From: Alphaproteobacteria bacterium
Lineage (GTDB): Bacteria; Pseudomonadota; Alphaproteobacteria; UBA8366; Aestuariispiraceae
Reading direction: 5' to 3'
Length of the DNA: 64,000 nucleotides
Assembly: GCA_033344895.1 (NCBI GenBank)
Contig: JAWPMN010000001.1
Location: 2,550,001-2,614,000 of the forward strand
The notes beneath the pieces are model-generated. The model saw nothing but the letters and a program-made list of their open reading frames with translations. It did no database searches and had not been told where the DNA came from. Positions 1-64,000 of this stretch are shown here, in pieces; the first letter of the stretch is position 1, and each line of letters starts with the position of its first letter. The position numbers and the translations under genes were made by a program.

Positions 1-2
1 AT

Positions 3-122
3 TACATCTTTGGCCCGGCCGACCATCGCCGTCGCAGGTTCAACGAGTTTATCGCAAGGCGTGACCTGCCCCGCGTTCCCGGGGCACAGTCGGCGTTTGG
101 CACCGGCGCTACGGGAGAATGA
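3..122 (+). CDS. C-terminal end of an unidentified protein (5' truncated)
   Basis: An open frame enters from the left edge and stops at TGA 120-122, giving about 39 residues. It is basic near the start (HRRRR) and Gly/Ala/Thr-rich at the end. Third codon positions are mostly G or C, as in the neighbouring genes, whereas the competing frame that runs to 222 has an A/T-rich third position. No family is recognisable from this tail. It lies 99 bases upstream of, and in the same direction as, the glycan operon, so it may be its preceding gene. The frame choice is an inference from codon bias only. Confidence 0.4.
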   Translation, partial: YIFGPADHRRRRFNEFIARRDLPRVPGAQSAFGTGATGE

Positions 123-221
123 TTTGTTCGTTGCACGATGCGACTGCCGATTCGTACCGGGGCCTGATCGGCCGCTACCGGGCGGTTCCCTGCGCATCTT
201 CGAAACACTCAGGGTAAGTTG

Positions 222-812
222 ATGACGAATTCCTATTCCGAAGTTTTGGAAGCGGGACTGGTAACCCTCCGTCGCTATCGTGTTGAGGATGTCGGCGAAG
301 ATTACCTTCGCTGGATGCAGGACCCCGAGGTTACGCATTTTATTCAGGCCCGGTTCGACCACCACGACCTGGAATCACTGCGCAGTTTCGTAGCGGGGTT
401 TGACCATAAGGACCGCTTCATTTTTGCGATCCACGACAGAGAAACGCAGCACCGTATCGGCACCTTCACGCTCCGTATCAATCCCGTTCACCGATTCTCA
501 AGCATCGGTTATCTGATCGGGGAGAAGGCATATTGGCGCGGTGCTTACGCACTGGATGCTTGCCGGGCTGCCCTGGACTTTGTGTTTTTCGAACGCAAGG
601 TGCGAAAGGTCGTCGAACCGACGACGGAGAACCATCTTGCATCGAACTTCAACTTCAAGAGGTTGGGGTTCACCATGGTGGCGAAAATTCCTGACCTTTA
701 CTGGGGCGACGGCAAATATCAGGCCGCCACCTATTGGGCGATTTCAGTGGAGGAATGGGCCGCGCGCCGCGGACGGCCTGTTCCGGAAATCCCAACGCCC
801 GAACGGGACTGA
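222..812 (+). CDS. GNAT family N-acetyltransferase (RimJ/RimL type)
   Basis: A 196-residue GNAT protein. The N-terminal part (LVTLRRYRVEDVGEDYLRWM, near residues 14-33) and the middle (IGTFTLRINPVHRFSSIGYL, then GEKAYWRGAYALDACRAAL) match the acetyl-CoA-binding core of RimJ/RimL-like enzymes; FKRLGF near residue 145 is the usual late strand-helix. These enzymes acetylate amino groups, in glycan loci often aminosugars, so an N-acetyltransferase for a 4-amino sugar (PseH/LegH-like) is plausible but not shown. ATG 222 was chosen over the in-frame TTG at 219. It is the first complete gene of the long plus-strand operon. Confidence 0.8.
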   Translation: MTNSYSEVLEAGLVTLRRYRVEDVGEDYLRWMQDPEVTHFIQARFDHHDLESLRSFVAGFDHKDRFIFAIHDRETQHRIGTFTLRINPVHRFSSIGYLIGEKAYWRGAYALDACRAALDFVFFERKVRKVVEPTTENHLASNFNFKRLGFTMVAKIPDLYWGDGKYQAATYWAISVEEWAARRGRPVPEIPTPERD

Positions 813-844
813 CGGAGCGGAATCGGTACGATGGGATACGGTCG

Positions 845-2047
845 ATGAGCGAACTGCCGGTTAAAGGGCAAAGTGCGGAGCTTGTGATTGATGTGACCGC
901 CGACCTGCTGGAGCGGTTTGCGTCCTACAGCGGCGACCGCAATCCGATGCATTTCGATGATTCCTTCGCTCGCGCCCGAGGGCTGGGCGGACGTGTTGCC
1001 CACGGCATGTCCTATGCAGCATTTATCTCTACGCTGATCGGACAGCATCTGCCTGGCCCCGGCGCACTCTGGCTATCGCAATCGATACGTTTTCTGGCTC
1101 CTGTTGAAGTTGGGGAGACGGTGCGGCTCAGGGCCGAAGTCGAATCCGTTTCTCAGTCGGCGCGGACCGTGGATCTGAAACTTAGTGCCGACGTGAAGGA
1201 TCGTGGCGCGGTGATGCAGGGCGCGGCGACTGTAATGGTGCCATCGACCGATGCGTCCCCGTTGCGCTCAGGGCGCCCGAGCACCCAGCTGAGAATTGAC
1301 GGTGGACCAGTGGCTTTTCTGTTCGGCGGCGCCAGTGCGCTGGGACGTTCCGTCGCGTCACGGCTGGCCGGTGAGGGATGGAGTGTTGCGTTGTTTGGCC
1401 GCCGGGGCGGTGATCTGACATCCCTGGTCAATGAAATGGAAGAGGCGGGGGGCGGCATAGGCGCGGCCAGCTTCACCTGCGATCTGACCGACAGCGATAG
1501 TGTCGCGGCTGCCTGTGAAGATGCAAGGAAGGCGTTCGGGGTGCCTTCGGCGCTGTTTCATTGCGCCAGCGCACCCCTTGCGCGGTCAGGGATATTGGAA
1601 ACCGACGCGGCCACCTTCGACGCGCATCTGGCCGTCCAGCTTCATGGAACAAAGGCGATTGTCGATGCCTGCGCGGGAAATATGATAGAGGCCGGTGGCG
1701 GCAGCCTGACTTTCATTGGTTCCAGCGCTGCACGAGGGGCACCGCCGGACGGGCTTTCCGCCTATGCGGCAGCCAAATCCGCGGCGGCCTCTTATATTCG
1801 CTCCGTCGCACTCGAACTTGGCCCGAAAGGCCTGCGGGCGAATGTGTTGTCTCCGGACTTTCTCGAGACGCGCCTGACCAACCATGTTCCGGACCGCACC
1901 AGGAAACTGGCCGCGGCCAAGTCACCGCTGCGCCGCCTGGCGACTGTGGACGAAGTTGCTGCGTTCGCCGTTTTCATTGCGGGCCCCGGGGCGGCCTATC
2001 TGAACGGTGAAGACATATTGCTGGATGGCGGGCAGAAGATGCTATGA
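845..2047 (+). CDS. MaoC-like hydratase / SDR oxidoreductase fusion
   Basis: A 400-residue two-domain protein. Residues about 10-125 are a MaoC/hotdog (R)-hydratase domain with the catalytic motif SGDRNPMHFDD and GGRVAHGM. Residues about 155-400 are a short-chain dehydrogenase/reductase: glycine-rich turn GGASALG, catalytic Ser in IGSSAARG, YAAAK active site, C-terminal NGEDILLDGG. The pairing resembles the FabG-type ketoreductase and dehydratase/hydratase steps on an acyl-ACP or acyl-CoA. ATG 845 fits the start of the hotdog domain; the longer frame from 734 overlaps the GNAT gene. Its stop overlaps the start of the FkbH-like gene (ATGA), and an acyl carrier protein follows. Inference: it shapes an acyl group later placed on a sugar. 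Confidence 0.85.
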   Translation: MSELPVKGQSAELVIDVTADLLERFASYSGDRNPMHFDDSFARARGLGGRVAHGMSYAAFISTLIGQHLPGPGALWLSQSIRFLAPVEVGETVRLRAEVESVSQSARTVDLKLSADVKDRGAVMQGAATVMVPSTDASPLRSGRPSTQLRIDGGPVAFLFGGASALGRSVASRLAGEGWSVALFGRRGGDLTSLVNEMEEAGGGIGAASFTCDLTDSDSVAAACEDARKAFGVPSALFHCASAPLARSGILETDAATFDAHLAVQLHGTKAIVDACAGNMIEAGGGSLTFIGSSAARGAPPDGLSAYAAAKSAAASYIRSVALELGPKGLRANVLSPDFLETRLTNHVPDRTRKLAAAKSPLRRLATVDEVAAFAVFIAGPGAAYLNGEDILLDGGQKML

Positions 2048-3834
2048 GTACCGACATGGACCAATCCGAAAAGAGCGAGAGCCCTGTCGATGTGGCGGCG
2101 TTTCGGTCGGAACTTCGCGCTTCTCCAAAGCTAATGACCTATCTGAAGGCGTTGCGTGTTCTGGAGAGTGAATCAATTCCTGCGCGGCGCGTCCGGTTGC
2201 TTTCCAGTTTTACTGTACGGGCGTTGGAACCGTATCTGAAGGTGGAGGCGCTGCTATCGGGCTGGCGCATGGAGCCGCAGTTCGAGGAATACTCTCAATG
2301 GCAGCAGGCGCTTCTCTCCGCACCGCAAGAGGGTGCGGAGGCGGATGCCTATGTTCTGCTGCTACATCCGGAAGCATTCGTGGACGCCACACGAGATCGC
2401 GATGAAGCGCTGAATGCGGCTGAGCGGAACCTGACCGCATTGGTTTCGAACTTTCGGAAGCGATGCGGGGCACCTTTGTTGCTCGTGCTGCCGAAGACCG
2501 CGGTGCATGCCGAAAGGTTCGGGTTCGGCTTGCTGGCCCGAGGTCCCTCCGAGGTTGCGGCCACAAGACTCTGCGATGCATTACGGGCCGTCGCGGAATC
2601 GACGGCCGGGGTCTATTGCGTCGACCCTCCTGAAGAGATGGTTTCGGACCGGGATCTTGTTGGGCTTTACCGGACAATGACGCCCGTGCGGCCTGCACAT
2701 GCCCCCGGATACGCAGAGACCATTGCTCGCAGCCTGTCCGGGTTTTTCCGGCCCCGCAAGAAGGTACTCGTATGCGATCTGGACAACACATTGTGGGGAG
2801 GGGTTGTCGGGGAAACGGGGGCGGATGGCGTTGCCATTGGGCCGGAATGGCCCGGGCAAGCCTACCGCTTGCTGCAACGCGCGATCCTGGATTTGTCCGA
2901 GAGCGGGATTCTGCTTGCGATAGCCAGCAAGAACAATGAAGCGGATGCCCGAGAGGTTTTTGATACACGATCGGAAATGGTGCTGCGCTGGGAGGATTTC
3001 GTTGCGCGGCGTGTTGACTGGAATGACAAGGCCGAGAACATCCGATCCATGGCGGAGGAACTTTCGCTGGGTCTCGATAGCTTTGTATTCCTGGACGACA
3101 ATCCGGTGGAGTGCGCGCGTGTTCGGACCGCCTTGCCGCAGGTTGAAGTCGTCATGATGCCGCAGGAGCCTGAGCGGTTCGTGGAGGAGTTGCTGAACTG
3201 TCGCGGCTTCGATGCCCTATCGATCATGGCGGAAGACAAGTTGCGAACGCAGACCTATCGGGCCGAGGGCCAGAGACGGGCATTGCAGGAAGACGCGGCG
3301 AGTATCGATGATTTTCTGAAAACCCTGGCGCTTCAAGCCGATCTGAAAACGGTTCAGGCATCCACGGTGGAGCGCACGCATCAGCTCTTCAACAAGACCA
3401 ATCAGTTTCACATGACGCTCGAGCGGCCGACCTTGAGCGAGATCGAAGCCAGACGGGAAGGTCTGTACACAATTTCTTTGCGGGACAGGTTCGGCGACTA
3501 TGGGATTATCGGTATCCTGGAGTTGTCCTCTAGTCCGGATGCCATGCGGATAGATAACCTGATCATGAGTTGCCGGGCTTTGGGGCGCGGCATGGAGGAG
3601 ACGGCGCTCGCCTTTGCCGCCGAGCAGGCCCGAGAGCGGAATCTTGCGAAGCTGGAGATCGCCTTTGTCGAGGGGCCGAGGAACCAGCCGGCGCGGCGAT
3701 TTTTGGAGAAGGCCGAGTTTGAGGCAGCACGGGATGAAGGGGATGGCCGGTGCATCTATGTTCGCCCCATCGACCGGAACATTCCCGAATACCCGGCGGC
3801 GGTAGAGTTGAACCTGGTGGTCGAGGCCGCCTGA
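2044..3834 (+). CDS. FkbH-like HAD-IIIC family protein
   Basis: A 596-residue full-length FkbH-like protein. An N-terminal domain (about 1-230) precedes the HAD domain, whose nucleophile motif DLDNTLWGGVVGE lies near residue 245; IASKNNEADA and FLDDNPVEC are the other HAD motifs. The C-terminal part (about 430-590, with TNQFHMT, RDRFGDYGIIG and SCRALGRGMEE) is the GNAT-like domain of this family. Characterised FkbH proteins load a glyceryl group from 1,3-bisphosphoglycerate onto an acyl carrier protein. The ACP gene 16 bases downstream and the reductase/hydratase upstream support an ACP-bound C3 unit made here. The actual acyl group is unknown. Confidence 0.9.
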   Translation: MSTDMDQSEKSESPVDVAAFRSELRASPKLMTYLKALRVLESESIPARRVRLLSSFTVRALEPYLKVEALLSGWRMEPQFEEYSQWQQALLSAPQEGAEADAYVLLLHPEAFVDATRDRDEALNAAERNLTALVSNFRKRCGAPLLLVLPKTAVHAERFGFGLLARGPSEVAATRLCDALRAVAESTAGVYCVDPPEEMVSDRDLVGLYRTMTPVRPAHAPGYAETIARSLSGFFRPRKKVLVCDLDNTLWGGVVGETGADGVAIGPEWPGQAYRLLQRAILDLSESGILLAIASKNNEADAREVFDTRSEMVLRWEDFVARRVDWNDKAENIRSMAEELSLGLDSFVFLDDNPVECARVRTALPQVEVVMMPQEPERFVEELLNCRGFDALSIMAEDKLRTQTYRAEGQRRALQEDAASIDDFLKTLALQADLKTVQASTVERTHQLFNKTNQFHMTLERPTLSEIEARREGLYTISLRDRFGDYGIIGILELSSSPDAMRIDNLIMSCRALGRGMEETALAFAAEQARERNLAKLEIAFVEGPRNQPARRFLEKAEFEAARDEGDGRCIYVRPIDRNIPEYPAAVELNLVVEAA

Positions 3835-3850
3835 AGGAAGAGACGTTAAA

Positions 3851-4111
3851 ATGGCGCAGAAGATGAGCGAAGCGGAGATCCGGCAAGTTCTGGTCGAGAT
3901 TTTTTCCGAAGTGTTGGGAATCAAGACCGAGTCAGTAACCGACGATTTGTCGCCGGACAATTGTGAGAACTGGGATTCCCTGCGGCATATGCAAATCTGT
4001 ACCGCAATCGATGAAAGTTTCGAGATTGCCTTGGATATGTCCACTCAGGTTGAGATTCTGACATTCGACTTGGCCGTGGAGACGGTAAAAGCAGAGCTTT
4101 CCAATGGCTGA
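3851..4111 (+). CDS. Acyl carrier protein
   Basis: An 86-residue acidic protein of normal ACP length. The phosphopantetheine attachment site is Ser43 in NWDSLRHM, and DDLSPDN and the hydrophobic helices around it match the carrier-protein fold. The D-S-L core is preceded by W rather than the fatty-acid ACP glycine, as is common in ACPs dedicated to secondary or polysaccharide pathways. It follows the FkbH-like gene by 16 bases and overlaps the next oxidoreductase by 8. Expected role: carry the acyl unit loaded by the FkbH-like protein and modified by the MaoC-SDR fusion. A phosphopantetheinyl transferase is not in this window. Confidence 0.9.
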   Translation: MAQKMSEAEIRQVLVEIFSEVLGIKTESVTDDLSPDNCENWDSLRHMQICTAIDESFEIALDMSTQVEILTFDLAVETVKAELSNG

Positions 4112-5102
4112 AGCCGACCGGTCCGGTCCAACCGTTGCGGTGATCGGACTTGGATCCATGGGAATGCGTCACGCGGCCAATGCGCAAGAGCTGGGCGCCC
4201 GGGTCGTTGGGGTCGAACCTGATCCATCTCGCCGGGATCAGGCGGTAGCAACCCTGCCGCAACTTCGTTTTGTGAAGGATGTCGTCGATGCGGCGGCGGT
4301 CGCCGATGCTGCTGTGATTGCCAGCCCGTCTAGTCGTCATGCGGATGATTTGCGGGTTTGTTTGTCTGCTGGCTGCCATGTTCTGGTGGAGAAACCGCTG
4401 GCGGATCGGACAGACGAAATGCGTGCGCTGATGCAGCAGGCCCGAAAAAGCAACCGGATCGTCGCCGTCGCGCAGAACCTCAGATTCCATCCGGCCGTCA
4501 TGGCAGCGCGTTCGATTCTGGATGCGGGAGAGTTCGGGCCGGTATTGTCGGCGGTCAGCATTGGGGCGAGCTATCTTCCGGAATGGCGGCCTAACCAGGA
4601 TTACCGCACCAACTATGCTGCTGACCCGAAGTCCGGGGGCGTCATGTTCGACTGGATTCATGAAGTTGATCTTCTGGCGCATCTTCTCGGACCATTTCGC
4701 GTACAGGGGGCGGCCTCGGCGGGTCAGCGCGTCCTCGAGATGGAGTCAGAGGAGGAGGCGGGGCTGTTGCTGCGCCACACGCAGGGCTGCCTTTCGATGG
4801 TGTTGCTGAGCTACACGACACGGCCGCCGCTGCGAAAGACCACCTTGTTCGGGCCGAATGGCCGTCTGGAAATTGATATTCCCGCCCGGACCCTGCTGCA
4901 ACTGGATGCCCACGGGAATCCGGTAAGAGAAGAGGCGTTCGGCGGCCAACACACGGACGACTACAAATCCGAGCTTCAGGATTTCCTGTCCGCGATACGA
5001 ACGGGCGGGCCGCCGCGATGCAGCGGCGAAGAGGCTCTTGAGATCTTACAGGGCGTGCTCGACGCGCGGCGGATTGCTGGGCTGCCGCAACACGGCTCTT
5101 AA
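4104..5102 (+). CDS. Gfo/Idh/MocA family oxidoreductase
   Basis: A 332-residue NAD(P)-dependent oxidoreductase. The Rossmann fold starts at residue 10 (VAVIGLGSMGMRHAANA), the EKP motif is in HVLVEKPLADRTDE near residue 95, and a C-terminal alpha/beta domain includes FDWIHEVDLLAHLLGP. Members oxidise or reduce sugar rings or hydroxyls, often on nucleotide sugars. It differs clearly from the second Gfo/Idh protein at 19032, which resembles WbpB. The start overlaps the ACP gene by 8 bases. The substrate cannot be told; sugar 3- or 4-position redox chemistry is the likely job in this locus. Confidence 0.85.
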   Translation: MAEADRSGPTVAVIGLGSMGMRHAANAQELGARVVGVEPDPSRRDQAVATLPQLRFVKDVVDAAAVADAAVIASPSSRHADDLRVCLSAGCHVLVEKPLADRTDEMRALMQQARKSNRIVAVAQNLRFHPAVMAARSILDAGEFGPVLSAVSIGASYLPEWRPNQDYRTNYAADPKSGGVMFDWIHEVDLLAHLLGPFRVQGAASAGQRVLEMESEEEAGLLLRHTQGCLSMVLLSYTTRPPLRKTTLFGPNGRLEIDIPARTLLQLDAHGNPVREEAFGGQHTDDYKSELQDFLSAIRTGGPPRCSGEEALEILQGVLDARRIAGLPQHGS

Positions 5103-5133
5103 CGCTGAACCTCGGGAAAGGTCGGAAGGATAG

Positions 5134-5817
5134 ATGGGTACACAATCGTCAAATGCCGAAACCCGGATGTGGGACGTTTTCAACGAGTTCCATTATCTTT
5201 GCGATACACACCGCTATCAGAAACTGCTTGCGCGTGCTGACATCGTTCGACGCATTGCGGATGTGCCCGGCGACATCGTCGATTGCGGCACATTCAAAGG
5301 CATCAGTACGCTGCAATTTGCCCATTTTCTGAAGATATTCCGCCCCCACGGGGCTGGACGTGTTGTCAGCTTCGACACATTCGAGGCTGTTTTTCCGAAA
5401 GTCAGAGCTGATGAGACAGAATCTGCCGAAGCCCACATGCGCGATCTGTACGAAGCGAGCGCTTTCGATCAGTTGACAGACGCCGTGTCCCGCCTGGGAC
5501 TGGAGCAAAGCGTAGAGATCGTGAAAGGCGACATCACCGAAACCCTTCCGGAATACATGGCGGACAAGCCCGGGTTCCGGATTTCATTGCTGCATTGTGA
5601 CCTGGATGTTTATCCGGCGACGAAGCGCATACTGGAACTGGCATGGGAGCGGCTGGTCCCCGGTGGAATTGTTCTGTTCGATCAATATGCGGTCCGGAAT
5701 TGGGGTGAGGCCGATGCCGCCGATGAATTCTTTGCCACTCTGGACCATCCGCCGAAGCTCAAGATCCTGACGGAGACTCCGACTCCGACGGCTTATGCGG
5801 TCAAGGAACGGTACTAA
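5134..5817 (+). CDS. TylF/MycF-type class I SAM-dependent methyltransferase
   Basis: A 227-residue protein of the macrocin O-methyltransferase (TylF) family. The SAM-binding loop is DCGTFKGISTLQFA near residue 50, followed by VVSFDTFEAVFP, and by LLHCDLDVYPATKRILE and GGIVLFDQYAV near residues 150-185, which carry the acidic metal and substrate-binding residues of the family. Known members methylate sugar hydroxyls. A start at ATG 5134 after a 31-base gap fits. Likely role here: O-methylation of a monosaccharide in the glycan made by this locus. The acceptor is unknown. Confidence 0.85.
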   Translation: MGTQSSNAETRMWDVFNEFHYLCDTHRYQKLLARADIVRRIADVPGDIVDCGTFKGISTLQFAHFLKIFRPHGAGRVVSFDTFEAVFPKVRADETESAEAHMRDLYEASAFDQLTDAVSRLGLEQSVEIVKGDITETLPEYMADKPGFRISLLHCDLDVYPATKRILELAWERLVPGGIVLFDQYAVRNWGEADAADEFFATLDHPPKLKILTETPTPTAYAVKERY

Positions 5818-5820
5818 TTG

Positions 5821-7002
5821 ATGGTTTCGCCGGTGTGGAGCATGCGATACGCGGCGCTGCTGAGGCGGCTCAAGCGGCTTGCGGGAATTCAAACGCCGCC
5901 GCCCCCCCGTCCGGCGGCAGCGCAGGCCGCTTACGACCCAAGCGCCCGCGCTTCTTTTTTGATGCGCGATGCGCCTTTGGCGCTGTCCCGCGCCAAAAAT
6001 CGCGATCAGGGCCTCTCTGACTGGCAGACACAGGCTCGGGACAAGCTGGCCGAGATTACCGGCTACTGTCGGGAGCGTCCGCGCCTGGCCGTTGTTCACG
6101 ATGCTCCTTACCAGACACCGGGGTCACCGGCCATGCGGGAGGTTGTGCTGGCAACTGAATGCGGGCTGTTGGCGCCTTTGATGATTGCAGACCCGGGGGA
6201 CGGGGCTGGGCTTCGACCCGCCATGATCTGCCTGCAGGGAACGAATAGCGGATTTCACCTCTCCTGGGGCGAGACGCGTGAGCCGGTTGACGCCATGCGG
6301 ATTGAACGAGGGGGGGATTTTCTGAGGCAGGCCGCCGGTCAGGGATTCGTCGCCGTTGCGCTGGAGATGCGGTGCTTCGGCCGCAGGGCGGAACGCGCGT
6401 TGCCTCGTCGATCTCCAGTCCATTCGATCGATCATGCGCTCCATCTGATGCTCAACGGGCGGTCTCTCCTCGGCGAGCGGTCGTCCGATGTGTCTCTTGC
6501 TCTGGATTGGCTGGTCGAGAACGCCCCTGAATTGGGCATCGATCCGGAAATGATCTACATCATGGGGCATTCCGCAGGCGGCAGTGTAGCATTGTATTCC
6601 TCGGCGCTGGACACACGCATCGCCGGCGCAATCTTGTCGGGATGTATCGGCTATGCTCGTGAAACTTACGGCGCCAGGGGGGACCAGGCGGGCCAGAATG
6701 TCGTGCCGGGTTTCCTGAATTGGATGGAAACCGATGATGTGGTCGCGCTGTGCGCCCCGCGCCCGACAGTGGTGATTTCAGGTACGAAAGATCATATCTA
6801 TCCGGGTGATGGCGCGAGTCGGGTCTGTGCCTCGGCCGCGGACGCCTGGGCGGCGCTGAATGCTTCGGATAGGCTGGCTGTTCTGGAACCGGAAGGGGGA
6901 CATCGCTTCTATCCGGATGCGGTCTGGCCAGCGTTCTCGGAAGTCGCGCGTTTAGCACCGATCGGTAAGAACGAGTTCTTGAAGGAAAGGGCAAGTCCAT
7001 GA
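5821..7002 (+). CDS. Alpha/beta hydrolase (acetyl xylan esterase-like)
   Basis: A 393-residue alpha/beta hydrolase. The nucleophile elbow is GHSAGGS near residue 248; the catalytic Asp is expected in VVISGTKDHIYP and the His in EGGHRFYP near the C-terminus. An extended N-terminus (about 100 residues, Pro-rich near residue 25) precedes the core. It resembles large carbohydrate esterases and dienelactone-hydrolase-like proteins more than lipases. No signal peptide is evident, so it probably acts in the cytoplasm, perhaps removing acyl groups from sugar intermediates. ATG 5821 was preferred to the adjacent TTG 5818. The stop overlaps the next start (ATGA). Confidence 0.8.
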   Translation: MVSPVWSMRYAALLRRLKRLAGIQTPPPPRPAAAQAAYDPSARASFLMRDAPLALSRAKNRDQGLSDWQTQARDKLAEITGYCRERPRLAVVHDAPYQTPGSPAMREVVLATECGLLAPLMIADPGDGAGLRPAMICLQGTNSGFHLSWGETREPVDAMRIERGGDFLRQAAGQGFVAVALEMRCFGRRAERALPRRSPVHSIDHALHLMLNGRSLLGERSSDVSLALDWLVENAPELGIDPEMIYIMGHSAGGSVALYSSALDTRIAGAILSGCIGYARETYGARGDQAGQNVVPGFLNWMETDDVVALCAPRPTVVISGTKDHIYPGDGASRVCASAADAWAALNASDRLAVLEPEGGHRFYPDAVWPAFSEVARLAPIGKNEFLKERASP

Positions 7003-8507
7003 AACGGATGCTGGATGTCGAAAAGACGCGCCGGTCCTACCATGCGGACCGCGCGATGAATAGCACGCACAGGGCGTCCTTGATGGTGCCGGAGTTCGAT
7101 GGTGCGGATGCTGAAATCAGCTTCCTGAATCACTTTCTGCTGAAGCGGGGATATCCTAACGTCGCCTGCCGTGTCACTGCCATCGATCCGGAAGGTGCGC
7201 GCATCGTTTCTCGTCTCGTTCCGATCAATGAACCCAAGGTATACACCATTCCCTTGTCCGGAATGGTCGATGAGGTCGTGGATAGTTATCAGGTCGAATT
7301 CTTCGCCGCCGATAACCTCTTCATCCCGTTTCCCGCGGTCATGATCAATCATCGCGGAGACGGGTTCGTGAATAGTGTTCACGCCTATAATCGGGTCCTG
7401 AACGATGTTTTCGAGGACGATGAAATCAACCAGGTCCACCAGCGCGAAGCGGCCATTGATGTGCGGTACGACGACGTCGCCGAGACATTTCTTGTTTTCC
7501 ACGCCGGTCCTCAGCCGGTCGACGATGTGCTGCGTGCGGAACTGACCCTGCCGGACGGCCGGGTGCTCAACGCGGAACATTCGATCCGGTGTCCGAAACT
7601 GTGCCGGAAGATCATCATGTTGAGCGATTTGTTCCCTGAACTACCGAAACCGCTGGGCGGGGGGACACTGAAAGTGGACCAGCCGCGGCAGTTCCTGTTC
7701 TACGGACGCATGCTGGTCGGGCAGAAAACCGCTGACGGCGCCTTCAGCGCCAATCACAGCTACTACGATTGTGCGGATTTCCCGGAGTATTGGGATAACA
7801 GCGAGCCGAGCGGTCGTGTCTATCCGTTCCTTCCGAAGTTCGACAATATTTTGCGGTTCTATCCGATCATGTCGCCCGGTGACCTGTCGTTCAATGTGTC
7901 GCTTTTCGATCCGGATGGCAGGGAACTGGGGGCGAGAAACCTTGGCCAGATATCCACGCCCAAAGGCAACGATTTGGAGTTTTCCGTAACTGACTTCGTC
8001 GCGCAGGCAGGCATCGATCCCGGTACTGTATCCGGGTTCGGGATCACCGCACGACCTTCTTCAGGGAATACGCCGACAAGGGTCAATCACCAGCTTGTCT
8101 ATGGTGCGGGCGGATTGGAAAGTTCCATCAACATTTCCCTGACCAATCCCAACGTCTTCGTTCCTGCCGGCAAGAAAGGCTTTAGCTGGGGACAGGTTCT
8201 GGTCGGCGGCGGAATGACTTCTCAGCTAGGTCTCGTCGGAATGACACCATCCGCACCGGGGGCATCGGCATCGGTGAAATTCTATGACGCGCGCGGTCAA
8301 ATTGCCGAGCGTCAGGTTGAATTGGCCAATCGCGGCGCGGCCGTCTTCGACGTAGCCGAAGAACTGGAATCCGAACTCGATTCCTCCCGGTTGGAGGAGG
8401 GAGATTGTGTCTGGTATCAGGTGGCGACGGACCGTCCGGATCCCAGCGCGATTGTCGCTAGCCGGAATGACGTCACCGGGCATTCGGTTGGAGAGCATTC
8501 CTTCTGA
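6999..8507 (+). CDS. Uncharacterised protein with four ~120-residue repeats
   Basis: A 502-residue protein not recognised as any family. There is no signal peptide, membrane segment or catalytic motif. A degenerate pattern returns four times at roughly even spacing: VTAIDPEGARIVSR (near 59), LTLPDGRVLNAE (near 182), SLFDPDGRELGAR (near 301) and VKFYDARGQIAER (near 426). Each is preceded by a hydrophobic strand and followed about 12-20 residues later by an F/I-x-V/L segment. This suggests four beta-sandwich modules. It sits between the esterase and the SpsF-aminotransferase fusion with a 4-base overlap upstream, so it belongs to the glycan operon. A scaffold, carbohydrate-binding or regulatory role is possible; no function is assigned. 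Confidence 0.75.
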   Translation: MKRMLDVEKTRRSYHADRAMNSTHRASLMVPEFDGADAEISFLNHFLLKRGYPNVACRVTAIDPEGARIVSRLVPINEPKVYTIPLSGMVDEVVDSYQVEFFAADNLFIPFPAVMINHRGDGFVNSVHAYNRVLNDVFEDDEINQVHQREAAIDVRYDDVAETFLVFHAGPQPVDDVLRAELTLPDGRVLNAEHSIRCPKLCRKIIMLSDLFPELPKPLGGGTLKVDQPRQFLFYGRMLVGQKTADGAFSANHSYYDCADFPEYWDNSEPSGRVYPFLPKFDNILRFYPIMSPGDLSFNVSLFDPDGRELGARNLGQISTPKGNDLEFSVTDFVAQAGIDPGTVSGFGITARPSSGNTPTRVNHQLVYGAGGLESSINISLTNPNVFVPAGKKGFSWGQVLVGGGMTSQLGLVGMTPSAPGASASVKFYDARGQIAERQVELANRGAAVFDVAEELESELDSSRLEEGDCVWYQVATDRPDPSAIVASRNDVTGHSVGEHSF

Positions 8508-8548
8508 CCCGGGCCGGATCCTTCATCTAAAATCTGGAAAACTTCAAT

Positions 8549-10618
8549 ATGCGCACGGTTGCGATTATCCAGGCACGCATGGGGTCTTCCCGCCTGCCCG
8601 GGAAAATTCTGATGCCAATCGGCGGCGTGCCGATGCTTGAAAGAACGGTGAACGCGGCACGGGCGGTTTCCGGGATCGATGCGGTGATCGTGGCAACCAC
8701 CGATAATGCCCAGGACAATCCTGTCGCCGAGTGGTGCGCCCAATCCGGAGTCGAGATTTTCCGCGGTTCGGAAACAGATGTCCTGGACAGATTTTCAGGG
8801 GCTGCCAAACAGGCCGCTGCGGATGTGGTTGTCCGGCTGACAGCGGATTGTCCATTCCTCGATCCGGCGATTGTCGCCGAAACGTTAGCGCTGCATCGCA
8901 TTGCGAAGGCCGACTATGCCAGCAATGTTGCGCCGCCGAGCTGGCCTGACGGGCTGGACTGCGAAGTCATGACCAGTGCCGTGCTGGACGTGGCCGCCGC
9001 TGAGGCGATTCGTACCAGCGATCGCGAACATGTAACCCCTTTCATTCGCGCCAATCGACACCGGTTCAAGGTCGTCAATCTGCCATGCCCGATTCCAGGC
9101 GTCCATCGCCTGCGGTGGACGGTTGATACTCAGGAAGATTTGGAGCGGGCGGAACGGTTGGTCGGGGCTGCTTCGGCATTCTCGGGAAAAGGCGCTACGG
9201 AGACCCTGCGCTGGACCGAACTGCTGCATTGCGACATGCCGCAAGTGGGTGATTCCCGAGCGGCGGACGGGCGCAACGAAGGCTATCGGATCAGCTTGAC
9301 CGCAGATCAGAAGTCGCCCGCCAACCGATCTCCGAGAATCTACAAGAACTCCATGGGGCTTCTGGAGCGTGCCGAGAAGACCATCCCTACCGGAGCACAG
9401 ACTTTCAGCAAGAGCCGATATCAGTTCCCGGTCGGAGCGGCGCCGCTGTTTTTGACCGCTGGCCAGGGCGGCCGGGTATGGGATGTTGACGGCAATGAAT
9501 ATGTCGACATGGTCAATGGGCTGTTGTGTGTCTCGCTCGGCTATTGCGATCCTGAAGTCGATGCGGCGGTACGAGCCCAGATGGATCTTGGCGTCAGTTT
9601 CTCCCTGGCAACCGAACTGGAAGCAGAACTCTCTGAGAGGCTGGTTGATATCATCCCGGCGGCCGAATCGGTGCGGTTTACAAAGAATGGTTCCGATGCG
9701 ACCAGCGCCGCGGTTCGGATAGTGCGCGCAGCCACCGGGCGAAACCGAATCATCAGCTGCGGCTATCATGGTTGGCACGATTGGTACATCGGCGCCACCG
9801 CACGATCCCTGGGGGTGCCGGAGGCTGTTCGCGACCTGACAAGTGTTGTGGCTTACAACGATCTGGAAGCCGTCGAGGCTGTCCTGATGCGGTATCCGAA
9901 TCAGATCGCCGGCCTGATAATGGAACCTGCGAACATCACCGAACCTGATCCGGGATACCTGGCCGACTTGAAGGAGCTACTGCACCGTCACGGCGCGTAT
10001 CTGGTATTTGACGAAGTCATAACGGGGTTCCGCTTTTCGCTCGGCGGTGCACAGGAACTTTTTGGCGTTACGCCGGATCTCGCATGTTTCGGCAAGGGAA
10101 TGGCGAACGGGCTGCCTCTTTCCGCGGTCGTCGGACGGTCCGACCTGATGGCGCAGTTCGAACATATCTTTGTATCCGGAACCTTCGGCGGTGAGGCCTT
10201 GTCTCTTGCGGCGGCCATCGCTGTCGTCGACAAGATGCGGCGCGAACCGGTGATCGAAACCATCAACCGAAACGGCGGTGCGTTAGGCGCTGCGGTAGAG
10301 GAAGTGATTTCTTCCAACGGTCTCGGGGCGGTCATGAAGCTGAAAGGTTTCGACCCCTGGCGAATTCTGATGATTCAGGATCAACCGGGGGCCGATGCTA
10401 TGGCGATCAAGACGGTTCTGATTTCGGAAATGTGCCAGCGTGGCGTCTTGACCCTGGGTAGCCACAATATGTCCTACGCGCACTCCGAGGCCGACCTGCG
10501 TCAGGTTGTCCAGGCTTACCGGGAGGTCCTGCCAATCATCGCGGACAAGTTGGCGAGAAACAGGCTGGTGGAAGAATTGTCAGTGCCGCCGCTAGTGCCA
10601 GTTTTCAAGGTGCGGTGA
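8549..10618 (+). CDS. SpsF-type cytidylyltransferase / class III aminotransferase fusion
   Basis: A 689-residue bifunctional protein. Residues 1-230 are an SpsF/NeuA-like nucleotidyltransferase: IIQARMGSSRLPGK at 6-19, RLTADCPFLDP near 95 and TSDREHVTPFIR near 155. After a linker of about 35 residues, residues 270-689 form a class III PLP aminotransferase of the glutamate-1-semialdehyde aminomutase type: NGSDATSAAVR, FDEVITGFR, and PLP-binding Lys near 516 in FGKGMANGLPLS. SpsF relatives are found with nonulosonate genes, where the cytidylyltransferase may activate the acid as CMP-sugar. Here PseG and PseI follow directly. The exact reactions of both halves are inferred from the neighbourhood. 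Confidence 0.85.
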   Translation: MRTVAIIQARMGSSRLPGKILMPIGGVPMLERTVNAARAVSGIDAVIVATTDNAQDNPVAEWCAQSGVEIFRGSETDVLDRFSGAAKQAAADVVVRLTADCPFLDPAIVAETLALHRIAKADYASNVAPPSWPDGLDCEVMTSAVLDVAAAEAIRTSDREHVTPFIRANRHRFKVVNLPCPIPGVHRLRWTVDTQEDLERAERLVGAASAFSGKGATETLRWTELLHCDMPQVGDSRAADGRNEGYRISLTADQKSPANRSPRIYKNSMGLLERAEKTIPTGAQTFSKSRYQFPVGAAPLFLTAGQGGRVWDVDGNEYVDMVNGLLCVSLGYCDPEVDAAVRAQMDLGVSFSLATELEAELSERLVDIIPAAESVRFTKNGSDATSAAVRIVRAATGRNRIISCGYHGWHDWYIGATARSLGVPEAVRDLTSVVAYNDLEAVEAVLMRYPNQIAGLIMEPANITEPDPGYLADLKELLHRHGAYLVFDEVITGFRFSLGGAQELFGVTPDLACFGKGMANGLPLSAVVGRSDLMAQFEHIFVSGTFGGEALSLAAAIAVVDKMRREPVIETINRNGGALGAAVEEVISSNGLGAVMKLKGFDPWRILMIQDQPGADAMAIKTVLISEMCQRGVLTLGSHNMSYAHSEADLRQVVQAYREVLPIIADKLARNRLVEELSVPPLVPVFKVR

Positions 10619-12165
10619 CGGCGGTCATGGTCGAAGACCGGCCGCTCGTGGTATTTCGTACCGCTGCGGGGCCTCGGATCGGCGGCGGGCATTTGTTCCG
10701 CTGCCTGGCGGTGGCCCAGGCGGTGCGGGCGTTGGGCGCGCGTACTGCCTTTGCGCTCAATGATGCGACCGGCGGCTTGGCATCCGTTGTTGACGGTGAG
10801 GTTCGTTTTGTTGAAGCCGGTGATGGAACCGCCGACTGCGTGGATAGTGGCGGCGAGATTGAACGAATGCTCGCCGGCTTTGAGAAAGTCCCCGACTGGG
10901 TCGTGATCGACCACTACAGAAGGGGGACTGATTATGAAGAGGCCCTCGGGGAGATTGGCGCGTCGGTTTTATCGATTGACGATCTGTGCCGGTCGCATGC
11001 TGCCGGTTTTGTTGTCGATCCGGCGCCAGGACCTGATCGCGACCGGTACATCTCTGCTGCGCCGGACTCTTGGCTTCTATTGGGGGCGGAGTTTGCGCCG
11101 CTCCGACAATCCTTCATGACTGCACCTGTTGTTCAAGGCAGCGCAGGTTCGGTTCTGATCGCTTTTGGCGCTGCCGATCCCGATGGTATGACGGTGCGCG
11201 CTCTGAATGCGTTGGCCAAGAGACCGAATGTTCTCCTGGATCGTGAAGTCATCGCGCTGGTCGGGTCAGGGGCTTCGCACAGGCCCGCTGTCGAGGCGGC
11301 CGCAGCCGAAATCGGTGCTCGAGTCCTCTGTGATGTCTCTGATATGAACGGGTTGCTGGCCGGTGTCTCTCTGGCTATCGGTGCCGGCGGCGTGAGCGCG
11401 CTTGAACGGTGCTGCATGGGAATTCCCAGTATCGTGGTGGAGATCGCCGACAACCAGCGACCGACTATCGATGCCTTGATTGCTGCCGGCGCCGCCTTGG
11501 AAATCGGACTTCATGACTTTGAATCAGACCTTGCCCCGGCGGTGGCGCAGTTGCTGGAGGATACGACCGCCTGGAAAGCCATGTCCCGTGCCGCGCGTGG
11601 TTTATGTGACGGTTGGGGAGCGGCGCGGCTCGCGGATGCAATGCTGCGCCCCATTCGGGATCGGTCCGGTGCGCAGATATTGTGCCGACGGGCTTCCCGT
11701 CGGGATGCCGAGCGGTTGTTTGAATGGCAGAACGAACCGGGCGCGCGTCGCTATGCCCGCAATCCGGAACCTCCCGGGTGGACGGAGCACGAGGCGTGGT
11801 TCAATGCCGTAATGGGCGACAGGAACCGGCTGCTGCTGGTGGTGGAATGCCAGGGTAAACCGGTTGGTATGGTGCGTTACGACTACCTTGGTCCGGGCCG
11901 ATGCGAGGTGAGCATACTGATCAGCCAGGCCGCGGTGAACAAGGGGATAGGAGGGGCTGCGCTCTGTGCCGGGGAGCGGGAGGCCTGCCGCACGTTTGCA
12001 CAATCGGATGACCTGCCGGGAATGGAGTTGCTTGCCTATGTCGACAATGCCAATACGGCGAGCCGCCGACTATTTCATGCTGCGGGGTACGAACCGGTCG
12101 CCGGACAGTCCGGTTGGCACAGCAAATTATTGACCTGCGGAAGTTACGCGGAGACAGGAGCCTGA
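10615..12165 (+). CDS. pseG: PseG-like nucleotide-sugar hydrolase fused to a GNAT acetyltransferase
   Basis: A 516-residue fusion. Residues 1-345 match PseG, the GT-B-fold hydrolase that removes UDP from UDP-2,4-diacetamido-2,4,6-trideoxy-altrose: IGGGHLFRCLAVAQA near residues 22-36 holds the catalytic His, and GAGGVSALERCCMGIPSIVV near 260-280 is the nucleotide-binding part. Residues 350-516 are a GNAT domain (RRASRRDAERLFEWQNEP, GIGGAALCAGEREACRTF, ASRRLFHAAGYEP), the kind of activity supplied by PseH. Fusing them would couple 4-N-acetylation with UDP release. Start is GTG 10615, overlapping the previous stop (GTGA); ATG 10627 is an alternative. Confidence 0.85.
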   Translation: MTAVMVEDRPLVVFRTAAGPRIGGGHLFRCLAVAQAVRALGARTAFALNDATGGLASVVDGEVRFVEAGDGTADCVDSGGEIERMLAGFEKVPDWVVIDHYRRGTDYEEALGEIGASVLSIDDLCRSHAAGFVVDPAPGPDRDRYISAAPDSWLLLGAEFAPLRQSFMTAPVVQGSAGSVLIAFGAADPDGMTVRALNALAKRPNVLLDREVIALVGSGASHRPAVEAAAAEIGARVLCDVSDMNGLLAGVSLAIGAGGVSALERCCMGIPSIVVEIADNQRPTIDALIAAGAALEIGLHDFESDLAPAVAQLLEDTTAWKAMSRAARGLCDGWGAARLADAMLRPIRDRSGAQILCRRASRRDAERLFEWQNEPGARRYARNPEPPGWTEHEAWFNAVMGDRNRLLLVVECQGKPVGMVRYDYLGPGRCEVSILISQAAVNKGIGGAALCAGEREACRTFAQSDDLPGMELLAYVDNANTASRRLFHAAGYEPVAGQSGWHSKLLTCGSYAETGA

Positions 12166-12166
12166 G

Positions 12167-13234
12167 ATGAAAGAGTTTCAGATCGATGGCCGGTCGATCG
12201 GCTTCGGGCACCCTCCCTACGTGATCGCCGAACTGTCGGGAAATCACAATGGGGATTTGTCGCGCGCTCTGGCATTGGTCGATGCTGCGGCCGAGGCCGG
12301 GGCCGATGCCGTGAAGCTTCAGACCTATACCGCCGATACGATTACGATAGACCACGACGGCCCGGGCTTCACACTGGAAGGCGGGCTTTGGGACGGGCGT
12401 CGCTTGTATGAACTGTATCAGGAAGCTGCGACGCCTTGGGAGTGGCACGAAGCCCTGTTCGAGCGTGCACGGACTCACGGCATCGCAGTTTTCTCCTCTC
12501 CGTTCGACCATACGGCAGTCGACTTTTTGGAGGGGCTCGGAGCGCCTGCCTATAAGATCGCCAGCTTTGAAGCCGTGGACACGGATCTGATCGCCAAGGC
12601 CGCCGCTACGGGAAAACCCCTCATCATTTCTACGGGTATGGCGGATCTCAGCGAAATCGCCGAGGCGGTGCAATCGGCACAGGTCCCCGAGAGCGGGGGA
12701 GTGGCATTGCTGCATTGCGTCAGCGGCTACCCGACGCCGATGAAAGACTGCCATCTGGCGACGATTGGTGAGTTGATGCAAAGGTTCGACGTGCCGATCG
12801 GGTTGTCGGATCATAGTCACGGAACCACCGTACCGATTGCCGCCACTGCATTGGGGGCATGCATCATTGAAAAGCATTTCACCCTGAACCGCGCAGATGG
12901 CGGCGTGGATAGCGCGTTTTCTCTGGAGCCTCATGAGCTTGCGGAACTGGTGCGCGGAACACGGTCCGCCTGGGAGTCGATCGGAAGTCCGGGATTCGGT
13001 CTTAAACCGAGTGAAGCCGGAAACCGGCAGTTGCGGCGTTCGCTGTATGCGGTCAGGCCCATTGCGGCCGGAGAGGTCTTTACCCGGGACAATGTCAGAT
13101 CGATTCGTCCGGGATACGGCTTGCCTCCGAAGCGCCTGCACGATGTGCTGGGACGGAAAGCGGCCCGGGACATTGGTTTCGGTGAGCCCATGGCTGCCGA
13201 GATGATCCATGGCGGATTGCGAGACGACACGTGA
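12167..13234 (+). CDS. pseI: Pseudaminic acid synthase (NeuB family)
   Basis: A 355-residue NeuB-type synthase that condenses a 6-deoxy-diacetamido hexose with phosphoenolpyruvate to give a nonulosonic acid. Residues 1-270 form the TIM barrel, with ELSGNHNG, ADAVKLQTYTADTIT, FSSPFD, KIASFE and LSDHSHG, followed by ACIIEKHFTL; residues 290-355 are the SAF (antifreeze-like) domain with RSLYAVRPIAAGE. The ELSGNHNG and LQTY segments fit PseI better than sialic acid synthases. It starts 1 base after the PseG-GNAT gene and overlaps the next gene (GTGA). PseB and PseC are not seen in this window, so early steps must be encoded elsewhere or use the LegB-like and fused aminotransferase enzymes. Confidence 0.92.
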   Translation: MKEFQIDGRSIGFGHPPYVIAELSGNHNGDLSRALALVDAAAEAGADAVKLQTYTADTITIDHDGPGFTLEGGLWDGRRLYELYQEAATPWEWHEALFERARTHGIAVFSSPFDHTAVDFLEGLGAPAYKIASFEAVDTDLIAKAAATGKPLIISTGMADLSEIAEAVQSAQVPESGGVALLHCVSGYPTPMKDCHLATIGELMQRFDVPIGLSDHSHGTTVPIAATALGACIIEKHFTLNRADGGVDSAFSLEPHELAELVRGTRSAWESIGSPGFGLKPSEAGNRQLRRSLYAVRPIAAGEVFTRDNVRSIRPGYGLPPKRLHDVLGRKAARDIGFGEPMAAEMIHGGLRDDT

Positions 13235-14106
13235 CACGCCGGTTTCTCTTCACGATTTCACCGGGGCGAAGTGGCCAAGAAAGTCTGACGCGTCTGTTTG
13301 AGGCATCTGTCGTTGGGGCGTTTGTCGCCTTCGAGGAACCGAGCGTCCGGACCAGGCTGCCTGGCAGGCTGGCGAACTGGGAGCGCCGCTTCCGGCGTCG
13401 CTTCATCGAAACGCACGAGCTTCTGGGGCGCGGAGACGTCTTGCGCGCTTTCGATGCCGGGGACGGTGAACAACTGGAAAAATACGCAGCCGCTCGGCTT
13501 GCGTGGATCGACCGTCAGTTGGATCGGCGGAGCGCCAGCATTTATATCGATATCAGCAAGCATTTTCTGCACGGTTTGCACCATCCGACTCTCGCGCAAC
13601 TGAAGAAGCGCGGCGACTGGCCCGTTTCAATGATCCGCCTTGTACGCGATCCCGTCGCAAACATGCGAAGCTATCTGAACCGCAACAAGGATATCAGCTT
13701 GGACTACGGGGCGCCGGATTGTCCCTTCAACGAGTTGCGTCTCGACACCGCGGAATTGAGCAAAGGCGAGCGCTATCTGCACGCATGGTGTGAAACATAT
13801 CTACGTGGAGATCGGCTGATCCGGGAGTTTGATTTGGCTCCTGCCGAGACGATTGCGACGGATGATCTTTCCGACCCGACGGCCGTCGGCGCCCTGCTTG
13901 ACCGCTTAGGGCTGGCGCATGGTCAGGTCCCGTTCCTGCCGGCACAGAACACCAATGTCGGAAGGGGATTCCGGCCGACAGAGACGGATTCGAAGGACCT
14001 GGAAACGTTCGCGCGATTCATGGAAAAGGTGCCGCATTCGATACGCGATCGCCTGCCGCTCTCTTTTGCCAGGGCGTCAACTTCCGACGCCATCCCAAAA
14101 AGGTAA
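13231..14106 (+). CDS. Sulfotransferase-like P-loop protein
   Basis: A 291-residue protein. The N-terminus, FTISPGRSGQESLTRLFE (residues 5-22), matches the 5'-phosphosulfate-binding loop of PAPS-dependent sulfotransferases, and MIRLVRDPVANMRSYLNRN near residue 135 matches the 3'-phosphate-binding segment with the conserved Arg. It is otherwise divergent. Sulfation of the glycan is the simplest role, but such proteins can also be inactive relatives. The GTG start overlaps the PseI stop by 4 bases. A second, unrelated sulfotransferase-like gene is at 22948. Confidence 0.65.
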   Translation: MTRRFLFTISPGRSGQESLTRLFEASVVGAFVAFEEPSVRTRLPGRLANWERRFRRRFIETHELLGRGDVLRAFDAGDGEQLEKYAAARLAWIDRQLDRRSASIYIDISKHFLHGLHHPTLAQLKKRGDWPVSMIRLVRDPVANMRSYLNRNKDISLDYGAPDCPFNELRLDTAELSKGERYLHAWCETYLRGDRLIREFDLAPAETIATDDLSDPTAVGALLDRLGLAHGQVPFLPAQNTNVGRGFRPTETDSKDLETFARFMEKVPHSIRDRLPLSFARASTSDAIPKR

Positions 14107-14116
14107 CAAGCGAACT

Positions 14117-15121
14117 ATGTTGGCGCTGAAATTAATGATCCCGGGATATCGCGCACGATGGGTTCGACGTGCGACGGTCTTCCTTCGCGAACTTCGGTCG
14201 GTATGTGACACATTCCGGTTTGAAGATGGCGAGAATGGTCCCGTTGCCAGAAATGCCCAGGGTCTGATGCTTCACGGCGTCGCCACGCCAGGCAAGGATA
14301 TGGAACTCTACCGTCTGCTTCGGAACGATCTGCCTCACAATCTGGCGCCACAACATTTCCGGCTCGCGCGCGACATCGTGACACGATATGTGTTTCCGCA
14401 TTTGCGCCCTGATCTTGGCCCGAAACTGGCTGCCGGTGACCCGGCGGAGGCCGCCGCGATGGTAGGGTTCCACGGCCAGCAGAAGGACGGCGTGGACGAT
14501 ATTGAAGATGCTGTGTTGCGGGATGTCTACCGTACGGCCTTCAGCTCGACAGCCTCGGACGTCATCATCGATTGCGGCGCCTTTATAGGGATTGGTGCGG
14601 CCGCCGTCGGCCCGTCGCTGCATGAGGGGCGGCTCATCGCACTGGAGGCCGATGCGCGCAACGTCGCGTTACTGGAGCGCAATACGCGAGAGAACGGGCT
14701 CGAGCGTGTTGATGTTCTGCACCGGGCCATCTGGTGCGAACACGGGCGAGTGCTGGATCTCGCCACAGGTGAGGCACAGGCGAACACACTCCGCCACGAC
14801 GTTTTTGATGGCGGTAACAGGCAGCCGGTAGAAACCGCTAGTATTGACGGCCTTGTGTCGGAGCATGGCTTGGAGAAAGTCGACATGCTTTCCTTTACCG
14901 TCAACGGTGCCGAAGTTGAGGCACTGGACGGAGCAAAGGATACACTCGCCGAGTTCCGTCCTCGGATCCGGCTTGCAGGGTGGTATCGCCGGGACGGTCA
15001 TAGTGTTGCGGATTTGTGCCGCCCGCGGCTGGAGGCCGCCGGATACCATGTCCATGTCGGACGAAAGCTGGGAGTGCTGGCCCTACCGGCTGAGCAGGTT
15101 CCGGAAAGGTCGCGCTCGTGA
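14117..15121 (+). CDS. FkbM family methyltransferase
   Basis: A 334-residue FkbM-type SAM-dependent O-methyltransferase. The domain occupies about residues 145-320: IIDCGAFIGIGAAAVGPSL (motif I), LIALEADARNVALLERNTR, and VDMLSFTVNGAEVEALDGA, the family's usual D-x-L-K-x-D-x-E-G region, here with several replacements (F-T-V-N-G-A-E). The first 140 residues carry no recognised domain. ATG 14117 was chosen because the longer frame reaches back across the sulfotransferase-like gene. Expected role: methylation of a sugar hydroxyl. Altered residues in the last motif make the acceptor, or even activity, uncertain. Confidence 0.8.
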   Translation: MLALKLMIPGYRARWVRRATVFLRELRSVCDTFRFEDGENGPVARNAQGLMLHGVATPGKDMELYRLLRNDLPHNLAPQHFRLARDIVTRYVFPHLRPDLGPKLAAGDPAEAAAMVGFHGQQKDGVDDIEDAVLRDVYRTAFSSTASDVIIDCGAFIGIGAAAVGPSLHEGRLIALEADARNVALLERNTRENGLERVDVLHRAIWCEHGRVLDLATGEAQANTLRHDVFDGGNRQPVETASIDGLVSEHGLEKVDMLSFTVNGAEVEALDGAKDTLAEFRPRIRLAGWYRRDGHSVADLCRPRLEAAGYHVHVGRKLGVLALPAEQVPERSRS

Positions 15122-16962
15122 TCGGTCTTTTCGGAGAGTTCAATTCGGGGGGGCTGGAAGCGCCGCTGCTATCTGAAATTCGCGCCACCATGCCGGGTGG
15201 GCTCGGAACGTCCCTTGCTTCCGGGCCGCATGCCGGGCTGGGCGCACACTATCATTCGACGGGCGGATATGGCGGAGTATATGAGGCGGGTGACCTGCAG
15301 GTGGCCGCGGTCGGCCTGATTCATGACCCCGACTCGTTGATCGATGCGCCTGACAGTGACATCGCATCACTGATCGCGCGGCTGTATGAGAAGGGTTGTC
15401 TTGATCGGCTGTCCCGGGCGAATGGCGCCTTCGCGGCCGCGATCTTCGATGCGGAACGTCGTCATCTCGTGCTCGTCACGGACCGATTGGCAAGTTATCC
15501 GATTCATCTCGCGCGCCGGGGTACGGGATGGGTCTTCGCGACGTCGATCCTGGCCTTGGTGAAATCCGGGGCGGTGGCTGCCCGAACTGCGAAGGATGGG
15601 TTGGCCCAACTGTTCACGATGCAGCGGACGGTGGGCCGAACGACAAACATTGCCGGATTGGAAGCGCTTCCGGCCGCAACGATTACCACATTGTCCGGAA
15701 CGAACCGCCAGGAGGACGCATATTGGCGTCTTGCCTGGAACAGTAACGGGAACCGGGCTGAGTTGCCGGAACGTCTGGCGGAGGCGCTGAAGGCGGCCGT
15801 GGCACGACAAACCGAAGGCCCGTCTCCCGCTCTTCTGCTCTCTGGTGGGATAGATAGCCGTCTCGTGCTTGCTGCTGCGCCGCGTGGGCGACTGACTTGC
15901 TGGACGACTGCCAGTTTTGCCGACAACCCCGAACTGGATATTGCGCGGCGCACGGCCGAGGTTTTCGATGCGCCGTTCCGACCCGCTTTGGTGGAGCCCG
16001 GGGAAACTCTTCACTTTCTGGAAAACGAGGTGCGGACCAATAACGGCCTGTATCCGGCCTCACTTCCTATTGGTGCGTTCATGCCCCGCGTCGGGGCGGA
16101 ACACGCGACTGCGCTGACAGGGCATGGGCTGGATTACACGCTGCGCGGCTATTATCTGCCAGCGCGTTTCCTCACCGTGGCCGGAAGCAAGACACGTTTG
16201 CCAATGCTGCGTGAGGTGCCCGCGCGACCGGACGCTGAGTATGTACTGCGCAATCTTCGCCAGGGGCCGCCGCAAACGACCCTGGACGCGATCATTCGTC
16301 CGCAGGCCAAGAGACGATGGTATGACAGCCAAATCGAAGCAATGTCTTCGGTTCTGGAGCCACATCTTGCGTCTGATGAGCCTGTGAATGCCTGGGACGC
16401 CTTTATCCTGCATGCCTTGTCGAAACACTACGCGTTTACGGGCATGATGTCTGTGAGGGCGTACTGCCATCTGAACCTGCCGGCTTTTGACCGTGACGTG
16501 TTCGATGTCTATTTGAGCATGAGCCCATCCGAAAGGGTGGGAGCTGAGGTGGTTCGAAAGGCCCTTAAGCTCCTGTCACCGCAAATCGCGAAGCTAGCGA
16601 ATGCGAATTCCGGATTTCGGGCGGATCTGCCGCTCTGGACCGAAACAGCGGCGGTCCTGGCCAGGGCGGCCGCACGCAAGGTCGGCCTTGCAAGGCGTCC
16701 TGAGAAGCCGAGCGCCTATCATTCCACGGGGTCATGGCAGTCGACGCGCGAATTGTTCGCCCATGAACCTGGATATAGGCGGCGGTTTCTGGAAATCCGG
16801 GGCCGCCTGGACAGTCTGACGATGGGCGTTCTGGAGCCAGACATGCTGGCCAGGTTGATTGATGAGCATCTGGAGGGGCGCGCAGGACATACCAAGCTTC
16901 TGCGGCAGTTGCTGAGTCACGACGCCTGGGTTCGGGAATATGGAATTGCCGGGCATGACTGA
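15118..16962 (+). CDS. Asparagine synthase-like amidotransferase lacking the glutaminase Cys
   Basis: A 614-residue AsnB-like protein. The N-terminal Ntn-hydrolase domain (1-190) starts M-I-G-L-F-G where active enzymes start M-C-G-I, so the nucleophilic Cys2 is absent. The C-terminal synthetase domain (about 215-600) keeps the ATP pyrophosphatase loop LLLSGGIDSRLVLAA near residue 240. Such proteins in O-antigen loci (WbpS-like) amidate uronic acid carboxyls. The WbpB/D/E uronic acid genes 2-6 kb downstream make an amidated uronic acid an attractive product. With no Cys2 it would need free ammonia or another amine donor. GTG 15118 overlaps the FkbM stop. Confidence 0.8.
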   Translation: MIGLFGEFNSGGLEAPLLSEIRATMPGGLGTSLASGPHAGLGAHYHSTGGYGGVYEAGDLQVAAVGLIHDPDSLIDAPDSDIASLIARLYEKGCLDRLSRANGAFAAAIFDAERRHLVLVTDRLASYPIHLARRGTGWVFATSILALVKSGAVAARTAKDGLAQLFTMQRTVGRTTNIAGLEALPAATITTLSGTNRQEDAYWRLAWNSNGNRAELPERLAEALKAAVARQTEGPSPALLLSGGIDSRLVLAAAPRGRLTCWTTASFADNPELDIARRTAEVFDAPFRPALVEPGETLHFLENEVRTNNGLYPASLPIGAFMPRVGAEHATALTGHGLDYTLRGYYLPARFLTVAGSKTRLPMLREVPARPDAEYVLRNLRQGPPQTTLDAIIRPQAKRRWYDSQIEAMSSVLEPHLASDEPVNAWDAFILHALSKHYAFTGMMSVRAYCHLNLPAFDRDVFDVYLSMSPSERVGAEVVRKALKLLSPQIAKLANANSGFRADLPLWTETAAVLARAAARKVGLARRPEKPSAYHSTGSWQSTRELFAHEPGYRRRFLEIRGRLDSLTMGVLEPDMLARLIDEHLEGRAGHTKLLRQLLSHDAWVREYGIAGHD

Positions 16963-18283
16963 GACCTTCGCCTATAGTTTGGTTGTCGATTCCGACCTTT
17001 CCGAATTCCTTCCCGAGATCGAGTTCGTGTTCGACTTTCTGGACGAAACCTATGGGCTTGTTCGGGTAGCGGAGGCGGATCGCAAGGTCCAGTACGGGGG
17101 AAGACCCAACCAGTCCGCCGCCGGCACCCTCTTCATTCCAGCGGCGCTCTTCAGTCAGGGAGTTTCTACGGATGAACAGGGCATCTGGCCGAAGGTCGAT
17201 GCATTGCGGAAACTGGAGGACGGGGGAACCTTTCTGCCCGGCCGGGAAGGCAGGGTCGATTACGACGCGCCCGGTCTCATTTTCCACCAGTTGTCGCGCA
17301 TTGAGGAGCGGGTCCCGGCAGAACACGACAGTTATGACAGATTTCCCTTCGATCAGACGCTTGCGGCACGGATAGGGCGTTACGATGATCCGTTGGCTGA
17401 TCGGGCGGCAATGGATCTCGCCCGGGCGATTACGGGCGATCCCGCCCGGCTTCCGCTTGGCGAATACAAGGTCATGTTGACTCATGACGTCGACAAGCTG
17501 CGCGGCTACAACTACGCCCACGAGCCAATTCGCTATGCTTTGGGCGACGTGTTGAAACGCGCAGAACCGGGGCGAGCGCTTAAGCGCCTTTACCGCGGAT
17601 ACTTTGCGGGACTGCCCTGGAGCAGTTTGAATGAGATGATGAGTCTGTCCGAGGCACATGGCGTAAAGAGCGAATTCTATTTCATCGGCCCTTCCCTGTT
17701 GGCGCAAGACACGCCCTACGGGGTGACCATGCCCGATTTGGTGAAGCGGGCCGCCGACGCGATCCGGAAGCGTGGGCATATCATCGGCTTTCATCCAGGT
17801 CACCGGACATGCCGGGATCAGGATGCGTGGTTGCGTCAGAAAGCAGCGCTGGAAGATTTGGTTGGCGGACCACTTACACGCGGAAGGCAGCATCGGCTGG
17901 AGTACGATTTTTCCATTACGCCGGATATCTGGGACGCTGCCGGGATGGAAATGGATTGCACGCCGGCCTTTCCCCAGGCGACGGGGTTCCGGACGGGCAG
18001 TTGCCGACCGCATCGCGCCTACAGCCTGAGACAGCGCCGTGCCCTCGGTCTGCGATTGGTCAGTACGCCGATTCAGGATTTCGCCTATTTCAGCAATGGA
18101 AAATATCGGGACCTGAGTTGCCAGGAAGCACTGGAAGAGGCCTCTTCCGCCATCAATGTCTGCCGCCGCTATCGCGGCACCTTGAGTGTTTTGCAGCACC
18201 TTGGCCAGGTTACCGAACCGGCGCGCGGCTTCTATCGAGAACTGGTTGGTCTGTGTTTCGGTGATTCTCGGGGAACTGCCTGA
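16955..18283 (+). CDS. Polysaccharide deacetylase-like protein
   Basis: A 442-residue protein of the polysaccharide-deacetylase superfamily. An N-terminal region (about 1-165) precedes a NodB-like barrel: MLTHDVDKLRGYN near residue 170 replaces the classical first motif, GFHPGHRTC near 278 carries the paired histidines, and RTGSCRPHRAYSL and SCQEALEEA follow. Related proteins occur in capsule and O-antigen loci. Likely metal-dependent deacetylation of an N-acetyl sugar, but the motif variants leave this open. ATG 16955 (MTETF) was preferred to ATG 16940; it overlaps the AsnB-like gene by 8 bases. Confidence 0.7.
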   Translation: MTETFAYSLVVDSDLSEFLPEIEFVFDFLDETYGLVRVAEADRKVQYGGRPNQSAAGTLFIPAALFSQGVSTDEQGIWPKVDALRKLEDGGTFLPGREGRVDYDAPGLIFHQLSRIEERVPAEHDSYDRFPFDQTLAARIGRYDDPLADRAAMDLARAITGDPARLPLGEYKVMLTHDVDKLRGYNYAHEPIRYALGDVLKRAEPGRALKRLYRGYFAGLPWSSLNEMMSLSEAHGVKSEFYFIGPSLLAQDTPYGVTMPDLVKRAADAIRKRGHIIGFHPGHRTCRDQDAWLRQKAALEDLVGGPLTRGRQHRLEYDFSITPDIWDAAGMEMDCTPAFPQATGFRTGSCRPHRAYSLRQRRALGLRLVSTPIQDFAYFSNGKYRDLSCQEALEEASSAINVCRRYRGTLSVLQHLGQVTEPARGFYRELVGLCFGDSRGTA

Positions 18284-19035
18284 TGGCGCAGGATTTCACG
18301 CGGGCGGGCTACAGAGCGTTGCTGGAGGCCCTGCTGCAACGTGGCTATCGCGTTTGCGGTTATGACGATGTGGTTCCTCAGAATCAGGATTTGATCCTGC
18401 GGCACGATATTGATTTCTGGCCAGAACCCGCTCTGGCCATGAGTGAGATCGAGCGTGATCTCGGTGTTCGAGCCTTCTATTTCATGCTGACCTCCTCGCC
18501 CGCCTATAGCATCGAATCCAATGAAACCCGGACGGTCATCGACAGGCTCCAGCAGGACGGGCATGTCGTCGCGCTGCATTTTGACGCTGCCCGATATCCG
18601 GCGCGGATCGATGCACTTGACGCAGCCGTGGAAGAGGAATGTGCCAGGCTTGAAGATGTCACGAAGACATACGTCCCAGTGGTGAGTTTTCATCGTCCGT
18701 CCCGGCCGTTACTTTCCCACAACGCGCCATTGGCAGGCCGGCCGCATGCCTATCAAGACCGCTTTTTCAAGGACATCGGGTATTGCAGCGATTCACGTGG
18801 CCTGTGGCGGTTCGGACCGCCCTTGAGTCATGAAGCTGTAGGCAGGAAAACCGCGCTGCAGCTGCTTACTCACCCCATCTGGTGGGCGCACGATGACGGC
18901 GGCGACCGGGAAGCTGCGTTGCGCAGACTGGTCGACGTCAAAGGGCCGCAGTCTGTCAACTTGATCGCGGATACTGTCACGGGCTATGACCCGGATACCG
19001 GAACCATCTCTGACCAGTCAGGAATCGATAAATGA
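18283..19035 (+). CDS. Small polysaccharide deacetylase-like protein
   Basis: A 250-residue protein. LILRHDIDFWPE near residue 38 carries the D-x-D-like metal site of NodB-type enzymes, FYFMLTSSPAYS follows, and HVVALHFDAARYP near 95 supplies the His. It is a different subfamily from the preceding 442-residue protein; together they may act on the same or adjacent sugars. The start shares one base with the preceding stop (TGATG), and the stop overlaps the next start. No signal peptide, so a cytoplasmic substrate (nucleotide sugar or lipid-linked oligosaccharide) is implied. Confidence 0.65.
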   Translation: MAQDFTRAGYRALLEALLQRGYRVCGYDDVVPQNQDLILRHDIDFWPEPALAMSEIERDLGVRAFYFMLTSSPAYSIESNETRTVIDRLQQDGHVVALHFDAARYPARIDALDAAVEEECARLEDVTKTYVPVVSFHRPSRPLLSHNAPLAGRPHAYQDRFFKDIGYCSDSRGLWRFGPPLSHEAVGRKTALQLLTHPIWWAHDDGGDREAALRRLVDVKGPQSVNLIADTVTGYDPDTGTISDQSGIDK

Positions 19036-20030
19036 GCAATTCGGCCTCGGTGGGCGTCCTTGGGACCGGGTATTGGGGAAAGAACCTGCTACGGAATCTC
19101 GACGCACTGGGTGCGCTTTCGGCGTTCTCCGACACGGATACCGGCGCGTTGGAAATGCATGCCGGTACCTACCCCGACGCGCGTGCCTATACCTCTGCGC
19201 AAGAGCTGTTGGCTGATCGTTCGCTAACGGCGGTCGCGATCTCAACGCCCGCTGCAACCCATGGAGATCTCGTCGAGGCTGCCCTGACGGCCGGCAAGGA
19301 TGTCTTTGTCGAAAAACCGCTATGTCTTGATCTGGATCAGGCCCATCGGCTTGATGAATTGGCCCAGTCCGGTGGACGGGTACTGATGATCGGCCATCTG
19401 CTGCTGTATCATCCTGCCTTCATTGCCGTTCAGGAGAGTGTTGCGCGCGGCGATATCGGGCGCCTTCGCTATATCTATTCCAACCGTGCTTCGCTTGGAA
19501 AAATCCGGCGCGAGGAAAACGCGCTCTGGTCGTTTGCACCGCATGATATCTCCATGATGCTGGCCCTGACGGGGCGGCTGCCCGAACGCGTTGTTTGCAA
19601 TGGCGAGGCATGGCTAAGCCCGAATGTCGCGGATATGAGCCTTAGCCATTTTGATTTCGGGGAACATCTGCAGGGACATATCTTTGTCAGTTGGATGCAC
19701 CCGTTCAAGGATCACCGATTGGTGGTCGTCGGGGAGGACGGGATGATCGTCTTCAACGACACTTTGGCCGGGGACCAGAAGGTGTTGCGCTATCCGCACC
19801 GGCTGGCCTGGGACGGTGTGCTGCCGATGCTGGAAAAAGCGGAAGCCGTACCGGTCCCCTATCGCGCGGACGAACCCTTGGCTGAGGAAATGAGGCATTT
19901 CCTGGACTGTTGCGAGACACGGGCGCGTCCCCGCACGGATGCAACAGAGGCGATCGGGGTGCTTTCCGTTTTGGATATGTGTCAGCGTGCGATGACCTCC
20001 GGCACCCCATTGGAGCGGGCCGCGGAATGA
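19032..20030 (+). CDS. wbpB: WbpB-like UDP-diacetamido-uronic acid pathway oxidoreductase
   Basis: A 332-residue Gfo/Idh/MocA protein closely resembling WbpB/WlbA, which oxidises C3 of UDP-N-acetylglucosaminuronic acid. Seen: GVLGTGYWGKNLLRNL (8-23), DVFVEKPLCLDLDQA near 95, GHLLLYHPAF near 120 and ENALWSFAPHDISMML near 160. The next two genes match WbpD and WbpE in an unbroken overlapping run, which strongly supports the assignment. The first enzyme of that route, the UDP-GlcNAc 6-dehydrogenase WbpA, is not in the window. Confidence 0.85.
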   Translation: MSNSASVGVLGTGYWGKNLLRNLDALGALSAFSDTDTGALEMHAGTYPDARAYTSAQELLADRSLTAVAISTPAATHGDLVEAALTAGKDVFVEKPLCLDLDQAHRLDELAQSGGRVLMIGHLLLYHPAFIAVQESVARGDIGRLRYIYSNRASLGKIRREENALWSFAPHDISMMLALTGRLPERVVCNGEAWLSPNVADMSLSHFDFGEHLQGHIFVSWMHPFKDHRLVVVGEDGMIVFNDTLAGDQKVLRYPHRLAWDGVLPMLEKAEAVPVPYRADEPLAEEMRHFLDCCETRARPRTDATEAIGVLSVLDMCQRAMTSGTPLERAAE

Positions 20031-20593
20031 GTGAGCCATTCATCCATGAGACCGCTGTTGTCGACACCGATGTCGAGATCGGTGAGGGCAGCAAGGTTTG
20101 GCATTTTGTCCACTTGTTGCCGGGTGTGCGGATCGGAAGCCGCTGTATTCTGGGCCAGAACGTAATGGCCGGGCCGGACGTCGTTATAGGCGATGGCTGC
20201 AAGGTGCAGAACAATGTGGCGTTGTACAAAGGTGTGACGCTTGAGGAAGAGGTTTTCTGTGGCCCGTCCTGCGTTTTCACAAATGTTCTGACCCCGCGTG
20301 CTTTCGTCGAACGCAAGGACGAATTCTCGAAGACCCTTGTATGCCGGGGGGCGACGATTGGGGCCAACGCGACCATAGTCTGCGGAGTCAAAATCGGCCG
20401 CTATGCGATGATTGGAGCAGGCGCGGTCGTGACCCATGACGTGCCTGATTATGCATTGGTTGTCGGGAACCCGGCCCGCCAGCTCGGTTGGGTAAGCCGG
20501 TCAGGTGACCGCTTGGGCGATGACCTTCGCTGCCCCCGGACCGCAGAGACCTATCGATTGATCAACGGCCTGCTTGAGCCGGTTTCCGAGTGA
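20027..20593 (+). CDS. wbpD: WbpD-like 3-N-acetyltransferase (hexapeptide repeat)
   Basis: A 188-residue left-handed beta-helix acyltransferase. Hexapeptide repeats run through residues 5-160 (VVDTDVEIGEG, GSRCILGQNVMAG, IGANATIVCGVKIG, YAMIGAGAVVTHDVPDYAL), with GPSCVFTNVLTPRAF in the acceptor-binding loop and VVGNPARQLGWV at the end, as in WbpD/WlbB. Known members acetylate the 3-amino group of UDP-GlcNAc(3NH2)A. ATG 20027 overlaps the WbpB stop (ATGA), and the start of the helix repeats at residue 5 supports it. Confidence 0.9.
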   Translation: MSEPFIHETAVVDTDVEIGEGSKVWHFVHLLPGVRIGSRCILGQNVMAGPDVVIGDGCKVQNNVALYKGVTLEEEVFCGPSCVFTNVLTPRAFVERKDEFSKTLVCRGATIGANATIVCGVKIGRYAMIGAGAVVTHDVPDYALVVGNPARQLGWVSRSGDRLGDDLRCPRTAETYRLINGLLEPVSE

Positions 20594-20606
20594 AGGAAAG
20601 AATGAG

Positions 20607-21752
20607 ATGAGCCAACCGAATCCCATCGCTTTCGTCGATCTGAAGGCGCAATATGAAGCCTATCGTCAGGAAATCGACTCCGCGATCGCGACTGTCCTTG
20701 AACATGGCAAGTTCATCATGGGGCCAGAGGTGGCGTCTCTGGAGAACGAACTGGCGTCGTTCTGTGGCGCCAAGCATGCGATAGGCTGCTCCAGTGGCAC
20801 CGATGCCTTGATGCTGATCATGATGGCAGAGGGTGTTGGCACCGGAGATGCCATTTTCGTCCCCAGTTTCACCTTTACCGCCACCGCGGAGGTTCCGCTG
20901 CTGCTCGGGGCGACTCCAATCTTCGTGGATGTTGATCCCTCGGATTTCAACATGGCCCTGGTGGATCTGGAAAAGCGCATCCAGGCCGTGATCGACGGCG
21001 GAGAACTTCGGCCGTGCGGGATTCTTGCCACGGATCTGTTCGGCCTGCCGGCGGATTATACGGCCCTGGAGGCCTTGGCTGCGAAATACAATGTCGCACT
21101 TTGGTCTGATGCAGCACAGTCTTTCGGTGGAGCCCTGGGAAACCGCAAGGTCGGGTCCCTGTCGCGCGCCACCGCGACCAGCTTCTTTCCCGCCAAGCCT
21201 TTGGGGTGTTACGGTGACGGTGGCGCAGTCCTGACGAACGATGATGAATTGGCTGATGTCATGAAATCGATCCGGGCGCATGGCAAGGGGGGGGAGAAGT
21301 ATGACATTGTGCGCGTCGGTCTGAATGCGAGACTCGACACCTTGCAGGCGGCAGTTCTGCGCGCGAAGCTCCCACATTTCGCTTCCGAGATCGAAGTGCG
21401 TAACCGTGTCGCCGATGCCTATGATGCCAAGCTGAATGGCTTCGTGGAAACGCCAGCCCGTCGCCGTGGACACCAAAGCGCCTGGGCGCAATACACGATC
21501 AAGCTGCCCGCCGATCGTCGGGATGCCGTTGCGGCCGCGCTGAAAGCGGACGGCGTTCCGTGTGCGGTGTATTATCCAATGCCGATGCATCTGCAATCTG
21601 CGTACCGGCATTTTGGGGATGGTGAGGGTAGTCTGCCGGTGAGCGAGGCATTGAGCGGCCAGGTGCTGAGTCTGCCGATGCATCCCTTTCTGACCGAGCC
21701 GGAAATCGACCGCATTGCCGACGCAGTTAAGAGTGCTGTCGGATCCCGTTGA
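20607..21752 (+). CDS. wbpE: WbpE-like DegT/DnrJ/EryC1 aminotransferase
   Basis: A 381-residue sugar aminotransferase. IAFVDLKAQYEAYR and HGKFIMGPEVASLE (7-45), CSSGTDALMLIMMA, VPSFTFTATAEV, DAAQSFGGALGNRKVGSLS and SFFPAKPLGCYGDGGA, with PLP-binding Lys near 197, all match WbpE, which makes the 3-amino group of UDP-diNAc-uronate. A good ribosome site (GAAGGAAAG) precedes ATG 20607; the longer frame from TTG 20574 runs into WbpD. It completes the WbpB-WbpD-WbpE trio. The enzyme uses glutamate as amino donor in characterised relatives. Confidence 0.9.
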   Translation: MSQPNPIAFVDLKAQYEAYRQEIDSAIATVLEHGKFIMGPEVASLENELASFCGAKHAIGCSSGTDALMLIMMAEGVGTGDAIFVPSFTFTATAEVPLLLGATPIFVDVDPSDFNMALVDLEKRIQAVIDGGELRPCGILATDLFGLPADYTALEALAAKYNVALWSDAAQSFGGALGNRKVGSLSRATATSFFPAKPLGCYGDGGAVLTNDDELADVMKSIRAHGKGGEKYDIVRVGLNARLDTLQAAVLRAKLPHFASEIEVRNRVADAYDAKLNGFVETPARRRGHQSAWAQYTIKLPADRRDAVAAALKADGVPCAVYYPMPMHLQSAYRHFGDGEGSLPVSEALSGQVLSLPMHPFLTEPEIDRIADAVKSAVGSR

Positions 21753-21756
21753 AGAG

Positions 21757-22947
21757 ATGTCCGGTATCGGGGACAGACCGGTCATTCTTTTTCTGGACGC
21801 CGGTACGGGAAAAGGCGGGGCGTCGCGCTCACTCTATTACCTGATTGCTGCGCTGGACCGGACCCGTTGGGAACCGCATGTACTCTTGTTGGCCGGGAAT
21901 CCGCTGGTCGCCTGGTATGACTCCCTCGGTGTCTCCGTTACACCCTTGCCCGGAATCCCGAGATTCCGACCCGGGGAGCGCAAGAATCCGATCGCGTTCG
22001 CGCATTTCGTTTGGCGAATGCGTCATTATCCGGCGGTGCTCAAGGCTGCGCGTAAGGCGCTGGCGGGAAGGGCCGGTCTGTTGCATGCCAACCACGAGAA
22101 CCTGGCGCTGACCTGCCGGTGGCTGGCGGCCCAGTTGAAACGCCCCTGGGTATGTCACATACGGACAACCCTGGTCGATACGTGGTTCGCACGTCGGATA
22201 TACCGTTTCATCCTGCGCCGGGCAGATCGTGTAGTCTTCATTTCCGATGGCGTTGCTGCGCATTTCGAAAAACTATGTGGCATACAGGCAGGGAAGCATT
22301 GCCGCACCGTGTTCAACGCCTATCGGCCGGAAGCCGACCCCGTGGAGCCACTGAATCTGCGTGGCGATCCGGACAGGCAGAAGTTGCGAGTTTTGACTCT
22401 CAGCAACATTACGCCGAATCGTGGAATCGACCGACAGCTGGATGTTGCGGCGGTGCTGAAGAAACGGGGTATCACGGACATCCTGCTGGTGGTTTGTGGC
22501 GGACCACAGCACCGAAGCCTGAAACCGAATGCCGAGCCTGGCTACTATGAACAGATCCTGACCCGGGTCGAGGAGGAGGAACTGGGCGCGGTGATTGAAT
22601 TCACCGGTCACGTTCATCCCCCCGAACGCGCACTGGTGGCTTGCGATGTTTTGATGAAGCTTGGACGTGAAAACGTCCCCTGGGGGAGAGATCTGATCGA
22701 GGCGATGACCTTCGGGTTGCCGATTGTGACGCTCGGAACCTTTGAGACCGTTGTGGAGAACGGCGTGAACGGATTCATCGACGCCGAGTTTGATACCAAT
22801 CGCGTAGTCGGGCACTTGCTCCGATTGCGCGACGATGAGAATTTGCGTCAGACGATGGCGGTCGCCAATCAGCGAAAAGCGGAACGAATGTTCGCGCCGG
22901 AAGCCAGCGCCGCAGCAATTGAATCAATCTATGACGAGTTGAGATAG
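21757..22947 (+). CDS. GT4-type glycosyltransferase
   Basis: A 396-residue GT-B glycosyltransferase. The N-terminal acceptor half has the loop ILFLDAGTGKGGASRSLYYL (residues 10-29, GGA-R as in GT4 enzymes), and the donor half holds LRVLTLSNITPNRGIDRQLD near 215 and GRENVPWGRDLIEAMTFGLP near 310-330, the E-x7-E-like nucleotide-sugar site. It should transfer one sugar of the repeating unit at the cytoplasmic face of the membrane. ATG 21757 starts 4 bases after the WbpE stop; an upstream extension is possible but would overlap WbpE. Confidence 0.85.
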   Translation: MSGIGDRPVILFLDAGTGKGGASRSLYYLIAALDRTRWEPHVLLLAGNPLVAWYDSLGVSVTPLPGIPRFRPGERKNPIAFAHFVWRMRHYPAVLKAARKALAGRAGLLHANHENLALTCRWLAAQLKRPWVCHIRTTLVDTWFARRIYRFILRRADRVVFISDGVAAHFEKLCGIQAGKHCRTVFNAYRPEADPVEPLNLRGDPDRQKLRVLTLSNITPNRGIDRQLDVAAVLKKRGITDILLVVCGGPQHRSLKPNAEPGYYEQILTRVEEEELGAVIEFTGHVHPPERALVACDVLMKLGRENVPWGRDLIEAMTFGLPIVTLGTFETVVENGVNGFIDAEFDTNRVVGHLLRLRDDENLRQTMAVANQRKAERMFAPEASAAAIESIYDELR

Positions 22948-23916
22948 GTGAAGCATCGAATCTCGCACCGGCCGCCTCCAACCGGGGAGGCCGCCGACCG
23001 GCTTCGGTCGATGAATGCGGCCCTGGCGGAATCTGCGCCGAGGCCGAGCCCACTGGACGCGCCCGTCCTGTTTGTCTCTGGTGCCCCGCGTTCCGGCACG
23101 ACACTGATGGCACAGGCGCTCATCCGGTATTTCGATCTCGGCTTTGTGGACAATTTGACAGCCCGGTTCTGGCAGGCGCCGCAAACCGGAATGACCTTGT
23201 CTCAATCGGTGTTTGGCGAAAGCCGGCTTGAAGCCGCATCGTCCGATTTTGGCCGGACTGCCGGACGTGACATTCACGGCTTTCACTTTTTCTGGATGGA
23301 AAAACTGGCCTTGGAATGGGTCGATGATCTATTCGAGGATCCCGCCAGGCGCGGCGTTGACTGGCGTGAAATCCAAGGCTGGATAGCAGGAATGCAAAGG
23401 CTCTCCAGGGCCGGATTTCTGTTCAAGGGGTACTACCCGTCCTATTTCATGCCCCAGTTTCTGGCGCTCGACCCGCTCTGTGTCTTTGTCTGTATTGAAC
23501 GCGACCCGATTGAACAGGCTCTTTCGGTCTATGATGCGAGACAGAAGGAAATGCTGTCGCTCGAGTCCTGGTGGAGCATGCAGCCACCAGACTATTATGA
23601 ATTGGTCGATAAAGATGTTGATGAGCAAATTCTTGGGCAGATAACCGGTCTGAACGCACATTTTCGGCAGTTGGCCTCCCAAGCGGGCGACCGATGTATT
23701 TTCGTACGATACGAAAATCTATGCTCCGATCCGGAGGGAACCTTGATTCATATCGGCGAAGCGGTCGAGAAGGCGACGGGTTTTGCGCTCTCGCGGCGCG
23801 GCCTGGTACCGGAAATTACCCGAACACACCGCAAGTCGGATAAATCCCAGGCCGCTCTTGTAGCGCGGCTCGTCGAGCGGCTGGCGCAGTTTGAGAAATC
23901 AGGAGATACGGCATGA
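22948..23916 (+). CDS. Sulfotransferase family protein
   Basis: A 322-residue PAPS-type sulfotransferase-like protein. LFVSGAPRSGTTLMAQALI near residue 45 is the 5'-phosphosulfate loop, FVCIERDPIEQALSVYDAR near 175 is the 3'-phosphate-binding region, and IFVRYENLCSDPEGTLIHI near 250 is typical of bacterial Sulfotransfer family members. The start is GTG 22948, immediately after the preceding stop, or ATG 23011 (MNAALAE); the P-loop position fits either. It overlaps the WbqC gene by 4 bases. A second such gene in the operon makes sulfated glycan likely but unproven. Confidence 0.8.
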   Translation: MKHRISHRPPPTGEAADRLRSMNAALAESAPRPSPLDAPVLFVSGAPRSGTTLMAQALIRYFDLGFVDNLTARFWQAPQTGMTLSQSVFGESRLEAASSDFGRTAGRDIHGFHFFWMEKLALEWVDDLFEDPARRGVDWREIQGWIAGMQRLSRAGFLFKGYYPSYFMPQFLALDPLCVFVCIERDPIEQALSVYDARQKEMLSLESWWSMQPPDYYELVDKDVDEQILGQITGLNAHFRQLASQAGDRCIFVRYENLCSDPEGTLIHIGEAVEKATGFALSRRGLVPEITRTHRKSDKSQAALVARLVERLAQFEKSGDTA

Positions 23917-24608
23917 GGCGGATTGGCATCCATCAGCCCAACTACCTGCCGTGGCTGGGCTATTTCCGGAAGATCGCGAGATGTGACGAGTTCGTCTTCT
24001 ACGACAATGCACGGCTGCCTTTGGGGAAAAGCTACGTCTCCCGCAATGCGATTCGCACCCATCAGGGAACACAATGGCTGACTGTCCCGATCGGGAAGGA
24101 GCAGATTCCGATATCGGAGGTCAAAGTATCGGATCAGAGATGGCGCAAGAAGCATGTCGGCAGCTTGATGCAATCCTACGGCAAGGCTCCCTATGCATCC
24201 GTTCTGAAAGACGCGGTTTTCCCGGTTTTGGAGCATGAATTCGATCGAATAGCCGATCTCAATATCGCCTTGATCAAAAGCTTGGCGTCCTGGATCGGTT
24301 TGGCGGATGTCCGGTTTCTCAGAGCCTCTGAGTTGGGGCTTTCAGAAGAAGGGGCGGAAAGCATCGAGCCGATCTTGCAGGCTCTGGACGCGACTGTCTA
24401 TGTGACCGGAAAAGGCGCTGGAACGCAGCGTAGTATTGATGAAGCGTCCCTTAATGCGCTGGGCATCGACGTCGACTATATCTCTGCCGAGTTTCCGGAA
24501 TACCGGCAGCTGCACGGCGCTTTTGAGCCGAGGATGTGTGCCGTTGATGCTTGCGCGAATATCGGCCCGGATGGCGTCAAACGGCTGCTGGACGGGGACG
24601 GGGAGTGA
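23913..24608 (+). CDS. WbqC family protein
   Basis: A 231-residue WbqC-family protein. The diagnostic start IGIHQPNYLPWLGYFRKIA (residues 4-22), the following DEFVFYDNARLP, and YVSRNAIRT with LTVPIGKEQIP near 40-65 are all present. The family occurs in O-antigen and capsule loci, but its biochemical role is not firmly established; a sugar-modifying or thioester-linked function has been suggested by context only. It overlaps neighbours on both sides by 4 bases, a sign of translational coupling. Confidence 0.85.
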   Translation: MRRIGIHQPNYLPWLGYFRKIARCDEFVFYDNARLPLGKSYVSRNAIRTHQGTQWLTVPIGKEQIPISEVKVSDQRWRKKHVGSLMQSYGKAPYASVLKDAVFPVLEHEFDRIADLNIALIKSLASWIGLADVRFLRASELGLSEEGAESIEPILQALDATVYVTGKGAGTQRSIDEASLNALGIDVDYISAEFPEYRQLHGAFEPRMCAVDACANIGPDGVKRLLDGDGE

Positions 24609-25678
24609 CAGCAAGGAAGTCGCGCATTCTGTTCGTCCTGCCGAGTTTCGCGGGGGGCGGCGCGGAGCGGGTCCTGCTGACGGTTCTGGGGCGCCTGGAC
24701 CGTGAACGCTTCTCACCTGGCCTGCTTGTGCTTTCCGATGCGGGACCGCTGAAACCGTTGGTTCCGGACGATATCGACGTCCGGGTCCTGGGGACAGGCA
24801 GGGTCAGATCGGCATTGCCGTTGCTTCGGCGGGCCATTCGGGATGCGGCGCCGGATGCGGTGCTATCGACGATGGCATACCTGAATTTCGCGGTGTTGTC
24901 GGTCGGACCGGGTGGTCCTCTCTATTTTGTCCGGGAAGCAAACATGCCGGATCATACCGCCCGGCAGATCGGGTCGCATGTGCTGACCAGGCTGCTTTAT
25001 CGGCTGTTGTACAGGCGCGCCTCGGCCGTCCTTTGTAACGCAAGGCCGATGCGCGATGCGCTCGCGGCCTGGGGGGTGGCGCAAGACAGGCTTGTTGCGA
25101 TGCCGAACCCGGTTGATGTGGATATGATCCGTAAAGGCGTAGAGGCGCGGGTGGTGCCAGGGGACGGGCGCCGATTTGTTGCGGCTGGGCGGCTGACCGA
25201 GCAGAAGGGGTTTGACCGTCTTGTCGATTGGTTTCGCAACATGCCTGCGTCCGACCGTCTCTGTATTTTTGGAGATGGTCCTCAGGCCGAGCAGTTGCGT
25301 GCGCAAATTGATGGTGCCGGGTTTGGGGAGCGGATTCTCCTGAAGGGGTTTGATACCCGTGTCGCCGACTGGATTGCCGGGGCCGATGCGGTTCTCTTGC
25401 CATCTCGATGGGAAGGAATGCCGAATGTGGCTTTGGAATCACTGGCGCTTGGGACGCCGGTGATAGCGCATCGCGAAGCTGGCGGAATCGCGGAACTGGC
25501 CGATGCGACATCCAGACACGCGGTTAAAGTCGCGGAAGACGGCGCGGCTTTCCTGGCGGCGATGCAGGAGGTTGAAGCCACTTTACCGCGGCTGAAATCT
25601 CCACGTCCCAATCTTCTGCCGGCGTCCTTTCATGTGAATGAGGTCGTGCACCGCTATGAAACCCTATTGTCGAGATAG
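24605..25678 (+). CDS. GT4 glycosyltransferase
   Basis: A 357-residue GT4-family glycosyltransferase. ILFVLPSFAGGGAERVLL (residues 8-25) is the family's first loop, GRLTEQKGFDRLVDWF near 200 starts the donor domain, and PSRWEGMPNVALESLALGTP near 280 is the E-x7-E donor site. Retaining transfer of a sugar from UDP or GDP donors is expected. GTG 24605 overlaps the WbqC stop (GTGA). A 63-base gap follows before the LegB-like gene, the largest gap in the operon, and may hold an internal promoter, though none is evident. Confidence 0.88.
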   Translation: MTARKSRILFVLPSFAGGGAERVLLTVLGRLDRERFSPGLLVLSDAGPLKPLVPDDIDVRVLGTGRVRSALPLLRRAIRDAAPDAVLSTMAYLNFAVLSVGPGGPLYFVREANMPDHTARQIGSHVLTRLLYRLLYRRASAVLCNARPMRDALAAWGVAQDRLVAMPNPVDVDMIRKGVEARVVPGDGRRFVAAGRLTEQKGFDRLVDWFRNMPASDRLCIFGDGPQAEQLRAQIDGAGFGERILLKGFDTRVADWIAGADAVLLPSRWEGMPNVALESLALGTPVIAHREAGGIAELADATSRHAVKVAEDGAAFLAAMQEVEATLPRLKSPRPNLLPASFHVNEVVHRYETLLSR

Positions 25679-25741
25679 CAGGTATTTACATTTGCCGTCG
25701 CGGCGTATCTTTCACCCCCGGATGAATTGGCGAGAGGGACG

Positions 25742-26755
25742 ATGACCCAGCAAACACTGCGGAATAAGAGGGTCCTGGTGACCGGGGCGGACGGCTTTAT
25801 CGGCTCTCATCTTGTCGAAAGGCTGCAGCGCGACGGCGCCAGTGTAACGGCCCTGAGCGCATACAATTCCTTCGGGTCGGCCGGGTGGCTGGACAGTTTG
25901 GCCGAAGGCGTTCGCAGAGCTATTGAGATTCGTGCCGGCGATATCCGCGATCCCAACTTCGTTCGGGATCTTGTGGCGGGGCAGGAGGTGGTTTTCCATC
26001 TTGCGGCCCTGATTGCCATTCCCTTCAGCTACGTCGCGCCGCAGTCCTATGTGGATGTAAATGTGACGGGTACCCTGAATGTCTTGGAGGCATGCCGTAT
26101 GCATTCCGTCCAGCGTCTGGTACACACATCGACGTCGGAAACCTATGGTACGGCTCAGTACACGCCGATCGACGAATTGCATCCGATGCAGGGGCAGTCG
26201 CCGTACTCCGCCAGCAAGATTGGCGCTGACCATATGGCTGAAGCATATTGGCGCAGTTTCAACCTTCCGGTGGTCATTTTGCGCCCGTTCAATACCTTCG
26301 GCCCCCGGCAAAGTGAGCGGGCGGTCATTCCGACCGTCATTCGCCAAATGCTGGATCCGGGCTGCGACACGATTCGTATCGGTGATATTAGTCCCGTCCG
26401 GGATTTCAATTTCGTGGGGGATATTGCCGATGCCTTCCATACCGTCGGCACCTCGGAAAAGGTGGAGTACGGCACTGTCTACAATGCCGGTAGCGGCCAT
26501 GGGGTAACTATCGGGGAGACCATCGAAATTCTGCGGGGCATTACAGGATGCAACAAGCCGCTGCAGGAGGAAGTCGATCGCAAACGGCCCAAAAATTCAG
26601 AAGTCTTTGAGCTGATCGCCAAGGCCGAACGAATAGGTGCGCTAGGCTGGCGGCCGGCGGTCGGTCTGGAAGCCGGACTGGAAAAGACGGTGGCGTTCTG
26701 GCGTCGAGAAATCGGCGAAGGGCGAATTCGCCAATCCAGCGACTATCTGGTCTGA
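25742..26755 (+). CDS. legB: LegB-like NAD-dependent 4,6-dehydratase
   Basis: A 337-residue extended SDR. VLVTGADGFIGSHLVERL (residues 10-27), YNSFGSAGWLD near 44, AGDIRDPN, HLAALIAIPFSYVAPQSYVD near 90-110, STSETYGTAQYTPI and the active-site PYSASK near 155 follow the LegB pattern closely. LegB converts GDP-GlcNAc to its 4-keto-6-deoxy form in legionaminic acid synthesis. Here it sits in an operon with PseG/PseI-type genes, so the exact nucleotide sugar is uncertain. ATG 25742 has an upstream GAGAGGGACG ribosome site. Confidence 0.85.
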   Translation: MTQQTLRNKRVLVTGADGFIGSHLVERLQRDGASVTALSAYNSFGSAGWLDSLAEGVRRAIEIRAGDIRDPNFVRDLVAGQEVVFHLAALIAIPFSYVAPQSYVDVNVTGTLNVLEACRMHSVQRLVHTSTSETYGTAQYTPIDELHPMQGQSPYSASKIGADHMAEAYWRSFNLPVVILRPFNTFGPRQSERAVIPTVIRQMLDPGCDTIRIGDISPVRDFNFVGDIADAFHTVGTSEKVEYGTVYNAGSGHGVTIGETIEILRGITGCNKPLQEEVDRKRPKNSEVFELIAKAERIGALGWRPAVGLEAGLEKTVAFWRREIGEGRIRQSSDYLV

Positions 26756-26775
26756 AACTTCGCCGGATTAGCAGC

Positions 26776-28185
26776 ATGCACGCCTTAACCGTTCGCAGGG
26801 CCTATCAAACGGCATTCACACTCTATGTGCTGATTGTGCTTGTCGTCCTGACTTCGGTACCCGGATCGATAACGGTCGATTACGGTGCTGACGCGGCAAC
26901 CTGGCTGCTGCCGGCGCAAGGGCTGGTGGAGGCTGGCGGTTTCGTCCACCCGGATTCGCCGCATCGGCCCATGACGGAACGGCCGCCGCTTTATCCAGGT
27001 CTTGTCGCGGCCACGATCTATCTGGCCGGCGACAACTTTCCAAAGCTTCTTGTATTGATTCAGGCAGCTGTTTTTGCCTGCAGTGCCATGATGCTGGCAC
27101 GGTGGGCCGAGCGGCTGGGGCCGCCCGACCGGCCCATGATCGGACCACTTGCCTTTGCGCTTTTTCTTTTCAATCCGAACAGTCTCGGCACCGTGTTTTT
27201 TCTACAGTCGGAAACCATTTTTGCGGCATTTGTACTGGCGGCAACCATCGCTCTGCATCATACCGCCATGCAGCCGGGATTTCGACGTGCCGCGGGGCTC
27301 GGGTTGCTGCTTGCCGCCTGTGTTTTGATCCGCCCGGAAGGTCAGTTCCTGGCGATCTTGGCGGTCGTTGGGCTGCCTCTGATCTCACTGCTCGGTGGGG
27401 CGCGAGTACCCTTGCGGCGGGTCTTGTTGTCGAGTGCTGTCCTCGCGGTGGTCTGCTTTATGTCTGTTTCGCCCTGGATGGCCCGGACAGCCAGTCTCGG
27501 CGAGGGCTTCAGAGTAACCGGGGCCGCCAATACGGTTTACTATCTTTGGGGATCCGGAACCCAGCTGGAGATGGTCGCGACCGGGGTGGGCGGTGCCGAG
27601 GCCGAGGCCCGCATGCAGGCGCGCCAACGCGCGGTCGCCGCCGCATTCGGCGAGTCATGGTACGTCATGCCGGAATTGGAGCAGCAAAGGCATCTGAGGG
27701 ACGCTGCGATAGCGCAGATATTCAGCTATTCGCCAAGCGTCATATTCAAGACTACAGCATTGGCGACATTGCAGTTCTTTTCCGCCGGGGGGGGTGGCCG
27801 ATTATTCGCCTTGGCTGGCCAGCCGGACGCCTCTCCCTTTGCACAGATGCAGGCCAGCGGTGAATCCAGTTATGCGGAATCTGTTTTGCTAGCGGTCAGC
27901 GAGGCAGATATGTCGTTGCTGGGATTGTGGGGTGCGGCCATGGGCTTCGTCATGGTGACCCGGATTCTGGGGCTGATCGGTGCGGCCAGGATATTGCTTC
28001 GCCGACGTTGGGACATCGCCCTGTTGATTGCGACGGTCATACTCTTCTTCGCGCTGGTAATGCCGTTCTATGGTATCTCCCGCTTCAGAGTACCGGCCGA
28101 ATTCGCCTTTGTTCTGCTGACCTGTTTCTCACTTTTTCCGCCCCGTCGCGGGAATGCCATCACCGTTCAGCAAACATCATGTTGA
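26776..28185 (+). CDS. GT-C family membrane glycosyltransferase (GT39/ArnT-like)
   Basis: A 469-residue protein with about 9-11 hydrophobic segments. The first loop has VDYGADAATWLLPAQ (near 38-52) and MTERPPLYPGLVA near 72-84; an acidic residue in loop one and the RPPLYP motif are typical of polyprenyl-phosphate-sugar-dependent transferases (PMT/ArnT type). It should act on the periplasmic side of the inner membrane, adding a sugar to a glycan or protein. The next gene is a second, divergent GT-C, overlapping by 7 bases. No specific acceptor can be named. Confidence 0.75.
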   Translation: MHALTVRRAYQTAFTLYVLIVLVVLTSVPGSITVDYGADAATWLLPAQGLVEAGGFVHPDSPHRPMTERPPLYPGLVAATIYLAGDNFPKLLVLIQAAVFACSAMMLARWAERLGPPDRPMIGPLAFALFLFNPNSLGTVFFLQSETIFAAFVLAATIALHHTAMQPGFRRAAGLGLLLAACVLIRPEGQFLAILAVVGLPLISLLGGARVPLRRVLLSSAVLAVVCFMSVSPWMARTASLGEGFRVTGAANTVYYLWGSGTQLEMVATGVGGAEAEARMQARQRAVAAAFGESWYVMPELEQQRHLRDAAIAQIFSYSPSVIFKTTALATLQFFSAGGGGRLFALAGQPDASPFAQMQASGESSYAESVLLAVSEADMSLLGLWGAAMGFVMVTRILGLIGAARILLRRRWDIALLIATVILFFALVMPFYGISRFRVPAEFAFVLLTCFSLFPPRRGNAITVQQTSC

Positions 28186-29552
28186 GTCGGAAAACTCTGG
28201 TCGCTCTCGTCGCGCTGGCGCTGACCGCACGTTTGGCCCATCTCCTTTTCCTATGGAGCAGCGGAACGGGATTCCTTATCGAGGACAGTTCGCTCTACCT
28301 CGACATCGCCCGCTGGATGCGCGAGTCCGGAGTGCTTCTCGCCGGCAGTTCAGACGGGTTGGCCCCGCCAGTGACCGATCGGATGTATGGTTATGTGCTC
28401 TTCCTGTCGGTCGTGGGGTGGCTGGCTGGCGGCGTTCCTACCATTGCGGTGGTCTGTATTCAGGCCGCCGCGGATTGCGTAACCGTACTGTGTGTGGCTT
28501 GTGCGGCGGCTCGATTGGGTCCCCGTGTTGGGACGGCGGCAGGTATCCTTGCGGCGATCTGGCCCAATTTGATTCTGCATAGCGGTCTGATCCTTACGGA
28601 TACCTTGTCCGTCGCTCTTATGTCCGTCGCAATGCTCTCTTTCATTCTCTTTGCCGAAAAACCGACCTGGGCTCGCGCCCTGGCGATCGGGGGGGCGTTC
28701 GGTGCATCCCTTGCCGTACGCCACGGTCTGTTGCCTCTGGCCCCGTTGATTGCCGCCTTGATGGTCTGGATCGTGGTCCGCCACGAAAATGGGAAGGACC
28801 GAATAGTACGGGCGTTTGGGGTGGCTATGGTGATGCTGATGCTGGTCGCGGTTTTCCTGGCACCGCAAATCGTCCGGCATTGGGATCGGGCCGGTGGAGT
28901 GGCCTTTACCACTCAGTCGGGGCCGCACTTCCTCTATTGGGTTGCGGCGGAAAGCGCATCCGAGCTGAACGGTGGATCCCGCGCGGATTGGGCAAGCAAC
29001 TACGATGAACGGATCAATCGTCGAATTGCGGAGCAGTCGACACCGCCGAACCCGTTCGAGATATCCAGTATGCGGACGAATTTGGCATTTGAACTCCTAT
29101 CGCAAATGCCAACCATCGGGCTGGTAAAGATCTGGGTTCGAAGCGGTATCGTGAATCTGTTTGCACCCAGCCTTGCCTTTCATCCATGGACGCGGGCGCA
29201 GAAGCAGGATTCCTTCGATGCCGCCGCGCAGGGAAATGGTTTGGTCAGCACGGCCATCTCGTTTGTCTCCAATCAGCCCGCCCGCTACACGGCCGTGGTT
29301 TTGCCGGCGATGGTCGCTGCAGCCGCGACAGCGATGTTGGCCGCTGTCGGGCTGTTTGCCTGCTTCCGGCACTTTCCCGGGTTTACCGCGATCTCTGTAG
29401 GATACGTCGCCTATGTCCTGGTCCTGACCGGGCCGGTTATCGGGGCGAAGTATGCTTTGCCGGCTGACCCGGTGCTAATCGTGTGGACGGCGATGGGGCT
29501 TTGCGTTCTTGGAGGTCTAATCCATAGGCGATTGGGTTCTGCCGCCGCTTAG
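28179..29552 (+). CDS. GT-C family membrane glycosyltransferase-like protein
   Basis: A 457-residue polytopic membrane protein. After the first membrane helix (7-24) comes FLIEDSSLYLDIARWM near 31-46, the acidic loop of GT-C enzymes, then PPVTDRMYGYVLFLSVVGWL near 67-86 and at least eight more hydrophobic segments. It parallels the preceding GT-C protein and probably arose from the same family. ATG 28179 overlaps the preceding gene; the longer frame from 27927 is excluded because it lies inside that gene. It is the last plus-strand gene before the terminator at 29583. Confidence 0.7.
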   Translation: MLSRKTLVALVALALTARLAHLLFLWSSGTGFLIEDSSLYLDIARWMRESGVLLAGSSDGLAPPVTDRMYGYVLFLSVVGWLAGGVPTIAVVCIQAAADCVTVLCVACAAARLGPRVGTAAGILAAIWPNLILHSGLILTDTLSVALMSVAMLSFILFAEKPTWARALAIGGAFGASLAVRHGLLPLAPLIAALMVWIVVRHENGKDRIVRAFGVAMVMLMLVAVFLAPQIVRHWDRAGGVAFTTQSGPHFLYWVAAESASELNGGSRADWASNYDERINRRIAEQSTPPNPFEISSMRTNLAFELLSQMPTIGLVKIWVRSGIVNLFAPSLAFHPWTRAQKQDSFDAAAQGNGLVSTAISFVSNQPARYTAVVLPAMVAAAATAMLAAVGLFACFRHFPGFTAISVGYVAYVLVLTGPVIGAKYALPADPVLIVWTAMGLCVLGGLIHRRLGSAAA

Positions 29553-29582
29553 CATTGCACCGGTCGACATTTCAGACGTCCA

Positions 29583-29610
29583 AAAGCCGCCATTTCCCAA
29601 TGGCGGCTTT
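29583..29610. terminator. Bidirectional intrinsic terminator
   Basis: A perfect 12-base stem, AAAGCCGCCATT and AATGGCGGCTTT, around a TCCC loop. On the plus strand it runs into TTTCTTATT, on the minus strand into CTTTTGG. It lies between the convergent ends of the 29-kb operon (stop at 29552) and the minus-strand fusion gene (stop at 29624), so it can serve both. Confidence 0.9.
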
Positions 29611-29623
29611 CTTATTCTGAACC

Positions 29624-32600
29624 CTATCGGTTCTGCATGAGGTCACGATACAGCTCGTGGAACGAGGCCTCCGCCGAGGACAAGGAATAATGGTCGCATA
29701 TGACAGATCGGGCTAAGGCACGACGAGCCGACAGAGCAGCGTCATCCAAGTCGCGAAACTCTGCGATCGCCGTCTGGAGCGCCTTTGGGTCGGAGGGTGG
29801 GATCAACCATCCCGTATCCCGTACGATATAGGCGGAATCGCCGACATCGGTCGCGATCGGAACCAGTCCGGTCGCCATACCCTCCGCGACCGCGTTCGAA
29901 AAGCCTTCGCCGTATGCCGAACTCGAAACGACAGAATCCGCGATCTGAAGGATACTGGGAACATCAGAACGTTGTCCCAGTGCTACGACCCGTTCGCGCC
30001 CGGCAAACGCCTCTGTACCACGCCCGACGACGACCAACCACACACCAGGCACATTCTCGACGGCTGAAATCAGTCCGTCGTAGTTCTTCATCGGGTCGAC
30101 TCGGGCAACCTGTATCAGCACCCGGGCGTTCGCGGGGATTCCAAACTCTTCCCGAAGTGATCCGCGAAGATCGGGGCGCGGACTGAAACGGTCTATGTCG
30201 ATCCCATTGTGCAAAACCTCAAAGCGGCGTGGCTTGTAGCCTAGATCGGCGTGAACCCGCTTTCCGGTGTGGGAGTTGGCGGTCACGACATCCGGCAGGG
30301 AGGAAAGCCAACGACAGACTGATATCACGGCACGGAGGCGCCACCCGTAGCGCGACAGGTCCATGTCGGAACATCTGATGCCCCAGATCAGAGCCGTAGC
30401 ATGGCGGCGGCCGGACAAGTAGAGAGCTGCTAACGCGATCAGGTCGCCATGGTACATCCAACCCTGCACGATATGTGGTTTCTCGCGACGAATGAGCCGG
30501 GCCAAGCGCCACAGGCCTGAAATGCTGGGGCGTGCGTTGCTGAAGCCAAGATCGTGGACGGAAGCACCGGTTTCTTCGACCTCCCGCTTCAGCAAACCGT
30601 TTGGCAGCAGAGAAATGACGGTGGGCTGTATGGTTTGTCGGCGCGCGCGCATCAATCCCCAAAGCATGGTCTCCGCGCCTCCGCGGTTCAGCGACGTGAT
30701 GACATGAAAAATCCGGATTGTTTCCGAGGCGCCTCGTGCGATCCCGCCACGCCATGACGGCGCCAATCCGAGTGACGCGCCGAGAAACAGCCAGAAAATT
30801 CTTTGGTACGAAATGTCGTGGGCAAAACTGAACAGGACAAAAGCAAAGCAGATCGTGAGTATCAGTGCGTTTCGGCTGTCCGACCAGCGGGGACGGTACT
30901 TCCAGACATGGTACAGGCCGTAGCACGGCAGAGCGGCGGCAATTGCGAATCCGACGATACCGAATTCGGTGAGGATCCAGACCGGCGTTGCGTGAATCAC
31001 CAGACTGCCGCCATCGAAACTCACGGCCCGATGCACAAACGCGCCGAGCCCGGCACCGAAAATCGGTGCCTCCCTCCATAAGTCGAAGGCGCTACTGACA
31101 CTGAACAGACGTTCCAATTGACCGCGCGTATCGAAGCTCGCAATTCCGCGAGACACAGCGGTACCGGCTTGAACTTCATCGGCCGGGAACAAGCCGGGCA
31201 GCGCCCAGACGATGGCATAAAGCAGAACGGCGGCAAGCAGAGACTGGGCCAGAAATCGCAGCGATACGATGCGGAGAAAGCTGCACAGGACGATGATCAT
31301 AAGGCCGACGCCGATACCGGTCTTTGATGAGGATTGCCACAATCCGAACAGCAAAACCCCCGTCAATATGGGCCAGGTGAACCGACGCAGCGGGATAGCC
31401 GAACCGGGCCGCCAATAGGCAAAACTACAGCATAACGCCGCGAGCAGTTGAAACGCATAGGCATTACGGTTGGCGGCGAAGCCCTCGAACTCAGCTGCCA
31501 GGGACAGCGGCGCATCAAACATCCGCCATGCGATCTGGTGCGCGAGATTTGCCAATGTAACGACCACGGCGGTGGCTATTACAAAGTCACTGAGGCGTCG
31601 TAGCCCCCGGCGTCCCCAAAGGCTTGCGAGCGCGCATCCGGCCAGAAAATAACCCAGTATAAACAGCCATCCGATCAGACGGTTATTCAATGCCCAAGGA
31701 GTTACGCCGAACCGATCCGCGCCGATCAGGAAGCCGATCGAGATCATTGCAGTCAGGGCGATTAGCCACATCGCTACACTGTAGGGCATGCGAATTGCGC
31801 TTCGGCGTTCGAGAAACAGGAAAACCCCGGCCACCGTGAGTGCAAGAAGGGCGAACGGGTCGGCGAGATTTACCGTGATCTCCGCACCGCTCAATGTGGT
31901 TCTCACCTGGAAGTACAGCAGTACGGCGGCGCTGATTCCCAGCAGAGGGGCCAGTCGCCGATCAGCGATCTGCGCGTGCACATTAGCGCCCGTCGACCGG
32001 TCCGCCGCTGGTACCGCAGGAGAAGGGTCCGATTGCGGAAACAGTAGTATCGAACCGGAAATCAAAACAGAAACGGTCGACAGTAATCCCACTGCGACAG
32101 AGATTGCGACGGCGTCCCCAGCCGATACGCCCAGTAAGCCCAACACCCATACAGATGTCACTTCGCGGACACCCCAACCGTTTACACTGATAGGCAAACT
32201 GGCGGCGAAAGTCACAATGGTGGCGGCTGCGAAACTCGACATGAAATCAATGCTGGGTTCTGTCGAAACAACTGCCAATGCGAAAACAACGATCGATACG
32301 AGTTGGGCCAGAAGTGCAATGAGTCCGACCTCCCCGATCTTTCCGAGGATGACTTTGCTGAAGACGGATTTCATCAATGCAATTTCCGGCTTCGAACGCG
32401 ATAGGCTTAGTCCCGTCAGGAAAGACAGCAGAACCGCGGCCGCAATGGTAGCGATGGGGATTCCGTCGAAGATGTCAGAGATTCTTGCTGGCCCTATTAG
32501 ATACAGGGCTCCGGCAAGGAACAGTGTCCCGCCGATCGCGGCAAGCATGATCCGTTCATAGGTGGTAATCAGGGCGACGGTCGAGACACCGACACCGGTG

Positions 32601-32926
32601 CGGCGGAGTATTGCCCGCCGCCCCAAAATGGTCCCAACGAGACTGAAAGCGACCAGGCTTGAAACAAGTCCCGCGACTGTTGCGCGCAGTGCTGTTGCAA
32701 ATTTTGGCGACTTGTCCACCAGCGCCAAAAGGCGTGAAAGACGGGTCGCCACCAGCAGGATGTTGCAGAGAACCAAGAGAATGATCGCCGTTGCCGACCA
32801 AATAGGAAACTGCCCCAGCGAGGTGCCGATTTCCCGGATGTCGACTTGCCTCAGGATTAATATCGCCAATCCGATAGAAACCAGAAACGGCAGGGCCTTG
32901 CGGGTACGACTGAGGGTTGGCTGCAT
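29624..32926 (-). CDS. Three-domain fusion: LPG-synthase-TM flippase-like / O-antigen ligase / GT4 glycosyltransferase
   Basis: An 1100-residue protein in one uninterrupted frame. Residues 1-300 are an LPG-synthase-TM (AglD-like) domain with about 8 helices and the signature SLPISVNGWGVREVTSVW near 243-260. Residues 325-725 are a Wzy/WaaL-type O-antigen ligase with GLWQSSSKTGIGVGL near 528, the catalytic-loop pattern FGAGLGAFVHR near 623-633, and HATPVWILTEFGIVGF near 645. Residues 736-1100 are a cytoplasmic GT4 transferase: HVITSLNRGGAETMLWGL, VARVDPMKNYDGLI and YGEGFSNAVAEGMATGLVP. Each part is normally a separate protein of the same pathway. It would join export or lipid-sugar handling, polymer ligation and a transfer step. 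It is transcribed toward the big operon. Confidence 0.9.
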   Translation of the reverse strand: MQPTLSRTRKALPFLVSIGLAILILRQVDIREIGTSLGQFPIWSATAIILLVLCNILLVATRLSRLLALVDKSPKFATALRATVAGLVSSLVAFSLVGTILGRRAILRRTGVGVSTVALITTYERIMLAAIGGTLFLAGALYLIGPARISDIFDGIPIATIAAAVLLSFLTGLSLSRSKPEIALMKSVFSKVILGKIGEVGLIALLAQLVSIVVFALAVVSTEPSIDFMSSFAAATIVTFAASLPISVNGWGVREVTSVWVLGLLGVSAGDAVAISVAVGLLSTVSVLISGSILLFPQSDPSPAVPAADRSTGANVHAQIADRRLAPLLGISAAVLLYFQVRTTLSGAEITVNLADPFALLALTVAGVFLFLERRSAIRMPYSVAMWLIALTAMISIGFLIGADRFGVTPWALNNRLIGWLFILGYFLAGCALASLWGRRGLRRLSDFVIATAVVVTLANLAHQIAWRMFDAPLSLAAEFEGFAANRNAYAFQLLAALCCSFAYWRPGSAIPLRRFTWPILTGVLLFGLWQSSSKTGIGVGLMIIVLCSFLRIVSLRFLAQSLLAAVLLYAIVWALPGLFPADEVQAGTAVSRGIASFDTRGQLERLFSVSSAFDLWREAPIFGAGLGAFVHRAVSFDGGSLVIHATPVWILTEFGIVGFAIAAALPCYGLYHVWKYRPRWSDSRNALILTICFAFVLFSFAHDISYQRIFWLFLGASLGLAPSWRGGIARGASETIRIFHVITSLNRGGAETMLWGLMRARRQTIQPTVISLLPNGLLKREVEETGASVHDLGFSNARPSISGLWRLARLIRREKPHIVQGWMYHGDLIALAALYLSGRRHATALIWGIRCSDMDLSRYGWRLRAVISVCRWLSSLPDVVTANSHTGKRVHADLGYKPRRFEVLHNGIDIDRFSPRPDLRGSLREEFGIPANARVLIQVARVDPMKNYDGLISAVENVPGVWLVVVGRGTEAFAGRERVVALGQRSDVPSILQIADSVVSSSAYGEGFSNAVAEGMATGLVPIATDVGDSAYIVRDTGWLIPPSDPKALQTAIAEFRDLDDAALSARRALARSVICDHYSLSSAEASFHELYRDLMQNR

Positions 32927-33126
32927 ATGGGCTGAGCCCCAGAATAGTGTCGGCGGATCGGCGTTTGGACCTTACTTACCGGAAGGCCGCTTCCCCCGGC
33001 AAGCCGCAACTGGGAGCGAGGGGCAGCCCCGGTCTTGTCTATTGTCTGATAACGCGTCATCAAGTCGGCACAGTTGCGGGCCGCGGCAAAAATGCTCTGG
33101 CCTTGGGGTAAGCAAGAGAGGTTGAT

Positions 33127-34074
33127 ATGAAGATACTCCTGGTCAGCCAGGCGGATTCTGCAGAATCTTGGGGGCAGGGATTACGAGCGACGAACCTCCC
33201 GTTGCCGCTGGAGATCTGGCCGGATATGGCAGTGCCGGAGGAAATTCGTTATGCGATCGCCGCAAAACCACCGGCCGGCCTGCTGGCCTCGTTGCCGAAT
33301 CTGCGTGCCATCCTGTCGCTTTGGGCCGGGGTTGATCACATAACGTCGGACCCGGACTGGCCGCAACACATCCCCATCTATCGCATGATTGAACCAGGTT
33401 TGACCGGGGGGATGGTCGAATTCGTGCTGTCCCAGGTTCTGAACCTGCATTTGAACAATTACGAAATCACTGAGGCGCAGCGCCGGAAGGACTGGCTGCG
33501 GGAGCCGCGCGGCGCTTTCGGTCTGGAACCGTTGGTCGGTGACCGGACTGTCGGCGTGCTGGGGCTTGGCGAGATGGGGCGGAACTCGGCCGAGATGTTG
33601 CGGCGAGTTGGGTTCAAGGTGATCGGATGGTCGCGCCGCCAGAAAACGTTGGATGGCATTGAATGTCTGAGCGGAACAGACGGGCTCGATACGCTTCTGT
33701 CATGCAGTGACATACTGGTAAATCTGTTGCCCTTGACGCCGGAAACGAACGGCCTGTTGAACGCCGACATGCTTCGGAAGTTGCCGCGAGGCGCGGGACT
33801 GATCAACACGGGTAGAGGACAGCATATTGTCGATGCCGACCTAATTGCCGTTTTGGACGAGGGACATCTTTCACGGGCTGTTTTGGATGTCTTTGATACG
33901 GAACCCTTACCTCAGGATCATCCCTTCTGGACCCACCCCAGGGTCACCGTCTATCCGCATATCGCCAGCGTAACACGCGTTAAGACCGGAGTGGCGTCCT
34001 TGGCACGGTCACTGGAACTGCTTGAATCGGGTGAAACGCCGGCGGGCTATTTCGATCCCGATCGCGGTTACTGA
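33127..34074 (+). CDS. ghrA: Glyoxylate/hydroxypyruvate reductase A-like D-2-hydroxyacid dehydrogenase
   Basis: A 315-residue NAD(P)-dependent reductase of 2-oxo acids. The cofactor fold is TVGVLGLGEMGRNSAEML near residues 141-158 with GWSRRQK after the second strand, which suits NADPH. INTGRGQHIVDADL near 230 holds the catalytic Arg, FDTEPLPQDHPFW near 257 the Glu, and TVYPHIASVT near 277 the His. Members reduce glyoxylate to glycolate and hydroxypyruvate to glycerate. AGAGAGG-type bases before ATG 33127 give a reasonable ribosome site. Its 3' end overlaps the convergent RluA gene by 7 bases. The 200 bases upstream hold no gene. Confidence 0.85.
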   Translation: MKILLVSQADSAESWGQGLRATNLPLPLEIWPDMAVPEEIRYAIAAKPPAGLLASLPNLRAILSLWAGVDHITSDPDWPQHIPIYRMIEPGLTGGMVEFVLSQVLNLHLNNYEITEAQRRKDWLREPRGAFGLEPLVGDRTVGVLGLGEMGRNSAEMLRRVGFKVIGWSRRQKTLDGIECLSGTDGLDTLLSCSDILVNLLPLTPETNGLLNADMLRKLPRGAGLINTGRGQHIVDADLIAVLDEGHLSRAVLDVFDTEPLPQDHPFWTHPRVTVYPHIASVTRVKTGVASLARSLELLESGETPAGYFDPDRGY

Positions 34075-34784
34075 CGGACCACACTCCACCCGCAGCGGCC
34101 GAACGCTGCCTGCATCGCGGCCGGTATCGGCGCAGTGGCAGAGACTGCACTCTTCTTGGGGTAGAGGGGCAGTTCGATCGATCGCGCGTGCAGGTGCAGC
34201 GGTATGCCGGAATCTGCGCGCCGGTCTTCGGCAGTTCCGTACCAGGGGTCGCCCAGGATCGGAAATCCGGACTGGGCGCAATGGACGCGAATCTGGTGTG
34301 TGCGTCCGGTTCTGGGCGACAGTTCGAGCCAGCACAGACCATCTTCCGACAGGCCCGCGACCCGAAAATCCGTCACGGCTTCCTGGCCTTCCCTGTCCAC
34401 CACCATGCGCCAGCCGCCGGACTTCGTCGATGTCTTGAGCAGGGGGAAGTCAATGCGTCCGGACTTCTCCGCCGGCATTCCGCGGACCACGGCCCAGTAG
34501 GTCTTGCGCACGCGTCCGTCGGAAAACAGTTTTCCGACCCGTCGCAACGCCTTCGGATGCCGGCCCAGGACCAGGCAACCGGACGTGTCGCGATCCAGTC
34601 GGTGCGCCAGGGCCGGCGGCCTTGGCAGGCCGAACCGCAGCGCGTCGAACTGATCCTCCATCGAAGGTCCGCCCGAGGGACCGGCGTGAACCGGAACACC
34701 GGCCGGCTTGTCGACGATCAGGATCAGCCCGTCGCGATAGAGCACGTCCGGCGCGGCGGATGACAGGCCGTCAGATGATGACAT
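34068..34784 (-). CDS. RluA family RNA pseudouridine synthase
   Basis: A 238-residue pseudouridine synthase without an S4 domain. The catalytic Asp lies in AHRLDRDTSGCLVLGR near residues 60-75; DKPAGVPVHAGP near 25, KTYWAVVRG near 98 and GRTHQIRVHCAQSGFPILGD near 180 are the other family motifs. It isomerises uridine in rRNA or tRNA; the short form resembles RluA/RluC/RsuA relatives used on 23S rRNA or tRNA, and the target base cannot be told. Convergent with and slightly overlapping the GhrA gene. Confidence 0.88.
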   Translation of the reverse strand: MSSSDGLSSAAPDVLYRDGLILIVDKPAGVPVHAGPSGGPSMEDQFDALRFGLPRPPALAHRLDRDTSGCLVLGRHPKALRRVGKLFSDGRVRKTYWAVVRGMPAEKSGRIDFPLLKTSTKSGGWRMVVDREGQEAVTDFRVAGLSEDGLCWLELSPRTGRTHQIRVHCAQSGFPILGDPWYGTAEDRRADSGIPLHLHARSIELPLYPKKSAVSATAPIPAAMQAAFGRCGWSVVRQ

Positions 34785-35207
34785 TATCTCACTCCGTAAC
34801 TGGCGCTGCCGGACGGTGCCGCTACCCGGGTATCGAGACGGAATCCATGCTCAGGAGGTTCGTCTCCGTCGGGAGCATCGTGTCTTTCATGTGCAGCAGC
34901 ATGTCAATTCCACACTCTGCTTCAGATCGCCATTCGCAAACTGTCTGAATCCACCCACGATTGACAAAAATTCAGCTGGGGGCTTGGGTATCACCGGTTC
35001 CAAAACAATCACCGCATGTGTTCGGATACTGAACATGTTGGCATTTCAATAGATTTTGCGTCAATTTTCCGACTGCGTTAGTCGTCAGTTAACGAAATCC
35101 CGTTAAACCTGTAGTAGGTCCACGTTCCGGACCTGTCTCGCATTCGTGTTCTCTTAAATCCAGCAGGTCGGCCCGGCCGATCACTCGTCCATCATGGTGG
35201 GGTATCA
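34785..35207. other. 423-base intergenic region ahead of the chemotaxis receptor gene
   Basis: No convincing gene. It becomes AT-rich from about 34900, as expected for a promoter region between divergent genes. A TTGACA-like hexamer is at 34961 but has no good -10 partner at 16-18 bases. CtrA-like half sites and an inverted repeat (TTAACG/CGTTAA, 35089-35106) lie 100-130 bases before ATG 35208. Short open frames here, such as 34816-35052, have no coding signature. Confidence 0.7.
35078..35093 (+). promoter_or_regulatory. CtrA-like box upstream of the chemotaxis receptor gene
   Basis: TTAG-N7-TTAAC, one mismatch from the CtrA consensus TTAA-N7-TTAAC. Its right half is also the left arm of an inverted repeat TTAACG-AAATCC-CGTTAA (35089-35106). 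It is 115 bases before ATG 35208. CtrA control of chemotaxis genes is known in several Rhodospirillales; binding here is inferred. Confidence 0.45.
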
Positions 35208-37217
35208 ATGTTGACGTTCTCGAATATCCGGATCTCTCGGCGGATCTACGGCGGCTTCGCCCTTGTGGTTGCCTTGCTTCTTGTCTTGGCCCTGACCTCT
35301 GGTACCAGCCTTGTAACGTCCGGCACGATCTTCGGGAAATTTGAAGTTCTGTCCTTGCAGGCTTCGCGGATCGGAGAGGTGCGGTCCGAAATGCTGGAAG
35401 CGCAGAATGCGGTGAATCAGTATCTGAACGAACCCTCGTCGGAGCTGGCGCAAACCATTTCCGACTCCAAGCAGCAGGTTCTGAACAGCTTGGAGGAGGT
35501 GGTGTCGCTATCGCAATCCGACGAACAGCGCGCAGATCTGGAGGCGGCGAAGACTGATCTGGAAGCCTATCTTACCGCCTTTGAACGACTGACGACCTTG
35601 GAAGCAAAGCGTGCGGGCCTCGTCGATCGGGCGGAGAGGATCGGGACGGATATGGGCGACAAGATGGCCGAGCTGATCCGAACGGCCTTCGAGGAATACC
35701 TGGCCGATGTTGCCTATCTTGGGGGCGAGGTTCAGCGCAACATCCTTTCGATGCGTCTCGCGGTCGGCGGTTTCAAGTTGAACCCGAACGAAGCGGCCTT
35801 CAAAACGGCCCAGGATCAATCGGCAGAGATGGTCGAAAATCGCGACCGTCTCGTCTCCGAAGTTTATGACGAAAACCGCACCGCCCTTGCCGAGCAGGTC
35901 GGCGAACTCCACACCGAATACAACGCGACGATCGTAGAGCTTTACGAAACGGTCAGTGCCCGCCGCAGCCTTGTTGACGAGGAGCTGCTGGTACTGGGGG
36001 AGAAGCTCGTCAACGCCATGGCGCGTATGAGTGCGGACATCTCGGATACGCAGAACATGTTGGGTGAGGATGGAGAGCAATCGATCGAACTTGCGATCAT
36101 TGTCACAGCCGTCGTCGCGGTCGTCAGCATCATCCTGGCCAGCCTCGCCGCGTGGGTCATCGGAACCGGCATTGCCGGCCCCATCCGGGCCATCACGTCG
36201 GCGATGACGGAACTGGCCGGTGGCGAACGGAATGCGGAAATCCCGGGAACCGAGCGCAAGGACGAGATTGGAGCGATGGCCGCCGCCGTCCAGGTCTTCA
36301 AGGAGAACATGAAAAAGGCAGATGATCTGACCGCGCAGCAACTGGAAGAGGCGCGCCGTCGGGAGGCCCGCGGCCAGAAGATCGAAGAACGCACGCAGAG
36401 CTTCGACAGTGCCGTTGCACAACTGCTGAATATGTTTACCTCCTCTGCGACACAGACCGAGGCCACCTCCACGACGATGGAACGACTTGCGACCGAGACG
36501 AGTGAGCGGGCCACAGCGGTGTCGGCCGCGGCGGAGCAGGCGACGGCGAATGTGCAGGGCGTGGCGGCCGCCGCGACCGAAATGTCGCAGACCGCCTCCG
36601 AGATCAGCCGCCAGGTGTCGCAGTCGTCGCAGATCGCCGCGCGCGCGGTGGATCAGGCGCAACGGACCAACGCCCAGATGAAGGGCCTGTCCCAGGCAGC
36701 CCAGAAGATCGGCGAGGTGGTGAAACTGATTTCCGATATTGCCGAGCAGACCAATCTGCTGGCTCTCAACGCGACCATCGAGGCGGCGCGCGCCGGAGAT
36801 GCCGGCAAGGGTTTTGCCGTCGTGGCCAATGAGGTGAAGAGCCTTGCCACGCAGACGGCCCAGGCCACCGGCGAGATCAGTCAGCAGGTCGCGGAAATCC
36901 AGAATGAGACCGGGGCTGCGGTCGACGAAATCGAGGTCATCGCGACGACGATTGACGAAATCAATCAGATCACCGCTGCCATCGCCGCCGCCATGGAAGA
37001 ACAGAGCGCCACGACGGATGAGATCACGCGCAATGTGGAACAGGCTGCGGCCGGGGCGCAGGATGTGACCGCCAATATCGTCGAAGTAACCCGTGCGGCC
37101 TCGGAAACCGGCCATTCCGCCGGTGAGTTGACCAAGGTCGCCGCGGATCTGAACGGTCGTGCCGACGAGCTGAAGCGACAGGTCGAATCGTTCCTGCAGG
37201 AAGTCCGCAACGCATAA
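35208..37217 (+). CDS. Transmembrane methyl-accepting chemotaxis protein
   Basis: A 669-residue receptor. Membrane segments lie at about 14-34 and 293-318 and enclose an all-helical periplasmic domain of roughly 258 residues, a size typical of helical-bimodular (HBM) sensors. A HAMP domain follows (about 319-370: [20 protein letters not shown]). The signalling domain occupies about 400-660 with the conserved hairpin tip [20 protein letters not shown] near 512. There is no CheR-tethering pentapeptide at the C-terminus (EVRNA). The ligand is not predictable. A CtrA-like box lies upstream. Confidence 0.9.
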
Positions 37218-37230
37218 GTCGAAAGAAAAA

Positions 37231-37253
37231 GGCCGGCGGGTCAGCCGCCGGCC
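37231..37253 (-). terminator. Terminator whose stem encodes the MoaD-like C-terminus
   Basis: Minus strand: stem GGCCGGCGG, loop CTGAC, stem CCGCCGGCC, then TTTTTCTTTC. The loop contains the TGA stop of the MoaD/ThiS-like gene, and the 5' arm encodes its Ala-Gly-Gly tail. In the plus direction the same hairpin follows the receptor gene and is followed by ATTTTCG, so weaker termination is possible there too. Confidence 0.85.
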
Positions 37254-37486
37254 ATTTTCGGCAAGATATAGACCTCACTGTCCGGTTCGATCCTCTGGAA
37301 CCGGTCAAGCCGGTAGAGGGTGCCGTCGACAGAAACGGTCACCCCCTTGTCCAGAACCGGTTTGAGCTTCGGGGCGGCCTCACCCAGAGCGGTCAGCATC
37401 CGGTCGATATTGGGCGCGTCGATATCGAACTCCTTGCGCCCCTCGGCCAGACGGCTCAGCGATCCCCACAGGATTACTTTCGCCAT
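37241..37486 (-). CDS. MoaD/ThiS family sulfur-carrier-like protein
   Basis: An 81-residue beta-grasp protein ending in Met-Ala-Gly-Gly, the diglycine tail adenylated and thiocarboxylated in MoaD and ThiS. MAKVILWGSL at the start and SEVYILPKMAGG at the end fit MoaD-like lengths. ATG 37486 lies 1 base after the stop of the molybdenum-hydroxylase large subunit, whose 3' end provides a GGAG ribosome site; the longer frame begins at TTG 37501. It may supply sulfur for the molybdenum cofactor of this enzyme or for another thiolation. The last codons form part of a terminator. Confidence 0.8.
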   Translation of the reverse strand: MAKVILWGSLSRLAEGRKEFDIDAPNIDRMLTALGEAAPKLKPVLDKGVTVSVDGTLYRLDRFQRIEPDSEVYILPKMAGG

Positions 37487-37487
37487 A

Positions 37488-39770
37488 TCACTCCGCGGCA
37501 AGCGGCGCGGCCTGCTCCTTCATCAGTTTCAGGAGGCGCGGCGGCGACATCGGCAGTTCCTCCGGACGCGCACCGACCGCAGCGGCGACCGCATTCGCGA
37601 TAGCACCCAGCGGCGGCACGATGGAGGTCTCGCCGACGCCCCGGACCCCGTAGGGGTGGCCCGGATTGGGCACTTCGACGATCTGCGTGTCGATCATCGG
37701 CAGGTCCGATGCGACCGGAACGCGATAATCCAGGAAGCCTGGATTCTCCATGACGCCCTTGTCGTTGTAGATGTATTCCTCGTTCAGCGCCCAGCCGATG
37801 CCCTGCACGGCGCCGCCCTGCATCTGTCCTTCGACATAGGCCGGACTGACCGCCTTCCCGGCATCCTGCACGATCAGATAGCGCAGAATGGTGATCCGCC
37901 CGGTCCCGCGGTCGACCTCCGCATCGACGACATGGGTGGCGAAGCTGGGGCCGGCCCCGTCGACGCTGATCTCGTAATGACCGGCGATCGGACCGCCGGT
38001 TTCGCCGGCCTGTTTGGCAATTTCCTTGATCGACATCGGCGGGAACTCACCGGCATTCGGCCCGGCAGGCACGGCGCAGCCGTTCTCCCATTTCACCGCG
38101 TCGGCGGAAATGCCCCACATCTTGGCCGCTCGTTCGCACAGCACCTTCTTGGCGTTGCGTGCGGCTTCGATGGTGGCGAGGCCGCTGGAGAAAGTGACGC
38201 GGCTGCCGTCCGTGACGTCGTTGAAGCCCAGCGAGCCCGTATCGGCGATGATGGTCTGGACGTGGTGGTAGGGGATGCCCAGTTCTTCCGCCGCCATGGC
38301 GCACATGGACGCGCGGCTGCCGCCGATATCCGGCGTCCCGACCGACAGGGCGACCGTGCCGTCGATGTTCAGGTTCAGCGTCACGGCTGTCTGACCACCG
38401 AAATTGAACCAGAAACCGCAGGACACGCCGCGTCCCTGATTGGGACCCAGCTTTACGGAGTAGTTCGGGTGGGCTTTCGCTGCTTCCAGCGTCTCGACCA
38501 GACCGATATCGCTGTAGGTCGGGCCATAGGACGACCGCGAGCCGGAGGTCGCGGCATTCTTCAGGCGGAATTCGATCGGGTCCATGCCCAGGGCGTAGGC
38601 CATTTCCTCGATCACGCTTTCCACCGCGAAGGCGGCCATCGGCGCGCCGGGCGCACGATAGGCGGCCTGTTTTGGGCGGTTGGTGACGACGTCCCAGCCG
38701 ATGGCCTTGATCGATTTCGGCTGATAGCACGCGAAAGCGGCCATGGCGCCCATCGAGACCGGCGAGCCGGGAAAGGCGCCGCCCTGATACTTCAGTTCGG
38801 ATTCCGCCGCGGTGATCGTGCCGTCCTTCTTGGCACCGATCTTGACCCAGATGGCGCTGGAGGCCGTCGGGCCGGTGGCCCGGAAGACCTCGTCACGGGT
38901 CATCACGATCTTGACCGGCTTGCCGGCTTTGCGCGACAGGACCAGCGCGACCGGTTCGATGAAGACGGTTGTCTTGCCGCCGAACCCGCCGCCGATTTCC
39001 GACGCTGTGACACGCAGCTTGGAGACGTCCATGCCCGCAATCTGGGCGCAGACGTCGCGGACCATGAAATGGCCCTGGGTACAGCACCAGATTTCGCCGG
39101 AGCCGTCACCGGATACATTCGCCAGGCAGGCATGCGGCTCGATGTAACCCTGGTGGGCCGCGCCGGTGCGGAATTGCCGTTCGATGACGATATCGGCCTC
39201 GGCGAAGCCTGCCTCGACATCGCCATGGCCGATTTCCAGGCGCTCGGCGATGTTGGTCTGCTTGTCCTCGACGCCGTCGACGCCTTGGGTACGCAGGTCC
39301 TCGTGCAGGATCGGCGCGTCGTCGGCCATGGCCAGTTCGACATCGACGACATGGGGCAGGACCTCGTAGTCGACCTCGATCAGCGAAATCGCCTTGCGTG
39401 CGATGCGCGGATTGATGGCCGCGACCGCCGCGACCGCATGCCCGTCGTACAGCGCCTTTTCGCGCGCCATGACGTTGTAGCGGATATTGGTCAGTTCGGA
39501 ATCCGCCAGCACGGCCTCGTTGTCCGGGAAGTCATCGCGCGTGACGATGGCCTTTACACCCGGCAGGGCCGCCGCCTTCGACGTGTCGATGGCGCGAATG
39601 CGGGCATGGGCGTGCGGACTGCGCAGAATCTTGGCGTGCAGCATGCCCGGTGCGGACATGTCCGCGCCGAACTTCGCGCGGCCGGTAACCTTGTCGACGC
39701 CGTCCGGGCGATTGTGGCGGTGGCCGACAACCTTGAACGGGTTCGGGGCGATGTCGCGATCAAGCGGCAT
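37488..39770 (-). CDS. Molybdenum hydroxylase large subunit (xanthine dehydrogenase family)
   Basis: A 760-residue molybdopterin-binding subunit. ALPGVKAIVTRDDFPDNEA near 48-66 is the N-terminal domain, GGGFGGKTTVF near 255 binds the cofactor, AAYRAPGAPMAAFAVES near 370 holds the family's active-site region, and the catalytic Glu is in RGVGETSIVPPLGAIANAV near 715. It lacks the AYXCSFR motif of CO dehydrogenase, so it is a CoxL-like enzyme of form II or another substrate class: aldehydes, N-heterocycles or hydroxybenzoyl-CoA. It overlaps the iron-sulfur subunit by 11 bases. Confidence 0.88.
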   Translation of the reverse strand: MPLDRDIAPNPFKVVGHRHNRPDGVDKVTGRAKFGADMSAPGMLHAKILRSPHAHARIRAIDTSKAAALPGVKAIVTRDDFPDNEAVLADSELTNIRYNVMAREKALYDGHAVAAVAAINPRIARKAISLIEVDYEVLPHVVDVELAMADDAPILHEDLRTQGVDGVEDKQTNIAERLEIGHGDVEAGFAEADIVIERQFRTGAAHQGYIEPHACLANVSGDGSGEIWCCTQGHFMVRDVCAQIAGMDVSKLRVTASEIGGGFGGKTTVFIEPVALVLSRKAGKPVKIVMTRDEVFRATGPTASSAIWVKIGAKKDGTITAAESELKYQGGAFPGSPVSMGAMAAFACYQPKSIKAIGWDVVTNRPKQAAYRAPGAPMAAFAVESVIEEMAYALGMDPIEFRLKNAATSGSRSSYGPTYSDIGLVETLEAAKAHPNYSVKLGPNQGRGVSCGFWFNFGGQTAVTLNLNIDGTVALSVGTPDIGGSRASMCAMAAEELGIPYHHVQTIIADTGSLGFNDVTDGSRVTFSSGLATIEAARNAKKVLCERAAKMWGISADAVKWENGCAVPAGPNAGEFPPMSIKEIAKQAGETGGPIAGHYEISVDGAGPSFATHVVDAEVDRGTGRITILRYLIVQDAGKAVSPAYVEGQMQGGAVQGIGWALNEEYIYNDKGVMENPGFLDYRVPVASDLPMIDTQIVEVPNPGHPYGVRGVGETSIVPPLGAIANAVAAAVGARPEELPMSPPRLLKLMKEQAAPLAAE

Positions 39771-40248
39771 TGCTTTCTCCTCTCATTTCGGCGGCGGCGG
39801 CCTGCACGGCGCGGATGATCTTGTCATAGCCGGTGCAGCGGCAGAGATTGCCGGCCAGCCAGTAACGGATTTCCGTTTCATCCGGATTGGGGTTCTTTTC
39901 CAGCAACGCCTTCGCGGCAACCAGGATACCCGGCGTGCAGATGCCGCATTGCAAGGCGGCATTGTCCAGGAACTGGCGCTGCAGCGGGTGCAGCGTTTCA
40001 CCGTCCGACATGCCTTCGATGGTCGCGACGGAGCGGCCTTCGGCCTCGGCGCCAAGCACCAGACACGAACAGACCGGCCGGCCGTCCAGCATCACGGTGC
40101 AGGCGCCGCAATCGCCGGTGCCGCAGCCTTCCTTGGACCCGGTCATCTGCAGCCGGTCGCGCAGGACGTCGAGGAGGGTTTCCTCGGCGTCGCAGAGATA
40201 TTCGACGGTATCGCCGTTGATCTCGGTGGTTACATGTACCTGGCTCAT
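39760..40248 (-). CDS. Molybdenum hydroxylase [2Fe-2S] subunit
   Basis: A 162-residue small subunit. The N-terminal plant-ferredoxin-like cluster site is CGTGDCGACTV with a further Cys in VCSC near residues 42-63. The second cluster, in the helical domain, uses CGICTPG near 100 and CRCTGY near 135. It passes electrons from the molybdenum centre to the FAD subunit. Its start follows the FAD subunit by 12 bases, and its end overlaps the large subunit (ATGCC within the last codons). Size and motif spacing are normal for the family. Confidence 0.93.
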   Translation of the reverse strand: MSQVHVTTEINGDTVEYLCDAEETLLDVLRDRLQMTGSKEGCGTGDCGACTVMLDGRPVCSCLVLGAEAEGRSVATIEGMSDGETLHPLQRQFLDNAALQCGICTPGILVAAKALLEKNPNPDETEIRYWLAGNLCRCTGYDKIIRAVQAAAAEMRGESNAA

Positions 40249-40260
40249 GGAAATCCCCGC

Positions 40261-41124
40261 TTATCGGTTGGCCAGCGCGCGTTCCAGCGCGATCCTGGCA
40301 GTGCGTTTGGCGAGCGTACCGGCGACTTCGACGCGGTATTCGACGGTTCCGCGCTTGTCGTCGATCGGTGATGCGGCGGCGGAGCATGCCGCGGCCAGCG
40401 CGTCGAGCGCGGCGTCGTCGACCTTCGTGCCGATCAGTGCCTTGGCCGCATCATCGACCAGCAGAACCTTGGCCGAAACGGCGCCCAGCGAGACCCGGGC
40501 ATCGGTGCAGGTACCATCGCCGTCGACCGTCAGGCAGATTCCGACGCCGACCACGGCAATGTCCATCTCCGTGCGTGGAATGAAACGCAAATAGGCGTCT
40601 CCGGTCCCCTTCGGGCGGGCCGGCAGCAGGATCGATTCGACGATCTCTCCCTTCGCCAGGTTGGTCTTGCCCGGGCCGGCAACCACATCTTCGACCGGGA
40701 TGTCCCGGGTTCCGTTCGGGCCGGTTACCCGTGCCGTTGCCCCCGCGGCGACCATGGCAGGCACGCTGTCGGCGGCGGGGGATGCATTGCAGAGGTTCCC
40801 GGCCATGGTGCAGCGGCCCTGAACCTGCGTCGAGCCAATCAGGCCCGACGCTTCGCACACACCGGGCCAGCCCGCGACGGCATCGGCATGTTCGTTCAAC
40901 TCGGCGGTCGGGACAGCCGCGCCGACGCGCAGGCCCCCGTCTTCGGGAACGATCTGCCGCAGGGCCTCGATCCGTTTCAGATCGACAACCAGGTCCGGCT
41001 CGATATGGCCGGAACGCAGGCGCACCAGCAGGTCTGTACCCCCCGCGAGTACATGGGCCCGGCCGGATTCCCCGGCCAGCAGGGCGACGGCGTCCTGCAC
41101 CGTCGTCGGACTCTCAAATCGCAT
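40261..41124 (-). CDS. Molybdenum hydroxylase FAD subunit
   Basis: A 287-residue CoxM/HcrB-like flavoprotein subunit. VLAGGTDLLVRLRSG near residues 25-39 and RCTMAGNLCNASPAADSVPAM near 104 are the two FAD-binding motifs (the second has MAGN in place of IGGN). The C-terminal CO-dehydrogenase flavoprotein domain starts near 175. First gene of a four-gene operon: FAD subunit, [2Fe-2S] subunit, large subunit, MoaD-like protein. A short hairpin (GTTTCG-TCC-CGAAAC) lies about 28-42 bases upstream of ATG 41124. Confidence 0.9.
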   Translation of the reverse strand: MRFESPTTVQDAVALLAGESGRAHVLAGGTDLLVRLRSGHIEPDLVVDLKRIEALRQIVPEDGGLRVGAAVPTAELNEHADAVAGWPGVCEASGLIGSTQVQGRCTMAGNLCNASPAADSVPAMVAAGATARVTGPNGTRDIPVEDVVAGPGKTNLAKGEIVESILLPARPKGTGDAYLRFIPRTEMDIAVVGVGICLTVDGDGTCTDARVSLGAVSAKVLLVDDAAKALIGTKVDDAALDALAAACSAAASPIDDKRGTVEYRVEVAGTLAKRTARIALERALANR

Positions 41125-41256
41125 CTATGTCACCTCTGAATGCCGAAGGGCGTTTCGTCCCGAAACCGACGGAACACCGTTTTCAGTCCTAAGTGTGGCG
41201 TTTCCAATACCCTGGTTCAAGCCGCAGAATTCTCAAGCGGCGTTGAATGCGGGCGG

Positions 41257-43671
41257 CTACTTCCGCATGCATGCCCCTTCCGGATCGTGTGGCGAAGCCG
41301 GAATAACGCGGGCGCTCCGTTCAACACCGACGATATGGACAGACAACTCCGTGCCCAGCTCCATATAGTCCGGTTCCAACAGGGCCATTGCCAGGCTCTT
41401 GCCGACGGTATGGCCATAGCCGCCGGACGTGACATACCCGACCCGCCGGCCGTCCTTCCAGACCGGTTCGTAGCCCGACGCGTCCGCGCCGTCGGATTCG
41501 ACCTCCAGCGTGACGAGGCGCAGCGGGGCGGTGTTCCCGTCCTTTTCCTGACGGGCGGCGTCCTTACCGTGGAAATCGCCCTTGTCCCAGGCGATCCAGC
41601 GGTCCATGCCTGTCATGCCGGGCGTCCGGTCCTGCATGAACTCCGCGTTCCAGATGCCGAAGCTCTTTTCCAGTCGCAGGGAATTCATCGCATAGAATCC
41701 GAATTCGCGGATTCCGAACTCTGCCCCGGCTTCCAGAAGCATCTCGCGCAGGGCGATATGTTCCAGCGCGCCGCAATTGATCTCGTACCCCAGCTCGCCG
41801 GTCACGGACATGCGCGCGACCTTGGCCCGGATCAGGCCGACATCCAGGGTACGGCAGCCGAAAATCGGGAATGCCTCGTTGCTGACATCCTGGTGGGTCA
41901 GTTTCTCCAGGACTTTGCGAGAATTCGGGCCCGACAGGGAGAAGCCGCACGTCGCGTCGGAGATATCGCGGACCTGGACGCCCTCTTCCAGATGATCGTT
42001 GAACCAGCGCATGTGCCACTGACGCAGATAATAGGATCCCATGACCCACCAGGACCCGTCGCCCCAGTTGAACACGGTCAGATCGCCCTTCAGCTTGCCT
42101 TCCGGCGACAACATCGGGGCCAGTCGCGCGCGTCCGGGTTTCGGCAGGCGGCTTGCCATCATCCGGTCCAGCCAGGCTTCTGCACCCGCTCCGGTGATTT
42201 CATACCGGGAGAAACCGGTGATATCCAACAAGCCGACATTTTCGCGCACCGCCTTGCATTCCTCGGCGACGATGTCGAAGGCATTGGATCGCTTCAGGGT
42301 CGGCCCTTCCTTGAAACCCTCCGGACCGAAAACCAATGGCACTTCCAGGCCCCAGCTGTTGCCCCACTGGCAGCCGGCGGCGGTCATGCCGTCATAGGCC
42401 GGTGCCTTCTTCAACGGGCGACCGGCCGGCAACTGCTCGTTCGGGTAAGTCATCACAAATCGACGGGAATAGAATTGTCCGGTGGTCTGCTTGATGTATT
42501 CCCGGTTGGAGGTAAAGGCGCCGTAGCGGGCGATGTCCATTGGCCAGGCGTCGGCCTCGGTGTCGCCGTGGATCATCCATTCGGCCAGAGTCTTGCCGAC
42601 ACCGCCACCCTGTAGGAAGCCCGCCATCACACCGCAGGCCAGCCAGTAATTGCGCATGCCGGGGACCGGTCCGACCAGCGGGTTGCCGTCGGGCGAGAAG
42701 GTGAAGGCGCCGTTGACCCAGCGCTTCACACCGACCTCCTGCAGGCAGGGGTAACGGTTGAAGCCCATCTCCAGTTCTTTTTCGATCCGGTCGAAGTCCT
42801 CCTGGATCAGTTCGAACCCGTAATCCCAGGGCGCTCCATCCATGTTCCAGTGCTTGTGGTGGACCTCATAGATGCCCAGCAGCACGCCCTTCTGGTCCTG
42901 GCGCAGATAGGTGAAGCCCTCAAGGTCGACCGTCATCGGCACTTCGAAATCCAGCGCCGCGACTTCCGGAATGTCATCCGTGACCAGATAGTGGTGTTCC
43001 AGCGGCGACAGAGGCAGGTCCAGCCCGACCATGCGCCCAACCTGTTTCGCCCACAGGCCGCCGGCATTGACGACATGTTCGGCGTGAATGGTGCCTTTCT
43101 CGGTCACGACGTCCCAACTGCCGTCCGGGCGCTGGATCAGTTCCTCGACCTTGTTGTGTTCAATGACTTCCGCGCCGCGCAGCTTGGCCGCCTTGGCATA
43201 GGCGTGGACGGTGCCGGTCGTGTCGATATAGCCCTCACGGTCCGCCCACAGGCCGCCGATCACGCCTGTAATGTCCATGATCGGGCACTTTTCCTTCACC
43301 TCCTCCGGCGTCATCAGGTAGCAGTCTTCGATGCCGATGGTCTGGAAGATGCGATAGGCGGATTGCAGCCACTCCCAACGGTTCGGATCGGCCGCGACGG
43401 TGATTCCGCCGGTCATATGCAGGCCGATATCCTGTCCGGATTCCTTTTCGATCTCCGAAAGAAGGTCGATCGTATACGCCTGAAGCGCTGCCATGTTCGG
43501 ATCTGCGTTCAGCGCATGGATGCCGCCGGCCGCATGCCAAGAGGACCCCGCCGTCAGCACCGATCGTTCGACAAGTGCGACATCGGTCCAGCCGAACTTC
43601 GCCAAATGGTACAGAACGGATGCTCCAACGACCCCGCCGCCGACGACCACCACGCGATAGGATGACTTCAT
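41257..43671 (-). CDS. Dimethylglycine/sarcosine dehydrogenase-like FAD enzyme with GcvT domain
   Basis: An 804-residue protein of the usual DMGDH length. The N-terminal FAD fold is VVVVGGGVVGASVLYHLAKF near 6-25, GSSWHAAGGIHAL near 45 includes the His used for covalent FAD in relatives, and residues 430-800 form a folate-binding GcvT-like domain (LLDITGFSRYEITGAGAEAW, ELGYEINCGAL, GYVTSGGYGHTVGKSLAMAL). Members demethylate N-methyl amino acids to feed one-carbon metabolism. ATG 43671, preceded by GGGAG, was preferred to GTG 43698. Confidence 0.88.
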   Translation of the reverse strand: MKSSYRVVVVGGGVVGASVLYHLAKFGWTDVALVERSVLTAGSSWHAAGGIHALNADPNMAALQAYTIDLLSEIEKESGQDIGLHMTGGITVAADPNRWEWLQSAYRIFQTIGIEDCYLMTPEEVKEKCPIMDITGVIGGLWADREGYIDTTGTVHAYAKAAKLRGAEVIEHNKVEELIQRPDGSWDVVTEKGTIHAEHVVNAGGLWAKQVGRMVGLDLPLSPLEHHYLVTDDIPEVAALDFEVPMTVDLEGFTYLRQDQKGVLLGIYEVHHKHWNMDGAPWDYGFELIQEDFDRIEKELEMGFNRYPCLQEVGVKRWVNGAFTFSPDGNPLVGPVPGMRNYWLACGVMAGFLQGGGVGKTLAEWMIHGDTEADAWPMDIARYGAFTSNREYIKQTTGQFYSRRFVMTYPNEQLPAGRPLKKAPAYDGMTAAGCQWGNSWGLEVPLVFGPEGFKEGPTLKRSNAFDIVAEECKAVRENVGLLDITGFSRYEITGAGAEAWLDRMMASRLPKPGRARLAPMLSPEGKLKGDLTVFNWGDGSWWVMGSYYLRQWHMRWFNDHLEEGVQVRDISDATCGFSLSGPNSRKVLEKLTHQDVSNEAFPIFGCRTLDVGLIRAKVARMSVTGELGYEINCGALEHIALREMLLEAGAEFGIREFGFYAMNSLRLEKSFGIWNAEFMQDRTPGMTGMDRWIAWDKGDFHGKDAARQEKDGNTAPLRLVTLEVESDGADASGYEPVWKDGRRVGYVTSGGYGHTVGKSLAMALLEPDYMELGTELSVHIVGVERSARVIPASPHDPEGACMRK

Positions 43672-43920
43672 TCCCGAACTCCCTGACCCTGCATTCACTA
43701 TTTGCGCTACGCTAACGCTTCGGGCGAGGGGGGGAGGTTTGGAACACGACTACGGACTGTCTGTTTCGCGACATTTTTCCACTGCATCTGCAACATGCGC
43801 AGAGGCAGCCGTCAGCCGAAGGGAAGGCGGTCCCGTCGGTCTCATCAAACGCGGCAGGCAGGTCCTGCTGCGCGGTGCGGTGTTGAGGGCATCCAGATCG
43901 AAATGTCCGGGATGGCCGGC

Positions 43921-45405
43921 TTAGGCAATCGAGTTCGATGCCTCCCGGACATCCTTGACGGCCGTATCGATCGTCTTCGTGGCATCGGCGATATCCTTCA
44001 TGCCGGAACTGATCGAATCGACACCCTGGAATGCCATCTGCATCGTCGACGACATCTCCTGGGTTACCGCCGTCTGCTCCTGCACGGCACTGGCAATTCC
44101 GGAGGAAATCTCACTGATTTCCTGAATGATCTTCGCGATGTCCTGAATCGCACGGACGGCATTCTGGGTTGATCCCTGAATCTGGGAGATCTGGGCCCCG
44201 ATCTCATCGGTTGCCCGTGCGGTCTGACTCGCCAGGCTTTTGACTTCGCCGGCGACCACCGCGAATCCCTTGCCGGCATCGCCGGCGCGGGCGGCCTCAA
44301 TTGTCGCGTTCAGGGCCAGCAAATTGGTCTGCTCCGCGATATCCGTGATCAGCGACAGGACGTCACCGATCTTTTCTGCTTCGGACATCAGGCCCTCGAC
44401 GATTCCGTTGGTTTGCTGCGCCCGCTGAACCGCCGAGGCCGAGATGGTCGTGGCATTGGCGAGCTGGCCGCTGATTTCATTGATCGAAGACGCCAGTTCT
44501 TCCGCTCCGGCGGCGACGGATTGCACGTTGCTGGAGGTCTGGGTGGAGGCATTGGTGGCGTTGGCCGTCTGATCCGCCACGTTGGAGATGCGCCGGGCGA
44601 TGGTGGACAGGTTGTCGTCGATCGACTTCTGGATTTCGGCGCGGTGCAGGCGCCGTTTGACCTGATCGGAGCGGTCGGTTGCGTATTTCACGACCTTGAG
44701 TACGGCGCCGGTATCGTCCGTGATCGGGTTGTAGGTTGCCTGAATCCAGACTTCCCGTCCGCCCTTGCCGAAGCGCTTGTACTCCGCCGCCTGGAACTTT
44801 CCGCGGGCCAGCGCTTCCCAGAATTCCTTGTACTCGGCGCTTTTCGCGTATTCCGGTTCGACGAACATGGAATGATGGCGTCCCTTGATCTCCTCCAGCG
44901 TGTATCCCATCGCACCCAGAAAATTCGGGTTCGCGGTCAGGATCGTGCCGTCCGGTTTGAATTCAATGACCGCCTGGGATTTGCCGATCGCCTCGATCTG
45001 GCCGCGATAATCCATGTTGCGGAGCTTCTGTTCGGTGATGTCGGTCGCGAATTTCACGACCTTGTAGGGTTTGCCGTTGCGTCCGAAAATCGGATTGTAG
45101 CTGGCCTGAATCCAGACCGTTCTGCCGCCCTTTGCAAATCGCTTGAACTCGGCGGATTGGAATTTCCCGCTGCGCAGGTGCGCCCAGAACTCCTTGTATT
45201 CCGCGCTGTCGCGGTGGTCGGGGCTGACGAACATCGAATGATGCTTCCCCCTTACCTCCTCCAGGGAATAGCCCATCGCGCCGAGAAAAAGGTCGTTGGC
45301 GTGCAGGATTTTTCCGGACAGATCGAATTCGATGATTGCTTGCGATCTTTGGAGCGCGTCAATCAGGGCCTTGGTTTCCCGGCCGCTGAAAAAATTCAAA
45401 GCCAT
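43921..45405 (-). CDS. Cytoplasmic PAS-PAS methyl-accepting chemotaxis protein
   Basis: A 494-residue receptor with no membrane segment. Two tandem PAS domains (about 10-118 and 132-240) are near-copies of each other: [20 protein letters not shown] versus [20 protein letters not shown]. The signalling domain (about 260-494) has the hairpin tip [20 protein letters not shown]. Single or paired PAS receptors of this kind sense redox or oxygen through bound flavin or haem; the cofactor here cannot be told. A CtrA-like box lies about 60 bases upstream of the start. Confidence 0.9.
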
Positions 45406-45462
45406 CTGTCGTCCCTCGCGATAAAGCTGTATTTGATCGCGGGCATCATCGTTCGGGACAGG

Positions 45463-45477
45463 TTAACTTAAGGTTAA
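45463..45477 (-). promoter_or_regulatory. CtrA-like box upstream of the PAS-PAS receptor gene
   Basis: TTAACTTAAGGTTAA, a perfect TTAA-N7-TTAA match, with a third TTAA inside the spacer. It begins 58 bases upstream of ATG 45405, a usual position for CtrA activation. Direct match to consensus; function inferred. Confidence 0.6.
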
Positions 45478-45569
45478 TCTAATGTGAGTTCGTCTACAAT
45501 TGGTTGATATTCTGTTGTCGACCGATGGTATCGACACCTCCGCAAACCAATGCCAGACGGCGGTTTGCA

Positions 45570-47117
45570 TCACTGCAGTTCGACTTCGATCAGCCTCGGC
45601 CCAGGCGTTGCGAATCCGTGCTCAATGGCCTTGATCAGTTCGGCGACCGTCGTGACCCGGACCCCGTCGACGCCGAATCCCTGCGCAATCTGCAGCCAAT
45701 CCATCGCCGGATTGTCGAGGCTGAGCATGCTCATCGCCTTGGGGCCACCATTGGCACCGACATTGGCCAGTTCGCCTTTCAGGATCGCATAGGATCGGTT
45801 TGAGAATATGAGTGTGACAACATCCAACTGTTCGCGCGCCTGGGTCCAGAGCGACTGAACGGTATAGAGGGCGCTGCCGTCGGCCTGCAGGCCCAGTACT
45901 TTGCGGTCCGGACACGCAATCGCGGCGCCGGTTGCCATGGGGATGCCGATGCCGATGGCCCCGCCGGTAATCTGCAGCCAGGAATGAGGTGCCGAACCAT
46001 GGGTCGAGGCAAAGAAGTTGCGGCCGGTCGTGATCGATTCATCACAGACGATGCACCCCTCCGGAATCAGGTGCCCGATGCAGGCACCGATGGCTTCCGG
46101 GGTGATCGGCCCGTCCGTCGGCAGGGCCGGCTTTTCCGGTGTTGGCAGAGGAACCGACGTCGGGGCGCCCATGGCGTCCGCCAACCGGCTCAATGCGTCG
46201 CCGCAATTCTGGTCCATCCCGGCCAGACGGACCGTCCGGCAGTCCGGCGGCAGCAACTGGCACGGCTTGTCCGGATAGGCAAAGAAGGCGACCGGCACAT
46301 CCGCGCCGATCAAAATCACGGTGCGATAACCGGACAGGCGCTTGAGGGCGAAATCGATCGGATAGGGTATGCGTTCAATCGGGACGGTACCGGCCCCGCG
46401 ATCAATGCGACGGTTGGACGTCGGGGCCAGGATGTCCGCGTCGCAGATCGAGGCGATTCCGGCGGCGATCATCCTGTTTTCCGGTGTCAGCGCCCCTTCG
46501 CCGATCAGCAGAAGCGTGGGACCGCCGTCGCGCAAGGCCGATGCGGCCGCTTCGATGGCTGTATCGTCAACGGGCGTGCCGGCCTGTCCCAATGCAGCCA
46601 CCGGGATGGGGGCGTCCGTCTCCGTCCAGGCGGTATCGGCAGGGAGGATGAGTGTGGAGACCCCGCCGGGCGGGCCGAAAGATGCCGCAATGGCCTCCGC
46701 GCAGTCAGTACCAAGCCGGTCTGCGGTTTCCGTTGTCCGAACCCAGGAGGACACCGTGCGTGCCAGCCCTTCGATGTCCGAACACAGTGGCGCGTCACTG
46801 TCCCGGTGGTAGGTGGCGTGCTCACCGACGATATTGACGACGGGGGTGTGGGCGCGCTTGGCATTGTGCAGGTTGGCGGCACCATTCGCCAGTCCCGGGC
46901 CGAGATGCAGCAGGGTCGCGGCGGGCTTTCCCGCCATTCGGGCATAACCGTCGGCGGCTCCGGTCACGCCTCCTTCAAAAAGGTTCAGGACGCACCGCAT
47001 TCCGTCGATCCGATCCAATGCGGATACGAAATGCATTTCCGATGTTCCCGGATTCGCGAAGCAGACCTCGACGCCATTTGCGAGCAAGGTCCGAACAAGA
47101 CTTTCCGCACCGTTCAA
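45570..47117 (-). CDS. ThDP-dependent enzyme (acetolactate synthase/benzoylformate decarboxylase-like)
   Basis: A 515-residue thiamine diphosphate enzyme. The N-terminal Pyr domain has FANPGTSEMHFV near 19 and the cofactor-activating Glu in LFEGGVTGAADGYAR near 47; the C-terminal PP domain has VLGLQADGSALYTVQSLW near 405 (ADGS replacing GDGS) and the metal-binding Asn in FSNRSY. Annotated relatives are called acetolactate synthase large subunit, but without a small subunit gene nearby a 2-oxo acid decarboxylase role is as likely. It diverges from the NsrR-like gene across about 190 bases. Confidence 0.8.
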   Translation of the reverse strand: MNGAESLVRTLLANGVEVCFANPGTSEMHFVSALDRIDGMRCVLNLFEGGVTGAADGYARMAGKPAATLLHLGPGLANGAANLHNAKRAHTPVVNIVGEHATYHRDSDAPLCSDIEGLARTVSSWVRTTETADRLGTDCAEAIAASFGPPGGVSTLILPADTAWTETDAPIPVAALGQAGTPVDDTAIEAAASALRDGGPTLLLIGEGALTPENRMIAAGIASICDADILAPTSNRRIDRGAGTVPIERIPYPIDFALKRLSGYRTVILIGADVPVAFFAYPDKPCQLLPPDCRTVRLAGMDQNCGDALSRLADAMGAPTSVPLPTPEKPALPTDGPITPEAIGACIGHLIPEGCIVCDESITTGRNFFASTHGSAPHSWLQITGGAIGIGIPMATGAAIACPDRKVLGLQADGSALYTVQSLWTQAREQLDVVTLIFSNRSYAILKGELANVGANGGPKAMSMLSLDNPAMDWLQIAQGFGVDGVRVTTVAELIKAIEHGFATPGPRLIEVELQ

Positions 47118-47277
47118 CTGTACGCTCCCATCCCCAGATCAGGTTTCGCCCTCACGCGGGCTCATCGCAGGCGGGACGATATCGCAACAGGAGTCACGGA
47201 ACCGCAAGTCGTTTCGGGCCCTCGATGCCCAATTCCGACTGTGACCGGTTCTGATGGGTAATTACGCATTTCAAATT

Positions 47278-47289
47278 CCCATATATGGG
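47278..47289. promoter_or_regulatory. Palindrome ahead of the NsrR-like gene
   Basis: CCCATATATGGG, a perfect 12-base palindrome ending 15 bases before ATG 47305, in the divergent interval shared with the ThDP enzyme gene. The position suits autoregulation by the Rrf2 protein. It does not match the published NsrR consensus closely, so the assignment is an inference. Confidence 0.4.
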
Positions 47290-47304
47290 CGCAATGTGAG
47301 CGGC

Positions 47305-47757
47305 ATGCAGATCACCAAATTCTCCGACCTTGCCTTGCGCACCCTGATTCAGCTGGCCGTTGAGCCGCAGCGGCGCTACTCCGCACGGGAAATCGCGGAC
47401 CTGCACGGCGTTTCCTTCAATCACGTCGCCAAGGTCACGCAATGGCTCGCGTCTGAGGGCTATATCTGTGCCTCCAGAGGGCGCAGTGGCGGAATCTCGC
47501 TCTCGTGTTCCGCAGAGCGGATCCTGCTGGGGGAGGTGCTGCGCCGATCGGAATCGGGCGCCGCGCTGGTGGAATGCATGCGCAGCGACGGGGGAACGTG
47601 TTTCCTGAGCCCAGCCTGTGGGTTGGCGCCCTATCTGGCGGAGGCGCAGGACGCCTTCTACAGGTCGCTGGACAACGTCTCGATCCGGGATGTCCTGACG
47701 CGCAATCGCCGAATGCCCGACCTCGTCAAGTCGCTGCACTCGGCGGGAGAAGGCTGA
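47305..47757 (+). CDS. nsrR: NsrR-like Rrf2 family transcriptional regulator
   Basis: A 150-residue Rrf2 regulator. The winged helix (1-70) includes REIADLHGVSFNHVAKVTQW and the wing SRGRSGGISL; three cysteines in VECMRSDGGTCFLSPACGL near 92-110 fit the iron-sulfur site of NsrR, the nitric-oxide-sensing repressor, and NVSIRDVL ends the dimer helix. ATG 47305 (MQITKFSD) matches the family start; the frame could begin at 47254, but that would place an operator-like palindrome inside the gene. Cluster type cannot be read from sequence. Confidence 0.8.
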   Translation: MQITKFSDLALRTLIQLAVEPQRRYSAREIADLHGVSFNHVAKVTQWLASEGYICASRGRSGGISLSCSAERILLGEVLRRSESGAALVECMRSDGGTCFLSPACGLAPYLAEAQDAFYRSLDNVSIRDVLTRNRRMPDLVKSLHSAGEG

Positions 47758-47873
47758 AACGCACAGGCGATCTTGATCAGCCAGGAATGTCCGGCCGCCA
47801 TGCCGTAGGGTTTTAGCATCAAAGTCCGGGAGATTTGCGCGGACTGATCGGATTGGCCCGAAAGGGGGAGGCA

Positions 47874-47901
47874 TTGACTGCAAAAAATAAAAATGTATAC
47901 A
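47874..47901 (+). promoter_or_regulatory. Promoter with TGTATACA palindrome before the aminotransferase pseudogene
   Basis: TTGACT (47874-47879) and TATACA (47896-47901) are spaced 16 bases, in an AT-rich stretch that is unusual for this sequence. TGTATACA (47894-47901) is a perfect palindrome over the -10 element and resembles GT-AC cores bound by GntR/FCD regulators. A one-mismatch copy lies upstream of the GntR gene at 48972. AAGGAG precedes ATG 47934. Confidence 0.45.
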
Positions 47902-47933
47902 AAAATGAATAATGGATAAAATAAGGAGCGACC

Positions 47934-48906
47934 ATGACCGTTTCTCGATTGATCGGAATTCCCGGTATCGGCGTCGACCGCATGGGGAATGCCGCGGATG
48001 CCGCCGGCAATGCGGAAATGCTGCGCCTGGAAAACCTGGATACCGACATCCCGCCGCCGGAAGATGCCATCGGCGCCACACTTGCGGCCATCACGCGGGA
48101 CGATGCGAACAGCTATCTCCCCTTTCTCGGCATTCACGCACTGCGTGAAGCGGCGGCAAACAGGGTCTCACAGGCCGCCGGTCGACCTTATGATCCGGAG
48201 GCCGAATGCATCATTTCCGCCGGCGGGCTGGCCGGCGTGCTGAACGTTCTGTTGGCGATCCTGGAGCCGGAGGACGAGGTAATCATTACCGACCCTGCCT
48301 ATGCCGGTCTGATCAACCGGATCAGGCTGGCGAACGGGGTGCCGAAATTTGTTCCGATCAGGGTCGTGGACGGGGGATGGCGTCTTGATATCGACCGGCT
48401 GCGAAACGCCGTTTCAGCGAAGACGCGCGCCATCCTGACGATGAGTCCTTCGATGCCCAGTGGGGTCGTTCACACGCGTTCGGAATGGGAAGAGATTGCG
48501 GCCGCCGCCGAGACGGCGGATGCCTGGATTGTCCATGACGCAGCAATGGAACGGATACTGTTCGACGGCCGTCCGGTACTTCATCCGGCTTCCTTTCCGG
48601 AACTTCGAGAGCGGACGATAACTGTTGGCAGCGTTTCCAAGGAATACCGGATGATCGGATGGCGTGTCGGCTGGATCGTCGCACCCAGAAAGATCATGGA
48701 CGATATCGGATTGGTCAGCCTGACGAATGTCGTGTGTCAGGTCGGCATCGGAATGCCCGGTGCAGCCGCGGCGCTGACCAGCGCCAATGACCGGGTGGGG
48801 GGACGAGGAAAATGCCGGTCGCTACCTCCGTTTTGTGTTTGCGAATGAAGGTGTCGCGCGTCTGACCGGAATCCGGGATCGAATCCGTACGGCATGGTCG
48901 GTCTGA
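47934..48906 (+). pseudogene. Class I/II aminotransferase with internal deletion and frameshift
   Basis: The frame from ATG 47934 gives a PLP fold-type I aminotransferase: NSYLPFLGIHALREAAANRV near 63-82, GGLAGVLNVLLAILEP, and the Schiff-base Lys in VGSVSKEYRMIGWRVGW near 232. It should run about 385-400 residues, but after ALTSA (near 283) the frame becomes junk and stops at 48848. The family's C-terminus resumes in the +1 frame from ATG 48787 (MTGWGDEENAGRYLRFVFAN) to TGA 48904-48906. About 90-100 codons are missing, so the small C-terminal domain is broken. Likely inactive. The promoter and ribosome site remain intact, suggesting recent loss. Confidence 0.8.
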
Positions 48907-48971
48907 CAGAAATCGGGGCGGCCATTGCAGGTCGCCCCCTTCTACGCTTCTGGTCGGCGATGCCGTAGTGG

Positions 48972-48979
48972 TGTATGCA
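48972..48979. promoter_or_regulatory. Possible GntR box upstream of the GntR gene
   Basis: TGTATGCA, one mismatch from the TGTATACA palindrome at 47894. It starts 65 bases before ATG 49037. Two related copies around a GntR gene suggest autoregulation plus control of the aminotransferase pseudogene, but eight bases is short and chance is possible. Confidence 0.25.
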
Positions 48980-49036
48980 AATTGCGGAACTGGATGAACC
49001 AGTTGACTGTCCGTACGCACCAGGGCGCATGCATTG

Positions 49037-49720
49037 ATGAAAACCGAAACGGCAACTGCCGCCTCGCGGCGCGGCGGGGATAATGTTCGCCAGCTCGTGC
49101 CCAGAATCCGTGAGGAAATTCTGTCCGGTCGAATTGAGCCGGGGGCGCCGTTGCGGCAGGACGAGATTGCCAGCCGTTTCGCGACCAGTCGGATTCCCGT
49201 CCGCGAGGCCCTGCGGCTGCTCGAGGCTGAGGGCCTGGTCTCCATCATCCCGAACAAGGGTGCGGTGGCCGCGCCGCTCGACCTTGCAGAATTGGTCGAG
49301 GTCTATGAGATGCGGGTCCTGGCGGAGACCCACGCCATGCGTATGGCGATTCCGGAACTGTCGAATTCCCGGATCGACCGCGCTGCAGCGATGCAGGATC
49401 AGATGGAGCGCGCCGGACTTCAGGAGTTCGGCCGCCTGAACAAGCAGTTTCACACCCTGTTGTATGAAGCAGCGGGCAGACCGCGCCTGCTAGCCCATAT
49501 CGAAAACCTCAATGATGTGGCCGACCGGTATTTGCGCTTTACCATCAAGGCGCTGCAATACGCCGACCGATCGCATGACGATCACCGGCAGCTTCTGGAG
49601 GCGTGCCGACGCCGAGATGCAGAGGAGGCCGTCGCCGTCCTGACCCGCCACATCGCGGATGCAGGTGAGACTCTGGCGGCATATCTTTCCACTGCCGACG
49701 GACCCATGAACCGGACCTGA
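49037..49720 (+). CDS. GntR family transcriptional regulator (FCD domain)
   Basis: A 227-residue regulator. The winged helix lies at about 18-85 with RQDEIASRFATSRIPVREAL, and the FCD all-helical ligand domain at about 95-220 contains EVYEMRVLAETHAM, the metal-site residues in FGRLNKQFHTLLYEAAGRP and the His in DDHRQLLEACRRRD. FCD regulators respond to small carboxylates or amino acids. ATG 49037 was chosen over TTG 49034. It separates the aminotransferase remnant from the ArgE-type gene and may control one or both. Confidence 0.88.
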   Translation: MKTETATAASRRGGDNVRQLVPRIREEILSGRIEPGAPLRQDEIASRFATSRIPVREALRLLEAEGLVSIIPNKGAVAAPLDLAELVEVYEMRVLAETHAMRMAIPELSNSRIDRAAAMQDQMERAGLQEFGRLNKQFHTLLYEAAGRPRLLAHIENLNDVADRYLRFTIKALQYADRSHDDHRQLLEACRRRDAEEAVAVLTRHIADAGETLAAYLSTADGPMNRT

Positions 49721-49796
49721 GTGTCGCGGCATCCCCAAACGTTCATTTGCAGGTTTGATCAGTGCCATCAGACCGTTAGGCTGTATGGAATGATCG

Positions 49797-50957
49797 ATGA
49801 CGGGGCCCCGCACCATGTTGAACAGCCGTGATATTCTCGACCGACTGATTTCCTTTCAGACGGTCAGCCGGACGCCGAATATCGATCTCATCCGCTATGT
49901 GGCCGACCTGCTGGCCGACGCGGGGATCGAATGCCGCATCATCGAGAGCCCCGACGGGACCAACGCCAATCTCTACGCGAGCACCGGCCCGGCGGGGGGC
50001 GGCGGGGTCATGCTATCCGGCCATACCGATGTCGTCCCGGTCGACGGTCAGAACTGGTCCGTGGAGCCGTTCCGTCTGACCGAACGGGAAGGGCGCCTCT
50101 ATGGACGCGGGACGACGGACATGAAGGGCTTCGTCGCCTGCGCCCTTCGGGCGATGATGCTGGCGGCGGATCGGAATCTAACAAAACCGCTGCACCTCGC
50201 CCTGTCCTATGACGAAGAAATCGGCTGCATCGGCGTCCGGCGTCTGCTCGATACCCTGGAGACGGCACCAGACCGTCCAGGGTTTTGCATCGTCGGTGAG
50301 CCCACCGAACTGTCCGTTGCCACCGGGCACAAGGGCAAGATTGCGGCCCGGGCGATTTGCAAGGGCCTTGAGGTGCATTCCGCGCTGGCACCGCAAGGCG
50401 TCAACGCCATTCACCTCGCGGCCGATTTCATACAGGCCCTTCGCGCCCTTCAGTTGGAACTCGCTGAGGGCGGCGCCCGGGACGACGATTATGACGTGCC
50501 GTATTCCACGGTGCATGCGGGCATCATTCAGGGGGGCACCGCCCTGAACATCGTACCCAACCGCTGCGTGATCGACTTCGAAATTCGCCATCTGAAGGCG
50601 GATGACCCTGCCGACCTGTTGAGCCGGATCGAGGCGGCCGCAGCGACCATTACCAGGCATCATGAGGAGGGCTGCGGGATTTCGGTCGAGATCGTGAACC
50701 AGTATCCCGGCCTGGACACCCCATCGGATGTGGAGGTCGTGTCCTTCGTCAAATCCCTGACAGGGGCCAATGCCACGACAAAGGTCGCCTTCGGCACTGA
50801 AGGCGGGCTGTTCGATGCGCGACTGGGGATTCCAACGGTGGTTTGTGGTCCGGGATCCATGGCCCAGGGGCACAAGCCTGACGAATTCATCGAGGCGTCC
50901 CAGATCGCGGCCTGTGACCGGTTTCTGGAAACCTTACTGAACCGGATGTCGGCTTAG
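49797..50957 (+). CDS. argE: M20 family acetylornithine deacetylase (ArgE type)
   Basis: A 386-residue zinc hydrolase. Metal ligands and catalytic residues lie in LSGHTDVVPVDG near 78, RGTTDMKGF near 107, and SYDEEIGCIGVRRL near 140; a His ligand is in the C-terminal part near VCGPGSMAQGHKPDEF. A dimerisation domain (about 185-290) sits between. It removes acyl groups from N-acyl amino acids such as N-acetylornithine. ATG 49797 or ATG 49815 are both possible. Its last 24 bases overlap the convergent LysR gene. With an aminotransferase remnant and RidA nearby, amino acid catabolism is as likely as arginine synthesis. Confidence 0.85.
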   Translation: MTGPRTMLNSRDILDRLISFQTVSRTPNIDLIRYVADLLADAGIECRIIESPDGTNANLYASTGPAGGGGVMLSGHTDVVPVDGQNWSVEPFRLTEREGRLYGRGTTDMKGFVACALRAMMLAADRNLTKPLHLALSYDEEIGCIGVRRLLDTLETAPDRPGFCIVGEPTELSVATGHKGKIAARAICKGLEVHSALAPQGVNAIHLAADFIQALRALQLELAEGGARDDDYDVPYSTVHAGIIQGGTALNIVPNRCVIDFEIRHLKADDPADLLSRIEAAAATITRHHEEGCGISVEIVNQYPGLDTPSDVEVVSFVKSLTGANATTKVAFGTEGGLFDARLGIPTVVCGPGSMAQGHKPDEFIEASQIAACDRFLETLLNRMSA

Positions 50958-51863
50958 CGCCAGCGGCGGGACCCGACCCCGGCACAGTGTCTCGAATTCC
51001 TTCAGAATTCGCGGCTTCTTTTCGGTGCGCATGGTCAGCAGTCCGACGCGTAAAGGCTGCAGGTCGTCCGATATCGGCCGAAAGACAAGCGGCTTCCCGT
51101 CGGGGGCGTTCGGGTTGGCGCTGGGGACGTTGAGCAGCCCGTAGCCGAATCCGTTCGCCACCATAGTGCGAACCATGGCCAGATTGGCGGAGCGATTGGC
51201 AATCCGTGGTTTCAATCCGACACCGTGAAACATCGACTGGAAATAGTCGCGGCTGATCGGAAGATCCAGCAGGACCAGCGGATGCGCCGCCAGGTCGCGC
51301 AGGGAAACGGTCGCCTGGCCGGCCAAAGGATGGTCCGGCGGGAACAGGGCGTAGGGGCGCAAATCGGCAAGCGGTTCGAAGGCGATATCCTTGGGGATTT
51401 CCATGTCATAGGTGATGGCGGTGTCGATTTCCGCCGCACGGATCATCCGGAACAGATCGGCCTGATGCGCTTCCTCGTGACGGAAGGCCGCGCCGGGAAA
51501 GCGATCCTCGAACGCCTTGCGGAGTTCCGGCAGGAAATATGGCGCGATTGTCAGCAGGCAGCCGACGGATATCGGCCCGCTGATCTCGTCGGAGATCTCA
51601 CCCGCCATGGCGTGCAGCGCGCCGGCGCCTTCCAGCAGTTCCCGGGCCGCCTTGTAGAGCCGGCGGCCACCCGGCGTCAGCGACAGACCCTGGGCGTGCT
51701 GCCGAACGAACAGGGTGATGCCGAGCGCATCCTCAAGCTGGGAAATGGCGGTTGAGATCGACGGCGCCGAAATGTTGAGCCGTCCGGCGGCCACGGCGAT
51801 GCTGCCGGCATCGCCGACCGCGACGAAGTATTCCAGCTGCCGAAGTGTGTAGCGGATCGCCAT
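50934..51863 (-). CDS. LysR family transcriptional regulator
   Basis: A 309-residue LTTR. The helix-turn-helix is in YTLRQLEYFVAVGDAGSIAV and APSISTAISQLEDALGITLF (residues 5-55), followed by the linker helix and a periplasmic-binding-like sensor domain (about 90-300). Last gene of the minus-strand FMO-RidA-PhyH-DUF1028 cluster, 31 bases after the DUF1028 stop, so it may be cotranscribed and regulate that cluster. The inducer is not predictable. Confidence 0.9.
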   Translation of the reverse strand: MAIRYTLRQLEYFVAVGDAGSIAVAAGRLNISAPSISTAISQLEDALGITLFVRQHAQGLSLTPGGRRLYKAARELLEGAGALHAMAGEISDEISGPISVGCLLTIAPYFLPELRKAFEDRFPGAAFRHEEAHQADLFRMIRAAEIDTAITYDMEIPKDIAFEPLADLRPYALFPPDHPLAGQATVSLRDLAAHPLVLLDLPISRDYFQSMFHGVGLKPRIANRSANLAMVRTMVANGFGYGLLNVPSANPNAPDGKPLVFRPISDDLQPLRVGLLTMRTEKKPRILKEFETLCRGRVPPLALSRHPVQ

Positions 51864-51894
51864 CGCCGGCCTGTCCGATCAGGGGGGCGACGGG

Positions 51895-52569
51895 CTATTC
51901 ATCGCCCGGCACACCATAGCTGGGGGCCGCATTCGGATCCAGCGCGCGCCGGACGTAATCGTCCAGTTGCGGCGCATAGATCCGCCACAGATCGGTCAGT
52001 TCGGCGATCGGGTCGCCTTCGGTCCAGTCGACCCGCAGATCCGCCACGGGCCAGGGCACGTCGCGCACCAGCTTCATTCCCGCGGAATGGACCGGCCCGG
52101 CTTCGCCCCCGGCCTCCTGCGCGGCCCGCATGACGGCAATCAGCCGATCGCCCAGCGCGCCGGTAGCAGCCTGGAAGGCGTGGACCATCGCCTGGGGCAC
52201 ATCGGGATTCGCCAGCAGGTTTCCGCCGCAGGCGACATTGTCCGCTCTGGCTTCCCCCCAGATGCCCAGAACATTCCCGCCGGAATGGATCGCACTGCCA
52301 CCGGCGTCGTCGACGGCCAGAACCTGCCGGAAGTCGATATGGTCCCCGGTACGCTGCAATATCGCGATCGTCTCTTCGGCGGTTGCTCCCCGCGCCAGCA
52401 GTTCCAATCCCCGCGTTCCAAGACGCGGGTCCGTCACGTTCTGACTGGAAACCGCGCCAACCCCGGCTTGCGCATAAGCACAGCGGGCCGCGACAGCCGG
52501 GGAGGACGACGAGACCGCGACACCGAACATCCCCGTTTCGGTGCATCGGGCAACGATGGAGAAGGTCAT
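51895..52569 (-). CDS. DUF1028 family protein (Ntn-hydrolase-like)
   Basis: A 224-residue DUF1028 protein. TFSIVARCTETGMFGVAVSS at the start, GVGAVSSQNVTDPRLG near 36, and GGNLLANPDVPQAMVHAFQ near 113 are the family's diagnostic segments. The fold resembles Ntn hydrolases after processing of the start Met, leaving Thr2 as candidate nucleophile. The family tends to lie among amino acid or peptide catabolism genes; its substrate is not established. It overlaps the upstream PhyH gene by 4 bases (ATGA), so the two are translationally coupled. Confidence 0.9.
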   Translation of the reverse strand: MTFSIVARCTETGMFGVAVSSSSPAVAARCAYAQAGVGAVSSQNVTDPRLGTRGLELLARGATAEETIAILQRTGDHIDFRQVLAVDDAGGSAIHSGGNVLGIWGEARADNVACGGNLLANPDVPQAMVHAFQAATGALGDRLIAVMRAAQEAGGEAGPVHSAGMKLVRDVPWPVADLRVDWTEGDPIAELTDLWRIYAPQLDDYVRRALDPNAAPSYGVPGDE

Positions 52570-53435
52570 GCGCGGCGTTCCTGATCCGATTGCTGGGCGA
52601 AGAAGGAGGTCTTGGGATATTCCGGAACGGCCACATCATAGGCTTCGCCCCGGACGCGATGCGGATCGGTGCCGCGCACGAAAAGCCCCATATGCCGGGT
52701 CGGGACCGGGTTCGGTGTGCAGGGCATCGCATCACCCGCCGAATAGACACAGATGAACAGCGTTCGCGGCCGGCTGGACAGGTTCGGTTCGGACCCGTGG
52801 GCAAGGCGCGTATGCATCAGGCAGACCGACCCGGCCTTGCCCATGCACAGGGTCGATTGCCGTTTCATGTCCGCCTCGATTTCCGGGGCCACGGCGCCGG
52901 TGAAGACCCCATCCTGCCAGATGCTGTGAATCGGGCCCTTGTGACTGCCAGGGGCGACGGCCAGGGGGCCGTTGGTTTCGTCCACGTCGTCGATCATCAG
53001 CAGCGCGGTAATCAGGTCGGCGTTGGAATGCGGGGTGAAGGCAAAATCCTGATGCCATTTCACCATGGTCGCCGCGCCCGGCTGCTTCGAGTTGATCTTG
53101 GTGTGATGCAGCTTGATGTTCGGCCCGATCAGATCGGCCACCATGTCCGTCATCCGGCTGTCCGCCATGGCCTCGTAGTAGGCGTCCGAGACCTCGGTAG
53201 GGGCCTGGACGCGGCGCAGGGCCGCCGGCTTCCCGTCCGCGGGGGGCTGCAGGTCAAAACGCGGACGGCCGTCAACGGTTTCGCCAAAGGGGGCGTCGTG
53301 ACCGGCGCTGTCCGCGACCCATCCATCGAAATCCTGCCTCAATCGCTGCAGCAGGCCGGCATCGACCGCGTCCTCGACGACCAGGTACCCGTTGTCGTGG
53401 AAGGATTGTTTCTGTGTGTCTGTCAGCGCTGCCAT
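52566..53435 (-). CDS. Phytanoyl-CoA dioxygenase (PhyH) family protein
   Basis: A 289-residue non-haem Fe(II)/2-oxoglutarate oxygenase. FHDNGYLVVEDAVDAGLLQRL (12-32, first 20 seen) begins the double-stranded beta helix, WHQDFAFTPH near 157 supplies the H-x-D iron ligands, and MHTRLAHGSEPNLSSRPRTL near 230 the distal His and 2-oxoglutarate Arg. ATG 53435 lies 2 bases after the RidA stop with a GGAGG ribosome site; the longer frame to 53789 crosses RidA and is false. Hydroxylation of a small amine or amino acid derivative is a fair guess from context. Confidence 0.85.
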   Translation of the reverse strand: MAALTDTQKQSFHDNGYLVVEDAVDAGLLQRLRQDFDGWVADSAGHDAPFGETVDGRPRFDLQPPADGKPAALRRVQAPTEVSDAYYEAMADSRMTDMVADLIGPNIKLHHTKINSKQPGAATMVKWHQDFAFTPHSNADLITALLMIDDVDETNGPLAVAPGSHKGPIHSIWQDGVFTGAVAPEIEADMKRQSTLCMGKAGSVCLMHTRLAHGSEPNLSSRPRTLFICVYSAGDAMPCTPNPVPTRHMGLFVRGTDPHRVRGEAYDVAVPEYPKTSFFAQQSDQERRA

Positions 53436-53437
53436 GA

Positions 53438-53860
53438 TCAGGCCTCCTGGTCGGGGATGACGGCGGTTGCTTCGATCTCGACCAGCCATTCGGGGCGGGC
53501 GAGTGCGGGGACGACGAGCCCGGTCGAAACGGGGAAGACCCCCTTTGTATATTCGCCAATCGCGCGGTACACCGCCTCGCGGTAGCGAATGTCGGTCAGA
53601 TAGACGACCAGCCGGCAGATATGCTCCATCTTCGCGCCACTTTCTTCCAGCAACATGCGGATGTTCTGCATGGCCTTGTGCGCCTGTGCACCGGGATCGC
53701 CGATCCCGACCGACTTCGACGTCTCGAGATCCTGCCCGATCTGGCCGCGGACGAAGACCATCGTGCCGCGCGCCACGACGGACTGGCACAGGTCGTTGTC
53801 CAGTTTCTGCTCCGGATAGGTGTCCCTCGTATTGAACTTCCGGATTCTCTTATGCGCCAT
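53438..53860 (-). CDS. RidA family protein
   Basis: A 140-residue RidA/YjgF/UK114 protein. VFVRGQIGQDLETSKSVGIG near 36-55, GAQAHKAMQNIRMLLEESGA near 58-77 and RLVVYLTDIRYREAVYRAI near 85-103 follow the family pattern, but the canonical Arg-Asn before the catalytic Arg is not obvious. RidA proteins hydrolyse reactive enamines and imines made by PLP enzymes and amine oxidases. It lies between the FMO and PhyH genes. ATG 53860 gives the normal family length; a longer frame to 54019 overlaps the FMO. Confidence 0.85.
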   Translation of the reverse strand: MAHKRIRKFNTRDTYPEQKLDNDLCQSVVARGTMVFVRGQIGQDLETSKSVGIGDPGAQAHKAMQNIRMLLEESGAKMEHICRLVVYLTDIRYREAVYRAIGEYTKGVFPVSTGLVVPALARPEWLVEIEATAVIPDQEA

Positions 53861-53892
53861 TTGCGTGTGCTTCCCTGTTCGATGGTTTCGTG

Positions 53893-55188
53893 TCAGCCGG
53901 CCTTCGCCTTCGGGGCGGGGGCTGACAGATGCTCCTGGACGCTGTCGTGATAGGTCGCGTAGCTGACCTGCGTCATGATGTGATCGGCGATGAACCGCGC
54001 GTCGTGCCAGACACCCCATATGAAGGATGAACCACGCCGGGACAGCCAGGGCAGGCCGACGAAATACACGCCGGGTTCCGTGGAAACGCCGCGTTGGTGG
54101 CTCGGCTTGCCCGTGGGGTCGAACGCATCGACCTGCAGCCAGCCGAAATCATAGGCGAAGCCGGTTGCCCAGATAATCGATGTGATCCCTTCCTTCCCAA
54201 GGTCCAGGGATGGGATCGGGTTCTTCACGCAGTCCGGGTCGGGCAGGAACCGGCGCGCCTCGGGCTCCTCCGGCAGATCCAGTCCGTTGCGCTCCGCATA
54301 GGCGTCGGCCTCGTCCAGAACGGACAGGTAATTGGCGTCGCCACGCGCGATGTTCTCCGCCAGATCGCCGCGGAAGTACAGGGAACCGTCGCGAAATTCC
54401 TCCGTCCGTCCAACCAGGGTCATGCCGCGCGCCGCCAGCCGTCTGAAGTCAACCGTCTCGCCGCCATGCGCGCCGCTGACCGAAATCGTGACATGCTCCG
54501 TTCCCGGCGCGGGCGTCTGGATGTCCCATTTGCCCATCACGCCCAGCCACCAGCAGTAGTCGAGCCCGCGATAACGCCGGGGCGGTCGGTCATGCGGCCC
54601 GACCGACAGGAAGGTCCGGCGACCCGCACGCAGCAATTCGTCAGCGATCTGTCCGCCGGACGACCCGGCACCGACGACCAGGACAGCGCCTTCCGGCAAC
54701 TGTTCGGGGTTCCGATACGCGCTGGAATGGATCTGGTGGATGCCCGCATCCTCCGGAACGATTGCGGGCATGATGGGTTTCTGAAACGGGCCGGTCGCCG
54801 CGACAATGTGGTTCGCCTCGATCACGCCGTCGGATGTCTCTGCGCGGAAGCCCGCGCGGCCTTCATTGCGGCGGACGGCTGTCACATTGACGCCGCAGCG
54901 GATCGGTGCGCCGATCTTCTCCGCATATTGGGCGAAGTACTGCGCCACCCGTTCCTTCGGTGCGAAGGCCTCCGGGTCGATATCGTCGTAGGTCATGCCA
55001 GGAAACCGGTCGTGCCAGGCTGGCCCGTTGGCGACCAGGGAGTCCCAGCGTTCGGACCGCCAGCGTTCCGCGATGCGGTGCCGCTCAAGGACAAGGTGCG
55101 GAATACCGTTCCGCCCCAGATGTTCGCTCATGGCGACACCGGCCTGTCCGGCTCCGATCACCAGCACTTCCACTTTCTCGACAGACAT
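53893..55188 (-). CDS. Flavin-containing monooxygenase
   Basis: A 431-residue class B flavoprotein monooxygenase. The FAD fold is VLVIGAGQAGVAMSEHLGRN near 8-27, the NADPH fold is AVLVVGAGSSGGQIADELLR near 165-184, and ATGFAYDFGWLQVD near 338 is the late ATG motif. A clear FxGxxxHxxx(Y/F) motif is present only in degenerate form. Such enzymes oxygenate N or S atoms of small molecules. ATG 55188 with GAGGG upstream starts the protein at MSVEKVEV. First gene of the FMO-RidA-PhyH-DUF1028-LysR cluster. Confidence 0.85.
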   Translation of the reverse strand: MSVEKVEVLVIGAGQAGVAMSEHLGRNGIPHLVLERHRIAERWRSERWDSLVANGPAWHDRFPGMTYDDIDPEAFAPKERVAQYFAQYAEKIGAPIRCGVNVTAVRRNEGRAGFRAETSDGVIEANHIVAATGPFQKPIMPAIVPEDAGIHQIHSSAYRNPEQLPEGAVLVVGAGSSGGQIADELLRAGRRTFLSVGPHDRPPRRYRGLDYCWWLGVMGKWDIQTPAPGTEHVTISVSGAHGGETVDFRRLAARGMTLVGRTEEFRDGSLYFRGDLAENIARGDANYLSVLDEADAYAERNGLDLPEEPEARRFLPDPDCVKNPIPSLDLGKEGITSIIWATGFAYDFGWLQVDAFDPTGKPSHQRGVSTEPGVYFVGLPWLSRRGSSFIWGVWHDARFIADHIMTQVSYATYHDSVQEHLSAPAPKAKAG

Positions 55189-55248
55189 CCCGCTACCCTC
55201 ACTTCCTTGTAACCTGCATTCGGGAACGGTCTTGAGCATAAGAAGAAC

Positions 55249-55306
55249 GGTTGATTAGCGAAAATATCAAATTTCAAAATATTGCGTAGCAAAAAACTAA
55301 TCAGCC
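55249..55306. promoter_or_regulatory. Inverted repeat in the divergent FMO/YeeE promoter region
   Basis: GGTTGATTAG (55249-55258) and CTAATCAGCC (55297-55306) are complementary at 9 of 10 positions, separated by 38 AT-rich bases that include AATAT and ATATT arms. The interval separates the minus-strand FMO cluster from the plus-strand YeeE/YedE pair. A regulator site or promoter DNA bend is possible. Confidence 0.3.
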
Positions 55307-55401
55307 GATCGGGCTCCGGCTTTCCGGTTGCGCGCGTTTCCCGATGCGGGGAAATGTGAAAGACTTCTCCGGATGCACGATCGAATGGTCTGGAGTGTTA
55401 C

Positions 55402-55845
55402 ATGATCGAAGATGCTTGGATTATGGGGTTTGCAGGCGGTCTGCTGATCGGATGCGCCGCTGCCTTGATGTTGCTCGTGAACGGACGGATCGCCGGGGTA
55501 AGCGGGATACTCGGCCGCCTGCTGCCGCCATGGGGAACGGTCGGGGACCGGCTCGTGGTCGGGCCGGCCGTCCTGTTTGCCCTGGGCTTGATCCTGGCCC
55601 CGCTGTTGCTTCGACAGGCCGGTTTTCCCTTGGCGATTTCGGTGACGGACAGTCTTCCGGTGCTGCTGATCGGTGGCGTTCTGGTTGGCTATGGCACGCG
55701 TCTGGGCAGCGGCTGCACAAGCGGTCATGGAGTCTGTGGACTATCGCGCGGATCACCGCGGTCGATGGCGGCGGTGGCGGTCTTCATGGCGGTTGCCGCC
55801 CTGACGACATCCCTTGTCCGACTGACGACGGGAGCCGTGCAATGA
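55402..55845 (+). CDS. YeeE/YedE family transporter, half 1
   Basis: A 147-residue membrane protein with about four helices. GYGTRLGSGCTSGHGVCGLS near 99-118 has the family's conserved Cys residues, which bind thiosulfate or a sulfur-containing ion in YeeE. FAGGLLIGCAAALMLLVNGR at the start is the matching first half-repeat. Full-length YeeE/YedE is about 350 residues; here it is split into two short genes, 4 bases of overlap apart. Likely uptake of thiosulfate or a related reduced sulfur compound. Confidence 0.85.
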   Translation: MIEDAWIMGFAGGLLIGCAAALMLLVNGRIAGVSGILGRLLPPWGTVGDRLVVGPAVLFALGLILAPLLLRQAGFPLAISVTDSLPVLLIGGVLVGYGTRLGSGCTSGHGVCGLSRGSPRSMAAVAVFMAVAALTTSLVRLTTGAVQ

Positions 55846-56264
55846 ACCGTCATTCGATGATCGCCGGACTTGCCGGATTGGTGTTCGGGGCGGGCCTAGC
55901 CCTGTCCGACATGATCAACCCCGCGCGGGTCCTTGGGTTCCTCGATGTCCTGGGCGACTGGGACCCGACTCTCGCTTTCGTCATGGCGGGGGCCCTGCTG
56001 CCGATGGGCCCGGCCTGGTGGATTGTCCGCAGACGCGGGGACCGCACCCTGACCAGGGAGACCGTTCAGCGTCCGACCGCCACAGGGATCGATCGACGGC
56101 TTCTCGCTGGGTCGGTGTTGTTCGGTGTCGGTTGGGGGCTGGTCGGCCTGTGCCCTGGACCGGCCGTCGCGGTGCTCGGCATCGGCGGACCGTCCGTCTG
56201 GATCTTTTTCGCGGCTTTGATCGCCGGAATGGCCCTGTACCGGTACCTGCCGTCACGGGCTTGA
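55842..56264 (+). CDS. YeeE/YedE family transporter, half 2 (DUF6691)
   Basis: A 140-residue protein with four hydrophobic segments. AGLVFGAGLALSDMINPARV near 10-29 and WGLVGLCPGPAVAVLG near 103-118, including the single conserved Cys, match the second half of YeeE/YedE pairs. It overlaps the first half by 4 bases (ATGA) and should form one transporter with it. The open frame upstream to 55344 is only extension through the first gene. Confidence 0.85.
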   Translation: MNRHSMIAGLAGLVFGAGLALSDMINPARVLGFLDVLGDWDPTLAFVMAGALLPMGPAWWIVRRRGDRTLTRETVQRPTATGIDRRLLAGSVLFGVGWGLVGLCPGPAVAVLGIGGPSVWIFFAALIAGMALYRYLPSRA

Positions 56265-56375
56265 GGGCGCATGGCACTTTACAGCGCAGGCAGCGGCATC
56301 CACGATCGCGCCACCTGGATTCATCGTGCCTGATCGGCGCGGTTATTGCGCGCAGCCTGTTCGAATGCGGTGCCC

Positions 56376-56996
56376 ATGATTACCGAGATCGAAGACTATT
56401 TCAGCAAGGGATGCGGCCGGTGCGACCGGTTTGCCACGCCGGACTGCGTGACGCGAACATGGTCGTCCGGGCTGGCGCATCTGCGCCGCATTTGCCGCGA
56501 CATGGGTCTGATCGAAACGGTGAAATGGGGCCATCCCTGCTACATGCATGCGGGCCGCAACATCGCACTCATCGGGGCCTTGCGCGACGGTTTCCGTCTC
56601 TCCTTCTTCAAGTCAGCCCTGCTGAAAGACCCCGATGGCATTCTGGAACGGCAGGGGCCGAACACCCAGAATCCGGATGTCGTCCGCTTCGTTGACGCAG
56701 AACGGGTTGCGGCGCTGGAACCTGTTCTCCGCGCGTATCTGGCCGAGGCCATGTCCTATGCGGAGGCGGGCATCACGCCGGAGAAGAAGTCGGTTGAAAT
56801 CGAATTGCCGGAGGAACTGGCCGATGCCCTGGATGCGGACCCGGAACTGGCGGAGGGGTTTCAGGCCCTGACGCCGGGGCGGCAACGCAGCTATGTCATC
56901 AACCTGACCGGCGCGAAGAAGCCCGAGACGCGGATTGCCCGGATAGCCAGGTTCCGACCGCACATTCTGGCAGGCAAGGGTGCCAACGAGAGATAG
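56376..56996 (+). CDS. YdeI/DUF1801 family protein
   Basis: A 206-residue soluble protein. The DUF1801 domain (about 10-110) includes ETVKWGHPCYMHAGRNIALI and DGFRLSFFKSALLKDP, and a C-terminal YdeI-like segment (about 150-206) contains LTPGRQRSYVINLTGAKKPE. The family's function is unknown; it is often seen as a stand-alone gene. ATG 56376 (MITEIEDYF) was chosen over TTG 56346. It is about 110 bases after the YeeE/YedE pair with no obvious shared role. Confidence 0.82.
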   Translation: MITEIEDYFSKGCGRCDRFATPDCVTRTWSSGLAHLRRICRDMGLIETVKWGHPCYMHAGRNIALIGALRDGFRLSFFKSALLKDPDGILERQGPNTQNPDVVRFVDAERVAALEPVLRAYLAEAMSYAEAGITPEKKSVEIELPEELADALDADPELAEGFQALTPGRQRSYVINLTGAKKPETRIARIARFRPHILAGKGANER

Positions 56997-57020
56997 CGGG
57001 CTGGCGTGCACGCATCGGGT

Positions 57021-57959
57021 TCAGGACAGACCGGGGATGAACAGGAAAAATCCGGATATCGTCACCACGGAAAGAAGCGTCGTGACCAGCATGACGGTAG
57101 AGGTTCGGCGAACATAGATGCCCTGGGCCTGAGCCAGCACGAACGGGCCGGAGCCGATCGGCAGCGCCGCTGACAGGATCGCGACCATCGCCCAGAGCGG
57201 GTCCGTTGGAAAAAGCAACAGAACCGCAACCGCTGTCAGCAACGGATGCAGGACGAGCTTGGCCAGGGTCATTGAGACCACCTCCATGCTGCCTTCGGTC
57301 AGCGGTTTACCGACGAGGAACAATCCGATGGAGAAAAGGGCACAGGGGCCCGCCGCCGCGCCGAGAATTCCGGTATAGGTCTCGACAAAAATGGGCAGTT
57401 CCCATCCGCTCCAGGCCCAGAGCAGACCTGCGCAGGGGGCGATGATCATCGGGTTTCGAACCAGCGCCCCCAGTACGCGCCCGACGATCTTAAGAACATC
57501 CGACTTCTGTTGCCGGGCGATTTCGATCGGGATCACGGCCAGGGCGACCGACAGGACGGATATGACGGTCGCGACGATTGCGGGCAACGCGGCCTCGTCG
57601 CCAAAGGCCGCGATGGCCAGCGGAATTCCCATGAAGCCCGAATTGGGATAGGCGCTGTTCAGTCCGTGCAGGGCCGATTCCGCGGCACTGAGCCGGAAGA
57701 CATGGCGGCCGAGTAACCCGGTCAGTGCCCAGGTTACCGCCAGGGCCAGGGTGAAACCTGCCATGAAGGGTAGGTTATAGACCTGCGCGAGGTCGACATT
57801 CGCCATGGCATTGAACAACAGTGCCGGCAGTGCGACCCAGTAGACGAAGGCGTTCAGCGCTTCGCTGCTTTCCGGTCCCAGCAGGTTTTTATAACCGCAC
57901 AGATATCCCGACGCGACGATCGCGAAAACGGGGAGAACGATGTCAAACAACGCCTGCAC
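57021..57959 (-). CDS. AEC family transporter
   Basis: A 312-residue auxin-efflux-carrier-type transporter with about ten membrane segments in two five-helix repeats: PVFAIVASGYLCGYKNLLGP and ALPALLFNAMA early, NSAYPNSGFMGIPLAIAAFG near 105-124, and LPIGSGPFVLAQAQG near 272. Members move small carboxylates such as malate or malonate. It follows the class II aldolase gene downstream on the same strand with about 124 bases between, containing a hairpin, so shared regulation is uncertain. Confidence 0.9.
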   Translation of the reverse strand: MQALFDIVLPVFAIVASGYLCGYKNLLGPESSEALNAFVYWVALPALLFNAMANVDLAQVYNLPFMAGFTLALAVTWALTGLLGRHVFRLSAAESALHGLNSAYPNSGFMGIPLAIAAFGDEAALPAIVATVISVLSVALAVIPIEIARQQKSDVLKIVGRVLGALVRNPMIIAPCAGLLWAWSGWELPIFVETYTGILGAAAGPCALFSIGLFLVGKPLTEGSMEVVSMTLAKLVLHPLLTAVAVLLLFPTDPLWAMVAILSAALPIGSGPFVLAQAQGIYVRRTSTVMLVTTLLSVVTISGFFLFIPGLS

Positions 57960-58032
57960 GGCACGGCCTTTCCATGAGAATGCCTGAAACGGCGTTTCCT
58001 AGTTGTAGCCGTTCAGGGACGCAAGCCAAAGG

Positions 58033-58082
58033 CCGGCAGGCGGGGAAGCGTGCCGATCCGACTTCCCCGAGAACGCTGCCGG
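58033..58082 (-). terminator. Stem-loop after the class II aldolase gene
   Basis: A two-part stem: CCGGCAG (58033-58039) with CTGCCGG (58076-58082), and inside it CGGGGAAG (58041-58048) with CTTCCCCG (58062-58069). It begins one base past the aldolase stop. There is no real T-tract, so it may be a weak terminator or an mRNA-stabilising structure before the AEC gene. Confidence 0.5.
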
Positions 58083-58083
58083 G

Positions 58084-58896
58084 TCAGTCGAACATGTCAG
58101 GCTGATCCTCGACCAGCTGGTTCCAGATCGTCTGAAAATGCAGCCAACCGATATACTCGCTGCCGACATGTTCGCGGCTGTACCGGGCGCGGTCATCGGG
58201 AATGCGGATCGGTGTGATCCCGGAGGCGGCGATGTCGAGCTGCTGCTGGCAACAGCGTTCCAGGGCAATGAACCAGAAGGCGGCGGATTCGATCGAATGC
58301 CGGCTAGCGGTCAGCAGGCCATGATTCTGATGCAGCGCGGCCTTCACCCCCTTGAAGGCCTTTGCGACGTCGGATCCGGCATGGTTTTCCACGGCAACCT
58401 GCCCGCCCTGCTCGCCGATCACGACGTGGTCTTCGAAGAAGGCACAGGCATCCTGTGTAATGGGGTCGATCGCCCGACCCGTCGACGCCCAGGCCGTACC
58501 ATAGACGGTGTGCGCATGGCACATGGCGATGATGTCTGGATGCGCCTCGTGCACATTGGCGTGCAGGACGAACCCGGCGCGATTGACCGCGTGTTTGCCC
58601 TCGACGACATACCCTTTGTGATCGACAAGGATCAGGTTCGACATCTTCACCTTGTCGAAATGAACGCACATCGGGTTGGTCCAGTAGAGTTCGGGCCGCT
58701 CCGGGTCCCGCACGGTCAGATGCCCGGCAAATCCGTAATCGAATCCCTGCTGCGCAAATGCACGGCAGGCCGCCACCAGTCGTTCCTTCCGATGGCGGCG
58801 CTCGTCCGCCACCGAGGAAAATTCCGGCAGTTCGGGAAAGATCAAACCTTCCTGTTCCGGCTGATAGATCGAGACACGATTACCGAGATCCAACAT
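58084..58896 (-). CDS. Class II aldolase/adducin family protein
   Basis: A 270-residue zinc-dependent aldolase-like protein. FAGHLTVRDPERPELYWTNP near 55, the metal His pair in MCHAHTVYGTAW near 126 and the third His in LHQNHGLLTA near 192 are all present. Family members cleave or epimerise sugar phosphates or decarboxylate hydroxy acids; this subgroup lacks a clear sugar-phosphate signature. It diverges from a LysR regulator across an interval with a perfect LTTR-like palindrome, so it is the probable target of that regulator. Confidence 0.88.
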   Translation of the reverse strand: MLDLGNRVSIYQPEQEGLIFPELPEFSSVADERRHRKERLVAACRAFAQQGFDYGFAGHLTVRDPERPELYWTNPMCVHFDKVKMSNLILVDHKGYVVEGKHAVNRAGFVLHANVHEAHPDIIAMCHAHTVYGTAWASTGRAIDPITQDACAFFEDHVVIGEQGGQVAVENHAGSDVAKAFKGVKAALHQNHGLLTASRHSIESAAFWFIALERCCQQQLDIAASGITPIRIPDDRARYSREHVGSEYIGWLHFQTIWNQLVEDQPDMFD

Positions 58897-58985
58897 GGCT
58901 TTGTCCTTTCGCTTCCGTGCCTGTTTCGGGCCGGATGTTCGCCAAGGATTGTGGTCGGGCCCGTGATTCCGTTCAATGCAGGATC

Positions 58986-59004
58986 GGCAATAAGACTTAT
59001 TGCC
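58986..59004. promoter_or_regulatory. Perfect palindrome, probable LysR binding site
   Basis: GGCAATAAGACTTATTGCC, a 9-1-9 perfect palindrome containing T-N11-A, the core of LysR-type boxes. It is 50 bases before the LysR start (GTG 59054) and 90 bases before the divergent aldolase start (58896), a classical LTTR layout. Confidence 0.7.
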
Positions 59005-59053
59005 CGCGATGTGGCGCTAGAAGACGTGGCGTCGGGAAAGGGGAGGTGAGGCC

Positions 59054-59977
59054 GTGAAGGACGACCGTCTGTTGGAAATGCGTGTCTTCCGAACCGTCGT
59101 CGAGACTGGCGGGTTCACCTCTGCCGCCCATGGCCTGGGGGTCAGTCAGCCCTTTGTCAGCCAGACCATTCAGCGCCTGGAAACGAGGCTGGGGGCGAAA
59201 CTGCTGCACCGAACGACGCGCGGGCACCGCCTGACCGCGGAGGGGGAGCGTTTCCTGGAAACCGCACGGCGCGTCGTCGATCTGGTGGAGCAGGCCGAGG
59301 CCGACTGGCAGCATGACGAGACCCAGGTCGAGGGACACCTTCGCGTGTCCGCACCCATCGCCTTCGGCTTGGACCGCGTTACACCTCTGATGCCGGAATT
59401 CCTGAATCGTTACCCGAATCTGTCCCTCGACCTGCGCCTGACGGACGATCATGAAAGCCTGATCGACGATCGGATCGACGTTGCAATCCGGATGGGCGCG
59501 CTGCCGGATTCCAGTCTGATGCACCGTCGTCTCTGCGGGTTGCGGCGGATTGTGGTCGCGTCCCCGGACCTTCTTGCCAGGCACGGAAAGCCGAGCAGTG
59601 TCGACGACCTGGCACGGCTGCCCTGTCTTGCCTGGGACGGCAGTCGGGTTCACTTGAACCGCTGGAAATTCGTGGTGGACGGGGAACCCGTTACGTTTCG
59701 TGCTGAAAGCCGCTTTCGCAGCAATCAGGGCATGTCGCTGTTCCAGATGTGCGTCGCCGGGGTCGGCGTCATGCGCATGGCGGAACATCTCGCCCGTCCG
59801 GCGATCGCTCGAGGCGACCTGATCCAGATTCTGTCGGACATCACGGCAATGGATGACGGTTCGATCCATGCGGTGTTCCTGCCCGATCGGCACATGGTTC
59901 CCCGGATTCGGAACTTCATCGACTTCATGGTCGAGGCCTACCGGGCGCCGGATTGGGAGGTGGATGACGCCGGCTGA
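59054..59977 (+). CDS. LysR family transcriptional regulator
   Basis: A 307-residue LTTR. The helix-turn-helix spans 5-60 (FRTVVETGGFTSAAHGLGVS, SQTIQRLETRLGAKLLHRTT) and the sensor domain 90-300, with PDSSLMHRRLCGLRRIVVAS near 155. It resembles the CrgA/DsdC-like branch common in proteobacteria. The start is GTG 59054, preceded by GGGAGGTGAGG. A perfect palindrome in the divergent interval suggests control of itself and of the class II aldolase. Confidence 0.9.
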   Translation: MKDDRLLEMRVFRTVVETGGFTSAAHGLGVSQPFVSQTIQRLETRLGAKLLHRTTRGHRLTAEGERFLETARRVVDLVEQAEADWQHDETQVEGHLRVSAPIAFGLDRVTPLMPEFLNRYPNLSLDLRLTDDHESLIDDRIDVAIRMGALPDSSLMHRRLCGLRRIVVASPDLLARHGKPSSVDDLARLPCLAWDGSRVHLNRWKFVVDGEPVTFRAESRFRSNQGMSLFQMCVAGVGVMRMAEHLARPAIARGDLIQILSDITAMDDGSIHAVFLPDRHMVPRIRNFIDFMVEAYRAPDWEVDDAG

Positions 59978-60014
59978 AGGGTGCCGCCGTAGACCCCGCC
60001 GGAGGCGTTGCGGT

Positions 60015-60030
60015 TGATTGACGTACCTCA
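60015..60030 (+). promoter_or_regulatory. LacI-type operator upstream of the LacI gene
   Basis: TGATTGACGTACCTCA matches the central 16 bases of the palindrome at 61156 at 13 positions; the left arm is degenerate. It overlaps a TTGACG hexamer (60018-60023) that could be a -35 element, and lies 34 bases upstream of ATG 60064. Autoregulation is the likely meaning. Confidence 0.6.
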
Positions 60031-60063
60031 GCGACGCACAGTAACGTCGGGACGGAGGACGCA

Positions 60064-61092
60064 ATGGCAAGGCCGACTGTACACGATATCGCGAACGAGG
60101 CCGGCGTCAGCCTGGCGACCGTCGACCGCGTATTGAACGGCCGGCCGGGTGTCCGCGAAAAGACCGTGAATCGGGTGCAGGAGGCAATCCGGAAACTCGG
60201 CTATGTCCGGGATACGTCGGCCGCAAACCTTGCACGACAGCGGGAATACCGGTTCGTCGTCCTGCTTCCGAAAAATGACAGTCAATTTGTGGAAACGCTC
60301 CGGGAAGCCCTTGTCGAAGCGTCGGGCGCGCAGTTCGCCGACCGCGTGTCCCTGAAGATCATGTCGGTCATGCCGGAGGATCCGCACGCAATCGCGCAGG
60401 CGCTGCACCGGCTGCGCGCGTCCAGGCCGGATGGCGTCGCAATCATGGCCCAGGAAACACCGCAAGTGCGCGATGCGATTGCCCGGTTGAAGGCGGATGG
60501 GATCGCGGTGTCGGCGTTGATTGCCGACCTACCCAGTTCCGAACGGGATTTCTTTGTCGGGGTGAACAGTCAGCAGGCAGGGCGGACGGCGGGTCTTCTG
60601 ATCGGGCGTTTTGTCCGGAAACCCCGCGGAAAAGTTCTTGTCATCGCCAACTCGATGATCGCCCGGGACAGCATCGATCGGCGCCTGGGATTCGATTCCG
60701 TAATCGGCGAGGAGTTTGCCGGCCTGCAGGTCCTGCCCTCCGTTGAGACCCATGATGACCCGGCCCGCGCCCGCGCGATCCTGCATAGAATCGTGGCCGC
60801 GCATTCCGATCTCGTCGCGGTCTATTCAATGGGTACCGGCAATCGATACATACTCGATGCGTTGCGCGAAACGGGCCGCCTGATGGATCTGGTCGTTGTC
60901 GGGCACGAACTGACCCCCAGAACTCGGGATGCCCTTTTGGCCGGGGAAATGGATGCGGTGATCGCCCAGAATGTCGGGCATCTGGCCCGCAGCACGTTGA
61001 GGGTGCTGCGCGCGAAATGCGACAGTGTCGCGATCTTCGAGGCCCAGGAACGCATCCGGATCGACATCGTAACCCGCGAAAACCTGCCCTGA
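60064..61092 (+). CDS. LacI family transcriptional regulator
   Basis: A 342-residue repressor-type protein. The N-terminal DNA-binding domain (1-55) has VHDIANEAGVSLATVDRVLN and the hinge; the recognition helix carries TVDRVLN in place of the more common TVSRVLN. The sugar-binding domain (about 62-335) resembles periplasmic-binding proteins. GGAGGA precedes ATG 60064. Two related palindromic operators, before this gene and before the ABC transporter, indicate it controls uptake of a sugar. The sugar is not identifiable. Confidence 0.92.
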   Translation: MARPTVHDIANEAGVSLATVDRVLNGRPGVREKTVNRVQEAIRKLGYVRDTSAANLARQREYRFVVLLPKNDSQFVETLREALVEASGAQFADRVSLKIMSVMPEDPHAIAQALHRLRASRPDGVAIMAQETPQVRDAIARLKADGIAVSALIADLPSSERDFFVGVNSQQAGRTAGLLIGRFVRKPRGKVLVIANSMIARDSIDRRLGFDSVIGEEFAGLQVLPSVETHDDPARARAILHRIVAAHSDLVAVYSMGTGNRYILDALRETGRLMDLVVVGHELTPRTRDALLAGEMDAVIAQNVGHLARSTLRVLRAKCDSVAIFEAQERIRIDIVTRENLP

Positions 61093-61155
61093 TCGAACCG
61101 TTTTCGACTGGCCGCGCCGAGCGCAGTCCGGCGTGCGGGAAATTTTCCACTTGCT

Positions 61156-61173
61156 ATGAGGTACGTACCTCAT
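61156..61173. promoter_or_regulatory. Perfect palindromic operator of the ABC transporter operon
   Basis: ATGAGGTACGTACCTCAT, an 18-base perfect palindrome with the central CG typical of LacI-family operators. It lies between the LacI gene (stop 61092) and the binding-protein gene (ATG 61269), in the position of the promoter. A 13/16 match sits before the LacI gene. Confidence 0.8.
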
Positions 61174-61268
61174 TTAGGGTTCATGCCCAGCGGTTAGACA
61201 CACACAAGAATGCGACCGCCGCGACCAGGACGCGCGATGTTCAGGTGAGGAAACCGAGGAGAGACCCA

Positions 61269-62591
61269 ATGAAAACCAAGTTGTTTGCAGCCGCCGTGTC
61301 GGCCGCTGCGCTGTCGGCGGCGACCGCCCCGGCCGCCAATGCCGATGATCTGACCCTCTGCTGGGCCGCATGGGATCCGGCAAATGCGTTGATCGAACTG
61401 TCCAAGGACTTTGAAACCAAGACCGGCCATAACATGAGCTTCGAGTTCGTGCCCTGGCCGAATTTTGCCGACCGCATGCTGAACGAGCTGAATTCCGGCG
61501 GTCAGCTTTGCGATCTGATGATCGGGGACAGCCAGTGGATCGGCCTCGGCGCCGAGGCCGGGCATTACATCAAGCTCAACGACTTCTTCGATGCCCAGGG
61601 CATCACGATGGACGACTTCATTCCCGCCACCGTGACCGGCTATGCGGAATGGCCGAAGGGGACGCCGAACTACTGGGCGCTTCCGGCCTTCGGCGACGTG
61701 GTGGGCTGGACCTATCGCAAGGACTGGTTCGAACGTCCGGAACTGCAGGCGGAGTTCAAGGAGAAGTACGGCCGGGCGCTGGCTGCGCCGAACACGCAGG
61801 CGGAACTCAAGGACATAGCCGAGTTCTTCCAGGGGCGCGAAATCGACGGTACGACCGTCTATGGCGCGGCGATCTACACCGAGCGCGGTTCCGAAGGCAT
61901 CACCATGGGCGTGACGAACGCCCTCTACAATTACGGGTTCGAATATCAGAACCCCGATAAGCCCTACGACCTGGAAGGTTTCGTCAATTCAGACGGCGCG
62001 GTCGAAGGTCTGGAATTCTACAAATCGCTCTATGACTGCTGCACGCCGCCGGGTTCGTCGGACTGGTACATGTCCGAGAACATCGATGCCTACAAGTCGG
62101 GGCAGGTCGCCCTGCAGATGAACTTTGCCTTCATCTGGCCGGGCGTCCACGCGGATCCGAATGTCGGCGGTGACAAGTCGGGCTATTTCGCGAATCCGGC
62201 CGGTCCGGCGGGGCACTTTGCCCAGCTCGGCGGGCAGGGCATTTCGGTCGTGTCCTACTCCGACAGTCAGGACGCGGCGCTGGAATACATCAAGTGGTTC
62301 GCACAGCCTGAAATTCAGAAGCGATGGTGGGAGCTCGGCGGCTATTCCGCTCTGCGGGCGGTGGTCGAGGACCCGGGCTTCGCCTCCAGTCAGCCCTATG
62401 CGCAGACCTTCCTCGACTCCATGGCGATCGTGAAGGATTTCTGGGCAGAGCCGGCCTATGCCTCGCTGCTGCTGTCGATGCAGGACCGAGTCCACAAATA
62501 CGTGATCGCGGGTGAGGGCACCGCCAAGGAAGCCCTGGATGCCCTCGTCGAGGACTGGATCGAAGTCTTCGAAGACGAAGGCAAACTCTGA
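61269..62591 (+). CDS. Sugar ABC transporter substrate-binding protein
   Basis: A 440-residue extracellular solute-binding protein, family 1. A signal peptide (1-about 24, ending Ala-Asn-Ala before Asp-Asp) exports it to the periplasm. FVPWPNFADRMLNELNSGGQ near 56 and DLMIGDSQWIGLGAEAGHYI near 80 belong to the first lobe; hinge and second-lobe segments follow. GAGGAGAGA-type bases precede ATG 61269, and the longer frame from 61017 lies over the LacI gene. Carries an unknown sugar or oligosaccharide to the permeases downstream. Confidence 0.92.
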   Translation: MKTKLFAAAVSAAALSAATAPAANADDLTLCWAAWDPANALIELSKDFETKTGHNMSFEFVPWPNFADRMLNELNSGGQLCDLMIGDSQWIGLGAEAGHYIKLNDFFDAQGITMDDFIPATVTGYAEWPKGTPNYWALPAFGDVVGWTYRKDWFERPELQAEFKEKYGRALAAPNTQAELKDIAEFFQGREIDGTTVYGAAIYTERGSEGITMGVTNALYNYGFEYQNPDKPYDLEGFVNSDGAVEGLEFYKSLYDCCTPPGSSDWYMSENIDAYKSGQVALQMNFAFIWPGVHADPNVGGDKSGYFANPAGPAGHFAQLGGQGISVVSYSDSQDAALEYIKWFAQPEIQKRWWELGGYSALRAVVEDPGFASSQPYAQTFLDSMAIVKDFWAEPAYASLLLSMQDRVHKYVIAGEGTAKEALDALVEDWIEVFEDEGKL

Positions 62592-62602
62592 TCCGACGCG
62601 AA

Positions 62603-62671
62603 TCGGCCCGATACTGCTGATCGGGCCGAAAGCGAACGCGCGGGGCTTTCGGGAAGCTCCCGGCCCCGCGC
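62603..62671 (+). terminator. Tandem stem-loops between binding-protein and permease genes
   Basis: First hairpin: TCGGCCCGAT/ATCGGGCCGA (62603-62612, 62620-62629, 7-base loop). Second: GCGCGGGGC/GCCCCGCGC (62638-62646, 62663-62671). Neither has a T-tract. Such structures after a binding-protein gene commonly stabilise its mRNA or partly stop transcription, so more binding protein than permease is made. Confidence 0.65.
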
Positions 62672-62705
62672 ATTCTCCGGGAAACGCCTCGAGGAACGAC
62701 CAGTC

Positions 62706-63653
62706 ATGTCCGAAAGCGCGATTGATCGCGTCGCAAAGGCGACGCCGCCCAGGGTGGCACGAAAGATCAAGGGCTATTCCGACCGGACCATCGCCTGGAT
62801 GTTCGTGACGCCGACCGTCCTGCTGCTTCTGGCGATCAACATCTTCCCGCTGCTCTGGACGATCTGGCTCAGCTTCACGAACTATCGCGCCAACCGGCCG
62901 AACGCCGATGTGAAATGGATCGGCCTGCGCAATTACGAGCGCATCCTGACCGACGCCGATATCTGGCTGACCATGCAGGCGACGGCGCATTTCCTGTTCT
63001 GGACGATTTTCATACAGGTGCTGATCGGCTTCGCCCTGGCCTGGCTGATCAACCGCAAATTCAAGGGCAACGATCTCTGGACCACGATCATCGTGTTGCC
63101 GATGATGCTGTCGCCCGCGGTGGTCGGGAACTTCTGGACCTTCCTCTATCAGCCGCAGATCGGCCTGTTCAACTATGCGGTCTCCTTCCTCACCGGGGTC
63201 GAGCCGACAAGCTTCACCATGATCGGCGAGGTCGCGCTGGCGCCCTGGGCGATCGTGATTGTCGATACCTGGATGTGGACCCCGTTCATCATGTTGATCT
63301 GTTTGGCCGGGCTGCGCTCGATTCCGGACACGATCTATGAGGCGGCGGAATGCGACCGCGCGTCGAAATGGCGCCAGTTCTGGACCATTACCGTGCCCAT
63401 GGTGCTGCCGTTTCTGATGCTGGCGGTCCTGTTCCGCGGCATCGAGAATTTCAAGATGTTCGATCTGGTCGTGCAACTGACCGGCGGCGGACCCGGCTCC
63501 ACGACGGAACTGACCTCCATCAACCTGAAGCGGGAAGCGTTTGAGAAGTGGCGGACCGGTTATTCCTCCGCCTATGCGATCATTCTCTTCGTCACCGTGT
63601 TCGGGCTCGCCTCGATCTATGTGAAGGCGTTGAACAAGGTGAAGGACCGATGA
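62706..63653 (+). CDS. Sugar ABC transporter permease (MalF type)
   Basis: A 315-residue inner-membrane permease with six membrane segments, the first near 29-50 (IAWMFVTPTVLLLLAINIFP). The cytoplasmic EAA loop that contacts the ATPase is EAAECDRASKWRQFWTITVP near 215-234. Pairs with the second permease that starts at 63650, overlapping by 4 bases (ATGA). No ATPase gene is in the window; it may follow to the right or be shared. Confidence 0.92.
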   Translation: MSESAIDRVAKATPPRVARKIKGYSDRTIAWMFVTPTVLLLLAINIFPLLWTIWLSFTNYRANRPNADVKWIGLRNYERILTDADIWLTMQATAHFLFWTIFIQVLIGFALAWLINRKFKGNDLWTTIIVLPMMLSPAVVGNFWTFLYQPQIGLFNYAVSFLTGVEPTSFTMIGEVALAPWAIVIVDTWMWTPFIMLICLAGLRSIPDTIYEAAECDRASKWRQFWTITVPMVLPFLMLAVLFRGIENFKMFDLVVQLTGGGPGSTTELTSINLKREAFEKWRTGYSSAYAIILFVTVFGLASIYVKALNKVKDR

Positions 63654-64000
63654 GCGGCTATTCGATCACCGAACCCTCCGCGCGGCAGAAATGGATCGCC
63701 GGGATCCTGGTCGTCGGCTATGCGCTGGTGACTCTCCTGCCGTTGCTCTGGATTCTGGCCACCGGCTTCAAATCGTCTTCGGATGCCATCGCCTATCCGC
63801 CGAAAGTGACGTTCGAACCGACCCTTGAAGGCTATGTGAACTTGTTCACGACGCAGACGCGCCAGACCGAGGATTACCTGGCGCAGAACCCGCCGGACAC
63901 CTGGTATGAGGAAATCGTCCATGCCAAGGGCATGGTGATTGCCGGGCCTTCCCGTTTCGGTGAGCGGTTTCTGAATTCCGTGATCATCGGTTTCGGATCG
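63650..64000 (+). CDS. Sugar ABC transporter permease (MalG type), 3' truncated by the window
   Basis: The first 117 residues of the second permease, cut by the window edge. After a first membrane helix (about 16-37) comes ATGFKSSSDAIAYPPKVTFE and the typical VNLFTT segment. Between this and FLNSVIIGFGS lies a long soluble insert of about 40 residues (TEDYLAQNPPDTWYEEIVHA and following), not present in standard MalG proteins, where FLNS follows within a few residues. Otherwise normal. Confidence 0.88.
   Translation, partial: MSGYSITEPSARQKWIAGILVVGYALVTLLPLLWILATGFKSSSDAIAYPPKVTFEPTLEGYVNLFTTQTRQTEDYLAQNPPDTWYEEIVHAKGMVIAGPSRFGERFLNSVIIGFGS

What the first reader, a model, noticed from the sequence alone, without database searches (positions are those of the whole stretch)
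29624..32926. Flippase-like, O-antigen ligase and glycosyltransferase domains in one 1100-residue protein
One uninterrupted minus-strand frame encodes an LPG-synthase-TM domain (1-300), a Wzy/WaaL-type ligase domain (325-725) and a GT4 transferase (736-1100). Known proteins carry these as separate chains. Physical linkage would couple membrane handling of a lipid-linked sugar, polymer ligation and a sugar transfer, and gives one gene facing the whole glycan operon. I know of no characterised protein with this exact order.
Basis: partly seen in the sequence, partly recalled or inferred. Interest (0 to 1): 0.8.

Follow-up and report, generated by a model that had tools for sequence, protein, structure and literature searches.

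The report
Three-in-one sugar-coat assembly protein
One bacterial gene encodes a single 1100-residue membrane protein that joins a lipid-translocase-like domain, an O-antigen-ligase-like domain and a sugar-adding enzyme; it is real and conserved in four species of one genus, but each two-way combination of these parts, or one much like it, was already known, so it is a new variant rather than a new kind of system.

Summary
Window 29624-32926 (-) is one open frame of 1100 codons: PF03706 (LPG_synthase_TM) at 12-291, a WaaL/Wzy_C-type ligase domain at about 325-725, and a GT4 transferase at 738-1096. It is not a sequencing error: three relatives in the same genus carry the same order uninterrupted at 40-43% identity, and trees fit one origin. 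The catalytic Arg606 and His645 of the ligase domain are invariant in 21 of 21 LPG-Wzy proteins, and the GT4 E-x7-E pair is intact. Fold search of a weak LPG-Wzy model puts WaaL first, with MprF the other high-probability family. The LPG-Wzy pair is an older unit, found without the GT across Pseudomonadota and also as adjacent separate genes. The GT was added once, in this genus; its unfused relatives sit in nonulosonate cassettes like the one here. Literature already mentions PF03706 fused to O-antigen ligases or glycosyltransferases (preprint cited in PMC11980842) and a bifunctional GT-ligase, WadA (PMC9938171). I found no report of all three in one chain. Best reading: a single-chain module that adds a sugar in the cytoplasm, helps move a lipid-linked glycan across the membrane, and attaches it in the periplasm. 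Ligase versus polymerase versus protein glycosylation is unresolved.

The parts
29624..32926 (-). three-domain gene, 1100 aa (whole frame with stop)
31982..32926 (-). residues 1-315: PF03706 / MprF-flippase-like membrane domain with the motif PISVNGWGVRE (245-255)
   Evidence: Pfam 2.7e-16; P245, G250, G252, R254, E255 invariant in 21 of 21; Foldseek MprF prob 0.94-1.00 for the best hits, weak E-values
30722..31981 (-). residues 316-735: WaaL/Wzy_C-type ligase domain, R606 and H645
29627..30721 (-). residues 736-1100: GT4 glycosyltransferase domain, E1007-x7-E1015
24551..25675 (+). GT4 gene of the neighbouring cassette; its homologue directly precedes the stand-alone GT homologue in L037, L040 and L048, and a homologue precedes the fusion itself in G005 (L088)
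21715..22944 (+). GT4 gene of the cassette
23913..24605 (+). WbqC-like gene of the cassette
25727..26752 (+). LegB-like NAD-dependent 4,6-dehydratase of the cassette
12167..13231 (+). NeuB/SAF nonulosonate synthase of the same island
34071..34784 (-). conserved gene at the island edge (pseudouridine-synthase-like by eye), 74-85% identical in the relatives

Best explanation
The protein is one membrane-bound assembly module for the variable surface glycan made by the adjacent nonulosonate island. Shown: one polypeptide; a PF03706/MprF-like membrane domain; a WaaL/oligosaccharyltransferase-type domain with the catalytic Arg and His kept; and an intact-looking GT4 domain related to stand-alone transferases of the same type of glycan cassette. 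Inferred: (1) the C-terminal GT4 adds a sugar on the cytoplasmic face to a lipid-linked intermediate (undecaprenyl-PP oligosaccharide or lipid A-core); (2) the N-terminal domain helps that lipid cross the membrane, with selectivity coming from being tethered to the enzymes, as proposed for MprF; (3) the ligase-type domain transfers the glycan to its acceptor in the periplasm. Sub-estimates: one chain with three folded domains 0.97; role in the island's glycan 0.85; GT4 acting on a lipid-linked intermediate 0.65; translocase role of the N-terminal domain 0.5; ligase 0.5, polymerase 0.3, protein glycosylation 0.2.
For: Domains and fold. R606 and H645 invariant in 21 of 21 LPG-Wzy proteins, in the region that aligns with the WaaL/PglL loop whose residues R288/H338 are named in PMC3643930. 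Homologues of neighbouring window genes (18283, 21715, 23913, 24551) surround stand-alone homologues of the GT in L037 and L048, partly in L047 and L040, and in G005 the fusion directly follows a 24551-type GT. A NeuB gene lies about 3-17 kb from the fusion in all four genomes. The fusion sits at the same island edge in all four: flanking genes are 74-98% identical, the fusion 40-43%, as expected for a glycan-specific enzyme. No Wzx, ABC exporter or initiating transferase was found among the annotated cassette genes of the window; the genome's clear Wzx and Bac_transf genes are about 1 Mb away. The same GT4 family is fused elsewhere to a WecA-type transferase, a Wzx-type protein and GT2, consistent with work on undecaprenyl-PP glycans. 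Precedents: WadA and the proximity model for MprF domains.
Against: No activity is shown. The equivalent of the MprF gate Arg304 is missing, and in a two-domain paralogue group (G002, G003, G005) the first half of the LPG domain has decayed while the Wzy part is kept. In G589 an LPG-Wzy gene shares an operon-like cluster with a MurJ-type flippase, so the LPG domain need not be the flippase there. Several two-domain genes lie outside obvious glycan clusters. G001, in the same genus, has neither the fusion nor a PF01943 match, so lack of Wzx is not specific to carriers. The LPG-Wzy model is low confidence (pLDDT 61) and its best Foldseek E-value is only 1.1e-3.
Confidence: 0.45

Rival explanations
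1. The Wzy_C-type domain is the polymerase (Wzy) of the island's repeat unit, not a ligase; the chain then couples a sugar addition, lipid movement and polymerisation.
For: In G589 and G667 the LPG-Wzy gene lies in clusters with Bac_transf and GT genes, where a Wzy would be expected. A Sphingomonas EPS cluster has an 'O-antigen ligase family' gene assigned as Wzy (PMC11340318). In G008 a second Wzy_C gene lies directly next to the LPG-Wzy gene, as if polymerase and ligase were paired.
Against: The best solved relatives by profile are an oligosaccharyltransferase and WaaL, with their Arg and His kept. No Wzz-type gene was identified in the annotated cassette of the window.
Confidence: 0.27
2. 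The ligase-type domain is a protein O-oligosaccharyltransferase (PglL-like) that puts the nonulosonate-containing glycan on exported proteins.
For: 9rmk, annotated as an oligosaccharyltransferase, is the top profile hit. Nonulosonate clusters serve general protein O-glycosylation in other bacteria (PMC6120980).
Against: None of the PglL-specific Pfam models was reported for this protein or its relatives. No pilin-like or other obvious acceptor gene was recognised next to the gene.
Confidence: 0.17
3. The fusion only co-localises enzymes; the PF03706 part is an inactive or structural anchor and flipping is done by another protein.
For: Missing gate Arg; decayed N-terminal half in one paralogue group; a MurJ-type flippase near an LPG-Wzy gene in G589.
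Against: The motif P-x4-G-x-G-x-R-E is invariant in 21 of 21, even where the N-terminal half has decayed, which argues for a kept function.
Confidence: 0.3
4. Sequencing error or pseudogene joining separate genes.
For: None found.
Against: Same order and open frame in four genomes at about 40% identity; fused GT domains form one clade with 100/100 support.
Confidence: 0.01

Closest known systems
WadA of Brucella (bifunctional O-antigen ligase, GT25 + GT121; PMC9938171, PMC10920833)
   Same: One chain with a cytoplasmic glycosyltransferase and a WaaL-type multi-pass ligase domain, in Alphaproteobacteria.
   Different: WadA has the GT at the N-terminus and of family GT25; here a GT4 is at the C-terminus and a PF03706 domain is added in front. 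WadA has experimental support; this protein has none.
PF03706 (MprF flippase / 'PplT' domain) fused to an O-antigen ligase (Hauser et al. preprint, as cited in PMC11980842)
   Same: PF03706-type lipid-transport domain fused to a ligase; matches the two-domain LPG-Wzy family described here.
   Different: I could not read the preprint, so whether it lists the extra C-terminal GT4 is unknown.
MprF
   Same: PF03706-type translocase domain in one chain with the enzyme that makes its lipid substrate; Foldseek match.
   Different: Different enzyme; the gate Arg304 equivalent and the synthase domain are absent.
AglD of Haloferax (glycosyltransferase + C-terminal PF03706; PMC5898192)
   Same: GT and PF03706 domain in one chain in a glycosylation pathway.
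   Different: Different order, no ligase domain; the organism (an archaeon) and pathway differ.
WaaL (7tpg) and PglL-type oligosaccharyltransferases
   Same: Fold and Arg/His of the active-site loop.
   Different: Those are single-function proteins; the position that appears to match WaaL R215 is Lys535 here and Leu, Ile, Arg or Lys in relatives.

Membership tests
PF03706 LPG_synthase_TM | profile score above curated cut-off | tested here: met
   60.3 bits against 33.4
MprF | Glu-Arg gate (RtMprF E280-R304) | tested here: not met
   Motif Glu present (E255), but no Arg or Lys near the R304 position in the following membrane helix; the pairing of E255 with E280 is inferred from the motif
WaaL / Wzy_C superfamily (PF04932) | profile score at or above cut-off | tested here: inconclusive
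   31.7 bits, equal to the cut-off, not listed by hmmscan; orthologues 26.6, 32.8 and 39.7 bits
WaaL / Wzy_C superfamily (PF04932) | conserved Arg and His of the periplasmic active-site loop | tested here: met
   R606 and H645 invariant in 21 of 21, in the region aligned to WaaL 7tpg and 9rmk
PglL protein O-oligosaccharyltransferase | PglL_A (PF15864) and PglL_B signatures | tested here: not met
   not among Pfam hits at E up to 1 or 0.01 in relatives
O-antigen ligase (function) | transfer of undecaprenyl-PP glycan to lipid A-core | not testable with these tools
   needs LPS analysis of a mutant
GT4 glycosyltransferase | GT-B fold with E-x7-E | tested here: met
   E1007 and E1015 present and in invariant columns (E1007, E1015)
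WadA class (GT25 + GT121) | N-terminal GT25 domain followed by the ligase | tested here: not met
   the GT is GT4-like and C-terminal

The most novel reading that the evidence does not exclude
A complete add-a-sugar, translocate and attach pathway in one polypeptide, in which a PF03706 domain serves as the lipid-glycan translocase of a glycan island that has no Wzx or ABC exporter of its own.
Probability: 0.25. Interest if true: 0.8.

Novelty: new variant of a known kind. Interest (0 to 1): 0.5.

Why it matters
It would be a natural single-chain link between cytoplasmic sugar addition, membrane translocation and periplasmic attachment, three steps usually done by separate proteins. It gives a compact test of whether PF03706 domains move undecaprenyl-linked glycans, which is suspected from MprF and AglD but, as far as I found, not shown.

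Tried and rejected
Sequencing error or chance join: rejected by four orthologues. Plasmid relatives of LPG-Wzy: none. GT-containing long frames in G124 (1028 codons) and G242 (911): not further three-domain fusions. In G124 the coding part is 374 aa; in G242 the 891-aa frame has no LPG or Wzy match in front of the GT and looks like an out-of-frame extension. Absence of Wzx as proof of a flippase role: weakened because G001 lacks both and G589 has a MurJ-type protein near an LPG-Wzy gene. The preprint that surveys PF03706 fusions is not held.

Full report
Observation. The minus-strand frame 29624-32926 encodes 1100 residues with no stop. Pfam finds LPG_synthase_TM at 12-291 and GT4 domains at 749-1059. 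Wzy_C reaches exactly its cut-off when the genome is searched with that family. NCBIfam places the GT nearest to TIGR03088, far below that model's cut-off. No start codon lies between residues 721 and 754.

It is real. Three genomes of the same genus carry the same three-domain frame at 40-43% identity. Fused GT domains form one clade (100/100). The LPG-Wzy parts of the four also group (90/94). The simplest account is one fusion in the ancestor of these species. Of six genus genomes, four have it, one (G002) has only a two-domain LPG-Wzy protein and one (G001) has neither.

The older unit is LPG-Wzy. Two-domain proteins of about 690-825 aa without GT occur in scattered families: in G008, G013 (cut by a contig end) and G015 of the same order, in seven further genomes of a 385-genome class sample (in one, G386, the LPG part is reduced), and in G667, G589, G691 and G683 in a phylum sample of 399. 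LPG and Wzy are also adjacent separate genes in the same direction in G359 (16 bp apart) and G347 (touching) and in G441, which suggests how the fusion arose. Within the 44-genome order sample, the class sample and the phylum sample, three-domain frames were found only in this genus.

Function of the parts. A profile of the Wzy part hits an oligosaccharyltransferase (9rmk) and WaaL (7tpg). R606 and H645 are invariant in 21 of 21; the matching Arg and His matter in E. coli WaaL and are conserved in PglL (PMC3643930). The family also fits the ligase motif H-[NSQ]-x9-G-x2-[GTY], recalled from memory, except that this protein has Ala after the His. The LPG part keeps PISVNGWGVRE. Glu280 and Arg304 form a gate in RtMprF (PMC8131360); the motif Glu is kept here, the Arg is not. 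Foldseek on the LPG-Wzy model ranks WaaL first (prob 1.00) and finds several MprF chains at prob 0.94-1.00, all with weak E-values. The GT keeps E-x7-E and matches GT4 structures such as HepE and BshA.

Context. The window holds a glycan island: NeuB, a cytidylyltransferase fused to a class III aminotransferase, DegT and LegB-like enzymes, GTs and WbqC. Fragments of the same cassette surround stand-alone homologues of the GT domain in Devosia (L037), Agaricicola (L048), L047 and L040; in L037, L040 and L048 the GT directly follows the homologue of window gene 24551-25675. In G005 the three-domain gene itself follows such a GT. So the GT domain most likely acts in this glycan pathway. The gene sits at the island edge close to the same conserved neighbour in all four genomes; neighbours are 74-98% identical and the fusion 40-43%. 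NeuB lies close by in all four. No Wzx or ABC exporter was seen in the window's cassette, though several cassette genes have no Pfam match.

Mechanism. I favour a module in which the GT4 finishes a lipid-linked intermediate, the PF03706 domain helps it across, and the ligase-type domain attaches it. Each enzymatic step is inference. The polymerase and protein-glycosylation readings remain open, and the N-terminal domain may be only an anchor.

Known systems. WadA is a tested GT-ligase chain, observed in five genera. PMC11980842 states, citing a preprint, that MprF-type transport domains are often fused to O-antigen ligases and glycosyltransferases, and proposes selectivity by proximity. AglD joins a GT and PF03706. 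The three-way chain is therefore a new variant. I found no report of it, but the literature held here is incomplete.

Noticed in passing
window 8549-10615 (+); L132 1461-3557: Cytidylyltransferase (CTP_transf_3) fused to a class III aminotransferase in one frame, conserved in G003 at 42% identity.
   Followed up: partly
window 10615-12162 (+): 516-aa protein with a C-terminal GNAT domain and an N-terminal half that resembles PseG by eye; no Pfam match for the N-terminal half.
   Followed up: no
window 734-2044 (+): MaoC-like dehydratase and short-chain dehydrogenase domains in one frame inside the glycan island.
   Followed up: no
L088 8155-10401: CBS + NeuB + SAF + xylose-isomerase-like barrel in one 749-aa frame in G005.
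   Followed up: no
L043, L084, L071, L173, L174, L176: The same GT4 family is fused to a WecA-type transferase (L043), a Wzx-like protein (L084) or, judged by Pfam in L071 and by eye in the rest, a GT2 domain in other genomes.
   Followed up: partly
L056, L057, L025: A second, two-domain LPG-Wzy group in G002, G003 and G005 in which the first half of the LPG domain has lost conserved residues while the GWGxRE motif and the ligase Arg/His remain.
   Followed up: partly
L072 9022-12594: In G008 a Wzy_C-type gene lies directly beside the LPG-Wzy gene, as if a polymerase and ligase pair.
   Followed up: no
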